Origin: a virus
Virus record (IMG/VR): IMGVR_UViG_3300033153_002030
Span: 1-49,171 of that record
Length of the DNA: 49,171 bases
Direction: 5' to 3' (one strand)
The position numbers and the translations under genes are program-made. Positions 1-49,171 of the stretch are shown piece after piece (the first letter of the stretch is position 1; each line of letters begins with the position of its first letter). The notes below the pieces were generated by a model. It had not been told where the DNA came from. It was given only the letters and a program-made list of their open reading frames with translations, and did not search any database.

Positions 1-1
1 A

Positions 2-1036
2 GATGATAACGTATCCAATAAATATGGTATCGTTCGTAAATCATATGGAGCTTATGTTCTAGGTGGTACACTGACTATGGGTGACACAGGTACTTCTAGT
101 ATTGATGTCGTTATTGCTAGTGAGATGATTATCTTCCCTGACAATCTAGACGTTAGTGCAACCCTAAATACCCTTGAGCTATTAGGTAACTCAACAGGCT
201 CTTCTCATCTCGATGTAAATGGTTCCTTTATCAAGGCGAATAATGTGCCGTTGATATTTGATGTAGATAATGCAAATGTAGATACGGTCAGTATTATTGG
301 TAACACTATCATCAATGCTTCTGCTTTAACGTTTGCCAGTGGGCAGACTTGTGAAGCTAATGTACTGACTGACATAGACACAACTACTCTAGCTAATACT
401 CTAACAGGATGTACTTGGAATCTCAGTGGGTTGATTACTGTTTCGTCTGGTGGTGGTATCGAAGACTTTGCTAGTAATGAGAGCACGGCTGCAATTGCAA
501 TTACAACTGCTGACCCAACTGCAATTAAACGTGGTATCTTTACTAGTGATGGCACAGGCCACGCTATGGAAGCTACTGCTACAGGCGACTATGACTGGGA
601 TGGTCATCAAGCTACAGGCTATGCTGGCTCTGATGGTTCTACTGGTAATGAGACCTTCTACAATAATTCAGGTGGTCATATCAATCTAGCAGTTAAGAAT
701 GGAGCAGGTACTCCTTCCATTATGAATGGTACTAGTGCTACTACTACCTTAATCACTGTCTCCGTAGACCTGACTATGGTAGTCACAGACCAAGACACTA
801 ACGAAATTGATGGAGCCTTTGCTTACATTGATGATAATAACGAAACACCTTTCATTATGAATACTACTACTAATGTGAGCGGTATTGCTACTGTAACACA
901 CACAGCAGGAGCAGTGCCAGGTTCGACCTGGAGAGTACGTAAATACGGATATAAACCTTTTGTTCAAGTAGTAGATATTTCTACTTCAGACATAACTTTA
1001 CCTATAACTTTAATAACAGATCCACAGCAAACCTAA
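2..1036 (+). CDS. Tail fibre / appendage protein, 5' truncated
   Basis: The frame is open from the left edge of the window, so only the last 344 codons of a longer gene are present; an internal ATG at 77 is not needed as a start. The product is rich in Thr, Ser, Gly, Asn and Val with short alternating hydrophobic strands, as in beta-structured phage fibres, and has no membrane segment. Its last roughly 100 residues look like an Ig/carboxypeptidase-regulatory beta sandwich and end in RKYGYKPF and a DPQ tail, closely resembling the end of the next gene (RKYGFKPY, DPQ). The two are therefore related at the C-terminus. A role in the virion appendage is inferred from this and from the neighbouring structural genes; the exact function is unknown. 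Confidence 0.7.
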   Translation, partial: DDNVSNKYGIVRKSYGAYVLGGTLTMGDTGTSSIDVVIASEMIIFPDNLDVSATLNTLELLGNSTGSSHLDVNGSFIKANNVPLIFDVDNANVDTVSIIGNTIINASALTFASGQTCEANVLTDIDTTTLANTLTGCTWNLSGLITVSSGGGIEDFASNESTAAIAITTADPTAIKRGIFTSDGTGHAMEATATGDYDWDGHQATGYAGSDGSTGNETFYNNSGGHINLAVKNGAGTPSIMNGTSATTTLITVSVDLTMVVTDQDTNEIDGAFAYIDDNNETPFIMNTTTNVSGIATVTHTAGAVPGSTWRVRKYGYKPFVQVVDISTSDITLPITLITDPQQT

Positions 1037-1048
1037 GGGGAATAACAA

Positions 1049-2479
1049 ATGGCATTTAACTCAGCAGACTGGACCATCGACTATGATGCAAAGACAGTCA
1101 CAAACGACGACTCCGTCGCAGGTACTAATCTGCCTCATGACGTGAGTGGTACCTATCAAGGCGAACTCCTTGATTTCTTCCAGTGGCTTGCTACTGAATT
1201 TGCAAATGCCGGTCAAATGGATGATGCATATCCAATCGTATCAGATACACCAACTGTATATAAGTGGCTAAATGGATGGGGCTTCGGTCATGCAAACGAT
1301 TTTAAATACCTTAAGGGCGGTGATATCTGGTCTAGTGACGGTGCTGATTATTGGCACTCAGTATATACTATCGGTTCTCCGGTAGCTGGTACTCAGATCT
1401 ATATCACTCAGAATGATGTGGAACTTACCCCTTGGTGGTACACCGATAACATCGACGTACTCATTCTAGTTAAGGATACTGGTGCATACATATCTTCTGA
1501 TAATGTAACAGGCACACCCACAGAAGGTGGTATCTGGCTCTGGACTCGTAACTACGGTGATTCATATAATCATGGCTTTGTAGATCTCTATTCAGGCCGT
1601 ACACCTATCGGTCTCGATACTGCGACTGACGCAGCTAATCAAACCGCACAAGCTACTGTAGGTGCTTATGGCGTTACAATCAGTGCCTTTGGTACTATCT
1701 CTCGTGACTTGAACAATGGTAATGGCTCAGTCAACTATGACTGTGAAATTGACTGTAATGGTAAGACTATGGATGAAGTATACGAGTACTTGAAATGGGC
1801 TACCTCATATGACTACGATATTACTATTGATGGTGATGATGGTCAGGAATACCGTTCAGCTAATGAAGGTACTTACACTGACGTTAAGGCCGCACCTTTC
1901 GGTACTATTGCCGGTGGAACTCTATATGGAGCTAGAGGTATTTGGTTTACTAACTACAATGCTGCTAACTTCGTACTGATTGATGCTACGGGCACTACTC
2001 AGAATCCACCTAACTATCAGAAGGTTGATTGTAATCATCCTAGTCTCTCTGGTTGTAACATCCTTGTTGCTGAATCACTTGCTGGTGTGGTAATCAAAGA
2101 TCAATATACTATTGCTTCGGTAACAACTACAACTATCGTCGGTGACGGTACTCCATCTATTGATGCTAATAAGACTCCTGTCACAGGTGTCGTTAAGGTT
2201 GGTGATGTTAAGTATGCTTATACTAGTTTCGCTGGTGAGACATTTAGTGGTGTAACCCCTGACCCAACAGGTGAGACTGGTGACTTTTATGTCCCATTGC
2301 TAGATGTTACAGCGGATGCAACTTCTGAACTGTCTGACAATGTCGTTCAGTCCGGTGATATAACAGTAATGACCTCAGTAAGGAAGTATGGTTTCAAGCC
2401 TTATGATGTTGAAACTACCTTCAGTACCACTGGTCTGACCTTTACTCCAATCCTCGCGGCTGATCCACAGGCTAGCTAA
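1049..2479 (+). CDS. Beta-rich virion appendage protein (fibre-like)
   Basis: A 476-residue protein with AGGGGAA-type ribosome binding bases just before the ATG. The N-terminus (DWTIDYDAKTV) resembles the N-terminus of the gene at 2585 (LTIDWDASPRI), suggesting a shared attachment module. The middle contains a region with many Trp, Tyr and Asp, and the last 100 residues repeat the C-terminal domain of the upstream gene, ending in a DPQAS tail. Composition (high Thr, Gly, Asp, no Cys pairs in obvious motifs) fits an extracellular beta structure. It lies 12 bases behind the previous gene and overlaps the next small gene by one base, so all three should be translated from one message. Fibre or baseplate-like function is inferred. 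Confidence 0.65.
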   Translation: MAFNSADWTIDYDAKTVTNDDSVAGTNLPHDVSGTYQGELLDFFQWLATEFANAGQMDDAYPIVSDTPTVYKWLNGWGFGHANDFKYLKGGDIWSSDGADYWHSVYTIGSPVAGTQIYITQNDVELTPWWYTDNIDVLILVKDTGAYISSDNVTGTPTEGGIWLWTRNYGDSYNHGFVDLYSGRTPIGLDTATDAANQTAQATVGAYGVTISAFGTISRDLNNGNGSVNYDCEIDCNGKTMDEVYEYLKWATSYDYDITIDGDDGQEYRSANEGTYTDVKAAPFGTIAGGTLYGARGIWFTNYNAANFVLIDATGTTQNPPNYQKVDCNHPSLSGCNILVAESLAGVVIKDQYTIASVTTTTIVGDGTPSIDANKTPVTGVVKVGDVKYAYTSFAGETFSGVTPDPTGETGDFYVPLLDVTADATSELSDNVVQSGDITVMTSVRKYGFKPYDVETTFSTTGLTFTPILAADPQAS

Positions 2480-2613
2480 TGACATATGAAGATATGCTTA
2501 GACGTATACTCAATGAACTGCCTCTCCCGGAGGGGCAGATGTGGGTATCTTTAGAAGAGTTAAGGAAGGCTGCGGAGACATTAGATGGCGATAAGGAACG
2601 ACCTAACAATTGA
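2479..2613 (+). CDS. Small hypothetical protein, 44 aa
   Basis: The ATG shares its A with the TAA of the preceding gene (TAATG), and the frame runs 44 codons to TGA at 2611, overlapping the next gene by 29 bases. The product begins MTYEDMLRRILNELPLPEGQ and is charged and probably helical. The stop/start overlap is the arrangement used at several other joints in this arm, which argues that it is translated by coupling. No family is recognised. It could be a chance frame, but it neatly fills the only gap between two structural genes. Confidence 0.5.
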   Translation: MTYEDMLRRILNELPLPEGQMWVSLEELRKAAETLDGDKERPNN

Positions 2614-4561
2614 TTGGGATGCATCTCCTCGTATAATTACGATTGATGCTCCGTCTACTGAGATAACGATTCTGGATCTACATGATTCTTGTCGTTCTCT
2701 AGAAGCGTCTCCTACAAACATGGAGGATCCTTCTCTGATTGATTCGTCTGGACTAGAGGCACTTGGTGGTGGAACCAAGGTAGGACTAACTACTACCTTA
2801 CAGAATGCACTAGTAGCATTCGAAGCTAGACTCGGTCCTGAGTATACACAGTGTAGTGTGGCTGGAGGTAACGTAGTAGCTATCGACGATGTAGGTAGTT
2901 ATTTCACTACTCCAATACACCCTACTGCATTTACACAGGTTGTTGTAACGGCATCTTCAAGTGCTACCTCTACAAGTCAAGAAGCCCTAGAGATTGGGCT
3001 GTTTCAGAATGGAGTTGCTTTTGATTACGTCAATGGTGTGTCAGGTACAGGCAAAGACACAGAAGGAAATCTTATCGGCACAAGGCAAGCACCTTCAAGT
3101 AGTGTGGGAGTAGTTCATCAACTAGCTGAAGATTATGGTCTAAAGAAGATTTATGTAATTGAAGATGCTACTATAGCATCTATCTCAATGACTGATGGGT
3201 ACGAATGGGTTGGTGATAATCCTTTTATTACTGTAACTGTTGAGTCTAGTGCTAATCTAATCAATTCAGCATTTCAGAATCTGACGGTAATTGGTGAGTT
3301 GGATGGATTTAATACTGTCCGTCAATGTGCTTTAGGTGCGGTCACTGATGTAGATGGATTCATTTTCCAAACAGCTCTAACCTCTACTACAGAGTTAAGT
3401 GCAAAGACTAGATTCTTGAGTTGCTATTCAGATATTGAGGGTGCAGGTTATCCGACTATTAAACCCTTTACTCACAACTTTGTTCTCCGTGACTACAAAG
3501 GTTCAGTTGGCATAGACGAAATGGAGGCTGGATCAGTAGCCTCTATTGGACTAACAGAAGGCCGTTTAGTTGTAGAAGCTACCAGCACAGGAGGTGATAT
3601 CTATCTCCGTGGTATGCCATTTGAGGTTATTGATTATTCTGCTGGAGCGGTTACAATCCACTATCAGACAGATAGCAAAGATGTTTGGAATATACCAGCG
3701 AATGGTTTCGGTACATACGGATTCTTGTTAGAGGAAGCTTGGGGACATACAGAGCAACGTGTCTTCGTAGACTCTGAACTAGGGACAGATGGTGCAGGAT
3801 ACCAACAAGATCCACATAACAGTTGGACAAGTGCTGTAGATCATGCAGAATCAGATGGACTATTAAATTTAACAGTATTGTCAGATGCTACTGTAGACAG
3901 ACAACTAAAGAACTTCGATATACATGGAGTAGGTGCTCCAACAATAGATCTTAATGGTCAGATTATGGAAGGCACTAGATTCTTTGAGTGTCGTATTACT
4001 GGTAGTTACACTGGCTTCTTAATAATAAAAGAAGGCCAACTGTCTAATCTATCAGGAGCCAATGGTTCATTCAAGAATGTATCAGTAGTTGGCACGTTGA
4101 CTATTGGAGCTAACGTTAAGATAGTTGGTATGGTATCCGGAGAAATAAATGTACCGTACACGATTGATATGAATGGAGCTACAGAAGCCAACGCTGCAAT
4201 TACTAATGCCTATGATGGAGTTATAATCCAGAATATGGCTAATGTTAATAGTGAAATGCATATTCATGGTGGTGCTGGAGGTATTGCCATTATCAATGAT
4301 ACGTGTACTGCTGGCACTATTGTGATTACAGGCGACTTTAAAGTCACTGATAACAGTGCTGGGGCTACAGTAATCATTCGTGAAGTACAATCTGATCTAA
4401 CTGCAATAGAACCAAATATAACTGCATTACACCAATCAGCATTTAATAAGAGAACATGGAATAAGACATCAGATATTATAACTATATATGATACTGATAA
4501 CATTACTCCTATATATGTATTTGACACTAATGATGATATGAGCGATATAACACCACAATAA
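2585..4561 (+). CDS. Fibre protein with beta-helix-like body
   Basis: A 658-residue product. Residues 1-45 (LTIDWDASPRIITI) look like a short attachment module related to the gene at 1049. Most of the rest consists of runs of short strands with regularly spaced Asn, Gly, Thr and Ile (for example TIDMNGATEANAAITNAYDG), as in right-handed parallel beta-helix fibres and tailspikes. The last 45 residues are Asp/Thr-rich and resemble C-terminal trimerisation or capping segments. No catalytic motif of a depolymerase could be picked out by eye. The ATG is preceded by a purine-rich stretch inside the overlapping 44-codon gene. Role in host attachment is inferred from composition and position. Confidence 0.65.
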   Translation: MAIRNDLTIDWDASPRIITIDAPSTEITILDLHDSCRSLEASPTNMEDPSLIDSSGLEALGGGTKVGLTTTLQNALVAFEARLGPEYTQCSVAGGNVVAIDDVGSYFTTPIHPTAFTQVVVTASSSATSTSQEALEIGLFQNGVAFDYVNGVSGTGKDTEGNLIGTRQAPSSSVGVVHQLAEDYGLKKIYVIEDATIASISMTDGYEWVGDNPFITVTVESSANLINSAFQNLTVIGELDGFNTVRQCALGAVTDVDGFIFQTALTSTTELSAKTRFLSCYSDIEGAGYPTIKPFTHNFVLRDYKGSVGIDEMEAGSVASIGLTEGRLVVEATSTGGDIYLRGMPFEVIDYSAGAVTIHYQTDSKDVWNIPANGFGTYGFLLEEAWGHTEQRVFVDSELGTDGAGYQQDPHNSWTSAVDHAESDGLLNLTVLSDATVDRQLKNFDIHGVGAPTIDLNGQIMEGTRFFECRITGSYTGFLIIKEGQLSNLSGANGSFKNVSVVGTLTIGANVKIVGMVSGEINVPYTIDMNGATEANAAITNAYDGVIIQNMANVNSEMHIHGGAGGIAIINDTCTAGTIVITGDFKVTDNSAGATVIIREVQSDLTAIEPNITALHQSAFNKRTWNKTSDIITIYDTDNITPIYVFDTNDDMSDITPQ

Positions 4562-4598
4562 AGATTAACAACTAAACTAAACTTAACGGAGAAACACA

Positions 4599-4985
4599 AT
4601 GGCACTTACTCATGTAACAACCATAAGAGATGTCCTGACTGATGCAGTAGTAGATGCTATTGACGCTGGCAGTGCAGACACTACAGGCGATCTTGTACTA
4701 ATGACAGCTGGTGAAGCAACAGTAGCTACACTAACTTGGACAGCAACGCCTGCATTTGGAGCCTCATCTTCTGGTGAAGCCACTATGAATGCAATTAACG
4801 ATGACACTAATGCAGTTGGTGGTGACATCACACTATTTAAATTTGTAGACAGAGACAACGCTGAAGTATTCAGAGGCTCTGTATCACTACCTGCTGGTGG
4901 TGGAGATATTGAACTTAGTTCTCTGTCTATAGGTGCAGGAGACACAGTATCTATCACTAGTGCTACTTATACTGCACCAGTCTAA
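4599..4985 (+). CDS. Small structural protein, paralogue of the gene at 16698
   Basis: A 128-residue protein with a GGAGAAACACA ribosome binding region. It has the layout of a widespread phage virion-associated family: an N-terminal helix containing a DAxDAG motif, a stretch of sheet, then GGGDIEL, a gap of about 8 residues, and VSITSATYT at the end. The gene at 16698 has the same ending (GGGDIEI then VSIVSAVIT), so the two are paralogues inside one structural cluster. The protein is acidic, lacks Cys and membrane segments, and is probably part of the tail or appendage complex. Its exact function is not known. Confidence 0.65.
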   Translation: MALTHVTTIRDVLTDAVVDAIDAGSADTTGDLVLMTAGEATVATLTWTATPAFGASSSGEATMNAINDDTNAVGGDITLFKFVDRDNAEVFRGSVSLPAGGGDIELSSLSIGAGDTVSITSATYTAPV

Positions 4986-4996
4986 GGAGAAATAGA

Positions 4997-5881
4997 ATGT
5001 TATCTAGTTGGGTTAAACAAGCAACAGCAACTACTGGTACAGGCACTATCACACTAGGTGCTGTGGCCGATGGACATGTATCTTTTGACACTGTCTTTAA
5101 TGATGGTGATATGGCTCGCTACGCAATCGAGGATGGAAATAATAGAGAGATTGGAATTGGAATTTACACTGCCTCAGGCACAACTCTCGCTAGATATTAC
5201 ATTCTCGAAACACTAGTTAGTGGAACTTATGATGATATTGCTCCAATAGCAATCACTTTAACTGGCGATGCTATTGTTACGATATCGGCAGATGCTGGCG
5301 CATTCTTTCCTAATCTAACAGTTAGAGATGGGCTAGGAGGTTCCTCAAGAAGACGTGATCCATTTGCTGGCTCAACTAATAATAGTCCTGGTACATACAC
5401 TGCTGATCGCTTATATCTAATGCCATTCCTAGTTCCAATTAAAATGGAAATAGATACAATTGGTATATATAGATGTTCAATAGCAGGAGCTGCCAGTACA
5501 ATTGCTAGAGTTGGAATCTACAGAGTCCATACTGATGGAATGCCAGGTTCTGTTGTGGCAGAAGGAAGTACTGATATTGCAGTTGATGTTACTTTCTGGA
5601 ATTCAGGAGCATCTTTAGCCTCTAATGTAACACTAAAACCAGGGATGTATTGGATAGCGATGATTTCAGATGGTGAACCAGAAATACTTTCATACGCCAC
5701 CAATGAACTTAATCATCCGTTTACTCCTGACCAAGGTGGAACTAACTTGTGCGGAAACATCGTATATGACATAACTCCTGGATGGAGTGTTCTTCCTAAT
5801 CTTGAAGGCGTTAATCGTGATGGTTCTGATGTGTATGTCAGGTCACCAGTTATGTGGGCCGAAGAGGTGAACGGAATATGA
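4997..5881 (+). CDS. Tail fibre / appendage protein with a conserved N-terminal strand module
   Basis: A 294-residue protein. Residues 1-100 follow a pattern common in phage appendage proteins: a Trp-Val-Lys start, a TGTGTITLG strand, a DGDMARYAIEDGN turn, GIGIYTASGTTLAR, and a final strand ending in VTISAD. The remaining 190 residues form a beta-rich domain with GIYRV and PGMYWIAM strands that could be a carbohydrate-binding or receptor-binding head. A GGAG box precedes the ATG by 7 bases, and the TGA overlaps the next ATG (ATGA). Function in host recognition is inferred; no enzyme motif was seen. Confidence 0.65.
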   Translation: MLSSWVKQATATTGTGTITLGAVADGHVSFDTVFNDGDMARYAIEDGNNREIGIGIYTASGTTLARYYILETLVSGTYDDIAPIAITLTGDAIVTISADAGAFFPNLTVRDGLGGSSRRRDPFAGSTNNSPGTYTADRLYLMPFLVPIKMEIDTIGIYRCSIAGAASTIARVGIYRVHTDGMPGSVVAEGSTDIAVDVTFWNSGASLASNVTLKPGMYWIAMISDGEPEILSYATNELNHPFTPDQGGTNLCGNIVYDITPGWSVLPNLEGVNRDGSDVYVRSPVMWAEEVNGI

Positions 5882-6392
5882 TTGACTATATTGAAAAGGG
5901 AATATGGCTTCACGATGCTATTCATGCTGCCGGACTAGAACTTTATAGAAAGGACAATGTCTGGATTGCTAGTGATGAAGTAGTAGTTCAAGCTATTATA
6001 AACTCATTCAACCCACTTCCTTGCGCACAAGAAGAAGCCAAGACTTCCGTTAAAGAAGTTTCTGCCTCCAAACGCCTACAGTATGCTACTCAGGTTGCAG
6101 GAAAAGAAACTGAGTATGCATCTAAAATCAATGAAGCTAATACGTACCTATTCAATGGCGATATAGGAATATACATGCAAAATAGAATAGACATTACCGG
6201 TGAATCAGCAGGTACTATTGCTAACATATGGCAAATGAAGAATGCTGCAAGTACGTCTAACATAGCTACAATTGCTGAGCTACAATTGCTGCACTAGAAG
6301 ATAAGTTATCACTAGACATTGACAACGAAACAGACTGGACTAAGTGCAGAGGAATAGCACAACTGGCTATTACTAATATAGAGGCTATCTAA
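5878..6392 (+). pseudogene. Appendage-associated protein, frame broken by a 14-bp tandem duplication
   Basis: The natural start is the ATG at 5878, which overlaps the previous TGA (ATGA) and has a GAGGTG box 7 bases upstream; an upstream ATG at 5854 lacks such a box. The frame reads about 130 codons and then stops at TAG 6295-6297 just after a perfect 14-bp tandem repeat (6264-6291). Removing one repeat copy restores a frame that reads on (AALEDKLSLDI and so on) to the TAA at 6390-6392, which overlaps the next ATG. The intact protein would have 166 residues, with a helical middle similar in style to fibre-assembly or C-terminal DUF4376-like proteins. Either the gene is broken or the duplication is an assembly error. 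Confidence 0.65.
6264..6291 (+). repeat. Perfect 14-bp tandem duplication (frame-breaking)
   Basis: AGCTACAATTGCTG occurs twice head to tail with no spacer. It lies inside the gene starting at 5878, and its length is not a multiple of three, so it shifts the frame and causes an early stop. Deleting one copy rejoins two clearly matching halves of a reading frame. Confidence 0.95.
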
Positions 6393-7855
6393 TGTCTTTA
6401 GGTACGTCTCCGCTAGGTACATTACCTTTAGGAACTACTGCTGCCGAAGAGGCAGCTGGTGCTACAGGCACTGGAACTTTTGTATCTGGACCTGCCTTAC
6501 TCGACGCAACCGGAATAAGAACAAGTGTAGGCACAGGTGACTTTGCCTCTGAGGCTTCTGTTTTTAGTGGAACAGCAGAAAGAATAGTTACAGGTACTGG
6601 TACATTTGAGAGTGGTATTGCATCACTAGATGCTACAGGTGTACGTGAAATAACAGGAACAGGTGATCTAATATCAGCGGCTTCTTCTTTCACTGGAGAA
6701 GGCGAAAGATTAATAGTAGGTACTGGTGACTTAGTTAGTAGTACTGCAAGTTTCGATAGTACTGGTATACGTACTATTACAGGACAAGGGGACTTTACAT
6801 CTCTTCCTTCTGAGTTCTCTGGATCTGGAACTGTAAGTGGTACAAGTACAGGAACTGGAGACTTCATAGCTGAAGTAGCTACGTTTACTGGTAGTGGCGA
6901 GAGAACAGTAATAGGTACTGCATCTCTAGCTAGCGAGACAGCATCCTTTAGTGGAACAGCTGAACGAGAGATTACAGGATCTGGCGATCTAGTATCTCAA
7001 GCAGCTAGTCTATCTGGTCTAGGAGAAAGATCTGTAATAGGTACTGCTACTCTAGAGAGTGGAGTATCTACATTAGCCGGTACAGGCAACAGAGAGATAA
7101 CTGGTACTGCTACGCTAGACAGCGAAGTTGCTACTCTAAGTGGTACCGGAGAAAGAACAATTACTGGATCAGGAGACTTAGTATCTTCTGAAGCAGAACT
7201 ATCTGGTACTGGTACAGTAGGTGGGTTTGTTATTGGCACGGGTGATTTCACATCACAACCAGCTGATTTCAATGCATCTGGTACTAGAACTATAACTGGT
7301 ACAGCAGACTTAGTCTCGCAAGAGTCTACCTTAGATGGTACAGGTTTAAGAATTGTCACTGGAAGTGGTGACCTAGTATCCAGTGAAGCTACCTTTAGTG
7401 GCACAGGTTCAGAAGTACATTCAGGTACAGGTAACTTTGTATCTGGTGTTGCAGAGTTAAGTGCTACTGGTGTACGTAACATAGTTGGATCTGCACAGTT
7501 CATATCTGATGCAGCTTCTCTATCAGCTACTGGCGAAAGGAAGATAGTTGGTATCGCATATGTAGGAGCAGAACCTGCTTCCTTTAGTGCTACTGGAACT
7601 AAGTCTGTATTTGGTATAGGTACCTTTACAAGTGGACCTGCTACATTCTGGGGAGGTATTCCTGGAATAGCAATGGACATTATATATGTCAATGCAAATA
7701 TAACCAGCTTAGTCAGTACTACAGCAACTATTACTAGAGGTAATGTTAATAACGTTGTTATAACTAGACTGGTAAGTAGTAGTGCTACTATCACTAGAAG
7801 CAGTATAAGCAATGCCAGCATAACTAGAAGTTCATTACACAGCGTGGAACTATAA
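6392..7855 (+). CDS. Repetitive virion protein with about nineteen 21-residue repeats
   Basis: A 487-residue protein. Residues 1-25 contain LGTSPLGTLPLGT. Residues 26-421 are 18 full and one partial copy of a 21-residue unit with consensus GTGDLxSxxAxFSGTGxRxIT; units 6 and 12 are 23 long. The last 66 residues carry a shorter ITR-centred repeat (ATITR, VVITR, ATITR, ASITR). No Cys, Trp scarce, no membrane segment. Such regular G/T/S-rich repeats with alternating hydrophobic positions suggest a beta solenoid or a rigid spacer in the virion. The start is fixed by TAATG overlap with the preceding gene. No family name can be assigned with confidence. Confidence 0.75.
   Translation: MSLGTSPLGTLPLGTTAAEEAAGATGTGTFVSGPALLDATGIRTSVGTGDFASEASVFSGTAERIVTGTGTFESGIASLDATGVREITGTGDLISAASSFTGEGERLIVGTGDLVSSTASFDSTGIRTITGQGDFTSLPSEFSGSGTVSGTSTGTGDFIAEVATFTGSGERTVIGTASLASETASFSGTAEREITGSGDLVSQAASLSGLGERSVIGTATLESGVSTLAGTGNREITGTATLDSEVATLSGTGERTITGSGDLVSSEAELSGTGTVGGFVIGTGDFTSQPADFNASGTRTITGTADLVSQESTLDGTGLRIVTGSGDLVSSEATFSGTGSEVHSGTGNFVSGVAELSATGVRNIVGSAQFISDAASLSATGERKIVGIAYVGAEPASFSATGTKSVFGIGTFTSGPATFWGGIPGIAMDIIYVNANITSLVSTTATITRGNVNNVVITRLVSSSATITRSSISNASITRSSLHSVEL
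6467..7654 (+). repeat. Coding array of 63-bp units (21-residue protein repeats)
   Basis: The region encodes consecutive 21-residue repeats; two units are lengthened to 69 bp. The DNA copies are diverged at synonymous and non-synonymous sites, so the array is old rather than a recent amplification. It also creates a long meaningless open frame on the opposite strand. Confidence 0.85.
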
Positions 7856-7987
7856 ATGAATACATTTAGATTAGGAAATGAGAGCTTTGGATTGCGTGGT
7901 ATCACCACAATAGCTGGAGTATGGAAGGAAATAATTAGATTCTCACTTAGCATAACTAGAATCTTTAGAACTGGAGTAGAAGGGTAA
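7856..7987 (+). CDS. Small hypothetical protein, 43 aa
   Basis: The ATG follows directly after the TAA of the repeat-protein gene, and the TAA at 7985 overlaps the next ATG (TAATG). The product starts MNTFRLGNESFGLRGITT and continues with a basic, amphipathic second half. The exact abutment on both sides supports translation by coupling within the structural operon. It is too short for family assignment. Without this gene the 131 bases between its neighbours would be empty, which is rare in this genome. Confidence 0.65.
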   Translation: MNTFRLGNESFGLRGITTIAGVWKEIIRFSLSITRIFRTGVEG

Positions 7988-8289
7988 TGGCTGAAATTCA
8001 CACTTACGACATAGGTACTGTATTTGAAGTAACCTTGTTAGACACAGATGTAGTAGTAGACATAGCTTTGGCTACAACTAAAGAGATAATCTTTTTAAAA
8101 CCAAGTGGTACGTCAGTAACTAAAACTGCTGAGTTCAAGACTACTGGATCTGATGGTATCATACAATATACTACAATTCTAGATGATCTAAACGAAGTAG
8201 GCGGATGGAAGATACAGGCTAAAGTAACTCTACCTACAGGCACTTGGTCCTCAGATATAAGTAAATTCAAGGTTTATTCTAATATATAA
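7987..8289 (+). CDS. Small virion protein, BppU/appendage N-terminal-like fold
   Basis: A 100-residue protein with the pattern YDIGTVFEVTLLD, a TTKEIIFLKPSG strand, a DGIIQYTTILDDL segment, and GGWKIQAKVTLP, ending in a KFKVYSN strand. This layout recurs in small phage proteins related to the N-terminal domain of baseplate upper proteins, an immunoglobulin-like strand domain. It is the last gene before a strong promoter, so it closes the fibre/appendage transcription block. Function in appendage assembly is inferred from family resemblance. Confidence 0.6.
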   Translation: MAEIHTYDIGTVFEVTLLDTDVVVDIALATTKEIIFLKPSGTSVTKTAEFKTTGSDGIIQYTTILDDLNEVGGWKIQAKVTLPTGTWSSDISKFKVYSNI

Positions 8290-8299
8290 TAGATTTTAC

Positions 8300-8328
8300 T
8301 TGACAAAGTCATAAAAGTATGTTATAAT
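8300..8328 (+). promoter_or_regulatory. Consensus sigma-70 promoter for scaffold and capsid genes
   Basis: TTGACA at 8300-8305, 17 bases, then TATAAT at 8323-8328 with TG one base upstream (extended -10, TGT). The transcript should begin near 8335 and carry an 80-base leader with a small CGTTA/TAACG stem-loop (8387-8399) just before the AGGAGGG ribosome binding site of the scaffold gene. It lies between two genes, and perfect hexamers with optimal spacing are unlikely by chance. Confidence 0.88.
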
Positions 8329-8415
8329 AGGTATTAGGGAATGAAGAAACGCTTTCTTTCTGTGCGATAACAGAATGCAATTGGAACGTTAACCTAACGA
8401 AATAGGAGGGCAAGT

Positions 8416-9407
8416 ATGCCACCAGAAGAAGAAGAAGAAGTAATTGATCGTGGAGATGATTTTGTACCCACTGATGATGACGCTGAAGATGAAGAGCTAC
8501 TTAAAGATGAAGAAGATTCAGAAGAGCTAGACATCGAAGATGGCGAAGGTACTGAAGATGACATCGAGAACGAGGACGTCGATCCTGAAGACTCAGAAGA
8601 TCAAGAAGATGATGAAGAGATTAAGGAAGACGGAGAGACCGATGGTTACGACGAAGAAGATGACACCTCAGGAAAAGAACCTCGAATCCCTAAGGCAAGA
8701 CTCGACGAAGTAATTGCTCAAAGAGAACGTGAACGAGAGCAGAATGATCTGCTGAAAGACCAGATAGATCGACTGTCGAAAAGGGTCAAGAAAAAGAAGA
8801 GCCTAAGAAAGAGAAGTTTACATATGACTTCGATACCAAAGAAGAAGAGTACATGGAAGCAGTACTTGATGGTGAGAAGGAACAAGCTAAGTCTATCCGT
8901 AAAGAGATTAGAGTTGCTGAAGCCAAGATCCTTAAAGAAGAAATGGAAGAGGTTAGAACCTCAGCTGTAGAGGGAGCCAAAGGAGAAGCTCAGAAGATTA
9001 GAGATGAGTCTCAGTTCAATAAGACTATCACTAAGAACGAAGTTGAACATCCTTTCCTAGATCAAAACAGCGAAGACTATAACCAAGTTGCCGTAGATAA
9101 AGTGAATGATCTATTTGGCAAGTTCACTAAAGCTGGTATGTCTCAAGCCGATGCTCTACAAGAAGCTGTAGATCTTATAGCACCTAAGTACAGTAAACCA
9201 AAAGCTGCTCCTAAAAAGAAAGGTCTAGGTGGTACGCGTAGAAAGGCTGCTCTAAAGAAGAATGCATCTACCACTAATAAACAACCTCCTAAGCTAAGAG
9301 GTAAGACTGCTAAAGACAAGCTGACTGATTATGACATGACTAACATGTCTGACAGAGACTACGACAAGCTTCCTGCTAGCGTCAAGAGAAAATTAAGAGG
9401 TGACTAA
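8416..9407 (+). CDS. Scaffolding protein, split by a one-base frame shift
   Basis: The position directly before the capsid gene, very acidic N-terminus (long runs of Glu and Asp in residues 1-95), coiled-coil middle and Lys-rich C-terminus are typical of phage scaffolding proteins. The frame from the ATG at 8416 (AGGAGGG box) turns into Lys/Arg-rich nonsense after about codon 120 and stops at 8970. A second frame, -1 relative to the first, carries sensible sequence (EEPKKEKFTYDFDTKEEEY) on to TAA 9407. One extra A in the AAAA run at 8778-8782 would join them into a 330-residue protein. A programmed -1 shift is possible, but the A-run is not a classic slippery heptamer; an indel error or mutation is more likely. 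Confidence 0.75.
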
Positions 9408-9412
9408 CTGGT

Positions 9413-9631
9413 ATGCCAACTAAAAAGAAAGCAGTAGTAAAGAAGAAAGAAACTACTGCTCAGCGAAAGAAAAGGTGGGCAAAAAATCCCAAAAGCAATG
9501 ATGTAGATTTCGATGAGAGGAAACCTCAGAAACGACCTAAACAAAAACCATCTAGTACTACTATTCATAAAGCAGTCAGAAAAGCTTTCTTTCCTGGTGG
9601 ATCACTTGGCAAACCAAAGAAAAAGAAATAG
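9413..9631 (+). CDS. Small, very basic protein next to scaffold
   Basis: A 72-residue protein with about 30 Lys/Arg residues (begins MPTKKKAVVKKKETT, ends GKPKKKK), 5 bases behind the scaffold stop. It has no motif, membrane segment or Cys. Such charge suggests contact with DNA or with the acidic scaffold inside the prohead. It is the last gene before the hairpin-containing leader of the capsid gene. Function not known. Confidence 0.6.
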   Translation: MPTKKKAVVKKKETTAQRKKRWAKNPKSNDVDFDERKPQKRPKQKPSSTTIHKAVRKAFFPGGSLGKPKKKK

Positions 9632-9808
9632 AGGGGATTAACAGAACCTCAACACACTGGGCCTGTGTAATGGCCCAACTAATTATAACCTAGAGTTAGG
9701 TTTACAAACTCCGGCCCCAGACGTCCGAATGGTCTGTTTCCTTTCGCCCCTGATGGCGTTAACTTCAACTATAACTTAAATAATTAATCTCTAAAGGAGA
9801 CTACTAAA
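9632..9808 (+). promoter_or_regulatory. Capsid leader region with stem-loops
   Basis: This 177-base stretch holds no credible gene. It contains TGGGCC/GGCCCA (9658-9677), CAGAC/GTCTG (9718-9736) followed by a pyrimidine-rich TTTCCTTTC, and CGCC/GGCG further on. A good AAGGAGA box ends it 11 bases before the capsid ATG. No sigma-70 promoter was found in it. It may attenuate read-through or stabilise the 5' end of a processed capsid message. Confidence 0.5.
9658..9677 (+). terminator. Stem-loop after the scaffold genes
   Basis: A perfect 6-bp GC-rich stem (TGGGCC/GGCCCA) with an 8-base loop. The downstream bases (ACTAATTATA) are not a clean T-run, so it is more likely a partial terminator or an RNA-stabilising hairpin. 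Confidence 0.45.
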
Positions 9809-10912
9809 ATGGCATTAACTAACTTTGCTGCTCTGACATCAGAGCAAAAGATCGTCTGGTCCCGTGATGTATGGAAAGCGGCTCGTGAACAGATGTTCAT
9901 CAACAAGTTCATTGGCTCTGGTGATCAATCAATCATCCAGCGTATCACTGAACTAACTAAGACTGAGAAAGGTGAAAAGGTTCTCATGCACCTCTTGGCG
10001 GATCTGGTAGACGACGGTATCGTAGGCGATAACGAACGTGAAGGAAACGAAGAAGAGATGATGACCTACACTGATGATATCACTATTGATCTCATCTCAC
10101 ATGGTGTACGTCAGAAAGGTAAACTTGCAGAACAAAAAACTGTAGTTTCTTTCCGTGAACATGCTCGTGATTCACTGGCTTACTGGCTGGCTAATCGCAT
10201 GGACCAACTAGCATTCCTGACTATGTCTGGTATTGACTATAGCTTCACCAACAACGGTGGAACTCGTACTTCTGGTGCGTTCGCCACTCTAGCATTTAGT
10301 GCAGATGTATCTGCTCCTACTGCCAACCGTCACGTACGTGCATTGGCTGATGGTACTATCACTGCTGGCGCTACTGCCTCTATGGTAGCCGGAGACATTC
10401 TGTCTTATACCGCACTGGTTGACCTTGGCGTATATGCTAAGACCAACTACGTTAAACCTATCATGTCTGGTGGTAAAGAGTACTATGTACTGTTCATCCG
10501 TCCTGAAGGTCTGGCTCAGCTTAAGAAAGATACTGACTACCAGAACGCAATCGTGAACGCAGCTGAAAAAGGTAAGGGTAACCCCTTCTTCACCGGCGGA
10601 ACTGTTACCATTGATGGTCTCATTATCCATGAGCATCGTATGGTATTCAACACTCTAGCTGCTGAATCTGGTGTAGCTAAGTGGGGTTCTAGTTCTGATG
10701 TAAATGGTTCTCGTGCTCTACTTTGTGGTGCTCAAGCTCTCGGCTTTGCTGATCTAGGTGCTCCTGAGTGGTCTGAGAAGATGTTTAACTATAACTCAAG
10801 CCCTGGTGTAAACGTCGATAAGATGTTTGGCTTCTTGAAGCCTAAGTTCCATAGCATCTACAGTGACACCACTGAAGACTTTGGAATCATAGCATTCGAC
10901 CACGCTATCTGA
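9809..10912 (+). CDS. Major capsid protein, N4-gp56 family
   Basis: A 367-residue protein forming the icosahedral shell (HK97-like fold in this family). Family features are visible: an N-terminal helix with WSRDVWKAAREQMF, a conserved TKTEKGEKVLMHLL segment leading to GDNEREGNEEEM, the ISHGVRQKGKLAEQKT strand, then FREHARDSLAYWLANRMDQ, and a C-terminal strand ending before FDHAI. Length is usual for N4-gp56-type capsid proteins of podoviruses. It has the strongest ribosome binding site of the region (AAGGAGA), more regular codon use (CGT, CTG, GGT) than its neighbours, and stem-loops on both sides, consistent with very high expression late in infection. Confidence 0.93.
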   Translation: MALTNFAALTSEQKIVWSRDVWKAAREQMFINKFIGSGDQSIIQRITELTKTEKGEKVLMHLLADLVDDGIVGDNEREGNEEEMMTYTDDITIDLISHGVRQKGKLAEQKTVVSFREHARDSLAYWLANRMDQLAFLTMSGIDYSFTNNGGTRTSGAFATLAFSADVSAPTANRHVRALADGTITAGATASMVAGDILSYTALVDLGVYAKTNYVKPIMSGGKEYYVLFIRPEGLAQLKKDTDYQNAIVNAAEKGKGNPFFTGGTVTIDGLIIHEHRMVFNTLAAESGVAKWGSSSDVNGSRALLCGAQALGFADLGAPEWSEKMFNYNSSPGVNVDKMFGFLKPKFHSIYSDTTEDFGIIAFDHAI

Positions 10913-10931
10913 TATAGCTTAACTACGTGAG

Positions 10932-10947
10932 TGGGGCTTATGCCCCA
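10932..10947 (+). terminator. Stem-loop directly after the capsid gene
   Basis: TGGGGC, loop TTAT, GCCCCA: a compact 6-bp GC stem with a tetraloop, followed by TTCGTTG. It lies 19 bases after the capsid stop. It could be a leaky intrinsic terminator that lowers expression of downstream genes or a 3' stabiliser of capsid mRNA. Confidence 0.6.
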
Positions 10948-10969
10948 TTCGTTGTAAGAGGAGAAAACT

Positions 10970-11329
10970 ATGAGACGTTATTGGAGTAATGATATCGACG
11001 ATGTAACCATTGTCACAAATATCACTCTAGGCACCAATACTAATGTTGCCTATCTAGTAGTTCCGTTTACAGGCGTACTTAAGTCTGCTTCTTCTGTGGT
11101 ACATGGTACTACAGATACTGATGATGAGGTACTTACTGTATCTATAGCGGGTACTACTGCTGGTACAATTACAATTGCTAATGCTTCAAGTGCTGGGGAT
11201 ATTGATGACATTGTCGTCTCTGGTCCTGTCAGTATTGTAGAAGGTGAAGTAATTAAAGTGGCTACTGATGGTGCTAATGGACAGGGTGTTGTTTCATCTC
11301 TGACTTTTGTGTTCGATCAATCACTGTAA
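10970..11329 (+). CDS. Head decoration / head fibre-like protein
   Basis: A 119-residue beta-rich protein with a GAGGAGA box before ATG, directly downstream of the capsid. It begins MRRYWSNDIDDVTIVT and contains repeated Val/Ile/Thr strands and TAGTITIANASS-like turns, no Cys or membrane segment. Position between two hairpins after the capsid gene and composition are typical of capsid decoration proteins that sit on the shell surface. The family is not recognised by name; decoration is inferred. Confidence 0.6.
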   Translation: MRRYWSNDIDDVTIVTNITLGTNTNVAYLVVPFTGVLKSASSVVHGTTDTDDEVLTVSIAGTTAGTITIANASSAGDIDDIVVSGPVSIVEGEVIKVATDGANGQGVVSSLTFVFDQSL

Positions 11330-11344
11330 ATTAAATACGATATT

Positions 11345-11372
11345 AGAACCCTTTGATGATGTGGGTTCTTTT
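11345..11372 (+). terminator. Intrinsic terminator after the first decoration-like gene
   Basis: AGAACCC and GGGTTCT form a perfect 7-bp stem around an 11-base loop, and the right arm runs straight into a T-run (TTTTA). This is the most classical terminator of the structural arm. It should stop part of the capsid transcript and so grade expression of the tail genes. Confidence 0.75.
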
Positions 11373-11412
11373 ACGATTAATCTCAAACATCATAAATAAT
11401 GAGGAAATAAAA

Positions 11413-11820
11413 ATGGCTATTACTAAAAACCCAGGTCGTCAAGAAGTTATTGCAGCTTCAGTTGACATTTCATTTGACACGCTGTCTAGTGACACTGCTG
11501 TAGCGGAGGGCGTTATTCAATTGCCTGAAGGTGCAATTGTTGTTGGTGGTTCAATCACTGTAAGCACTGCATTTGACTCTACCACTTCTGATGTTGTTGA
11601 CATCGGTGATGCTGGTGATGATGATCGTTACACAGCTACCCCAGTAGATCTAACAGCAGAAGCTACAACTCTGCTAGACGTTACTGGTTATACCTACACT
11701 GCTCAAGATAATATTGACGTAGAATGGACTGCTGGTACAACCAGTACTGCTACCGCTGGTGCAGCTACTATCACTGTACTGTATGTTGTCAGTGGACGTG
11801 CGGCTTTCTCTGAAGGCTAA
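11413..11820 (+). CDS. Head decoration-like protein
   Basis: The start chosen is the ATG at 11413 with GAGGAAAT box; an upstream ATG at 11353 lies in the terminator loop and would add an unrelated leader. The 135-residue product begins MAITKNPGRQEVIAASVDIS and follows the pattern of small phage head proteins that accompany N4-gp56 capsids: LPEGAIVVGG, a DSTTSDVVDIGD strand pair, and a final ITVLYVVSGRA strand. Surface decoration of the capsid is inferred from family resemblance and position. Confidence 0.65.
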   Translation: MAITKNPGRQEVIAASVDISFDTLSSDTAVAEGVIQLPEGAIVVGGSITVSTAFDSTTSDVVDIGDAGDDDRYTATPVDLTAEATTLLDVTGYTYTAQDNIDVEWTAGTTSTATAGAATITVLYVVSGRAAFSEG

Positions 11821-11856
11821 CAGAAGTAAAAACTAAAGGAAGAGGATTATCTATAT

Positions 11857-12291
11857 ATGAGCAAGTTGAAATTTAGATCTAGAAATGGAGAGCCTGTACG
11901 GGTAATCCTCACCTCTGGTCAGTGTGCGATAGTAGGAAATGAATGGTGTGAGATCCCTGAGACCTTACATTTAGAAGCCTATTCACTCGGATGCGTATCA
12001 GACAATATGGAAGTTACACAAGAAGTGCAAAAAGCAGAAGACGCTGGAGTTCTCGACAAACTACAGGAAGACGCCAAGCTTAAAGCACAAGTGAGATCAG
12101 CAATCGAGAAGGCTGTCTCCGATAATAACCTAAGGGCCTTTACCAATAGTGGTAACCCAGTAGCTAAGTACATTACAGATAGTGTAGGTCATACTGTTGA
12201 CAAACATATCAGGGATGCCGTGTGGAATGAGATGCTGGAAGAAGGTACACAACCTCCTCAACCAGAGACTCTAAACAATGACATTACTTGA
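11857..12291 (+). CDS. Hypothetical head/neck protein
   Basis: A 144-residue acidic protein between the decoration-like gene and the adaptor. Residues 1-45 are strand-rich with two Cys (SGQCAIVG, EWCEIP); residues 50-135 are helical and charged. An AGGAAGAGG box lies 15 bases ahead of the ATG. Its 3' end overlaps the adaptor gene by 14 bases. Location between capsid and adaptor suggests a role in head completion, but no named family is recognised. Confidence 0.55.
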   Translation: MSKLKFRSRNGEPVRVILTSGQCAIVGNEWCEIPETLHLEAYSLGCVSDNMEVTQEVQKAEDAGVLDKLQEDAKLKAQVRSAIEKAVSDNNLRAFTNSGNPVAKYITDSVGHTVDKHIRDAVWNEMLEEGTQPPQPETLNNDIT

Positions 12292-12982
12292 ACTGGTAAC
12301 TGAACTACGAAACATGTTAGAAGACACCGGAGGTACTGGTGTCGATTGGGAACTAGATGCTAGTGAACGATTACTTAAGTGGACTAATTCTGAGCTAACT
12401 CTGTTAATCAATGAAGCAGAGAAAGAAGTAGCAGTACGTACTAGGTGTCTATTCGATGCCCTTACTGCTGAGGTATGCACTATATCTATCACTGCAACTA
12501 ACTCTAACTACACGCAACACTCTTCTATCATCGAGATAAGACAAGCACAACTAAACAGTAACTCTGCTTCTTTGCGTCATCTGTCTTGGAAAGATCTAGA
12601 AGCACTAGATAGTAAGTGGGAAGCAGCAACTGGTACTCCAGTCGCATTTCTTACTGACTACTCCTTTAATAAAATTAAACTCTACCCTGTTCCTACAGAG
12701 ACAGATACTCTTAAACTTAATGTATATAGGTATCCTGTAGATGAAATGACTTGGGCTCAAAGAGCTAGTTCTGAACCTGAAGTCCCCTTGCACTTCCATA
12801 AGAAGATGCTAAGCTGGGCTGCTCATCTAGCGTACATGAAAGATGAACCTAACACTGAAGATACTAGCAAGTCAGTTGAGTATGAACAGAAATTCAGTAG
12901 AGAGATTGGTCCTGGTGAGAGTGCGTACACGCAAGTGAGAAAGAAAAGACCTAAACGTGGCATTAGTTACGGAGGTATCTAA
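12278..12982 (+). CDS. Head-to-tail adaptor protein
   Basis: A 234-residue protein with the layout of podovirus adaptor proteins that form a ring below the portal. It starts with a helix (LLELVTELRNMLED), followed by LLKWTNSELTLLINEAEKEVAVRTR, an ITATNSNYTQ strand, IIEIRQAQL, TGTPVAFLTDY, a LYPVPTETDTLKLNVYR strand, and a helical end containing PLHFHKKMLSWAA and EQKFSREIG. The C-terminal tail is basic (KKRPKRG). This matches adaptor families found next to tail nozzle genes, and the gene downstream is propeller-like as expected for the nozzle. It overlaps that gene's ATG by one base (TAATG). Confidence 0.75.
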   Translation: MTLLELVTELRNMLEDTGGTGVDWELDASERLLKWTNSELTLLINEAEKEVAVRTRCLFDALTAEVCTISITATNSNYTQHSSIIEIRQAQLNSNSASLRHLSWKDLEALDSKWEAATGTPVAFLTDYSFNKIKLYPVPTETDTLKLNVYRYPVDEMTWAQRASSEPEVPLHFHKKMLSWAAHLAYMKDEPNTEDTSKSVEYEQKFSREIGPGESAYTQVRKKRPKRGISYGGI

Positions 12983-13907
12983 TGGCTAAACATCCTAAGA
13001 CTATAACACTAAGTAAGTTCAGGGGTTTAGATAATAAGAATCCGGACAACCGGACAGACCCCTCCTTCTTATGTGTAGCATCCAACATTGACATAGACTC
13101 AACTGGTGGTGTACGTAAACGTCTAGGGTATTCTGAAATCGTGGCTGGCAATAACATGCACTCGCTATGGGGCAACGATGATGTAATGTACTTCTTTAAT
13201 GATGATGTCTTAACTAGACTCAACGAAGATGGTACTACCACTGCACTACAAAGTGGATACGCACAAAGCAGAACAGATTTCTACCGTATGGGAGACCATA
13301 CTTACTTTACATCTAAGGAATTCAATGGTGTAATAGAAGGTGATAACGTTAGAGCATGGGGTATAATGGCTCCATCTAACTCAGTAGTACTTGATGTTAC
13401 TCATGGTGGCGCACAGGCCGCTATAACTTACGTAGCCGATGATGGAAGAGAATCAGGAGCTAGATTAGCTACTTCAACTGGAGGTGATCTATCTACACTG
13501 TCTACTATAGACGTATCTAGATTCAGTACTGACAATCCTGGTGACATACTAATATCAAACATACCCACTAGCACAGACCCTACTGTAGTAGGAGTTAATG
13601 TATACATAACTAAACCTAATGGTGAAGTTTTGGGTCTAGCTGGTACAATACCTAATGGAACATCTACTTTTAGTTACAACACGAACAACGGACTAATGTC
13701 CACGTTACAGACACAGTTTATTACTACTGCTCCTTATGGAGATCAGATAGGATACTACAATGGAAGAATGTACATAGCTGATGAGAACATTCTTTGGTAC
13801 AGTGAGCCAGGAGCATTTGAATGGTTCAATCCTAGTACTAACTTCTTTACGTTTCCTTCACCTATAACTAATGTAATGCCTGTAGATGATGGCATATACA
13901 TTACAGC

Positions 13908-14000
13908 AGACAGACTATACTTCTTAGAAGGTAATGGTCCAGAAAGATTTAGACAGACTATACTTCTTAGAAGGTAATGGTCCAGAAAGATTTAGACAGA
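13908..14000 (+). repeat. 43-bp tandem duplication (frame-breaking)
   Basis: A 43-bp unit occurs twice (13908-13950 and 13951-13993) and its first 7 bases (AGACAGA) follow a third time. The repeated peptide is RLYFLEGNGPERFRQ. Identity is perfect, which suggests a very recent event or an assembly artefact at a 7-base microhomology. Confidence 0.95.
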
Positions 14001-14261
14001 GAGAAAGAGAGATTTACAAGGCTGTTAAATATACTGCCGTTGAGATCGTAGGTAGTGATATAATCTTAGAGAATATTCCTACTGGATTGAAGTGGTTGTT
14101 TAATAGTGACAAAGGTTTTGTGATGGTAGGTACCGGCGGTATGGTGTTTAACTTGACAGAAAAGAATGTTATGATAAGTAAGAGTAATGAAGGAGCCGCT
14201 TTCTTCAGATCTCATGAAGGTATGAACCAATATGTATCAGTGCTAAAGGATCCTGAAAACA

Positions 14262-14277
14262 ACAGAATGACAGAATG
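14262..14277 (+). repeat. 8-bp tandem duplication (frame-breaking)
   Basis: ACAGAATG occurs twice in a row in the same gene as the 43-bp duplication. With one copy removed the frame continues as RMHVGDTAQATVIRN to a stop 57 bases beyond the false one. Confidence 0.85.
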
Positions 14278-14351
14278 CACGTAGGAGATACAGCGCAAGC
14301 TACTGTCATACGCAATGGCATAGTAATAAATTAATCCTTGAGGAGAAACAA

Positions 14352-14864
14352 ATGAGTAATGAAAATATGAAAGTTGGAGGTGTCTATAAATTTGAACACG
14401 TTCGAGACGGTAATGTAATTGACACATGGGAAGAAAGTAATCTAGTAGTAACTGAAGGTTTGAATCACCTATTGGATACAACCTTTCATTCCAGTGCTCA
14501 GATCGGTACGTGGTATATAGGTATCTTCTCAGGTAACTACACTCCTCAAGCAACTGATACTGGTGCAAACATCACTGCTAACTCTACTGAAATAGAAGCA
14601 GGCTATGATGAAGGTACTCGTCCGGAATTTGTAGAGGCAGCTGCTGCTGCTGGTTCTTTGACTAACAGTGCTAGTCAAGCTAGCTATGCTATCAATACTA
14701 CTGTAACTGTGTATGGTGCATTCCTTGCATCTAGCTCAGTCAAAGGTGGTACTACTGGCACACTGATGTCATGTACTAGATTCGGTACATCTAGATCTCT
14801 AATAGATGGTGATACTCTATTAGTAACCTATACCTTTAGTGCAGCTGACTCAGACGCAGTCTAA
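14352..14864 (+). CDS. Conserved podophage tail-cluster protein
   Basis: A 170-residue protein with GAGGAGA box. It shows the recurring pattern of a family found in many podophages near tail genes: an N-terminal strand pair (YKFEHVRDGNVID), the core VTEGLNHLLDTTFH, TWYIGIFSGNYTPQ, DTGANITANSTE, an R-P-E-F turn, and a C-terminal VYGAFLASSSVKG with GDTLLVTYTFS at the end. It has no catalytic or membrane motif. A structural role in the tail or appendage is inferred; the protein is not assigned a precise function in related phages. Confidence 0.65.
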   Translation: MSNENMKVGGVYKFEHVRDGNVIDTWEESNLVVTEGLNHLLDTTFHSSAQIGTWYIGIFSGNYTPQATDTGANITANSTEIEAGYDEGTRPEFVEAAAAAGSLTNSASQASYAINTTVTVYGAFLASSSVKGGTTGTLMSCTRFGTSRSLIDGDTLLVTYTFSAADSDAV

Positions 14865-14872
14865 GATGTAAC

Positions 14873-16675
14873 ATGGAATTTACTTATGATCCTGCAATAA
14901 GGATTATATTAAATCCCTACTCTAAAGAGAATGGTGATACTGCGGCTGCGTCTAGTTACATAGGTGTAGCCAAACGTATGGTGGCTATGAACATGTCTGG
15001 TCTAACTAAGACCGGAAGAGAAGTATTAAATCTCCCAAATGGAGGTGTTATAGATGTAAGACTGCTTGGTAATATAGTGAATATAATTATTGACGTTCCA
15101 GGCGGTGCAGGGTTTAATTACTTCCTGGATTCTTTATTGTTTGTACCAACTGTAGATATTGTAAATGGGCCTTTTGAGCAGTCAGCAACATATAGGTCTA
15201 AAGTAATAGAACCATCTGTTCCTAGATTAAACACTGAAACTAATACAGATCCTGTCTTAAAGGCAGGGCCTATTGACTGGATAAAAACAGATAAAGATGG
15301 CAAGGCTGTAGAACAAGTATCGTGGGGTGGTCAGCTAGATCATCGTCATGGTATTATATATGTCAGTACAAACTACGTATCTTGTTATAGAAAAGGAGTA
15401 CAGATTCCAACTCCGATGCATAGGGGTATGGCAATACAAATGTATGATTGGAACAACGATGGAGAATTAGTTCCTTGTTATATAGGTGCTTTCTATATGA
15501 CCTTAGATTTCTTTGAATTCTGTAGATGCTCGGTAGAACTAGCAGAGAATCCTCCTCCTGGCCAACCAGATGATTACTGGGATGTTATTCAAGTACCACT
15601 AGGCGATATAAGTTCAATGTACCAGAATGTCGATCCTTTATTCAGTAGCTGGACACCCTTTCAATCTTGGTTCTTTAATAATGATGGTACTGAATGTTCT
15701 ACAATTATATGTGAGACTGCCGGTGGTGGTTACTATAATGGAACTACTTATATTGTCACTGTAACTGATATGGACACAGATACACCTTCTTGTAACTCAG
15801 TTCAATCTGACTATGGTCCTGGAGCAACATCAGAAACTCGATATTGGTCTAAGAGACCTTGGATGGTAGACTATGTAGACAATGTTCGTACAGTAGTTGA
15901 ATTCTTTGACCAAGGTGTTGATGAACTGTCTCCAGCTTCACATCATGCTTGGTTAGAATGTCCTGATGGAATCATACCTTTAGAAGGCTATACGTCAACA
16001 GGAGTACTATATAGTGAACCTTGGTATATGTCTGTCATAGGACATTGTGATGTACGTTATGGTATATACAATATACAAACTACTACATTTTTAGAAGTTG
16101 GTTTTGTGTGGGATGAAGAGACAGGAGAGCTTTTAGATGGTACGACTGAGTGTCATATGGAAGCACGTCATTTCATAGGCTCGACTAAGTATGTACTATT
16201 TACTGACTTAGTATCGTTTAACCATCCGGAAGATGGTACTCAGGTATGTGCAATAGGTAGACAATATGGTCATCCAGGAGATGCTGAATATGATCCTATT
16301 AAACCTATGGACACTCAATGGCCTCCTCCTTATTTAAGGTATTGGGAAGAGTCTGATAATGGATCAGTAGGTAAATTAAACAACGGTACTGCTGGAGCAC
16401 AAGGAACTATACTATCTAACTATGGAGCAGGTTATTACTATCCTGTAGGAGGTGTAGGTCTTCACAGAGATCCTGAGTGGGTTTATCCTGAGTACGTACA
16501 AGGTGGTACTTGTATTGATATAAAAAGCACAAGTAATCAATACTACGTATATGATATATACCCACTACTACAAGAGCAATGGCCTGGGATAGGCGATAAT
16601 AGTTCTTTAGACAGAGCTTTCTACAGATTAGGTGCGGTAATAGACGCACAGATAGACGATATATTTCAAGATTAA
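14873..16675 (+). CDS. Large hypothetical virion protein, aromatic-rich
   Basis: A 600-residue protein starting 8 bases after the previous stop. The first 130 residues contain VAKRMVAMNMSG and a NLPNGGVIDVRLLGN strand; the rest is rich in Trp, Tyr and Pro with scattered Cys and DxDxD-like loops (VTVTDMDTDTPS), suggesting a large extracellular beta domain, possibly metal binding. The C-terminus (LDRAFYRLGAVIDAQIDDIF) is helical. It lies between two small conserved tail-cluster genes, so it is probably part of the tail. No family recognised. Confidence 0.6.
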   Translation: MEFTYDPAIRIILNPYSKENGDTAAASSYIGVAKRMVAMNMSGLTKTGREVLNLPNGGVIDVRLLGNIVNIIIDVPGGAGFNYFLDSLLFVPTVDIVNGPFEQSATYRSKVIEPSVPRLNTETNTDPVLKAGPIDWIKTDKDGKAVEQVSWGGQLDHRHGIIYVSTNYVSCYRKGVQIPTPMHRGMAIQMYDWNNDGELVPCYIGAFYMTLDFFEFCRCSVELAENPPPGQPDDYWDVIQVPLGDISSMYQNVDPLFSSWTPFQSWFFNNDGTECSTIICETAGGGYYNGTTYIVTVTDMDTDTPSCNSVQSDYGPGATSETRYWSKRPWMVDYVDNVRTVVEFFDQGVDELSPASHHAWLECPDGIIPLEGYTSTGVLYSEPWYMSVIGHCDVRYGIYNIQTTTFLEVGFVWDEETGELLDGTTECHMEARHFIGSTKYVLFTDLVSFNHPEDGTQVCAIGRQYGHPGDAEYDPIKPMDTQWPPPYLRYWEESDNGSVGKLNNGTAGAQGTILSNYGAGYYYPVGGVGLHRDPEWVYPEYVQGGTCIDIKSTSNQYYVYDIYPLLQEQWPGIGDNSSLDRAFYRLGAVIDAQIDDIFQD

Positions 16676-16697
16676 TAATGAATAAGAGGACACCACA

Positions 16698-17108
16698 ATG
16701 ACAATCGGAATATCTACAGCAATGAGAAATTCAAGATTACAATTGATACTTGATGCAATGGATGCTGGAGGTGGCGCTGCCACGCTTAAATTCTATACTG
16801 GTCCTAGACCAGCAACCGGTGCTGCAATCACTACTGAAACGCTACTAGCTACACTCACTTGCTCTGATCCAGTAGGAACTATAACTACAGGAGTACTGAC
16901 ATTTGATGCAGTTACTGAGGATTCCTCAGCAGACGATACTGGTACTGTAGCTTGGGCTAGAGTAGATGACAGTACAACTACATTTGTGTGTGACTTAAGT
17001 GTTACTGTAATTGCAGGTGGCGGAGATATTGAAATAAATACTACCGGTATAGTTGCTGGATCTCCAGTATCTATTGTGTCAGCTGTAATCACAGAAGGCA
17101 ATGCTTAA
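16698..17108 (+). CDS. Small structural protein, paralogue of the gene at 4599
   Basis: A 136-residue protein of a widespread phage family: start MTIGISTAMRNSRLQLILDA, then LKFYTGPRPATG, LLATLTCSDP, a strand pair ending in AWARVDD, and a GGGDIEINTTGIVAGSPVSI finish. Homologues sit in tail clusters of many podo- and siphophages. It shares the DAMDAG helix end and GGGDIE finish with the gene at 4599. The exact structural role has not been fixed; no enzymatic motif. Confidence 0.7.
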   Translation: MTIGISTAMRNSRLQLILDAMDAGGGAATLKFYTGPRPATGAAITTETLLATLTCSDPVGTITTGVLTFDAVTEDSSADDTGTVAWARVDDSTTTFVCDLSVTVIAGGGDIEINTTGIVAGSPVSIVSAVITEGNA

Positions 17109-17134
17109 GTTATAACCTCAACAAGGACAAATAA

Positions 17135-19948
17135 ATGAGTTGGTCTTTTGATATAACATACCCACCATCATATGATGGTAACTATCTAGATCTTAATACG
17201 GCTGCTGATACCTATACTAAAGTTCAGTGGAATCTTACTGGTACATATTTCTATGCGCTGTATGCTGGTGGAACAGAAGTACAACAGTACACTGTAGCAA
17301 CTCCTTGGGATTTAGGTACAGCTAACTCAACTCCAGCTACGTTTGATTATAGTAGTACAACTACAGCTAGTTGCTCGTCAATACAATTCAATACTTTAGG
17401 TACTTTATTATATATAACTACTTATGATAATAATATATATGTGTTTGGATTAAGGACTCCTTGGGATGTTACTACTGCTCTTTATACAGGCTCCACAGGA
17501 ATAGTTCCAACTATTGTAGATATTGAAAGTTGTACATTTAGTGCTGATGGAAAACACTTCTATGCATGTAGAAGAACTGACGAATTGATACTTAATTTCT
17601 CGGTTACACCTGCCTGGGACGTAACCAATATAGTTTACATTAATAGTTTCGATACTTCTGGTGAGGTAACTGACCAACGCAATATAGAAATATCTGCTGA
17701 TGGTACTACCGTATGGCTCTTAGATCAAACAGCAGATGACTTACAACAATACACACTAAGTACACCATACGATATAAACTCAGCGTCAGCTGATTCAACT
17801 TATCAAGATGCACAGTTCACTGGTGGTAATGCACAATCATTTTGTGTGTCACATGATGGTGCTCATATGGGCTTCCTCAGTGAAGTAGGTTTCCCACCAG
17901 TCAGGGCATTTGCTTATACCATAGAATTAGCTACAGCTGGTGCTCCTGTAATAGAAGAATTCATAGAGATAGTACCAGAATCTAATGTCGGTACTGTAGT
18001 TACTTCAGAAGTCATCGACATGACTTGGAACTCTGATGGTACTAAGTTATATATAATAGATAAAACTAATGACCAAGTGTTTCAGTACACGCTTACTACT
18101 GGATATGATCTAACTACACTACAAGGTTCTCCTGTCTCTTATGCAGAGGGAGTACCAATTAATTTTATACAATGGTCTCACACTGGACATAAACTATTTA
18201 TTGGTACATTTACTAATATATATACTTATACTCCTACCACACCTTGGGATATCAGTACTAGAGGCACTCGTGTAAATGATCCTATACTAGACGCAGTAGA
18301 ACTATCTGGCTTAGCTTGGTCTGCTGATGGTATGAGAGCTATAATAACTGACAGACAAAGACAAATAATTACATCATATTGGACAACAGTTCCGTGGGAT
18401 ACCACAACATTTGGTTCTCTGTCTACTTTCGATGCTACTACTCCATATGATAATGGTACGTATGAAGGCATTATAGCATCACCAGATAATCGTAAGGTAG
18501 CTATTTTAGATAGTACTAACCAAAAAATATGGCAGATGTCATTAACTAATGATATGTACGTAGGTGGTACTCCTACCCAAGACGGGTCATATACTGATAG
18601 TCTATTTACTACTAATACTATAAAAGGTATGGGTTTAACCTGGGACACGTCTCGGGTAACATTTGTAGATGATACCAATAACGAATTAGTTAACTATTTA
18701 CCTGACACTTCTATAGAAGGAACATTAGCATCTACATTTATAGGTATCACATCTGATATATTAGCAGGCGTATACTTTGAGATGACATTAGATTCTACGT
18801 TAACTGGCATAACCTCAGAGATAAGTGCCGAGATTAGTGGTGGTATACATACACTAATTGCTGCTGAAACTATTGACATGGGTGATACCACAGCAGATGT
18901 ACTAGACACAATTAAACATGCCACTATTCTAGAAGCAGTAGATTTAAACGACACACTGTTAATAGATATTATTAATGGTATAATAGAAAGAGTAGTAATA
19001 GGTGACACTGCAAGCGGAAGTGTTATATATGTCGTAGACATAATTGAGGCTGTGGAAATAGCCGAGGCAATAGCCATAGTAATGCTTGGCTTAGCATCTG
19101 AAGGAATTAACTTCAATGACTCAGTCAGTATTGCGTTAGCTGCTCTGGCCTTTGAAACGTTAGCTATCAATGATGCACAAATTAATAGTATAGTAGCTAG
19201 TAATGAATTAGTAGAACTACTAGCCATACTGGATGCCTTATATAAATTTACTAATGGCCTAGCTGAAGAGGGAATAAGTTTTTCTGATGTGCTATTAGAT
19301 TCTATGATAGCTTCTTACTTAGCGGCTGAAGAGATAGAGATCGCTGATGTAATGACAGCAGGGTTAAGTATAATGCTTCCTATTATAGAGAGCATAGATG
19401 CAGACGATGAGATCACAACTAGCATTACTGCACAAGCAATGTTAGATGAAGGAATGATATTCGCTACCCAGTTCATTCATGATGGTACACTGTACACTGG
19501 ATGGGTAATGAACTCAGAGAACTTTGCTGTTACCACATATGATAACTATAACTTTACTTCATTCGGTAAACTGAATGATCAATACTATGGAATCAAACCA
19601 GAAGGACTGTTCTTACTAGAAGGCACTCTAGATGAGTCTGACTACATTACTGCTACTTTAAAAACAGCTTCTATGGATATGGGAACTAGTAATCTTAAAG
19701 CTGTGCCTCAAGCATACTTTGGATTTACTGGTGATGGATCAATGGTATTAAAACTATTAGTCGATGATGAGACTGAGGCATGGTACAACATGGAAAGTAC
19801 AGAGAGTGGTTTGCATAGTCAACGTATCAAACTGTCTAAAGGCTTAGAAGGTAGATACTGGCAATTTGAACTTGTCACACAAGATAATACAAAACTAGAA
19901 TTGGATACTATAGAACTATATCCAATCATACTGAAAAGGAAACTATAA
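17135..19948 (+). CDS. Tail protein: propeller repeats, alpha/beta repeat stalk, conserved end domain
   Basis: A 937-residue protein with three parts. Residues 1-535 contain WD-like blades of the form SADGxxFY...Q-Y-T...PWD(I/L/V), about ten copies of the PWD-type turn, as in phage tail propellers. Residues 565-775 consist of about ten 18-21-residue units with an E-x-I/L-x-I/F-x-D core (EAVDLNDT, EGINFNDS, ETLAINDA, EGISFSDV). Residues 785-937 hold an end domain (VTTYDNYNFTSFGKL, YYGIKPEGLFLLEG) common to large phage tail proteins, ending in KLELDTIELYPIILKR. It is probably a tail or receptor-facing component; the exact place in the virion is not known. Confidence 0.7.
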   Translation: MSWSFDITYPPSYDGNYLDLNTAADTYTKVQWNLTGTYFYALYAGGTEVQQYTVATPWDLGTANSTPATFDYSSTTTASCSSIQFNTLGTLLYITTYDNNIYVFGLRTPWDVTTALYTGSTGIVPTIVDIESCTFSADGKHFYACRRTDELILNFSVTPAWDVTNIVYINSFDTSGEVTDQRNIEISADGTTVWLLDQTADDLQQYTLSTPYDINSASADSTYQDAQFTGGNAQSFCVSHDGAHMGFLSEVGFPPVRAFAYTIELATAGAPVIEEFIEIVPESNVGTVVTSEVIDMTWNSDGTKLYIIDKTNDQVFQYTLTTGYDLTTLQGSPVSYAEGVPINFIQWSHTGHKLFIGTFTNIYTYTPTTPWDISTRGTRVNDPILDAVELSGLAWSADGMRAIITDRQRQIITSYWTTVPWDTTTFGSLSTFDATTPYDNGTYEGIIASPDNRKVAILDSTNQKIWQMSLTNDMYVGGTPTQDGSYTDSLFTTNTIKGMGLTWDTSRVTFVDDTNNELVNYLPDTSIEGTLASTFIGITSDILAGVYFEMTLDSTLTGITSEISAEISGGIHTLIAAETIDMGDTTADVLDTIKHATILEAVDLNDTLLIDIINGIIERVVIGDTASGSVIYVVDIIEAVEIAEAIAIVMLGLASEGINFNDSVSIALAALAFETLAINDAQINSIVASNELVELLAILDALYKFTNGLAEEGISFSDVLLDSMIASYLAAEEIEIADVMTAGLSIMLPIIESIDADDEITTSITAQAMLDEGMIFATQFIHDGTLYTGWVMNSENFAVTTYDNYNFTSFGKLNDQYYGIKPEGLFLLEGTLDESDYITATLKTASMDMGTSNLKAVPQAYFGFTGDGSMVLKLLVDDETEAWYNMESTESGLHSQRIKLSKGLEGRYWQFELVTQDNTKLELDTIELYPIILKRKL

Positions 19949-19949
19949 C

Positions 19950-21830
19950 ATGCCAATTCCAGCGTCGGGTGGAGGAGATCTCTTAGGTATAGTAGGTAGT
20001 AATATAACTACTGCTTTTACTAATGCTCTAGCTGCTTTCTCTACGGGAGAGTCTTCATTACAAGCATTGACTGGAGCAGTAGATAGTCTCACTATTCCAG
20101 CTATAGATGTAGGAAGTGCTAGTTCACTCACACCTCCTGCTGCGCCGTCTGCCGCATCTCCGCCAGCCGTACCTACTGTCACTATACCTAGAGTATCTGT
20201 CAGTGGAGTGCCAGCATTAGAAATAGACTTTGATACTCTTCCGACTGGAGTAACAAATACTACTGTCAAACCTCCTATTAGTATACCTCCTCCTCCTACG
20301 TTCTTGTTTCCTGATGCTCCTGTTGAGCCTAGCGTAGAGATAGACGTTACATTGCCTAGTGTTCCAGATTACACTATACCACAGGTGCCTGCTTTTATTG
20401 ACATATCAATACCAGAAGCACCTTCTATAGTAATAGATACATTCGACGAAACTGCTCCTGATGTTCATACGCTAGTAGCACCAGACCTAACCGCTTACGA
20501 AATCTTAGATAGAGAAGATGACATCACTGCTTGTGTAGATACTCTGATCGCATCACTATGTGACATATCTGCTAATGGTGGTAATCTAATTAACACGCAA
20601 GTAGAAACTAACATGTGGGCTAGAGACTTCGACAGAGAAGAACAGTTGTCTCAGAAAGCACAAGCCGAAGTAGCCACAGACATGGCGTCTAAGGGATTCG
20701 GATTGCCTAATGGTGTTCTGTTAGCACGTTTAACTCAAGCACGTCAAGATGGACAAGACAAACAACATACTGCTGTAAGGGAACTCGCTATTAAACGAGC
20801 AGACTTAGAACAGGACACATTTAAATTTGTAGTTGGTCAGATCAAAGACTTCGAACAAATGAAGTATGACCAATGGTTAGGTATAACTAACCTTAGTTTA
20901 GAACAATATAAATATACTAATCAATTAGCTTTAGATTTATATAATACTAACGTACAAAGAGTACAACTTGAGTTTGAACTATATAAAACTGCTGCCCAAG
21001 TATATGAAGTAATAGTTAAGAGTGAATTAGCTAAAGTAGAAGTGTATCGTGCTGAGCTAGAAGGCCAGAAGATACTAGGTGAACTTAACCTGCAAGAGAT
21101 ACAACTGTATTCAGCACAGATAGAAGCCGTTGGAACTATCATGGAACTCTACAAGACTGAACTTGAAGGAGTTAAAGTAGAACTAGATGTTGAACAAACT
21201 AAAGTTAGTATCTATAAGACACAAGTAGATGCTTATACTGCTACATTCTCAGCCGCTCAAACAGAGGCAGATGTATTTAAAACTTTACTTAGTGGTGAAC
21301 TGGCTAAGGTTCAAATCTACGAAGCTGATGTTAGAGCTTATTCTACTGAGATACAAGCTTACGCAACTGAAGTAGATGCCATTACATCTAAAGGTAAACT
21401 ACAAATAGCACAACAAGAATCACAGATCAATGCTTATACTGCAAACATAAGAGCAGCTGAGGTACAAGCACAAGTATCTGCTCTAACTACTAGGGCCACT
21501 ATAGATTTATTCATGGCACAAAAAGAAATTTACGTAGCTACTGAGAGTACTCAAACATCTCATTACTTAGCTATGGTAGAAGTATATAAAGCAGATATAG
21601 CTAGAATCAATTCAGAAGGAGCACTTGCTCTGCAAGCACAAATAGGAGCTGCTGAAGTTACTATGAAAGGACAGGAGGCCGTGATCGGCGGTATAGCTGG
21701 AACAGCACAAGCTGCTGCTCAATTAGCTACAGCTGCCATGAGTGCAATTAATATAAATGCAGGTCTATCAGGTTCTGATAATTACTCTGTACAACACATC
21801 GCTACTTACGAGGGAGGCAGCGCACAATAA
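19950..21830 (+). CDS. Long coiled-coil virion protein with Pro-rich stem
   Basis: A 626-residue protein. Residues 1-50 are a helix; residues 50-175 are a Pro/Val/Ile-rich strand-like stem with PxIxIP turns; residues 195-560 form a long heptad-repeat coiled coil with many Gln, Glu, Lys and Tyr (LYKTELEGVKVELDVEQTKV), and the end is Ala-rich and hydrophobic (GGIAGTAQAAAQLATAAMSA). The segment GFGLPNGVLLARLTQARQ precedes the coil. It is followed by two internal-virion-type genes, so it may be part of the ejection apparatus or act as a tape-like internal tail component. No named family. Confidence 0.6.
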   Translation: MPIPASGGGDLLGIVGSNITTAFTNALAAFSTGESSLQALTGAVDSLTIPAIDVGSASSLTPPAAPSAASPPAVPTVTIPRVSVSGVPALEIDFDTLPTGVTNTTVKPPISIPPPPTFLFPDAPVEPSVEIDVTLPSVPDYTIPQVPAFIDISIPEAPSIVIDTFDETAPDVHTLVAPDLTAYEILDREDDITACVDTLIASLCDISANGGNLINTQVETNMWARDFDREEQLSQKAQAEVATDMASKGFGLPNGVLLARLTQARQDGQDKQHTAVRELAIKRADLEQDTFKFVVGQIKDFEQMKYDQWLGITNLSLEQYKYTNQLALDLYNTNVQRVQLEFELYKTAAQVYEVIVKSELAKVEVYRAELEGQKILGELNLQEIQLYSAQIEAVGTIMELYKTELEGVKVELDVEQTKVSIYKTQVDAYTATFSAAQTEADVFKTLLSGELAKVQIYEADVRAYSTEIQAYATEVDAITSKGKLQIAQQESQINAYTANIRAAEVQAQVSALTTRATIDLFMAQKEIYVATESTQTSHYLAMVEVYKADIARINSEGALALQAQIGAAEVTMKGQEAVIGGIAGTAQAAAQLATAAMSAININAGLSGSDNYSVQHIATYEGGSAQ

Positions 21831-22981
21831 TGGCTACTAACGAAGATAAAGCAAACGACAAGAAGAAGAAGCGTACATCACCACTGGCGCAACGTAAACA
21901 AGCTTCACGAGGAGCTGAATCACTTCAGACTGGAAACAGTTCAAAAGTATTCGCTGGAACTAAAGATTATAGCGACCCTGCTCCTAGACAACCATCCACA
22001 CTTGGATCTAGATTAGCTAAAACAGGTGAACTTGCTAAGCAAAAACTCACTAGAACCGGAGAAACGATTGCAAGTGGAAGAGATGTAGTGAGAGAAGCAC
22101 TAGGCGTTAGGCCAGGAGGACTTGTGAATAAACCTATACCATCTGCACAAGTGTCTCCAACCCAAAGACCAGGTATTGCTAGACCACAAGTACAGGATAT
22201 GACTTCTGCTGTGGGACAAATCGAACCTAAGTTTAACGCACCTATCTTTAGGTCTGATCCTAGACCACAAGAAGCTACTATTCCTACTGAGTATGCGGGA
22301 CAGGATCTAGCAGGTTATAAACAGGTACCTACTCCGACTCCAGCTCAGATGGACGAACTGTATCCTGCTACTGCCAAGCTACGTACTATGAGCATAGCCC
22401 CAGAAGCCGAACGAACTAATGTTCCAGTTAATGTGGGTACTCCTTTTGAACAACGCATGAGAGAAGGTGATGTATTCTCGTATGGTACTGTAGGTGGTAG
22501 ACATAAACAATTAGCTAACGAAAGATTCCGACTTGCAAAAATGCAAAAGAATATGACGTCTAAAAAGTATGCCGCTGCTCTTTCAGATATAACTGCTAGA
22601 GAGACAGGCTATAGACTTGCCAGTACTGAGGCTGCAAAGGATACAACTGAGCGAGAGAAAGCTATTGCAACAGCTCAGAAAGCTACTGAGGCTGACACTC
22701 TAGGACAAAGAAAACTAGAAGTAGAAATAGAGAAGATGGATAGAGAAACTATGAAGTTTAATGTTGAGATAGCTAATAAGTATGGCATTGGAAATAAAGA
22801 GTTCTTGGGTATATATGAGAAATTTATGAGTACTCCTGAGTATGATTCTCAAGACCCAGCATCAGGATGGGAAGCATTCCTACAACGATCAGGGCTGGGT
22901 GCTATTTCAACAGACCCACGGCAGAGTCAAGCTAATAGAACCGCAGAAAAACAAGCATTACTCGGACAACTAAATAAATAA
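21830..22981 (+). CDS. Internal virion protein, charged and helical
   Basis: A 383-residue protein whose ATG overlaps the previous TAA by one base (TAATG). The first 20 residues are very basic (KANDKKKKRTSPLAQRKQ), residues 30-170 are Pro/Gln-rich and probably disordered, and residues 215-310 form a charged helix rich in Ala, Lys and Glu. Such low-complexity basic proteins directly before the giant ejection gene resemble internal core proteins of T7-like phages, which leave the head with the DNA. Function is inferred from context. Confidence 0.55.
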   Translation: MATNEDKANDKKKKRTSPLAQRKQASRGAESLQTGNSSKVFAGTKDYSDPAPRQPSTLGSRLAKTGELAKQKLTRTGETIASGRDVVREALGVRPGGLVNKPIPSAQVSPTQRPGIARPQVQDMTSAVGQIEPKFNAPIFRSDPRPQEATIPTEYAGQDLAGYKQVPTPTPAQMDELYPATAKLRTMSIAPEAERTNVPVNVGTPFEQRMREGDVFSYGTVGGRHKQLANERFRLAKMQKNMTSKKYAAALSDITARETGYRLASTEAAKDTTEREKAIATAQKATEADTLGQRKLEVEIEKMDRETMKFNVEIANKYGIGNKEFLGIYEKFMSTPEYDSQDPASGWEAFLQRSGLGAISTDPRQSQANRTAEKQALLGQLNK

Positions 22982-22993
22982 GAAGGGATAGAC

Positions 22994-25900
22994 ATGGCTT
23001 ATAACGATCCTTACAAGCATACACCACGGATTGGTAGTGTAGCTGTAGATACTAGTTCAATCTCACGTCCACCATCTCAAGACGAACTAGACCAAGATAC
23101 ACGTATAGCAGACTTAAGAACACAGGTACAAGATAAACTTGCTCGTGAGTCTGGTGACTATGCTACTGATGAGTATGGTGAAATTGCCGGTTCACATGTA
23201 CTTAGAGGATTTACCTCAGGCCTTGGATCAGTAGGTAAGGCATTAGGTGACGTAGAAGAAGTTCTAGCTACTACCGTAGGAGAGTCTTTGCTAGATGGTC
23301 GTCCTACTAGTTATCAACATAAAGCTGAAGACACTTGGTTATATAAAGCCGGTCAAGCTGTTGAGGATTTTGGTAAGCGGGCTGACATCAACCCTGAGTA
23401 CGCAGACAAGTTTGAGTCTAAAGTTGCTCATGGTCTAGGTACTATGGGATCTATGATGGCCGGTGGTACACTAGGCTACGTAGCTAAAGGTACTAAGTTT
23501 GCAGCTGGCGTCGGTGCTATGGGCGTAGCCGAGGGAATGATTGAACAAGAGATAGTTACTGACCTAGAGAGAACTCTTGGACGCAGAGCCACGTCTAATG
23601 AAAGAGCACAGGCTCTAGCTATGGCAGCTCCTATAGCTGGATTAGAACTCCTCCCTCTCGGAAGAGCTTTCAATAGAGTAGGGGGTGCAGGTGTAACTCG
23701 TGAGACTATCCAGAGGATGGTACAAGAAGGAGGTACAAAAGCCGTAACTAAAGCTGCTGGTATAGGAGCTAAGAAAGGATTAGTGGGTGGTGCTGAAGAG
23801 GCTATCCAAGAGGGCTTAGAAAATGTAGCTATGAACATCAATGCTTCTGACGTCATGGGTTACGATAAAGATCGTGAAGCTATGGAAGGGCTACGTGAGT
23901 CTATGGAAGTAGGTGGAGCTACAGGCTTCTTAGTCAATGCTGTTGCAGCAGGGCTGGGTGTCAAGTTACGCTATTCTCAAGAAAAGGCTAATGTAGCAGA
24001 AAGAGCTATACAAGAGAAGCAAGAGACTGATGCTGTAAGAGAAGAAGAAGCAGTACGTCAAGAGATGATAAGTAAGCAAGGCGAGCTAGATCTTAAAGGT
24101 GGTAAGGGTGGTGACGCAATGTTACCAGCAGACAGAGCACCTGATCAACCTACTGGACCTGCTGATAAACAAATGGAGATGGACTTCGGTCCTATGCCAA
24201 CTACACCTGAGGCAGCGGAAGCACAACGTCAAGAACAAATAGATTCTGCCTTCCCACCTGATACCCCACAATCAGTCAAACTGTCTAACTTACCTGACAC
24301 TGCGTTCGCTAAAGATGATGGTACTACTCTCACTAAAGGTGAGACTAATCAAATCATTATCAATGAATGGTTTGAAGATGGAGAAGTAGACCCAGAACAA
24401 CTCAATAAAGTAATGACTGACTTAGATCAAGTCCTACAGGCTGAGATGCAACTCCTAGAAGTAGAGGGTGGACGTAGGCCTGGGCAGACTCCTGTTAAGA
24501 TGTTTGATATACCTAATACTGATATGTCTATGACTGAAGAACAGATAGAAACTGCTAGTGCTATGATGATGCCACTGTATCAACCTTTGATACGTACTAA
24601 GTATACCAATAAGAAAGTAGCAGCTAATAATGCTATGGCTAATCTCATGGGCAATATCATGGGCAAGGATAGAGGTAACGTACAAAGACTCAATAAGAAT
24701 GAGAAGGCTCTGCTACAAGAGATGTTTGCTTATAGCAACATGCTTGACCAAGTAGCTAAGGAATCTATTAATGCTGAAGGTAAAGTAGACCCAGCACTAA
24801 TGGAAGCCAAACTCGTAGAAGCTGAGGTAGAAGAAGTATCTAACATAGTAGAAGAGATCGAAGCTAAAGAAAAGGCTACCATCAAAGAGAAAGCTACTCT
24901 ACGTAAAGCTAAGATTGAAGTTAAGGCCATAGAACAAGAAGCTAAAGCTGTAACTAAAGAGGTAGCTGAGTCTCCTAAGTTTAATGTTGAACCAACTGTA
25001 GACCTAGAGCAAGTTGCACAACCAGTAGCACAAGAACAAGCTCCTCCAACTATAGAGATGGAAGAAGTACAGGCTTTACTTGAAGAGGAAGCAGTCACTG
25101 AAGCACCTTCACCTACTCCTAGACAAACTGATGGAGAGAAACTAGCTAAGTATCGAGCTATGAAAGAAGAGCATGACGCTGGTGGAGCAGAGATGACACC
25201 TACTCAACTCAGAGTCCTTCGTAATATTGAAACTCGTATAGCTAATAAAGGCAAGATAGCTAAACCTAAGGTTAGTCCTCTAGAACAAGAGGCTGTCGAT
25301 GCTGCACGTAAAGATCTAGAAGGACAAGATCCAGACGTAGAGACTGGCATAGACTTCATGGTAGATGAAAGTGCTGCTGAATGGGAAGGACAATCTCTAA
25401 AGAATCTACAATGGTTCCTGACGCAGTCATTAGTTAAGCATCCATTGTATCATGGTACATTCTCAGATAACTTTAATGTAATTGATTTAGATATGGGTGA
25501 GCTAGGATTCCATGTAGGAACTAATGCTGCCGCTATCGCTCGTGTGTCCAGTCAAGCTAGTACTAGAGCCATGTCTGGTTTCTACTCTACTATGGAACAA
25601 GCATTAGAAGAGGCACGTATCATGCCTTTGGCAGTCGATATTAGAAACCCATTCCCTATGGCTGACTTGAATCACTTCGCTAATCCTGATGTTCTGTTAG
25701 ACGAGATAGCTAAACAGATGCAAGCAGACCCTGAGCTGGCTCCTCCTACACTACTGTTTAAAGTAGAACAAGCAGCAGCTGATTACCTCAAGAAACTACA
25801 TGCCATTGAAGCAGAGCAATATACCGTAGACGAAATAGACATGGTTAGATGGCAAGAACTAGAAGATAGTATCGAACCATTAATGAAGAAGCATACTGCT

Positions 25901-28900
25901 ACTATCCGTGAGGCTCTGATAGACGCTGGATTTGATTCAGTACAATATGAGAATGCTAGTGAAGATGCAGGTAACACATCCTACATAGTTCTTAAACGAG
26001 AGAGTGTTAAACACGCTGCTCAAAATACTGGTGCCTTTGATCCAAGAGATCTTGATATTAATAAGAAGGAAGGTAAGGCTACTTTAGGAATGTCTAAGGG
26101 TGATAGAATCAAAGCTAAGAATATGCTTGCTAAGATACAGAAACAACTAGACTCCGCTGGTGTTAAAGTAATAACAATAGAAGATTGGAAGAATATTCCT
26201 AGATGGATGAATGGTGAGTTCAATCGCATACTAGACTCAGGTGACCTGACTAAGATCTATCGGACACGCGGTGCAGTTAAACAGAATGAAGTAGTACTGA
26301 TGTTAGACAACATACCTGATATAGCACAATTCCAAAAGACTTTGTTCCATGAAGTCATTGGTCACTACTCTATGGAAACAATGTTCGGTAACAACTTTAA
26401 TAACTTCCTAGATAAAATAGCAGGCAACAAACGTAATGATGTTCACCTGAAACGAATCGCTGGTATTTATAATGCAGACCTTACTACACTAGAAGGCAGA
26501 CGCCTTGCGGCCAAAGAATATATAGCTAAGATGTCTGAGACTAATGACAATCCCTCTATGGTTAAGATGGCTGTAGCTTGGGTACGTCACCAACTTCGTA
26601 AGATGGGCATAGCAATTAAAATAAGTGAGAACGATATTAGAGCGTACATCTCTAAGGCTGCTAATCGTTTTGAGAAAGGTAAATTAGACAGAAGAGATAG
26701 TTATAGTAATCAAGAGATCATGCACGCTCTGGCAGAGAATGCCCCAGATAGAGCTAAGTTCGTAGAGGCTACCTCTATCGTAGACGCACTCGTTGAGGGT
26801 AATATGAACGAAGCTTCAAAGCAACATAGAAGTTCGTGGCAGAAGAGAGTAGACCAAGGAGTTAGATACATCACTGACTTGGGTGGACATAACTGGACAG
26901 TCTTGAAAAAGCTACCAGATACTCCATCATTCAAAGCATTACGTAATAACTTACAGGCTAACATTCTATACTACGATAAGACTTCTAAATTTCTTAATGA
27001 GAAGTTTAAGACTATACCTCAAAATGAAAAGGATGCAGTCATTGACTATGCTACTGATCCAACCGGCAATATTGAAAACGTACCTATGGAATTAAGAGAG
27101 GCTACTATACTTGCTCGTGAAACTATAGACAAGTTAGGACAAGCACTAGTAGATCAAGGTGTACTAGACCGTGATACTTACAACAGTAACAAGGGCAAGT
27201 ATTTGCCTCGTCTGTATCTGTACTTCCTTACTGGTGATACCAATGCGATTACTGGTACTGGTGGTTCTAAAAGATCTATCATGTCATTCCTTAAAAGACG
27301 TAAGCTCGGTGACTCTAAAGAAGACCAAGAAATCAGAGCAATGCTTGGCGAGATCAAGGATCCTGAGTTCTTATTCAGTCATGCTATTTCTACTATGGGT
27401 AGAGATGTAGCCATCGGTAATTACCTGACTGCACTTAAAACTTTCAGTGACCATCAGAAAGACAAAGGACAAGTAGAGAACTGGATATTCCCTACTGACT
27501 GGGTCGAAGTAGATGGAAAGAATATGTCCCTCTGGTATCTAGAAGATGAGTTAAATAAACTCAGAGAGAATGTATTGAAGTACGATGCCAATCCAGAAAC
27601 CATAGCACAGATTAATAAGTATCAAGATGTTCTTACTGAGGCTAGACTTGCTGAAGAACAACTACAAGTTGATATGGGTTTATATAAGCGTATACCTGAG
27701 GACAAGAAGAAGTATGGCATGTTAGCGGGTCTCTCTATACGCAAAGAGATCTACGATGATATGGTAGGTAATGCTTCTATGGTAGCCCAAGACCAAAGTG
27801 CAGCTGAGAAGATACTCGGAGAGAAGGGAGCTATGACTACCTTCCAAAGACTATGGAAGAGTACTAAGACTGTACTTAATCCTCCTGCTCATGCACGTAA
27901 CTTCGTAGGTAACTTAATCAACTTCGATATCTCTACTAATACTAGTATGGCTAAAGTAACCGGTATGGTAATGGAAGAGATGAAGCATATGTTACATGCT
28001 TGGAAGACCGGCACTGAAAATACTAGTAAGTGGAATGAGATTGCTATTCGTCATGGTGTACCTAAGAGTACCTTTACTGCCCAAGAAACTATTGAGGCTA
28101 AGCAAGAATACATTTACAAACTAGAGAAATCAATAGCTGAATTTGAAGAGAACAATGGTAAGAAGATGGGTAAGTTAGGCTTGCCTATGATGATGACTGG
28201 AGCAATCAAACTGAATGAGTTCATGGGTGCTGCCTATCAGGGATCTGAGACTCTCTTTAAGACAGCTAAGATACGTGACTTCATACAGAACTGGGAGAAG
28301 CTGACAGGCAAGTCTTTCGATACACTGGAAGCTAATGAAAAGCTACGCATTGAGGCTGAGGCTGTTAATGAAGCTAACCATTGGATCTTCGATTACTCTA
28401 TGGTACCTAAGTCTATTAGATACTTGCGTAACGCACCAATAGGTGCTCCATTCATTACCTTCTCTTATCTTGCTTTACCTCGTGTTATGGAGGGAGTAGC
28501 TAGACATCCACAGAAGTTTATTAAATATGTTGCACTACCTTATGTGCTAGCTCAAGCAGCTATGGCTGGTAATGACATAGACGATGAAGAACTAAAGAAG
28601 TGGGAAGCTTCTCTTCCTGAATTCATGGAAGATAATATGAGCTTCTACATACTTCCTTGGAAGGACAGTGATACAGGTGAGATACATACTGCTAACTTCG
28701 GTTACTACTTCCCTTGGGAACCTTGGACTAAATTACTCTACAAAGATATCTATCAGGCTGCTACTACGGATGAGAAAGAATTCGATGCAGTTAGATCTTT
28801 AGGTAACCTCGGTATACTCAGTGGTCCTCTGCCTGATACTCTCATTGCCATGAAGAGTGGAGTAGATACTTTCACTGGACGTCCTATTAGTAATGAGTAT

Positions 28901-29308
28901 GATACTGACAGCAAGAGATTCCTAGATAAGTTAGCTTACATGTATAACATGGCTGCTCCTCCTATCATTGGTACTGGTATGATTACTAAGGCAGCTGACC
29001 TAATAGGTGGAACCATTGATCCTAGAACAGGACACCCAGCTGAGAATGCTTGGACTACAGTTCCTAGATTGGCGGGTGTTAACGTCTACAAGACTGATAC
29101 ACAAGAGTCAGCTAGAGCCAGAAGAGGACACCTTAAAGCCAAGGTAGAGAGACAAAAGTCTCACAACAGAAAAGAATTGCGTGATGCTATACGTCAAGGT
29201 AAGACACCTGAACATCTAGCCAACCTGCGTAAGACACACAGAGAGCTAGTTAAAGCAAGACAAGACATACTTAAACGTTACAACAGAAGACTACGAGGAG
29301 AAGGATAA
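22994..29308 (+). CDS. Giant polyvalent internal (ejection) protein: ART-like, zincin-like and LPD38-like domains
   Basis: A 2104-residue protein with GAAGGGATAG box. Residues about 140-190 form a Gly/Met-rich hydrophobic stretch (GTMGSMMAGGTLGYVAKG) able to enter a membrane. A disordered acidic region with coiled coil follows (residues 340-780). Around residue 819 starts an ADP-ribosyltransferase-like domain: LYHGTFSD, GELGFHVGT, then QYENASEDAGNTSYIV and NTGAFDPRDLDI, the signature of ART domains in polyvalent proteins. Around 1119 is LFHEVIGHYSM, an HExxGH zincin-like metallopeptidase motif. Around 1624 begins an LPD38-like part (KTVLNPPAHARNFVGN). It is probably ejected into the host, combining DNA translocation with early host-modifying enzymes; this role is inference. 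Confidence 0.8.
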   Translation: MAYNDPYKHTPRIGSVAVDTSSISRPPSQDELDQDTRIADLRTQVQDKLARESGDYATDEYGEIAGSHVLRGFTSGLGSVGKALGDVEEVLATTVGESLLDGRPTSYQHKAEDTWLYKAGQAVEDFGKRADINPEYADKFESKVAHGLGTMGSMMAGGTLGYVAKGTKFAAGVGAMGVAEGMIEQEIVTDLERTLGRRATSNERAQALAMAAPIAGLELLPLGRAFNRVGGAGVTRETIQRMVQEGGTKAVTKAAGIGAKKGLVGGAEEAIQEGLENVAMNINASDVMGYDKDREAMEGLRESMEVGGATGFLVNAVAAGLGVKLRYSQEKANVAERAIQEKQETDAVREEEAVRQEMISKQGELDLKGGKGGDAMLPADRAPDQPTGPADKQMEMDFGPMPTTPEAAEAQRQEQIDSAFPPDTPQSVKLSNLPDTAFAKDDGTTLTKGETNQIIINEWFEDGEVDPEQLNKVMTDLDQVLQAEMQLLEVEGGRRPGQTPVKMFDIPNTDMSMTEEQIETASAMMMPLYQPLIRTKYTNKKVAANNAMANLMGNIMGKDRGNVQRLNKNEKALLQEMFAYSNMLDQVAKESINAEGKVDPALMEAKLVEAEVEEVSNIVEEIEAKEKATIKEKATLRKAKIEVKAIEQEAKAVTKEVAESPKFNVEPTVDLEQVAQPVAQEQAPPTIEMEEVQALLEEEAVTEAPSPTPRQTDGEKLAKYRAMKEEHDAGGAEMTPTQLRVLRNIETRIANKGKIAKPKVSPLEQEAVDAARKDLEGQDPDVETGIDFMVDESAAEWEGQSLKNLQWFLTQSLVKHPLYHGTFSDNFNVIDLDMGELGFHVGTNAAAIARVSSQASTRAMSGFYSTMEQALEEARIMPLAVDIRNPFPMADLNHFANPDVLLDEIAKQMQADPELAPPTLLFKVEQAAADYLKKLHAIEAEQYTVDEIDMVRWQELEDSIEPLMKKHTATIREALIDAGFDSVQYENASEDAGNTSYIVLKRESVKHAAQNTGAFDPRDLDINKKEGKATLGMSKGDRIKAKNMLAKIQKQLDSAGVKVITIEDWKNIPRWMNGEFNRILDSGDLTKIYRTRGAVKQNEVVLMLDNIPDIAQFQKTLFHEVIGHYSMETMFGNNFNNFLDKIAGNKRNDVHLKRIAGIYNADLTTLEGRRLAAKEYIAKMSETNDNPSMVKMAVAWVRHQLRKMGIAIKISENDIRAYISKAANRFEKGKLDRRDSYSNQEIMHALAENAPDRAKFVEATSIVDALVEGNMNEASKQHRSSWQKRVDQGVRYITDLGGHNWTVLKKLPDTPSFKALRNNLQANILYYDKTSKFLNEKFKTIPQNEKDAVIDYATDPTGNIENVPMELREATILARETIDKLGQALVDQGVLDRDTYNSNKGKYLPRLYLYFLTGDTNAITGTGGSKRSIMSFLKRRKLGDSKEDQEIRAMLGEIKDPEFLFSHAISTMGRDVAIGNYLTALKTFSDHQKDKGQVENWIFPTDWVEVDGKNMSLWYLEDELNKLRENVLKYDANPETIAQINKYQDVLTEARLAEEQLQVDMGLYKRIPEDKKKYGMLAGLSIRKEIYDDMVGNASMVAQDQSAAEKILGEKGAMTTFQRLWKSTKTVLNPPAHARNFVGNLINFDISTNTSMAKVTGMVMEEMKHMLHAWKTGTENTSKWNEIAIRHGVPKSTFTAQETIEAKQEYIYKLEKSIAEFEENNGKKMGKLGLPMMMTGAIKLNEFMGAAYQGSETLFKTAKIRDFIQNWEKLTGKSFDTLEANEKLRIEAEAVNEANHWIFDYSMVPKSIRYLRNAPIGAPFITFSYLALPRVMEGVARHPQKFIKYVALPYVLAQAAMAGNDIDDEELKKWEASLPEFMEDNMSFYILPWKDSDTGEIHTANFGYYFPWEPWTKLLYKDIYQAATTDEKEFDAVRSLGNLGILSGPLPDTLIAMKSGVDTFTGRPISNEYDTDSKRFLDKLAYMYNMAAPPIIGTGMITKAADLIGGTIDPRTGHPAENAWTTVPRLAGVNVYKTDTQESARARRGHLKAKVERQKSHNRKELRDAIRQGKTPEHLANLRKTHRELVKARQDILKRYNRRLRGEG

Positions 29309-29574
29309 TGGGCATGGAAGATAACGCATGGCACTTAGACAAGAGAGTACCATTAGCTTTAATAGTAGTCATAGCTCTACAGAGTGCAGCCTTTGCCTAT
29401 GGGTATGGACAACTGTCACAAAGAGTAGAAGATAATTCAGATGATATCACGGCTATCAATACTGTCATACCTAGACTGGTTAGACTGGAAACATTAATGG
29501 AAGGTGTACATAGTACCCTACAAGAAATTAAAGTAGATCTTAGAACGTATAATGATCAGAGGAGAGAACGATGA
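29308..29574 (+). CDS. Membrane-anchored coiled-coil protein of the lysis cassette
   Basis: An 88-residue protein with one membrane segment (residues 15-35, VPLALIVVIALQSAAFAYGY) followed by a coiled coil rich in Leu, Glu and Asp (LVRLETLMEGVHSTLQEIKV) and a basic end. It starts at the A of the previous TAA and overlaps the endolysin gene by 4 bases (ATGA). Proteins of this shape often stand next to endolysin genes and may help the holin or anchor in the inner membrane. A holin-like function is possible but not shown. Confidence 0.6.
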   Translation: MGMEDNAWHLDKRVPLALIVVIALQSAAFAYGYGQLSQRVEDNSDDITAINTVIPRLVRLETLMEGVHSTLQEIKVDLRTYNDQRRER

Positions 29575-29969
29575 GCACACCTTCACCTTGGAAATATTTC
29601 TCTATGGAAGAGTTACGATGCTCTCACTGTGGGGAGATGCGCATGAAAGATGACTTCATGAAGAAGATAGTAGACTTGAGAGAAGTCGTAGGCTTTCCTT
29701 TTATAGTTACTAGTGCTTACAGATGTCCCTTGCATAACTACGCTGTATCTGGTAGTGGTATGTCTGGTCCTCATACTACAGGCAGAGCTATAGATATAAA
29801 GTGTAGGAGTGAACAAGCTTTAGTATTGCTTTGTAATACTTTAATGCGTGACTTCACTGGTATTGGAGTAAGTCAAAAAGGCAGACATAGTAATAGGTTC
29901 ATTCACATTGATGATCTAGAAACTAGAGTTGAGATAAATAGATACCGTCCTAACATCTGGAGTTACTAA
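29571..29969 (+). CDS. Endolysin, M15-type zinc peptidase
   Basis: A 132-residue protein that should cut peptide cross-links in the host wall. The peptidase M15A fold is recognised by FSMEELRCSHCG at the start, IVTSAYRCPLHN, the zinc ligands His68 and Asp75 in GPHTTGRAIDI, and His112 in FIHIDD. Length is normal for this family in phages. It has no signal peptide, so it needs a holin; a two-helix holin candidate is encoded immediately downstream (ATG-TAA overlap at 29969). Three Cys near the N-terminus are usual in this subfamily. Confidence 0.88.
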   Translation: MSTPSPWKYFSMEELRCSHCGEMRMKDDFMKKIVDLREVVGFPFIVTSAYRCPLHNYAVSGSGMSGPHTTGRAIDIKCRSEQALVLLCNTLMRDFTGIGVSQKGRHSNRFIHIDDLETRVEINRYRPNIWSY

Positions 29970-30196
29970 TGACTATCGGAGATTTCTTTACTAAACACAA
30001 AGGCGTAAGAAGACTTACGTTGTTATGGATGGTGATACTCATCACAGCAGTAACTATTAAAGTGTTCTGGTTTCCACCAGCAGGACCTATGTTGAGTGCA
30101 TTGTACTTGGAGTTACTTGGATTGATGACAATAGTAATAGGGTTCTATAATTATACGAGGGGTAAGGAAGATGCTTCCAGTGGGGACAATACTTAA
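29969..30196 (+). CDS. Holin candidate with two membrane helices
   Basis: A 75-residue protein with the pattern DFFTKHKGVRRLTLLWMVIL and a second hydrophobic helix (residues 42-60, LSALYLELLGLMTIVIGFY) followed by a charged tail (NYTRGKEDASSG). The conserved KGVRR-LTLLW opening, two helices and short charged end match small phage holin-like proteins of many podophages. It lies between endolysin and spanin, the usual place for a holin, and overlaps the Rz gene by 26 bases. Confidence 0.72.
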   Translation: MTIGDFFTKHKGVRRLTLLWMVILITAVTIKVFWFPPAGPMLSALYLELLGLMTIVIGFYNYTRGKEDASSGDNT

Positions 30197-30539
30197 ATCA
30201 TTAGGTAAAAGAATAGGCGGGCCAGTATTAATCTACATTACTATAGCTGCTTTCCTGGGTATGGGCGGTACATTTATTTACGTTAAGTATTTAAAGGATA
30301 AGAATTTGAATTTGCTACAGGCCGTAGCTGGTTTGAATGGAGCACTAAGCTCTTCTGAGGACGAGAACACGATGTTGCGTTCTGAATTGGAGTATCTAGA
30401 TTACATGCTGACTCAGCAGAGACTAGGATACGATGTGATAAATAAGAAGGTTGATCTTAAAATTGGGGAGATTAGTAATGAAGAGGATGTTAATGATTAC
30501 ATTAATCGCTCTGAGTTTAACCGCTTGCAGCAGTGGTAA
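30171..30539 (+). CDS. Rz: Inner-membrane spanin (Rz-like)
   Basis: A 122-residue protein with an N-terminal membrane segment (residues 17-40, PVLIYITIAAFLGMGGTFIYV) and a periplasmic charged helical domain, the form of an i-spanin. AAGGAAG stands before the ATG. A separate lipoprotein gene is nested in its end in another frame, the classical Rz/Rz1 layout. Together the pair would fuse inner and outer membranes at the last step of lysis, which implies a Gram-negative host. Confidence 0.78.
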   Translation: MLPVGTILKSLGKRIGGPVLIYITIAAFLGMGGTFIYVKYLKDKNLNLLQAVAGLNGALSSSEDENTMLRSELEYLDYMLTQQRLGYDVINKKVDLKIGEISNEEDVNDYINRSEFNRLQQW

Positions 30540-30735
30540 AACTGTTGTAGTGGTAGAGACAGAGTACGTTCTCCCTGCCTCTTCACTATTAGAGACACAC
30601 TCTAGACCCACCCTGCTAGGTAGATCTAAGAATGCATTGATGACTTTCATAGAGCAGTTGAAGGGCTCTGTGATGAAATACGAAACCGATAAAGACTTAC
30701 TTAGACAGTGGAAAGACCAGCATCAGAGTGAGTAA
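30478..30735 (+). CDS. Rz1: Outer-membrane spanin lipoprotein (Rz1-like)
   Basis: The start chosen is the ATG at 30478 with GGGGAG box 8 bases upstream; earlier in-frame ATG at 30451 would put ten extra residues before the signal. The 85-residue product begins MKRMLMITLIALSLTACSS, a lipoprotein signal with lipobox LTAC (Cys17). Its first 62 bases overlap the end of Rz in a different frame. The mature part is short and charged. The 3' end overlaps the leftward SLOG-like gene by 35 bases, tail to tail. Confidence 0.78.
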   Translation: MKRMLMITLIALSLTACSSGKTVVVVETEYVLPASSLLETHSRPTLLGRSKNALMTFIEQLKGSVMKYETDKDLLRQWKDQHQSE

Positions 30736-31096
30736 AAACGGTTAAGTCCTTGTTTCTTTTTTCTGCATAAGAGATAGCTCGATCTACTTCGCTGTCCTCG
30801 GTACCATCAGTCAAGATGATTACCCTATCAGCATTATCAATGATCTGCTTATTTCTCATGAAAAAGAATCTTGGTACGAAAGCTAATCTAGGATCAACTA
30901 AATGCCAAGGTTTAAATAGTACGTAGTCTGTGAGAGTAGACTTACAGTACACAACTACTCCTTCCTGAACTCCCACGGCTCCACCAACTAAGAACACTAG
31001 TGGTTCATTAGTTTCTAAAGTGTGTAAGTCAGTGAGTACGTTAGTTACCCACACATCATCCCTGAGGCTACGGCTACCAATAATTGCTATTTTAAT
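30701..31096 (-). CDS. SLOG/Rossmann-fold nucleotide-binding protein with a probable ATT start
   Basis: The frame from a GTG at 31054 would lack the first strand of the fold. Reading upstream without any stop gives KIAIIGSRSLRDD, the classical beta1-loop of SLOG/YpsA-like proteins, preceded by AGGAG and an ATT codon at 31096-31094, 7 bases after the box; no ATG, GTG or TTG exists between the upstream stop and the motif. With ATT as start the product has 131 residues (M/I-KIAIIGSRS). Other fold features: FLVGGAVGVQEGVV and RVIILTDGTEDSEVDRAI. Family members bind nucleotide-like ligands; what this one senses is unknown. Last gene of the leftward arm. Confidence 0.7.
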   Translation of the reverse strand: MKIAIIGSRSLRDDVWVTNVLTDLHTLETNEPLVFLVGGAVGVQEGVVVYCKSTLTDYVLFKPWHLVDPRLAFVPRFFFMRNKQIIDNADRVIILTDGTEDSEVDRAISYAEKRNKDLTVFTHSDAGLSTV

Positions 31097-31114
31097 AATA
31101 GTTCTCCTTATAAA

Positions 31115-31315
31115 TTAAAAGGGTACCAGTTCCATTTGTTCGTGATACGCTTCCATAAGATGACGAACAGCAGCTGGAATTCTAAGACGAGATGTAATGC
31201 CTGTCTTTCTATCCTCTACTGTTACGGTTGATTCATTGGCTGAGTTGATATTAAGATCTACGATCTTCTTACCTTTAAGGTCACGCCAATCGAAGTCACT
31301 TGCTTTTAGTCCCAT
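31115..31315 (-). CDS. Small hypothetical protein, 66 aa
   Basis: A 66-residue protein with GAGGAAG box. It begins MGLKASDFDWRDLKGKKIVD and has three predicted strands and a C-terminal helix (AVRHLMEAYHEQMELVPF). No motif or family recognised. It lies between the SLOG-like gene and the Cys-containing 53-residue gene in the same leftward series, with only a few bases between genes. Confidence 0.6.
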   Translation of the reverse strand: MGLKASDFDWRDLKGKKIVDLNINSANESTVTVEDRKTGITSRLRIPAAVRHLMEAYHEQMELVPF

Positions 31316-31317
31316 AA

Positions 31318-31479
31318 TTATTCTTCCTCTTTTTTGTTTTGTTTAGATGCAGCTAATGATCTAAGCTTACCGAAACCATAGTGACCTAATTGATCTTTCT
31401 TTGCACCGTTAGCCTTGTGAGGCTTGCACATTAAACAACCAGCTCTTCTATTCTTTGGTCTCTTACGCTTATGATTCAT
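31318..31479 (-). CDS. Small basic protein with CxxCKPHK motif, 53 aa
   Basis: ATG at 31479 with GAGGAG box 7 bases ahead, stop TAA at 31318. The product begins MNHKRKRPKNRRAGCLMCK and contains C-x2-C-K-P-H-K-x2-G followed by a Lys/Glu-rich tail. Small phage and bacterial proteins with a Cys-x2-Cys-Lys-Pro motif and basic N-terminus recur in early regions; function is not known, but nucleic acid binding with a half zinc knuckle is possible. Confidence 0.75.
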   Translation of the reverse strand: MNHKRKRPKNRRAGCLMCKPHKANGAKKDQLGHYGFGKLRSLAASKQNKKEEE

Positions 31480-31492
31480 ATGACTACTCCTC

Positions 31493-32140
31493 TTAATGTA
31501 ACGGATAAGAAATGTTATCTATCTCTTTATCCCAACAAGCACGACAGGTGTCACACTTATTATTTTGGTTATATGCAGGACACTCGAAACCCTCATACCC
31601 AATCCCATGCTTATGAACCGTGCTAGTATGAGTAGCACTCTTAGGAACCATACCATTCACTTTAGTTCCCGATAGCCTTATGACTAGGTTTTTAGGTAGC
31701 AACCCATAGTCGTGTACCAACTTAGCTTCCTTCGTAGGAAGCCAGTGCTCGATCTGTGGGGTCTGTTGAGCCACCTCAATTATAGCATTTAGAGTCTTCT
31801 TGGAATCCAAGTCTCCTGCGTCAAACCATCTATGATAGGGCTCACCTGTCTTAGCATGAGCCTTCTCAATCTGATAGACCATAGAGTCTATCCATTCTTC
31901 CTTATCAGCTGTCCTTAGCTTCTCCATGTTGTTCTCATAACCTTTCTTCACTGAAGGTCTAAAGCTCGCTATCCTACGAGCATAACATTTACTGCATACA
32001 GTTCCTTCTATTACCGCCAGTTTAGATCCAGTCTTACATTGAAATGGATCAACGGCAAAGCTACTCCCTGGCATCTTCGTATTTGCAGTAGATATCTTCC
32101 CTGCTATCCTCTGTGCTTGTGCTATACTTTTAACTTCCAT
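31493..32140 (-). CDS. GP88-like Cys-rich phage protein
   Basis: The start is the ATG at 32140 with GAGGA five bases ahead; an upstream TTG at 32152 would sit on that box. The 215-residue product has Cys35, Cys49 and Cys52 in GTVCSKCYARR, HRWFDAGDLDS, KNLVIRLSGT, and a C-terminal cluster with four Cys (FECPAYNQNNKCDTCRACW). This arrangement matches the phage gene product 88 family, described from mycobacteriophages and others but without known function; the Cys pattern suggests an iron-sulphur or zinc site. It follows the 47-codon gene by one base. Confidence 0.72.
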   Translation of the reverse strand: MEVKSIAQAQRIAGKISTANTKMPGSSFAVDPFQCKTGSKLAVIEGTVCSKCYARRIASFRPSVKKGYENNMEKLRTADKEEWIDSMVYQIEKAHAKTGEPYHRWFDAGDLDSKKTLNAIIEVAQQTPQIEHWLPTKEAKLVHDYGLLPKNLVIRLSGTKVNGMVPKSATHTSTVHKHGIGYEGFECPAYNQNNKCDTCRACWDKEIDNISYPLH

Positions 32141-32141
32141 A

Positions 32142-32285
32142 CTATTCCTCAATTATAGGGACATCTAACCACTCTGTCCAGCCTAATTCAATAGGTGTCG
32201 TAGTAGAACTATCCCTATGAACAGTCTTAGTTCTAAATTGTAGAACTTTCTCATCGTCCTTTTGTTTGAATCTTAATTCAATCAT
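32142..32285 (-). CDS. Small hypothetical protein, 47 aa
   Basis: ATG at 32285 with AAGAGGAA box 5 bases ahead and TAG at 32142. The product begins MIELRFKQKDDEKVLQFRT and ends WTEWLDVPIIEE; the pattern (two strands with conserved Trp-Thr-Glu-Trp near the end) is like small phage proteins of the form RTK...W-T-E-W-x-D-V-P. The neighbours abut it by one base on each side, which supports a real gene in the operon. Confidence 0.7.
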   Translation of the reverse strand: MIELRFKQKDDEKVLQFRTKTVHRDSSTTTPIELGWTEWLDVPIIEE

Positions 32286-32286
32286 A

Positions 32287-32475
32287 CTATTCCTCTTCTG
32301 TCCCTCTATAAATTTCAGCAAAGACTTCCCTGTCTAGCCTCACCCAAGCGGCACAACGATCCATCTCTGGCCCATCAGATTCTTCTAAAGATTTAGTGTA
32401 TGCTGTAAAGGAATCTTCACAGAATTCATTTTCCATTGTTAGATAAGCCTTAGTGAATCTATGAGGTTTTGTCAT
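32287..32475 (-). CDS. Small hypothetical protein, 62 aa
   Basis: A 62-residue acidic helical protein (MTKPHRFTKAYLTMENEFCE, ending GTEEE) that overlaps the end of the ligase gene by 17 bases and has AGGAC before its ATG. No domain recognised. Position suggests co-translation with the ligase. Confidence 0.6.
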   Translation of the reverse strand: MTKPHRFTKAYLTMENEFCEDSFTAYTKSLEESDGPEMDRCAAWVRLDREVFAEIYRGTEEE

Positions 32476-33100
32476 AACGTGTCCTTACATATCTAGGATG
32501 TCTGAACTTACCATTAGCAGTTAGCGTCATGCAATCCACTTCAATGATAGTTCCTACCTCTACAGGATTCTCCCTGTGGTTATCAGTTAGACCAGTACCT
32601 ACCTTACCTTTCTCGGTATAGTAACCACCGAGTCTGCCTAAGTTCCTTCCTTTACCATCATAATAACCTAGCACTTCCACATCATAGGTTTCCTTTGGCT
32701 TGACCTTTAGCCATCTGTCTCCTTGTCGTAGCACTAATCCTTCATATCCATTGCCTATAGCTACTTCCATTTCTTCCTTGATATACTCTGCTCCTGGGTC
32801 TAGGGTATCAGCTACAAACAACCTTTCATCGTAGAACTCTCCTAGCTCATAAGCTTCCTCTGGGAAGATGTCATCAGCATCTACTGTACGTACAGCTGTG
32901 ATGGTCTTCTCCCAGTCTCCACAATATATCTCGTAGTCTCCATCCTCTAACGCAGACAATCCATGTAACAGTTTACCTGCTCTGGATACTGCAATACCAT
33001 CCTTAACGAAAGCTCTGACCCCGTCTATCTTGAGAGTAACCTCCCAATTGCCTTTCAGGTCGTTGCCTTTCCATAAAGTTGCTTTAATATAATCGGACAT
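32459..33100 (-). CDS. Small ATP-dependent DNA ligase
   Basis: A 213-residue protein sealing nicks in DNA using ATP. The adenylated lysine is Lys24 in LKIDGVRAFV (motif I KxDGxR). Motif IV is seen as EGLVLRQ and motif V as WLKVKP; the region behind it (GTIIEVDCMTLTANGKFRHP) corresponds to an OB domain. At 213 residues it is much shorter than T7 ligase (359) and near the minimal length known for active viral ligases. GAGGAG stands before the ATG. Expected to work with the polymerase and endonuclease in the same operon during replication and recombination. Confidence 0.85.
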   Translation of the reverse strand: MSDYIKATLWKGNDLKGNWEVTLKIDGVRAFVKDGIAVSRAGKLLHGLSALEDGDYEIYCGDWEKTITAVRTVDADDIFPEEAYELGEFYDERLFVADTLDPGAEYIKEEMEVAIGNGYEGLVLRQGDRWLKVKPKETYDVEVLGYYDGKGRNLGRLGGYYTEKGKVGTGLTDNHRENPVEVGTIIEVDCMTLTANGKFRHPRYVRTRYDKTS

Positions 33101-33103
33101 ATA

Positions 33104-33286
33104 CTACTCCTCTTTTTGTTCATACGGTGTACGTGTTATCACCTCAAGCAATCTACCACTACCTTTACATGTATAACAAGTAGTTATACCAGTTACCTCA
33201 TATAGTCCTTGGTGATAATCAACCAATTCCTCGCGAGGCCATTTACCTTTACCATTACATTGGGTACATAATATTATCTCACTCAT
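33104..33286 (-). CDS. Small zinc-finger protein (DnaJ-type CxxCxGxG)
   Basis: A 60-residue protein with two knuckles CTQCNGKGK and CYTCKGSGR, the DnaJ-type zinc-binding repeat without any J domain. The ATG overlaps the TGA of the lipoprotein gene by 8 bases (ATGAGTGA). Such tiny proteins are frequent in phage early operons; they may bind DNA or fold a partner, but the partner is not known. Confidence 0.7.
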   Translation of the reverse strand: MSEIILCTQCNGKGKWPREELVDYHQGLYEVTGITTCYTCKGSGRLLEVITRTPYEQKEE

Positions 33287-33617
33287 AATAAACTATATTA
33301 GATGGTGCTCCTTCGTCACCTGCTGTATCGTATGTAGTTACATATACATATCTAGGGTAAGATGTTGCAAACGTGTATCTGTTTGTTTGTACGTCATCGA
33401 GAACAGTGAACCATCCATTGGCGTATGTACTGGTGTATATCTTGTATCCACCTATCTCACTCAATGCTAATGGCGAACCATCCTCTCTAACTGCTGGAAT
33501 GTCCCAGCGTATATCACCTCCTTCATCTGCTGTAATTAATGAAGCATCATCAGGACCACTAGTACATCCTAACACAAATACAATTAAAAGTAAAGCTATA
33601 GTTTTAAACAATTTCAC
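33279..33617 (-). CDS. Lipoprotein with a fibronectin type III-like domain
   Basis: The likely start is GTG at 33617 behind GGAGGTG, inside the end of the RNR gene; longer starts would place charged residues before the signal. The 112-residue product begins MKLFKTIALLLIVFVLGCTS, a lipoprotein signal peptide with lipobox VLGC (Cys18). After a short linker, residues about 34-108 form one FnIII-like sandwich (IRWDIPAVREDG, YKIYTSTYANGW, RYVYVTTYDTAGDEGAPS). It is early-expressed by position, so it is not a lysis spanin. An inner- or outer-membrane lipoprotein made early could exclude superinfecting phage; this is a guess from location. Confidence 0.72.
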   Translation of the reverse strand: MKLFKTIALLLIVFVLGCTSGPDDASLITADEGGDIRWDIPAVREDGSPLALSEIGGYKIYTSTYANGWFTVLDDVQTNRYTFATSYPRYVYVTTYDTAGDEGAPSNIVYYE

Positions 33618-35736
33618 ATGCACCTCCAGTACAAGCATACTCTTGAGACCCAGTAGTATTATCTGTGTCTTCATATTCAGATAACTCTGACCAATCTACA
33701 CCAACAGGCATAAGAGACACACAACAATTATATATGTCCTCAGCTGTACTGATTAGAGTGCCATCGTCATCAAACTCACCTAAGATATCTTGATAGGGTG
33801 CTTGTACATAAGTACCGCCATCAAAAGGAAGGAAGCTTACACCGGATAGTATATCAAAGTTCTGATCTACCCAAGCTAATACTTCTGTCCATTCAGTATC
33901 CTTAACGTATACTGTGATACTAGGTTTATGTTCACACCAATGCATCTGATAAGTCTTCCACAATTCAAGCTGTTGAATGGCTGATCTATCATCTCGATAG
34001 ATGCTACCCTCTGGAGCTTTAATAGGGAAACTGAATATCCAAGTAGTGTCTTCCTTACCTATGGCATCCTCATGAGGGAATCCTTTGTCAACCATAAGCT
34101 GAGCTAATGGATCCTTCTTGTCTGCCCTGACTGTTCTTATGTAGTAAGGGGCGTGACGAGGATGAATACCAGAGGCTGAATCCACCAGTTGTGACACAGT
34201 ACCAGAAGGCTTGACGCAAGTAACTGCTGCCGCAGGATTGATACCAAACTTCTTGGCCCATTTCTCATTTGTTTTAACAGCGACATCTTTTAATTCCTCC
34301 AACCATTTAGGTAACAATTGTTTTGCACTAGGTACTCCTTGATCTCCTTTTTGTTCTCCACTTAACACAGGATGATCCATGATCCCCGTTAACGAAATCC
34401 CGAGTAGTGCTTCGTCTTCAGTGTTTCTACGCCAAGCTGGTCCCAAGTATCTGAACTTAGTCTGAGTCGCTTGAGCAGTTCCAAGTATGGCAGCAAATCT
34501 AGCCTTTCTTTTAAGGTCAGTAAGGGTATCCTCTGCTCGAACCACGACCTCACTAAGGTTACAGAATTGCTTCGATCTAAGGACAATCTCACTGCACGGA
34601 TTACAGCCATAGTCTTTGTAGTCACTCTCCTTTCTCCTTTCAGTCAAGAGACTAATAGCAGCCTCACGATTAAAGATACCTCTCTCTCCACTGTAGCTTC
34701 TAATCAAAGCATTCCACTCATCAATCAAGACTGTAGTACTAGGCTTCTCATCATAAGCTATAGAGTTATTAGCTAAGGAACGCTCAGGATGTACATGATT
34801 CCAGTGTAACTGGTGATCCTTCTGTAGTTGCTCTGACTCCCAGTCACCTAGCTCTACTATCAGAGAACGTTCACCATACGGTTCATCATTCACTATGACA
34901 GAATACTTACGCTTGGTCTCTCCTTTCTTATCTGGCTCAGTATAACCTAGCAAGGTGTATTCTGATACAGTGAAAGGACTCTTAGCTGTACGCATCAATG
35001 GGTCATTCAAGTCACTCAAGCTAATTAAAGCTGATCTTCTTACACCCCCTACGACTACTATCTCTGCAACCTTACACATCAAATCATGTACTGCTATAGG
35101 AGGTAGCTTCTGTCCTGCAAATCTACGGAAAGTATTTGTTACGAACTTAAAGAGATCGACCAATGGTTCTGGCCCACTTGCTCTTCCACCAAAAGTCTTG
35201 AGCCTTGATCCAGCAGGACGAACTTTCGATACATCCCATTTGGGGACTTGACCTTGATACAACAACGAGATAAGTTCCCGCAACGATTTACTCCATCCAG
35301 ATTTAGAATCTGGTACAACGATTGTCGTGTCAGAATCATGAAAGTCCTCCGTAATGGTAGGAAGTCTATCGACATACTTACTTTCACAGGAGAAACCTAC
35401 TCCAGTACCACACATGAGAACATACATAGCCTCATCGAATACTCTCTGGTAATCTGCTGCTACGTAAGCACAATTATATCCAGCTACATTGTCCCTCTCT
35501 AGGGCTGGACCTGCTGTCATTAAGGCTCTCATAGAACCAACAGCACCTAGATTTAAGTACTCCTTCTCTATATCTTTCCATTCTTTATCTTTCTTGAGGA
35601 AAGGAAACTGCTTCTCGAAGTGAGCAAAGTATCGTCTTACACTCTCATCGAAAGACTCTCGTCTCTTCGCCTCATCCAACCAACGAGCATATTTACTTAA
35701 AGCAATATAGTCTTGGTAAGGTGTAGGTAAATTCAT
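33604..35736 (-). CDS. nrdJ: Adenosylcobalamin-dependent (class II) ribonucleoside-triphosphate reductase
   Basis: A 710-residue monomeric RTPR-type enzyme making deoxyribonucleotides from ribonucleotides with vitamin B12. The expected residues are present: Cys89 (YNCAYVA) and Cys392 (QFCNLSE) as the active-site redox pair, the thiyl Cys381 within NPCSEI (Asn379, Glu383), and the C-terminal swinging pair Cys702/Cys707 (CTGGAC). The Lactobacillus leichmannii enzyme has 739 residues. AAGGAG stands before ATG; the TAA of the upstream gene touches it. It supplies dNTPs for the polymerase encoded in the same arm. The host must provide or take up cobalamin. No NrdB-like radical subunit is expected or seen. 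Confidence 0.93.
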   Translation of the reverse strand: MNLPTPYQDYIALSKYARWLDEAKRRESFDESVRRYFAHFEKQFPFLKKDKEWKDIEKEYLNLGAVGSMRALMTAGPALERDNVAGYNCAYVAADYQRVFDEAMYVLMCGTGVGFSCESKYVDRLPTITEDFHDSDTTIVVPDSKSGWSKSLRELISLLYQGQVPKWDVSKVRPAGSRLKTFGGRASGPEPLVDLFKFVTNTFRRFAGQKLPPIAVHDLMCKVAEIVVVGGVRRSALISLSDLNDPLMRTAKSPFTVSEYTLLGYTEPDKKGETKRKYSVIVNDEPYGERSLIVELGDWESEQLQKDHQLHWNHVHPERSLANNSIAYDEKPSTTVLIDEWNALIRSYSGERGIFNREAAISLLTERRKESDYKDYGCNPCSEIVLRSKQFCNLSEVVVRAEDTLTDLKRKARFAAILGTAQATQTKFRYLGPAWRRNTEDEALLGISLTGIMDHPVLSGEQKGDQGVPSAKQLLPKWLEELKDVAVKTNEKWAKKFGINPAAAVTCVKPSGTVSQLVDSASGIHPRHAPYYIRTVRADKKDPLAQLMVDKGFPHEDAIGKEDTTWIFSFPIKAPEGSIYRDDRSAIQQLELWKTYQMHWCEHKPSITVYVKDTEWTEVLAWVDQNFDILSGVSFLPFDGGTYVQAPYQDILGEFDDDGTLISTAEDIYNCCVSLMPVGVDWSELSEYEDTDNTTGSQEYACTGGACEIV

Positions 35737-36011
35737 TTATTCTCCTTCTTATCAAACCATGCATTAATTTGTTCCATCATATCTTCTATTCCTTTTGCTG
35801 TATTCCATCTAGATCCTGCGTGCCTTTGAAAGGCCCACTTATGAGACCAAGGACTATATACAAAATAAACACTTCTATGATGAAAACGTAGAAAGCCTCT
35901 CTTAAAAGGATGAGCAATTTTACCTAGCTTTTTAAATTTCTTAATGGCATTATTGGTGCGTTTCTTGTCTCCTTTTTCATAAGTAGTGCGTAGTTTATGA
36001 ATCGGTTTCAT
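35733..36011 (-). CDS. Small basic hypothetical protein
   Basis: A 92-residue protein from the ATG at 36011 (GGAG 9 bases ahead); an alternative ATG at 36029 adds six residues. The product is rich in Lys, Arg, Phe and His (MKPIHKLRTTYEKGDKKRTN, RGFLRFHHRSVYFVYSPWSH) and looks like a nucleic acid-binding or ribosome-associated small fold, but no family is recognised. It overlaps the previous gene and meets the RNR ATG at 35736. Confidence 0.6.
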   Translation of the reverse strand: MKPIHKLRTTYEKGDKKRTNNAIKKFKKLGKIAHPFKRGFLRFHHRSVYFVYSPWSHKWAFQRHAGSRWNTAKGIEDMMEQINAWFDKKENK

Positions 36012-36189
36012 CGTAGTGATCTCCGTCATTACCGTTCTGTGAAATGATATCTATACGACTCAACTTAATGGTATAGTAATTACATCTATCGTATCCGCTG
36101 CAAGGAAGATGGTTCAGTCCATTACGTAATCCTATGTTGTAACACTGATCTCCTTTATTGTGAATACATTTCTGATATCTTATTCCCAT
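35995..36189 (-). CDS. Small Cys-containing protein
   Basis: A 64-residue protein whose ATG overlaps the previous TAA (TAATG). It has four Cys spaced as C8, C16, C30, C36 (KCIHNKGDQCYNIG, PCSGYDRCNYY), a possible zinc or disulphide site. No family recognised. Its end overlaps the next gene by 17 bases. Confidence 0.6.
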   Translation of the reverse strand: MGIRYQKCIHNKGDQCYNIGLRNGLNHLPCSGYDRCNYYTIKLSRIDIISQNGNDGDHYDETDS

Positions 36190-36416
36190 TACCTTCCCTC
36201 ATAATAAGCTTTCTTCATAGACTTATACCAAGACCTACGACAAGACTTAGTTAGTTCTATTGTAGATGTCCTGATAGGTACGCTGATTGCTGGTCCCTCC
36301 GGACCTATATAAAGCTTAGGCCCTTCTTGAATATTGATTTCTTTATAAGCAGTGTCTGGTATACCAGGTATTTTGTAAGCTGCTTTTCTTAATTGTCTAG
36401 CCGATTGGCCTCTCAT
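36189..36416 (-). CDS. Small hypothetical protein, basic
   Basis: The ATG at 36416 fits the GAGGAGGG box better than the ATG six bases upstream, which touches the box. The 75-residue product (MRGQSARQLRKAAYKIPGIP) has a central EGPKLYIGPEGPAISVPI strand pair and a basic helical end. Function unknown. Confidence 0.6.
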   Translation of the reverse strand: MRGQSARQLRKAAYKIPGIPDTAYKEINIQEGPKLYIGPEGPAISVPIRTSTIELTKSCRRSWYKSMKKAYYEGR

Positions 36417-36670
36417 AACCATCCCTCCTCATCATCATCATCGTAATCCATAACAAACTGTGGGCTTTTCCAAGCACTGTCGAAGTCATCCATCTTGTCG
36501 AGCATCTGTGCTCTAAGATTACCTACGAGTCTAGCATCTCCAAATTTATCTCTATCTACATAGTCATAAGCAGTAGACTCAGATCTTCCTGGTTTGTTAA
36601 TCCAATAAAACTTCTTCTTAATCTCTAAGAAGACTGCCTTACTTTCAGTACTATATAAATCATAGTTCAT
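36413..36670 (-). CDS. Small acidic hypothetical protein
   Basis: An 85-residue protein (AAGGAG box) with an aromatic first half (FLEIKKKFYWINKPGRSEST) and a strongly acidic end (DYDDDDEEGWL). No family recognised. Acidic tails of this kind are common in ssDNA-binding or DNA-mimicking phage proteins, but there is no OB pattern here. Confidence 0.6.
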   Translation of the reverse strand: MNYDLYSTESKAVFLEIKKKFYWINKPGRSESTAYDYVDRDKFGDARLVGNLRAQMLDKMDDFDSAWKSPQFVMDYDDDDEEGWL

Positions 36671-36671
36671 A

Positions 36672-36881
36672 TTAAACTCCTTCGATCAGTTTCTCCAAGT
36701 TCTCTTTGATGCGTTTAGCTGTTACCTTCTCAGCACTGGCCTCATTAAGATCTTTAGTGGCCTTAGTTATACGACCAGTAGCTGACTCTTCATCCATTTC
36801 CTTAGATACAATCAACTTATCTAGGTCGTTAATAGTCTTAGTGAATCCTTTAACTACATTCTTAAGTGTTAGGTTAAACAT
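36672..36881 (-). CDS. Small coiled-coil protein
   Basis: The start is the ATG at 36881 with AGGAG 8 bases ahead; an upstream ATG at 36911 has no box. The 69-residue product (MFNLTLKNVVKGFTKTINDL) is a single heptad-rich helix pair with Lys/Glu pairs (KATKDLNEASAEKVTAKRI). Similar short coiled-coil proteins recur in podophage early regions, function unknown. Confidence 0.65.
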   Translation of the reverse strand: MFNLTLKNVVKGFTKTINDLDKLIVSKEMDEESATGRITKATKDLNEASAEKVTAKRIKENLEKLIEGV

Positions 36882-36979
36882 ATTATCTCCTATTATATTT
36901 ATTGTAGGCAATACTCAAGTGCGCAGGGAAGGATGCCAAAGCATTGTCCCCATACTTTCTAGAGCGTAACCTGCGCTCT
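36882..36979. promoter_or_regulatory. Non-coding gap with a perfect inverted repeat
   Basis: The only non-coding stretch near 100 bases in this part of the leftward arm. It holds AGAGCG/CGCTCT (36961-36979) with a 7-base loop directly after the stop of the 20-codon gene, and on the leftward strand a TTGAGT...TATAAT pair 15 bases apart (36918-36892) that is too close for a good promoter. The hairpin may be a terminator or an mRNA processing site. Confidence 0.45.
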
Positions 36980-37042
36980 TTAAATTAGTAGCAGTGTAAC
37001 TACTACAATTGTTATTAATGTTATTCTTTGTGCTTTACTCAT
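36980..37042 (-). CDS. Possible 20-residue membrane micropeptide
   Basis: ATG overlaps the TGA of the preceding gene (ATGA) and the frame ends in TAA just before a hairpin. The peptide MSKAQRITLITIVVVTLLLI is a short basic head followed by one uninterrupted hydrophobic helix. The stop/start overlap and the immediate hairpin suggest it is the last gene of a transcript segment. It is too short for homology assignment and could be chance. Confidence 0.4.
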   Translation of the reverse strand: MSKAQRITLITIVVVTLLLI

Positions 37043-37203
37043 TCTGATTCTATCGCCCATCTATGCATAGCACTCATAACTATCTCTTCAATATCCTTAA
37101 TCAATAAGTTCTTAGGCACATTGCATGGGTAGCCATCAGGTAACTGTGCTTCTAGTTCTTCATGTAGAATCTCTACGAACTGCGAGGCATTATTATTTGT
37201 CAT
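37039..37203 (-). CDS. Small acidic protein, 54 aa
   Basis: ATG at 37203 lies in the last codons of the upstream gene; stop TGA at 37039 overlaps the micropeptide ATG. Product MTNNNASQFVEILHEELEAQ continues with LPDGYPCNVPKNLLIKD and a helical IEEIVMSAMHRWAIESE end. The amphipathic composition and clean overlaps support a real gene. Family unknown. Confidence 0.65.
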   Translation of the reverse strand: MTNNNASQFVEILHEELEAQLPDGYPCNVPKNLLIKDIEEIVMSAMHRWAIESE

Positions 37204-37438
37204 TTTTCTTTGTTCTCCTAGATACTTTAGGTATTTTATAAGTAGCCGGAAGAGATATAGTTCTTGTCTCCACTGTTGGAATATAAAGTCTGTTTTTATT
37301 ATAGAGCCATTGCTTAGGATCTGCTACTATTCTGTATGCAGTTCTAAATGGTGGCCTATACACTGACACTAGCAAATTACCAGGGTACTTCTGGAGATGT
37401 GCAATCAATTGCTTAACTGTTAATCCTCCTCCAGACAT
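37193..37438 (-). CDS. Conserved small phage protein (MTVKQLI-type)
   Basis: An 81-residue protein with the motif LTVKQLIAHLQKYPGNLLVSVY at residues 6-27, common in small phage and prophage proteins that begin with this helix and a strand ending in VxVY. The tail is basic (KIPKVSRRTKKNDK). GAAGAG precedes the ATG at 7 bases. Function not known. Confidence 0.65.
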   Translation of the reverse strand: MSGGGLTVKQLIAHLQKYPGNLLVSVYRPPFRTAYRIVADPKQWLYNKNRLYIPTVETRTISLPATYKIPKVSRRTKKNDK

Positions 37439-37439
37439 A

Positions 37440-37670
37440 TTACTCTTCGGTTATCTCTATTGATTTAGTATGGTTGACGTTAATAATCACAGAAGGAAGC
37501 TCAGTATCACCTTTGTATAAAAGTAATAGGTTCTCTTCCTCTACACTAAAACCTATAGAGGTCACTCCTTTATAGCTCTTAGTGTGATACTCACCAGCAA
37601 AGCTGATGTCTATCTTATGAGGCTTAGCTAGCTCATGGCTAGTAATCTTGGTCACCTGATTCATAATCAT
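37440..37670 (-). CDS. Small hypothetical protein, 76 aa
   Basis: A beta-rich protein (KIDISFAGEYHTKSYKGV, VEEENLLLLYKGD) with AGGA just before the ATG at 37670; a second ATG at 37664 would suit the box spacing better. It overlaps the 57-codon gene upstream by 32 bases. No family recognised. Confidence 0.6.
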   Translation of the reverse strand: MIMNQVTKITSHELAKPHKIDISFAGEYHTKSYKGVTSIGFSVEEENLLLLYKGDTELPSVIINVNHTKSIEITEE

Positions 37671-37812
37671 TTTTCCTGTGCTTATTGCGTCTCTTGTACG
37701 CTTTCTTGTTATGCTCTACCTTATGGCCGAAAGGTAATTCTCTATCGAATAATGCCTTAGCATAAGGGTTACGTCTTTTAGTTTTACGGGACAAACCATG
37801 GCGGTGCGTCAT
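37639..37812 (-). CDS. Small basic protein (RNPYAKAL-type), 57 aa
   Basis: ATG at 37812 directly behind GAGGAAGAGG, frame to TAG at 37639. The product has KTKRRNPYAKALFDRELPFG and a Lys/Arg-rich second half. Small podophage proteins with an R-N-P-x-A-K-A-L core and the sense PFGxKVVxxKxxYxRKKKH are recurrent, so it is very probably genuine. It overlaps neighbours on both sides (29 and 32 bases) in other frames. Confidence 0.72.
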   Translation of the reverse strand: MTHRHGLSRKTKRRNPYAKALFDRELPFGHKVEHNKKAYKRRNKHRKNDYESGDQDY

Positions 37813-37975
37813 CCTCCTCTTCCTCTATGTCTGCGAATTTAATTCTGTTTAATTCAATGTAGTCACTCAAGTACTCCACCAAATCTTCAGTGGAAATACC
37901 TAAGATGTCTACCAGTTCATCAGGATCGTAGTTTTCTTTAATACGTTCCTTAAGTTCTTCTAGTAGTAATGGCAT
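37784..37975 (-). CDS. Conserved small early protein (YDPDELVDILG-type)
   Basis: The start is ATG at 37975, overlapping the TGA of the phosphoesterase gene by one base (TGATG), with AGGAG upstream. The 63-residue product contains RIKENYDPDELVDILGISTE, a motif seen in many small early proteins of podophages, followed by an acidic helical tail (ADIEEEEDDAPPWF). It may bind a host target; function is unknown. Confidence 0.68.
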   Translation of the reverse strand: MPLLLEELKERIKENYDPDELVDILGISTEDLVEYLSDYIELNRIKFADIEEEEDDAPPWFVP

Positions 37976-38757
37976 CAATACTCCTTGGCTAATCTGCCTA
38001 GTGACATTGTGTTGTAGTCAAAGCGATTAGGTGAGTACATATCCAACATAATCACTCCCCTCCAGTAGTCAGTCTTACTTCCTAAAGCATAGTCATCTAC
38101 ATGTTCAAAGAAACAACCAACGTTTAACGCTTGGTTGAAATGCTTAGCTCCATGTCTATGTTCACCATCAATCTTAAGCTCATGAGTATGTCCAAAGACT
38201 ACTGAATGTGCGTGCATCTGTAGACTTGTAGTCATAACACGCATACCTCCAGCAGGTTTGTTCATCTTGTTCATCGGTATATGAGTAAACCCTACTTCGT
38301 TAATGTAGTGGTATGATCTATAGGGGATGAACTTAAAGCCTCTTTCTTTAAGGCGGAGGGCAGCACGGTAATCCAAAGTGCCAATAAGCTCAGGATTATA
38401 ATCCAAATACCTACGTTCTCTCTCTTCATGATTTCCCTCTATGTAAATTAGCTCAGGTTTATACTGGGCTTTCTTGCTTCTCTTCTTAGTTTTATTGTAC
38501 GCATTCACTGGTCCGAACATAAGATCCAAGGCTTCATTACCTGCTGCAATCTCAGCGGCGTAGCGTAGTCCTTCCATCTTAGCTCTCTTGTCCCTGTCCC
38601 AGTTACTGAAACAGTGCATACTCAAGAAGTCACCTATCATCACTATGTGAGTAGGACGTTGTTCCAGTATATATTTACCTAAAGCTTCGAACCTACTTAA
38701 GTCTTGTGTGTCATCTACGTGACAATCTCCTACTACTAGGACTCTCTCTTTGCTCAT
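37975..38757 (-). CDS. Calcineurin-like metallophosphoesterase
   Basis: A 260-residue enzyme of the binuclear metallophosphoesterase fold. Visible motifs: GDCHVD (Asp11, His13, Asp15), IGDFLSMH, GNHEERERR near residue 111, and VFGHTHELK near residue 190. Length and motif spacing are typical of phage-borne members such as those in SIO1-like podoviruses. The substrate (nucleotide, RNA end or phosphoprotein) cannot be told from sequence. Overlaps the genes on both sides by 1-4 bases, so it is translated with them in the recombination/replication operon. Confidence 0.85.
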   Translation of the reverse strand: MSKERVLVVGDCHVDDTQDLSRFEALGKYILEQRPTHIVMIGDFLSMHCFSNWDRDKRAKMEGLRYAAEIAAGNEALDLMFGPVNAYNKTKKRSKKAQYKPELIYIEGNHEERERRYLDYNPELIGTLDYRAALRLKERGFKFIPYRSYHYINEVGFTHIPMNKMNKPAGGMRVMTTSLQMHAHSVVFGHTHELKIDGEHRHGAKHFNQALNVGCFFEHVDDYALGSKTDYWRGVIMLDMYSPNRFDYNTMSLGRLAKEY

Positions 38758-39146
38758 AGAAAATATCCTTTTGATTCAGTAGCGCCTAGCAATTCCTCTA
38801 TTGGAAGATCTGATCCTCCCATAGTTACAATAGGAGGAGATCCATAATATGAACCGGTTCCAGTAGTCCATGTAGAAGTAGGGTTAGATGATGATCCAGG
38901 TACCTGCGTATTTAGAAGTGAAAGCGATGCATCAACAGTAATTACTGTACACTCCACTCCATCTATCACATCCAGTATAATAAGAGGTACAAACCTAACA
39001 TCATAATAAGCTTGTCCAACAGCAGGCATTTGTTGTAACTGTTTAAAATATGACGCTGCCGCTTTGGCTATTGCTATTTGCACACCCACTTGCGTGTCAT
39101 TTGCATCCCTTCCTTCCACTACGTATTGTTCTTTTACTTGTATCAT
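38754..39146 (-). CDS. Hypothetical protein in the recombination block
   Basis: The start is the ATG at 39146, which overlaps the previous TGA (ATGA) and has GGAGG 9 bases ahead; an upstream ATG would be inside the neighbour without a box. The 130-residue product starts MIQVKEQYVVEGRDANDTQV; it has an Ala-rich helix, then VPLIILDVIDGVECTVITVD strands and a Gly/Ser/Thr-rich linker (PGSSSNPTSTWTTGTGSYYG) before a conserved-looking acidic tail (LPIEELLGATESKGYF). The composition is unlike its enzyme neighbours. No family recognised. Confidence 0.55.
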   Translation of the reverse strand: MIQVKEQYVVEGRDANDTQVGVQIAIAKAAASYFKQLQQMPAVGQAYYDVRFVPLIILDVIDGVECTVITVDASLSLLNTQVPGSSSNPTSTWTTGTGSYYGSPPIVTMGGSDLPIEELLGATESKGYFL

Positions 39147-39385
39147 TCGTCTTGGCCTCCGAAATATCCCTGTGTCCATAGCCACATCTTAAGATTCTCC
39201 ATTGCACCTATGAGTTTCATTCGTGACTCAAAGTCAGTATGTGCCATGAAAGTATCTTGTCCTTTCAATCCAATGATAAGAACATCATCTAGATCCATCT
39301 CACTTAGAGTCTGGAGTAGGTGTTCTTTATCATCTTCTAATACGCCAAACTTACCACGTACTACGTTGTCTTTTTTCTCACTCAT
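39143..39385 (-). CDS. Small hypothetical protein, 80 aa
   Basis: The start is the ATG at 39385 (GGAG box, 8-base overlap with the endonuclease stop, ATGAGTGA). The product MSEKKDNVVRGKFGVLEDDK contains HLLQTLSEMDLDDVLIIGLK and MKLIGAMENLKMWLWTQGYF. It looks like a small alpha/beta fold, possibly related to phage proteins that bind recombination enzymes; not recognised. Confidence 0.6.
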   Translation of the reverse strand: MSEKKDNVVRGKFGVLEDDKEHLLQTLSEMDLDDVLIIGLKGQDTFMAHTDFESRMKLIGAMENLKMWLWTQGYFGGQDE

Positions 39386-39872
39386 CTTTAGTCTCCTTCT
39401 CTTTAACATCGAGACCTAACTCTTCTATCCATTCATCTGGTATACTCTTGATGGCATATTTAAATCCATTCTTATCACACCAGTCTGTGTATCTAGACTT
39501 AGCTCCTTTGTACAACTTTTGATTGCTATAGAAAACAAATCTTATATCCAAATCTGGATGCTGTTGTCTTACGTCAAGGTGCTTACGTCTATCTTCACTG
39601 TCGAATAAACCTTTAGCTTCGATAACTATCTCTTTACCTTCAGCTCCTTTAAGAACAAAGTCGGGCTTGTACTTTCTGACCTGAGTATACTCTAATGTGA
39701 GTTTCTCGTACTCAGAAGGTACGCCCTTCTCTGTTATTTCATGTTGGATCTTAGCTTCGAAGTTACTTCTGAACTTGTGTATCTTCGATCTTGCGTATCG
39801 CTTGGCCTGATAAGTTTTTCTTGAGCCACTCTTCCGCCGTGATCCCTTGCTCTTTGATGTCCTCACTGACAT
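39378..39872 (-). CDS. Endonuclease I (T7 gp3-like Holliday junction resolvase)
   Basis: A 164-residue nuclease that cuts branched DNA and helps break down host DNA. The catalytic set of the T7 endonuclease I fold is visible: Glu39 in FRSNFEAKI, Asp71 in YKPDFVLKG, Glu85 and Lys87 in IVIEAKGLF, followed by DSEDRRKHLDVRQQHPDLDI and a KLYKGAKSRYTDWCDK end. A basic extension (residues 1-33) precedes the fold; its first 110 bases overlap the upstream gene in another frame. No better start is available nearer the fold. Works with the exonuclease and ssDNA-binding-like protein encoded just upstream in the operon. Confidence 0.87.
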   Translation of the reverse strand: MSVRTSKSKGSRRKSGSRKTYQAKRYARSKIHKFRSNFEAKIQHEITEKGVPSEYEKLTLEYTQVRKYKPDFVLKGAEGKEIVIEAKGLFDSEDRRKHLDVRQQHPDLDIRFVFYSNQKLYKGAKSRYTDWCDKNGFKYAIKSIPDEWIEELGLDVKEKETKDE

Positions 39873-40188
39873 ATGATAATGTTCTCGCTAGTTCGTTGTG
39901 TCTGCCTAGAGCATCGTCATAATTAGTGTATCGTTCCATATAAAGCTCGCTGTATTCCCCTTTGAAAAATAACATAGTCTCAAAGAGGACAGGTTCAATT
40001 GGTTCATAAGTAAAGCTATGATCCAATCCTAAGAATACAGTAGACAAGAACAGAACTCTATCCCCTAGTTCAATGTAATCTTTAGCTACTATTTTCTCAG
40101 GTGGGTGGGTTTCTAACCATTCAGCCCACTCTAATACTGTAGCAGTGTGGACTACATGGTCCTCGTCTATTGTATAATAATCACTCAT
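39763..40188 (-). CDS. Conserved phage protein (STVFLGLDHSF-type)
   Basis: A 141-residue protein with a very recognisable core found in many phages and prophages: a strand pair ending RVLFLSTVFLGLDHSF, then EPVLFETMLFFKGEY, MERYTNYDDALGRHNELART. The function is not known in any of them. GGAGG precedes the ATG. The last 110 bases are shared with the endonuclease I gene in another frame, encoding AEEWLKKNLSGQAIRKIEDT here. Confidence 0.68.
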   Translation of the reverse strand: MSDYYTIDEDHVVHTATVLEWAEWLETHPPEKIVAKDYIELGDRVLFLSTVFLGLDHSFTYEPIEPVLFETMLFFKGEYSELYMERYTNYDDALGRHNELARTLSYVSEDIKEQGITAEEWLKKNLSGQAIRKIEDTQVQK

Positions 40189-41071
40189 CTAATTGTACCT
40201 CCGGTACCTTAGGTTCTCTGGTGATGTTAGAAAAGTACACTGGCTTACCACTGTACACAAACATTCTCAAGCCTTTGCCTCCATTAGCATCAGTCCAACA
40301 AGTCTTCTTGTAGTCACAATAACTGCACTCCATAGGGAGACACATGTTACCTGACTTACCGAAAGGCTTATCTTCAAATGCTCTATGAGGAGGAGTAGGT
40401 GCTTCAAGGTGTTCAATGAAGTCTTCCCAGTCAGGCAAAGCTAAAGCTAAGTCTGTCTCATGAGGTTGGTGCAGTACTAGTGTACCATTCTGCTTGTCTA
40501 TCACTAAGAACCCTACGTCTTCGTGTTCTCCCTCATGAAAAGCATAGCCAGCCAGCTGTGATAAGTACCCGAAAGGATCATTACCTACTAGTGACTCTCC
40601 TTCAAACTTCTTGAAGGCATATGAACTGGCAGACTTGGCATCCACTACAGTTCCATCAATTTTAAAATCCATTCTACCACGTAGCTTCCAGCCATTAGGT
40701 AGTTCTATTTCACATGTCTTTTGTTCATCTGTTACCTCATGCCCTGCTGTTTTAATTAACAGGATAAGAAGTTCTTCTAGTATATCTCCGTATAAGAATT
40801 TGATTTTGTTGTGAGGTTGAAGCTTAGACCTAGGCATACCCTTTAGATTGTACCATAAGGAACGGGTGCAAGGTTTACCAAACTCACTGAAGTAAAGTAC
40901 CTTCTCCTTACGTACCTTAGTACGAGGAGTTAGTGCTCTGACCACAGCTTCCTTTACATTCTCACCAAATTGTTGGACAGCCGCCTCAGATATTTCGATT
41001 TCATTACCTGAGATGACATCATCCAATACTTCATAGATATCTTCAACTACAGTATTAACACTTTTAGTCAT
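40181..41071 (-). CDS. Cas4/RecB-like PD-(D/E)XK exonuclease with Fe-S cysteines
   Basis: A 296-residue nuclease. The PD-(D/E)XK core shows Asp135 (RGRMDFKIDG), Asp144-x-Lys146 (VVDAKSAS) and Gln172...Tyr176 (YLSQLAGYA). One Cys near the N-terminal end (Cys68, GKPCTRSLWY) plus a C-terminal cluster (Cys244, 249, 252, 258: MECSYCDYKKTC) is the pattern of the 4Fe-4S staple of Cas4 and AddB-type exonucleases. It is probably the phage recombination/degradation exonuclease in place of T7 gp6. GAGGT precedes the ATG; it is followed by two genes needed to resolve junctions. Confidence 0.85.
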   Translation of the reverse strand: MTKSVNTVVEDIYEVLDDVISGNEIEISEAAVQQFGENVKEAVVRALTPRTKVRKEKVLYFSEFGKPCTRSLWYNLKGMPRSKLQPHNKIKFLYGDILEELLILLIKTAGHEVTDEQKTCEIELPNGWKLRGRMDFKIDGTVVDAKSASSYAFKKFEGESLVGNDPFGYLSQLAGYAFHEGEHEDVGFLVIDKQNGTLVLHQPHETDLALALPDWEDFIEHLEAPTPPHRAFEDKPFGKSGNMCLPMECSYCDYKKTCWTDANGGKGLRMFVYSGKPVYFSNITREPKVPEVQLDE

Positions 41072-41087
41072 AGATACCTCTGTTTAC

Positions 41088-41582
41088 TTATGCTTCTGAC
41101 AAACCGCTGTCAGCTAGCTCACCATTCAGATACTTAGTAGCAATCTCAATATCTAGATCACCTGTAGTATACGCTTCGATACGTCTAGCTACATTGATTA
41201 CTGTATCAGTCAGGTCATCCTTGCCTAAGCCTTCCATTTGATCCTTAGTCATTGCCATAGCCAATACTTCACGAGCATTAGTCACAGCATTCTGACGTAT
41301 GATAGAACGTTGGCCGTCCTTTACATCAATAGGAAAACCACCACGAGAGTAGGCTTTAGGAGCTGCTCCAGCTGCTGCTGGGGCTGTACCTCCACCACTA
41401 CCTTCTTTACGGATAGCACCTTTAATATTCTTAAAGGCTCCCTTCTCTACGAACTCAAAGGATACTGTATCACCTCTGGCTACTCCACTAAAAGCATTAT
41501 AAGAGCTGTACCAAACATCGTCAATCATTAGACCTCTGCTGTCCTTACGTACTGCACCTACTACGCCACTTACATTTCCCAT
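41088..41582 (-). CDS. OB-fold ssDNA-binding-like protein
   Basis: A 164-residue protein. Residues 1-60 have an OB-like strand order with GMIDDVWYSSYNAFSG and GDTVSFEFVEKGAFKNIKGA; a Gly/Ala-rich linker follows, then GFPIDVKDGQRSIIRQNAV and an acidic C-terminal end. This resembles small phage proteins with an OB domain and the IxRQNAxTNA motif, some annotated as single-stranded DNA binding. AAGAGGAG box; it has its own consensus promoter at 41632-41660, which suits a protein needed in large amounts. Lies next to exonuclease and endonuclease I. ssDNA binding is inferred, not proved. Confidence 0.68.
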   Translation of the reverse strand: MGNVSGVVGAVRKDSRGLMIDDVWYSSYNAFSGVARGDTVSFEFVEKGAFKNIKGAIRKEGSGGGTAPAAAGAAPKAYSRGGFPIDVKDGQRSIIRQNAVTNAREVLAMAMTKDQMEGLGKDDLTDTVINVARRIEAYTTGDLDIEIATKYLNGELADSGLSEA

Positions 41583-41631
41583 ATAGATCTCCTCTTAGGG
41601 TTTGTTGTTAAAGTTCTCACTCTGTACTTAT

Positions 41632-41660
41632 AGTATATCACCATGTGTACAGAATGTCAA
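41632..41660 (-). promoter_or_regulatory. Leftward extended -10 promoter for the ssDNA-binding-like gene
   Basis: On the minus strand TTGACA (41660-41655), 17 bases, TATACT (41637-41632) with TGA directly before the -10 hexamer. It should start RNA near 41625, giving a 40-base leader before the SSB-like ATG at 41582 (AAGAGGAG box). The gap between genes here is 80 bases, wider than usual in this arm. Confidence 0.82.
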
Positions 41661-41663
41661 CAC

Positions 41664-41969
41664 TTATTTGAAATCTTTTTCAAATTCTTTTTCTACCATG
41701 TGAGTAGACACCCGTTTGATGTCTTCACTAGGTATACCTTTCTTTGTAATGTCATCATGAATACATGATGCATTAGTTCTATCTGTTTGTCTCCAGAAAT
41801 GAGTACCCATAACTGCTTTGCCTTTCATAACACCAGCGGCTGGGAGGTAATAGCCTACCATTCTGTCGTGCATGAAGTACATGGTAAACTTTGAAGTCTC
41901 CATCATCAGAGTCTTAGTGCCATAACCAGGCTGGGAATATGTTCTATACGATTTAATTTTAAGTGTCAC
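41664..41969 (-). CDS. Hypothetical protein between two promoters
   Basis: GTG at 41969 with AGGAG 7 bases ahead is the best start; the ATG at 41990 lies before this box. The 101-residue product has a strand-rich first half (LKIKSYRTYSQPGYGTKTLM) followed by GYYLPAAGVMKGKAVMG and a charged helix (EDIKRVSTHMVEKEFEKDF). No family recognised. It is flanked by the leftward promoter at 41632 on its 3' side and the rightward one at 41970 on its 5' side, an unusual place in this operon. Confidence 0.6.
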   Translation of the reverse strand: MTLKIKSYRTYSQPGYGTKTLMMETSKFTMYFMHDRMVGYYLPAAGVMKGKAVMGTHFWRQTDRTNASCIHDDITKKGIPSEDIKRVSTHMVEKEFEKDFK

Positions 41970-41998
41970 TTGACATCTCCTATTTTTCATGATATAAT
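41970..41998 (+). promoter_or_regulatory. Consensus rightward promoter, antisense to the replication genes
   Basis: TTGACA (41970-41975), 17 bases, TATAAT (41993-41998) with TGA directly before the -10 box. All nearby genes run leftward, so this promoter would make RNA antisense to the genes at 42030-44650 including DNA polymerase. A 9-bp dyad lies at the predicted start point. Perfect hexamers, perfect spacing and an extended -10 match the two other promoters of the window. Confidence 0.75.
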
Positions 41999-42000
41999 AA

Positions 42001-42022
42001 GTATGTCCCGTCAGGGATATAC
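42001..42022. promoter_or_regulatory. 9-bp dyad at the antisense start point (operator or terminator hairpin)
   Basis: GTATGTCCC, loop GTCA, GGGATATAC: eight exact pairs plus one G-U. Read rightward it forms a hairpin at the 5' end of the antisense RNA or an operator over its start site. Read leftward it stands 8 bases after the stop of the gene at 42030 and is followed by TTATTATAT, so it could also be an intrinsic terminator for the polymerase transcript. Confidence 0.6.
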
Positions 42023-42029
42023 AGTGTTG

Positions 42030-42314
42030 TTATTTATTCTTCTTCAGCATCTTTTTCTTATATGATGCATAAAAAGCTGCTGCATTGTGGGTAATAGGCA
42101 CAGCAATCGCAGCTTCCTGTTCTTCCTCGGCTTCCTTTGCGTGTTCTATAACACTAGTCTCAGGTACAAGGTACACCTTGACTGCATGATAACCTCTAGC
42201 TCTGCTCTGCTTTTCAGCATCTCTTCTCCTTGACCATACCCACTTCTGACCTGTTGCAACACTCGCTGGTTTTAATTCTCCATAAGAATCAATCATTCCA
42301 TACATCTCCTTCAT
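42030..42314 (-). CDS. Hypothetical protein, 94 aa
   Basis: A basic helical protein (MKEMYGMIDSYGELKPASVA, WSRRRDAEKQSRARGYHAV) with a central KVYLVPE strand, an Glu/Ala-rich helix and a basic end (YASYKKKMLKKNK). GAGGT box. The ATG overlaps the preceding TAA region by 4 bases. No family recognised. Confidence 0.6.
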   Translation of the reverse strand: MKEMYGMIDSYGELKPASVATGQKWVWSRRRDAEKQSRARGYHAVKVYLVPETSVIEHAKEAEEEQEAAIAVPITHNAAAFYASYKKKMLKKNK

Positions 42315-42613
42315 GTTAATACCTCTAATACTTTCATCTTATTAGCTAGTAACCAAATCCCACCTTGTGACTCAGGTCTTTCATAAAAAGTATAGTCCAA
42401 TACTTCGACCTTAGCCCACACCCTGCCCTTCTCAGACAGGTGAGGAGCTTTCTTTTCTAGAGTACAATGCCACCCTGTTCTAGGAGTATACCCTTTAGTT
42501 GGGTGTGACTCTGCATATAACCATTCATCTACAGCTATACGTTGTCTTCTATTTATAAATAAAGGTCCTAGCGTACCGTCCTTACGTAACTTAAATAATT
42601 TATAAGCTTCCAT
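42311..42613 (-). CDS. Conserved small phage protein (LGPLFINRRQR-type)
   Basis: A 100-residue protein with the recurring pattern AYKLFKLRKDGTLGPLFINR, HPTKGYTPRTGWHCT, KAPHLSEKGRVWAKVEV and a final YERPESQGGIWLLANKMKVL. Close relatives are found in many phages and prophages, where the protein stands beside replication genes; no function is established. AAGGAG box. Directly downstream of DNA polymerase, one base apart. Confidence 0.7.
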   Translation of the reverse strand: MEAYKLFKLRKDGTLGPLFINRRQRIAVDEWLYAESHPTKGYTPRTGWHCTLEKKAPHLSEKGRVWAKVEVLDYTFYERPESQGGIWLLANKMKVLEVLT

Positions 42614-44650
42614 TTAATCTCCTTGGTCCTTCCAGTTAGGGCCATAAGTAATGTCTACCTTCAAAGGTAAATCAAATTTAAAACCATATACTTCTTTAAG
42701 TATCTGTGGTGCATCTTCCATTATCTCTTGTATCATAGCAATAGCACCGCCTAATACATCCTCATGAACATCAAAAATAATTGAATCATGTACTGTATTA
42801 ATCATTAGGCACTTATCTCTAAGGATAGGATCTTCTTTCAAAGCTCTGAACAATTTACCTATAACAGTAGGTACTACATCACCAGTAGCAAACCCTTGTA
42901 CAGGATAGTTATTAGTTTGAGTAGGTGTGAAAGAAGTAAGTTTACCTGTAGCAGCTATCAACCAAGGGAATGAATCATTCTCTAGAAATACATACTCTCT
43001 ACCAGTTAAAGATTTATATACACCTCTACCTCTAGGTCTGCCCTTAGGAGTCTTAGTTTTATCTAGAACTCTAGACATCTTAACCTTAGTCATGACATCT
43101 TTATTCCACTCTTTAACTCCAGGATACCTATCGAAGAAGGCATCAATAATTGTCTTGGCTAATGAGGTAGGGATACCTGCATTCTTACCTAATGTTTTAG
43201 CGCCACCACCATATACTAAACCAAAGTTCACAGACTTAACGACGCGACGCTTCTCTTTATCTGTTAGATGAGAAGGAAGTAGATGCGCTACCTTGTTAAA
43301 GGTTTCATCGTGCATGTCTCTTCCATGCTTCAAGTCGTCAATAAGTTGACGGTCACCAGAGAGGAAAGCTAAAGCTATTACCTCAAGCTGTTTATAATCA
43401 GCCTCAAGTATAACACCTTCATCTCCCCATCTAGATACAAACATCGTCTTGACTTTAGACTTAGAACCAGTGCTTACATTCTGTAGGTTAGGTTCATTCT
43501 GACTTAGTCTTCCTGTATGAGTAGCAGTATGATTAATATTCTGATGTAGGAATCCATCGTCATGTATCAGGTTAGGTATTGATTCATAATAAGCACTAAG
43601 CTCCTTGCTCATTGCTCTCTTCTGCTGAATCAACTTACAGAACTTAGTTACATTATCAGTAGGGTGATGGTCAGCAATAATTGCTTTTAGTATCTCGTCA
43701 CTTGTCTTGTATACACCAGCGTTTTTAGTCTCCCATTCTTCTTCAGGATCTAAATCAAACCCAGGTCTTTCTATAACATGTTCGATTAACTTATACTTAT
43801 CGTTTCCATTCTTGTACTTACCGACCAATTCTTTTATCTTGTATTTGATCTCTCCTCCAAAGAGGAAGGCACTTAATTGCTTAGGCGAACCTAAGTCTAT
43901 ATAAGCCATATGCTCAGGGAGAATATATTGATCTATACCATACTCTACACCAGATAATTCACGTTGCAGAACAGCTTTGTTGTATTCTAATACATCCATG
44001 TCTACGGCCATACCATTCCATTCCATCTCCTGATAGCCCAATAGAGCCTCGTTCATTGAACGGATAAGGGGCAGCATACCTTTCTTCTTCGCTTCCTCTA
44101 GCTGTCCTAAGAAGACCTTGTGTGTGTTGTCTACGTCATACTTTAGGTACTCAGTGAGCATCTCCTCAGGTATATCAGGTGTATCTATTCCTGCTTGCCA
44201 GAAGGCTTTGATTCTATCGTCCTTAATAGTACCTCCATACTTCTCTGAACAATAATCCAGAGAGGGATAGAGTTTGTTCTGACCAGAAAGAATGTACTCA
44301 GCTAACTGGGTATCCCATACCTTTTGGGTAGCTAAGAAATCCTCAAAGGTAATCTCATCTATGGTTTTGCATACTCTACGCAACCAATGCAAATCAAATT
44401 TAATATTGTGACCTATGATTAGCGTAGTCTCAGACTCACCATCAGCAGACTTCATGACTATATCACTTGTGTCTTCAGTATAATATTTAGTTTGTATTTC
44501 TTGTGTCTGATGAGGATTACTGGATACAGGTTTAATACCTATTTGTACCATGTAATTATCTTGACAGAACGCCGATGCTTTATTCCTTCCTACTTTATTC
44601 CTTATCGTTGTCTCCGTGTCCAGCACTAGGTACTGCTTGTACTTTTTCAT
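42614..44650 (-). CDS. DNA polymerase, family A, with 3'-5' exonuclease
   Basis: A 678-residue replicative polymerase, close in length to T7 gp5 (704). Exonuclease motifs: Asp11/Glu13 (LDTETT), Asn82...Asp86 (GHNIKFDLHW), Tyr168...Asp172 (YLKYD). Polymerase motifs: A around residue 417 (EADYKQLEVIALAF), B around 475 (RRVVKSVNFGLVYGGG), C around 621 (NTVHDSIIFDV). Motif B carries Phe at the position equal to E. coli Pol I Phe762 (T7 has Tyr). GGAGG precedes the ATG. It is encoded between the helicase/primase block and the recombination block of the leftward operon; a thioredoxin-binding insertion could not be confirmed by eye. Confidence 0.94.
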   Translation of the reverse strand: MKKYKQYLVLDTETTIRNKVGRNKASAFCQDNYMVQIGIKPVSSNPHQTQEIQTKYYTEDTSDIVMKSADGESETTLIIGHNIKFDLHWLRRVCKTIDEITFEDFLATQKVWDTQLAEYILSGQNKLYPSLDYCSEKYGGTIKDDRIKAFWQAGIDTPDIPEEMLTEYLKYDVDNTHKVFLGQLEEAKKKGMLPLIRSMNEALLGYQEMEWNGMAVDMDVLEYNKAVLQRELSGVEYGIDQYILPEHMAYIDLGSPKQLSAFLFGGEIKYKIKELVGKYKNGNDKYKLIEHVIERPGFDLDPEEEWETKNAGVYKTSDEILKAIIADHHPTDNVTKFCKLIQQKRAMSKELSAYYESIPNLIHDDGFLHQNINHTATHTGRLSQNEPNLQNVSTGSKSKVKTMFVSRWGDEGVILEADYKQLEVIALAFLSGDRQLIDDLKHGRDMHDETFNKVAHLLPSHLTDKEKRRVVKSVNFGLVYGGGAKTLGKNAGIPTSLAKTIIDAFFDRYPGVKEWNKDVMTKVKMSRVLDKTKTPKGRPRGRGVYKSLTGREYVFLENDSFPWLIAATGKLTSFTPTQTNNYPVQGFATGDVVPTVIGKLFRALKEDPILRDKCLMINTVHDSIIFDVHEDVLGGAIAMIQEIMEDAPQILKEVYGFKFDLPLKVDITYGPNWKDQGD

Positions 44651-44771
44651 CTATGTGTGCCTCCATGAGTTTTCTATAATCACAATCTAATGCGTGGTAA
44701 CTCCATTCAGGAGTCTTAGTTAAGCAAGTACATGAACCAAATAAGGTAGGTGCTTCTTTAGCTTTACTCAT
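44595..44771 (-). CDS. Small Cys-containing protein, 58 aa, overlapping DNA polymerase
   Basis: ATG at 44771 overlaps the previous TAA (ATGAGTAA) and the frame runs to TAA at 44595, sharing 56 bases with the start of the polymerase gene in another frame. Product begins MSKAKEAPTLFGSCTCLTKT and contains SYHALDCDYRKLMEAH. Three Cys and a short helix. Without it the 113 bases upstream of the polymerase would be empty. No family recognised. Confidence 0.62.
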   Translation of the reverse strand: MSKAKEAPTLFGSCTCLTKTPEWSYHALDCDYRKLMEAHIDEKVQAVPSAGHGDNDKE

Positions 44772-44970
44772 TAAGGCTCTCCTTAATAATATCTATTCCA
44801 GGTGATTGATAAATACTAGTATCATCTTGCTTGTTAAACTCATATAAATTATCTATTAAGCCTACTTCCATAATACCCCTTAATTCCTGATGTCCTAAAG
44901 CAATGCCTAACATAAGCATTAAAGATGAATACTCTTCATTTGAGAGGACTAGTATTGTTTTATCAGCCAT
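44764..44970 (-). CDS. Small hypothetical protein, 68 aa
   Basis: The start is the ATG at 44970, which lies inside the end of the preceding gene (overlap AATGGCTGA) and begins MADKTILVLSNEEYSSLMLM; a longer frame upstream has no box. The product is helical with hydrophobic faces (LMLGIALGHQELRGIM) and an acidic end. Function unknown. Confidence 0.6.
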   Translation of the reverse strand: MADKTILVLSNEEYSSLMLMLGIALGHQELRGIMEVGLIDNLYEFNKQDDTSIYQSPGIDIIKESLNE

Positions 44971-45193
44971 TGGCTTTAGTATACTCATCGAGAGCATCTC
45001 TTGTCTGGTTAAGCGTGTCCATTCTCTCTGCTTCAGTGAAGTCATTAGGCATCATGAACATAACATACATGTCAGCTAACGCATCTCTCATCTTCCACAT
45101 AAGCTCAGCCTCTTTCATTGCCTCATCTACTGGCTCAGTAATCTCTCTTGAGTCAGCTAAAGGGTCACACATTTGTCCTTCTCTACCAGTCAT
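44963..45193 (-). CDS. Small acidic helical protein
   Basis: A 76-residue protein with GAGGAG box and the sequence MTGREGQMCDPLADSREITE, followed by a Met-rich helix (MWKMRDALADMYVMFMMPND) and an acidic tail. No domain recognised. Possibly a regulator or inhibitor of host proteins, as such small acidic proteins often are, but nothing in the sequence shows this. Confidence 0.6.
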   Translation of the reverse strand: MTGREGQMCDPLADSREITEPVDEAMKEAELMWKMRDALADMYVMFMMPNDFTEAERMDTLNQTRDALDEYTKANG

Positions 45194-45479
45194 CTTTATT
45201 CTCCTCTTTCTCTAAAGCCTTTTTAAAGGCACCTCTTCTACTAACTAAACACATTATCCATGTGTGATCTTTCACTCTGTTATTAATTAACTCATCAGAA
45301 TGTACATAATTCTTACCAATATGATCTTGATTAGGACTAGCTAATTCTAATACTATAAAACCCTTTTCATTCCTCAATAATATAATACAACTATTTAAGG
45401 GAGTAGGACTATTGTCACTCATCATAATAATATCACCAAGATGAACGTCAAAGGTTCCATTTAATCGTTCTAAATTCAT
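45183..45479 (-). CDS. Small hypothetical protein, 98 aa
   Basis: The ATG overlaps the helicase TAA (TAATG) with AAAGGA upstream. Product begins MNLERLNGTFDVHLGDIIMM; strands with ILLRNEKGFIVLELA and a basic-acidic end (KALEKEENKDDW). It may be an early regulator. No family recognised. Confidence 0.6.
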   Translation of the reverse strand: MNLERLNGTFDVHLGDIIMMSDNSPTPLNSCIILLRNEKGFIVLELASPNQDHIGKNYVHSDELINNRVKDHTWIMCLVSRRGAFKKALEKEENKDDW

Positions 45480-46798
45480 TACATTTGTCCTTTATATCTA
45501 GACACAGCTGGCATAATATCTACTTCCCAATAACCATGACGCTCACTTTCTAAAGAACGTACTCCACCAGGAAGTTTGTTCTTAGGTATGTGAATGTATC
45601 GTTTATTCTCATCCTCATCTTCGTGAGTCTTACCGATTGTGATAATCAAATCAGCTTCACCTTGCTTACCTACCTTAGAACCAGCTAACTGTTCCATTCG
45701 TATGTACTTCTGGTCAGCAGCAGAACCATTCACCTGAGTAGCAGTAATTACTGGGCCATACTTCTTAGCCCACTCTCTGCCTTGTTGATAAAGTTTTTGA
45801 ATACGTATGTCATCACGTTGTGAGTCTTCGAATCCTTTTACTTTATCTAAGATGTCAATAATAATTAGCTTAGGTTTAATTCTATCTAAGAAAGCATTGA
45901 GTTCCTTGATAGTAACATCAGGATCATTCATGACTCTGATACGATATTCTTTACCTAAAATTTTATCCATATTCTTACTGGCTTTAGCTCTGTCCATCAT
46001 GATAGTGCCTTGTGTAATACCACAAGCAGCCATAGCTAGACGTTCTCTTACACGCTTACCATACTGTTCATTGTTTATCCATACTACATAATCATCTGGA
46101 CCTAGTTGTGCTGCCATATATGTAGCCTCGCTTGCTAGGAAGGAGGTCTTTCCTGTCTCTACGTATGCTGCTAGCTCTACGAAGTCTCCTCTTCTTAAGG
46201 GGCCACATGATACGTTTAATTCTTCTAAACGCCATTCTAATCCATCTCCTGCTGTTGTATCATCTGCACATTCTTCGAGGTCATTAGTTACCTCCCTCTC
46301 ATCAATAGCATCTGCATCTAAGACTAGGGATGTACTGGTATCCTTTTCATAATCAGACAGGAGGGATGCTATGTCTTCCATAGCTACGTCCTTACCCTCT
46401 GCCCCTTGCATAGAGATGTCCATGATACGAGTGAAGTAATCGAGATTAATATAGGTAGCTACCAACTCATTCTCTAAGTCCATATAGGTAGCTACCAACT
46501 CATTCTCTAAGTCCGATGTACCTTCTTCTTCTGAGGTGTCCACTGTTACCTGCCACTTATCAAATATAAGTTGGTATGCTTCCATACGTTCAGGCTTCAT
46601 TGATACATGTCTAACATGTTTGAACCAAGTGCTGAACTCTTCGGGTGTAATCTCCTTATTTATATCTTTAAAATAAACTTGGAAATCAGAGAGGAGTTGC
46701 TTAATGTACTTGGATAGGGTATGATCTTTAATAAAAGGTTTGTACTTCTCAAAGTCTTCTGCATTACTTAATACTTTAAGTAATAGTGTATCATTCAT
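45479..46798 (-). CDS. Replicative DNA helicase, DnaB/T7 gp4-type
   Basis: A 439-residue RecA-fold helicase that should open the duplex for the polymerase. Walker A is AYVETGKTS near residue 213; Walker B is KLIIIDILDKVKG, followed by ITATQVNGSAADQ and ADLIITIGK with the KYIRMEQLAGSKVGKQGE loop. The primase function is carried by a separate gene upstream, unlike T7 where one protein has both. Near residue 95-117 an 11-residue segment (DLENELVATYM) is present twice in a row because of a perfect 33-bp DNA duplication. GGAG box before ATG. Confidence 0.86.
   Translation of the reverse strand: MNDTLLLKVLSNAEDFEKYKPFIKDHTLSKYIKQLLSDFQVYFKDINKEITPEEFSTWFKHVRHVSMKPERMEAYQLIFDKWQVTVDTSEEEGTSDLENELVATYMDLENELVATYINLDYFTRIMDISMQGAEGKDVAMEDIASLLSDYEKDTSTSLVLDADAIDEREVTNDLEECADDTTAGDGLEWRLEELNVSCGPLRRGDFVELAAYVETGKTSFLASEATYMAAQLGPDDYVVWINNEQYGKRVRERLAMAACGITQGTIMMDRAKASKNMDKILGKEYRIRVMNDPDVTIKELNAFLDRIKPKLIIIDILDKVKGFEDSQRDDIRIQKLYQQGREWAKKYGPVITATQVNGSAADQKYIRMEQLAGSKVGKQGEADLIITIGKTHEDEDENKRYIHIPKNKLPGGVRSLESERHGYWEVDIMPAVSRYKGQM
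46449..46514 (-). repeat. Perfect 33-bp tandem duplication, in frame
   Basis: Two identical adjacent 33-bp copies inside the helicase gene, encoding DLENELVATYM twice. Because the length is a multiple of three the frame survives. Identity is exact, so the event is recent or artificial, like the 14-, 43- and 8-bp duplications elsewhere in the window. Confidence 0.93.
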
Positions 46799-47167
46799 TT
46801 ACTTTCTCCTTCGTTGTTCTACGTTTCTTTCCTGTTCTATTGCTAAAGTATCACAGCCACACAAGGGACAGATAGGTGTGTTACCTACCCAATCTTGTAT
46901 CATATCTTTATACACTGTACTATAGCATTGCCTACATTTAAGCTCAGTATATTTACTTATACGTGTTCTGTTGTTCTTAGTTAAACGTAAATTATATAAA
47001 GATAAATCACTTCTAACATTACTAATATGTAAGTGTGAATATTTTCTATAAGTATAATTATTAGTTGCAATCATAGTAGACATACCCATATTACGAGATA
47101 GCTTACGGTCTTTTATATCTTCCGTACAGCTGAGGCTCATTGCCATAACTTTTCTTTTACGTCCCAT
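46799..47167 (-). CDS. Zinc-ribbon protein between helicase and primase
   Basis: A 122-residue basic protein starting MGRKRKVMAMSLSC, with one four-Cys ribbon near the end (CRQCYSTVY and CPLCGCDTL). The ATG lies inside the end of the primase gene (overlap 11 bases). The basic middle (TKNNRTRISKY) and ribbon suggest DNA or RNA binding, possibly loading or priming. No named family. Confidence 0.65.
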   Translation of the reverse strand: MGRKRKVMAMSLSCTEDIKDRKLSRNMGMSTMIATNNYTYRKYSHLHISNVRSDLSLYNLRLTKNNRTRISKYTELKCRQCYSTVYKDMIQDWVGNTPICPLCGCDTLAIEQERNVEQRRRK

Positions 47168-47990
47168 AGTCTGACAATACCTCTCTTAATTTGTCTCGTC
47201 CGTATTCTTTAGGATCTACTCCATTAGAGTGGTGTATCTTAACATCATTCATCAAGCATTTCAATTCTTTGTACAGTCTGAGTTGCATCTTCCTTACTGT
47301 AGGATTGTCATCATCTAAAAAGATAACGGCTTGGTCGAAACCATTAGCAATCTCTAACACTTGTTTGTCGTTAAACGATACTCCCATAGAACAAAGACTA
47401 GGTATGTATTCACCTACCCTTATAGCACTGAGTACGTCCTCTACTATTACTACTGTCTTGCCGTGCCTCGCTCCTGAATAAAAGAGATGAGTCTTTATCT
47501 CACCACTAACATTCAAGTATTTCATTGGGTCAGGATTAATAGCCCTGCCTTGCCAAAATACGAGCTTATTATCACTATCGTAGACAGGAATAATAACGCG
47601 GCCATAACCTGGAGACCATCTAAATCCATACTTATCTATCTCCTCGTCGGTTAGTCTTGCTTTAAATAACCAGACCTTTGCTTTGGCTGGCCAATTTTCA
47701 AATTCCTTGGTAGCGTCACTAGGCAACTGCAACTCCCCTGCTTTATTAGTCTTGTTGCTTTTACAGAGGAGACTAGAGAGTGGGCGTTGGAACTTTCTAT
47801 CCTTGTAGAATCCATTACGCTGGCAGTTATGACAATGCGCAGCTACGCTACCGTCTTCGTTACGTCTAATCCATAGTCTAGCCTTGTGATCCACACCATT
47901 GTCACAATCTTGATGTGCAACTACAACTGAAGATTCTAAATCATCAGGTGCAAATGGTACGTAATCGTTATAGGGCAGTCGGTTAGACAT
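47157..47990 (-). CDS. DNA primase with zinc finger and TOPRIM domain
   Basis: A 277-residue primase, the stand-alone form of the T7 gp4 primase half. The zinc site is Cys29, His35, Cys53 and Cys56 (HQDCDNGVDH, HCHNCQRNG). The TOPRIM core shows VVIVEDVLSAIRVGEY (Glu) and AVIFLDDDNPTVRK (Asp-x-Asp). The stretch GYGRVIIPVYDSDNKLVFWQ is the usual RNA polymerase-domain strand before TOPRIM. AAGGAA precedes the ATG by 9 bases. It is encoded upstream of the zinc-ribbon and helicase genes in one operon. Confidence 0.88.
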   Translation of the reverse strand: MSNRLPYNDYVPFAPDDLESSVVVAHQDCDNGVDHKARLWIRRNEDGSVAAHCHNCQRNGFYKDRKFQRPLSSLLCKSNKTNKAGELQLPSDATKEFENWPAKAKVWLFKARLTDEEIDKYGFRWSPGYGRVIIPVYDSDNKLVFWQGRAINPDPMKYLNVSGEIKTHLFYSGARHGKTVVIVEDVLSAIRVGEYIPSLCSMGVSFNDKQVLEIANGFDQAVIFLDDDNPTVRKMQLRLYKELKCLMNDVKIHHSNGVDPKEYGRDKLREVLSDYGT

Positions 47991-48004
47991 AACTCATATT
48001 CCTT

Positions 48005-48229
48005 TTATTTTTTACTTTTATGTTCAAATAATGCAGTTAATAATTTAAATAACATATCTTCTCCTGTTACAAAAGTATAGTTGCTCTTCAGAAAATTATC
48101 TAGCTCACTCCCATGTAAGGCACCATCTCTAAGTCCACAACCATCAATGATAATGTTTTTGAGTACACCATCCTCTAAATAAACAATTAGAAACTCATCG
48201 TACTCGGCTTTATATATACCTAATTCCAT
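48005..48229 (-). CDS. Small hypothetical protein, 74 aa
   Basis: ATG overlaps the previous TAA (TAATG). The product is beta-rich in its first half (MELGIYKAEYDEFLIVYLED, IIIDGCGLRDG) and helical at the end (LLTALFEHKSKK). No domain recognised. Early operon position. Confidence 0.6.
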   Translation of the reverse strand: MELGIYKAEYDEFLIVYLEDGVLKNIIIDGCGLRDGALHGSELDNFLKSNYTFVTGEDMLFKLLTALFEHKSKK

Positions 48230-48429
48230 TAGTGTTTACCGAATAAAGCCCACATAATATATGGCACTGCTATGAACCACACAATACTTAAAGCCACTAA
48301 AATTACATACTCTTTAAATAATTGCCACATACCACCAGAGTAATAACCTTTACTGATAATAGAATCTTGCAGCAGAAAGAAAGCTCCGAAGCCACCAGCT
48401 CCCCATAGAATAAAAAGTAAAAGTTCCAT
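48229..48429 (-). CDS. Small membrane protein, two helices
   Basis: A 66-residue protein with AGGAG box and two membrane segments (MELLLFILWGAGGFGAFFLL and YVILVALSIVWFIAVPYIMW) around a short polar loop. Made early by position, so it is unlikely to be the lysis holin; it could act on the host membrane, for instance in exclusion. Not recognised as a named family. Confidence 0.65.
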   Translation of the reverse strand: MELLLFILWGAGGFGAFFLLQDSIISKGYYSGGMWQLFKEYVILVALSIVWFIAVPYIMWALFGKH

Positions 48430-48734
48430 TAGCTACTCTCCTTCGCTGTCTCTGTATTAATAACACTAAAATTAGCTAACGCATTTTCTATAGCTTCTTC
48501 GCCTTCATGTTGCTTAGCAAATACAGCCCTAAGTATAGCGTCTGCATCTAATTCTGCTATAGCGTTAGCATTAACGTACTTAGCAGCCTTAGCATTTATA
48601 AGTGACCCGCTTGTAACTGAGATAGGTGAGTTTTCTTTCTCAGATTTTAAAGTACACAACCTTAAATTATCACCTGACAATACAGGCATGACAATTTCAC
48701 CGTTGTTCATTAAATAACATTTACCCATCCACAT
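48429..48734 (-). CDS. Hypothetical protein, 101 aa
   Basis: The ATG at 48734 has AGGAG 9 bases ahead; an ATG 9 bases upstream abuts that box. Product MWMGKCYLMNNGEIVMPVLS with an Ala-rich helix (INAKAAKYVNANAIAELDAD). It overlaps the zinc-ribbon gene upstream by 14 bases. Function unknown. Confidence 0.6.
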   Translation of the reverse strand: MWMGKCYLMNNGEIVMPVLSGDNLRLCTLKSEKENSPISVTSGSLINAKAAKYVNANAIAELDADAILRAVFAKQHEGEEAIENALANFSVINTETAKESS

Positions 48735-48906
48735 CGTGTTCATCTCCTATACTCATTAACGTATCAATAGCAGCTTGATCCTCTTCCGTTATACCGAATA
48801 CTAATCTTCTGCATTTCAAACACAACTCCTCATGTTGATGCAACTCTGGCCTCCAGATAATTTCGTTATCCTTTAATGGGGCATCACAACTCTTGCATCT
48901 ACTCAT
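48721..48906 (-). CDS. Small zinc-ribbon protein
   Basis: A 61-residue protein with GGAG box and two Cys pairs, CKSCDAPLK and CLKCRRLVF, separated by 24 residues with EIIWRPELHQH between. Such treble-clef or ribbon modules occur in phage regulators that contact RNA polymerase or DNA. The acidic C-terminal half is helical. Function not known. Confidence 0.65.
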   Translation of the reverse strand: MSRCKSCDAPLKDNEIIWRPELHQHEELCLKCRRLVFGITEEDQAAIDTLMSIGDEHDVDG

Positions 48907-48924
48907 TACTTCTCCTTTATCTAT

Positions 48925-49161
48925 TTAACTTCCCGTTAGATCTATACCATATGTACGTATATCAGTCACGAACATATTAAATGCATCTCTACTCATACTT
49001 ACCCTTATGTTGGCAGTAGTAGCAACTGTCTTAATTAAATCAAGTATTGCCTTAGATTCTTTTAGTCCATCTCCTGTAGCAGCCCTATAACATTTAATAG
49101 CAGCTATAACGTTAGCATTTAATATAATTGTATTATCTACAGTAAGACTAATCATAGTCAT
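48925..49161 (-). CDS. Ribosomal L7/L12 C-terminal-like small protein
   Basis: A 78-residue protein, the last gene at the right edge. The centre (VIAAIKCYRAATGDGLKESK) closely resembles the L7/L12 C-terminal domain, which has a KxxVIKxVRxxTGLGLKEAK helix-turn-helix. The rest forms strands with SMSRDAFNMFV. The ATG at 49161 or 49155 can serve; the frame stays open to the window edge, so a longer N-terminus is possible. Similar short L7/L12-like proteins are found in a few phages and bacteria, function unknown. Confidence 0.6.
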   Translation of the reverse strand: MTMISLTVDNTIILNANVIAAIKCYRAATGDGLKESKAILDLIKTVATTANIRVSMSRDAFNMFVTDIRTYGIDLTGS

Positions 49162-49171
49162 AGCGTCACTG

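Follow-up and report, generated by a model that had tools for sequence, protein, structure and literature searches.

In phage lambda, the promoter pO lies in the gap after the stop codon of its target and is aimed against the early operon, and the RNA made from it, OOP, is short, ends at a terminator of its own and acts on a lysogeny regulator. The promoter of the pO/OOP unit, which works against cII, is placed just past the stop of that gene and directed back over it (PMC12197685). Cis-antisense RNAs without open reading frames (ORFs) were detected by RNA-seq or cappable sequencing in the virulent or T7-like phages PAK_P3 (PMC4933390) and LUZ100, with LIT1 and LUZ7 as cited there (PMC10134795). 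In bacteria, 5'-terminal stem-loops such as those of ompA and papA are credited with stabilising RNA (Emory, Bouvet and Belasco 1992, as listed in PMC3997798).

The locus described here belongs to a virus record (IMGVR_UViG_3300033153_002030), the 49,171 nucleotides of which are called the window throughout. No near-identical phage record was found for the window and no end repeats were found in it; the record may be incomplete. As in lambda pO/OOP, the most similar arrangement known, a promoter in the gap after the stop of its putative target gene points against an operon. Unlike for lambda OOP, no terminator or lysogeny gene was seen here, and the target is an ORFan. The antisense RNAs of PAK_P3 and LUZ100 are directed mainly against structural genes, whereas the one predicted here would oppose genes of a replication block. 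Like the ompA and papA stem-loops, its predicted hairpin would begin with the first bases of the RNA and leave no free 5' tail, although those stem-loops belong to mRNA leaders and the predicted RNA carries no gene. Drawing on the lambda unit, the antisense RNAs of virulent phages and the 5' hairpin as an RNA stabiliser, we propose that a stable antisense RNA may act first on the gene at 42030-42314.

A rightward sigma-70 promoter between leftward genes

The promoter occupies positions 41970-41998 of the + strand (TTGACATCTCCTATTTTTCATGATATAAT), with the -35 hexamer TTGACA at 41970-41975, the extended -10 element TGATATAAT at 41990-41998 and a predicted +1 at G42005. Both hexamers agree with the consensus (12/12) across a 17-bp spacer, and the TGn motif makes it a sigma-70 promoter of the extended -10 type. 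It was the top site among the 38 promoter-like sites returned by a promoter scan of 30500-49171.

All genes around it lie on the - strand. They are an ORFan gene without homologue at 41664-41969 (GTG start at 41969; an ATG at 41990 is possible but lacks a Shine-Dalgarno sequence), a second ORFan gene without homologue at 42030-42314 (94 aa with a Lys-rich tail), a gene of unknown function at 42311-42613 (phrog_12224), and the family A DNA polymerase gene at 42614-44650 (PHROG match 1e-115). Searches turned up no relative of either ORFan gene. The -35 hexamer sits between the Shine-Dalgarno sequence (AGGAG, 41981-41977) and the GTG start of the first gene, and the upper gene ends at 42030; the promoter and a dyad at its start point therefore fill the 60-bp gap (41970-42029) between two leftward genes. 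No leftward (sense) promoter-like site was found in this gap by the promoter scan. The promoter is located 3' of gene 42030-42314, which it opposes. Because this gene, 42311-42613 and the polymerase gene all run leftward, a rightward RNA would be antisense to them, the gene at 42030-42314 being the first putative target. A sequence-only reading of the window had described a perfect TTGACA-17-TATAAT promoter with an extended -10, directed rightward against the operon, and this was confirmed; so was the orientation of its RNA, which the gene calls place antisense to the genes from 42030 onward, including the strand of the polymerase gene. These results support a real-looking sigma-70 promoter aimed against the operon, which would give an RNA antisense to the neighbouring genes.

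No Shine-Dalgarno-led ORF of at least 30 codons was found in the window downstream of the antisense promoter, so the RNA, if made, would be noncoding. An ATG at 42003 had been proposed to open a tiny, nearly leaderless hydrophobic membrane peptide (MSRQGYTVLLFILLQHLFLI). This candidate was rejected, since the ATG precedes the predicted +1, has no ribosome site, and begins a 20-codon frame whose codons are complementary, exactly and in register, to those for the Lys-rich C-terminal end (...YKKKMLKKNK*) of gene 42030-42314. The Lys codons AAA and AAG read as TTT and CTT on the other strand, and the Leu and Phe content of the frame is thus a by-product.

Terminator scans returned no convincing terminator downstream of the antisense promoter, only weak sites, the nearest at 42428-42457. 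The putative noncoding RNA was tentatively delimited as 42005-42449 (+) and would cover the whole of gene 42030-42314. Given only weak terminator candidates, a claim that it reaches the DNA polymerase is unwarranted. The earlier suggestion that the RNA shuts down the replication genes, DNA polymerase included, was not borne out, because nothing indicates an RNA long enough and relatives that keep the replication genes have no counterpart. A role as a replication-origin primer was also discarded: the GC skew merely tracks gene direction, turning at ~31 kb with no signal at 42 kb.

Sister promoters and the surrounding genes in relatives

The phage has two sister promoters built alike, each ahead of a gene, which counts in favour of the explanation proposed below. 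One, at 8300-8328 (+), has 12/12 matches plus TG with a 17-bp spacer and precedes gene 8416-8970 in the structural block. The other, TTGACA-17-TGATATACT at 41660-41632 (-), has 11/12 matches plus TG and precedes the leftward gene in the SSB position (41088-41582, -). An inverted repeat, CTGTAC..GTACAG, flanks the latter promoter around its -10 (window 41620-41660) and is a possible operator.

A strong extended sigma-70 promoter after the DNA polymerase gene and before the SSB-position gene recurs in distant relatives. In ICP2, such a promoter is annotated at the polymerase end; L007/G004 has three perfect promoters, one of them after the polymerase (L007 3968-3996); MW202615 has a perfect one immediately before its SSB (49245-49272, -); in NC_015158, the recurrent promoter lies at 42631-42659. 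The counterpart of this recurrent promoter in the window is likely the sense promoter at 41660-41632. The promoters of ICP2, MW202615 and L007 are of the same make as the antisense promoter (TTGACA-16/17-TGnTATAAT or one base off) but face the opposite direction. Across the polymerase-bearing loci of the relatives, the strong extended promoters numbered 26 sense versus 2 antisense, a few sites being counted twice where loci overlap. No counterpart of the antisense promoter was found in these loci, whose polymerases are ~40% identical or less. Separately, a gap of L007 (4565-4650, after ORF 4036-4473) resembles tmRNA/tRNA ends (GGGGGTGATAGGTATCGACAG ... GGGAGTTCGATTCTCCCCACCTCCACCA), where ARAGORN calls no gene.

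The antisense promoter lies 310 bp from the sense promoter at 41660-41632 and faces outward, so that the two bracket gene 41664-41969 exactly. The relative L023 passes from the polymerase through one 70-aa gene to SSB without gaps and without a promoter, and 41583-42613 therefore looks like an accessory insertion. It is possible, if unlikely, that the antisense promoter just faces out of an accessory cassette inserted between polymerase and SSB (genes 41664, 42030 and 42311) and is active without a regulatory role, its RNA being a by-product or a means of insulating the neighbours by collision. The bracketing promoters, the compact arrangement in L023 and the ORFan status of two of the three genes all fit such a cassette. 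Against it, a sense promoter before SSB or after the polymerase is also found in phages without these genes and need not belong to the cassette, and an idle perfect promoter with a matched hairpin would presumably be costly.

The dyad at the start point and its setting in other viruses

The dyad, GTATGTCCC-GTCA-GGGATATAC, is an exact 9-4-9 repeat at 42001-42022 (+), present as a single copy in the window. The 22-nt rightward RNA of the dyad folds at -12.7 kcal/mol with all nine pairs, one of them G.U, and none of 200 shuffles was as good. An RNA started at the canonical +1, G42005, which falls within the left arm, would keep only the inner five pairs (putative 5'-terminal hairpin, 42005-42018), the complete dyad existing as DNA only. 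Its stem, GUCCC-GUCA-GGGAU, would begin at that +1. The 4 bp of the dyad upstream of +1 are unneeded by the RNA hairpin and count against this interpretation. No match to a known RNA family was found in Rfam.

We scanned 2.9 million viral contigs for a perfect extended promoter with TCCC..GGGA near the start and obtained 71 loci in 28 clusters, a selected set, as the pattern was picked after the window had been seen. A control with a non-complementary partner gave 15 loci, 13 identical to members of the 71 and 2 of its own. The distance from TATAAT to TCCC was 7 nt in 11 of the 28 clusters, the most frequent value and that of the window, and any other spacing occurred in at most 4 clusters. 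This distance puts +1 on the base preceding UCCC. A ribosome-site start followed within ~220 nt in 19 of the 28 clusters, so that in those the dyad would be the first part of a leader RNA. Given this spacing peak and the ribosome-site starts, the dyad of the window fits a hairpin at the 5' terminus of strong phage transcripts, although a comparison designed after the window was seen backs the geometry and not the function. Unselected promoters of the relatives showed no general hairpin excess (19 promoters, median z 0.25) and most had no 5' hairpin, which assigns the hairpin to a subset; L001 at 2589 was a striking exception that has one.

A UCCC-loop-GGGA stem 7 nt after a perfect extended sigma-70 promoter is seen in L107, L108, L109, L120, L128, L133, L135, L164, L173 and others, apparently unrelated viral contigs that often have short leaders ahead of a ribosome site. 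A recurrent viral leader family (L113, L116, L121, L122 and L123) combines TTGACAACTAGTATAAATACTGATATAAT with the TCCC/GGGA hairpin and a conserved GGTGCTCCACCTACCTTAGGAGC or GGTGGAACCTGGTCCTACCGAG stretch, with a gene ~140-190 nt further on, and is possibly a conserved RNA element. In L001 (2589-2700), a pair of stable hairpins (AGCAGTTG..CAACTGCT, and GGAGTTGG..CCAACTCC with a T-rich tail) lies between a strong promoter and an ORF; this may be a small RNA gene. In an intergenic gap of L053, a perfect extended promoter with spacer 16 (356-383, -) likewise points against the operon, and a TCCC..GGGA dyad lies close to its start point.

The dyad could instead be an operator, where a repressor bound across +1 of an active promoter would switch the antisense RNA on and off during infection. 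As DNA, the dyad covers -4 to +18, with the outer left arm (GTAT) outside the RNA, and a repressor site over the start point is a frequent arrangement. Yet the DNA is asymmetric at position 5/18, where the RNA forms its G.U pair, and operators usually recur, whereas this dyad does not. Also, a Pfam scan of 25 proteins of the leftward region, in a record that may be incomplete and still has many ORFans, found no repressor domain, and the exact 22-bp motif occurs in 7 other viral contigs in unrelated contexts, with no such promoter in the flanks read. An operator is possible but the less likely reading. The sequence-only reading had left the choice between operator and 5' hairpin open; the hairpin gained ground, as the rightward RNA pairs fully and the 7-nt spacing recurs, and the scanned proteins yielded no repressor to sustain the operator. 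Among the options then considered, a 5'-terminal RNA hairpin is the best-supported reading of the dyad.

A bolder version of the hairpin interpretation would be that phages generally draw on a stock part for long-lived RNAs, in which a perfect extended sigma-70 promoter is combined with a stem at +1 of the form (G/A)UCCC-loop-GGGA, and that this phage has turned the part on its own replication block, where a long antisense RNA would time when the polymerase and accessory genes cease to be expressed. We regard this as rather improbable.

Proposed action of the antisense RNA

We also considered whether the promoter arose by chance, with the ribosome-site spacer (TGTCAA) of a leftward gene and an AT-rich gap simply reading as a perfect promoter on the opposite strand. 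TTGACA is indeed the complement of the spacer between the Shine-Dalgarno sequence and GTG of gene 41664, and the relatives have no counterpart. For 12/12 hexamers with a spacer of 15-19, the chance expectation was 0.15 per window. In a Markov-1 simulation of 300 windows matched to the dinucleotide make-up of the real one, it was ~0.017 with a spacer of 17. With TG added, it fell to ~0.003 (one event in the 300 simulated windows), the dyad at a matching distance not yet counted, and coincidence is thus very improbable. It is scarcely credible that the dyad is a terminator, as had been suggested, or a processing hairpin of the leftward operon: a T-rich stretch (TTATTATAT) with a moderate tail score does come next in the leftward direction, but the leftward RNA has an A.C mismatch that leaves a 4-bp core (-7.5 kcal/mol), and gene 41664 would be silenced, as the scan placed no leftward promoter between it and the dyad.

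The explanation that we favour, with modest confidence, is a noncoding RNA that starts from the sigma-70 promoter, carries a hairpin at its 5' end and acts antisense on gene 42030-42314, much as lambda OOP from pO does on cII. In this model, the strong host-type extended -10 promoter in the 60-bp gap would start a rightward noncoding RNA at G42005, and the first bases of the RNA would fold into the hairpin, protecting it from 5'-end-dependent decay. The RNA would then pair with the 3' end and subsequently the entire length of gene 42030-42314, the expression of which may be lowered both through this pairing and through head-on encounters of rightward with leftward polymerases.

Phage antisense RNAs of this sort are already known, and the window would be a neat further case; those of virulent phages have seldom been predicted from sequence alone. 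The promoter-hairpin geometry, common to other phages, may serve as a simple criterion by which strong phage transcripts can be searched for.
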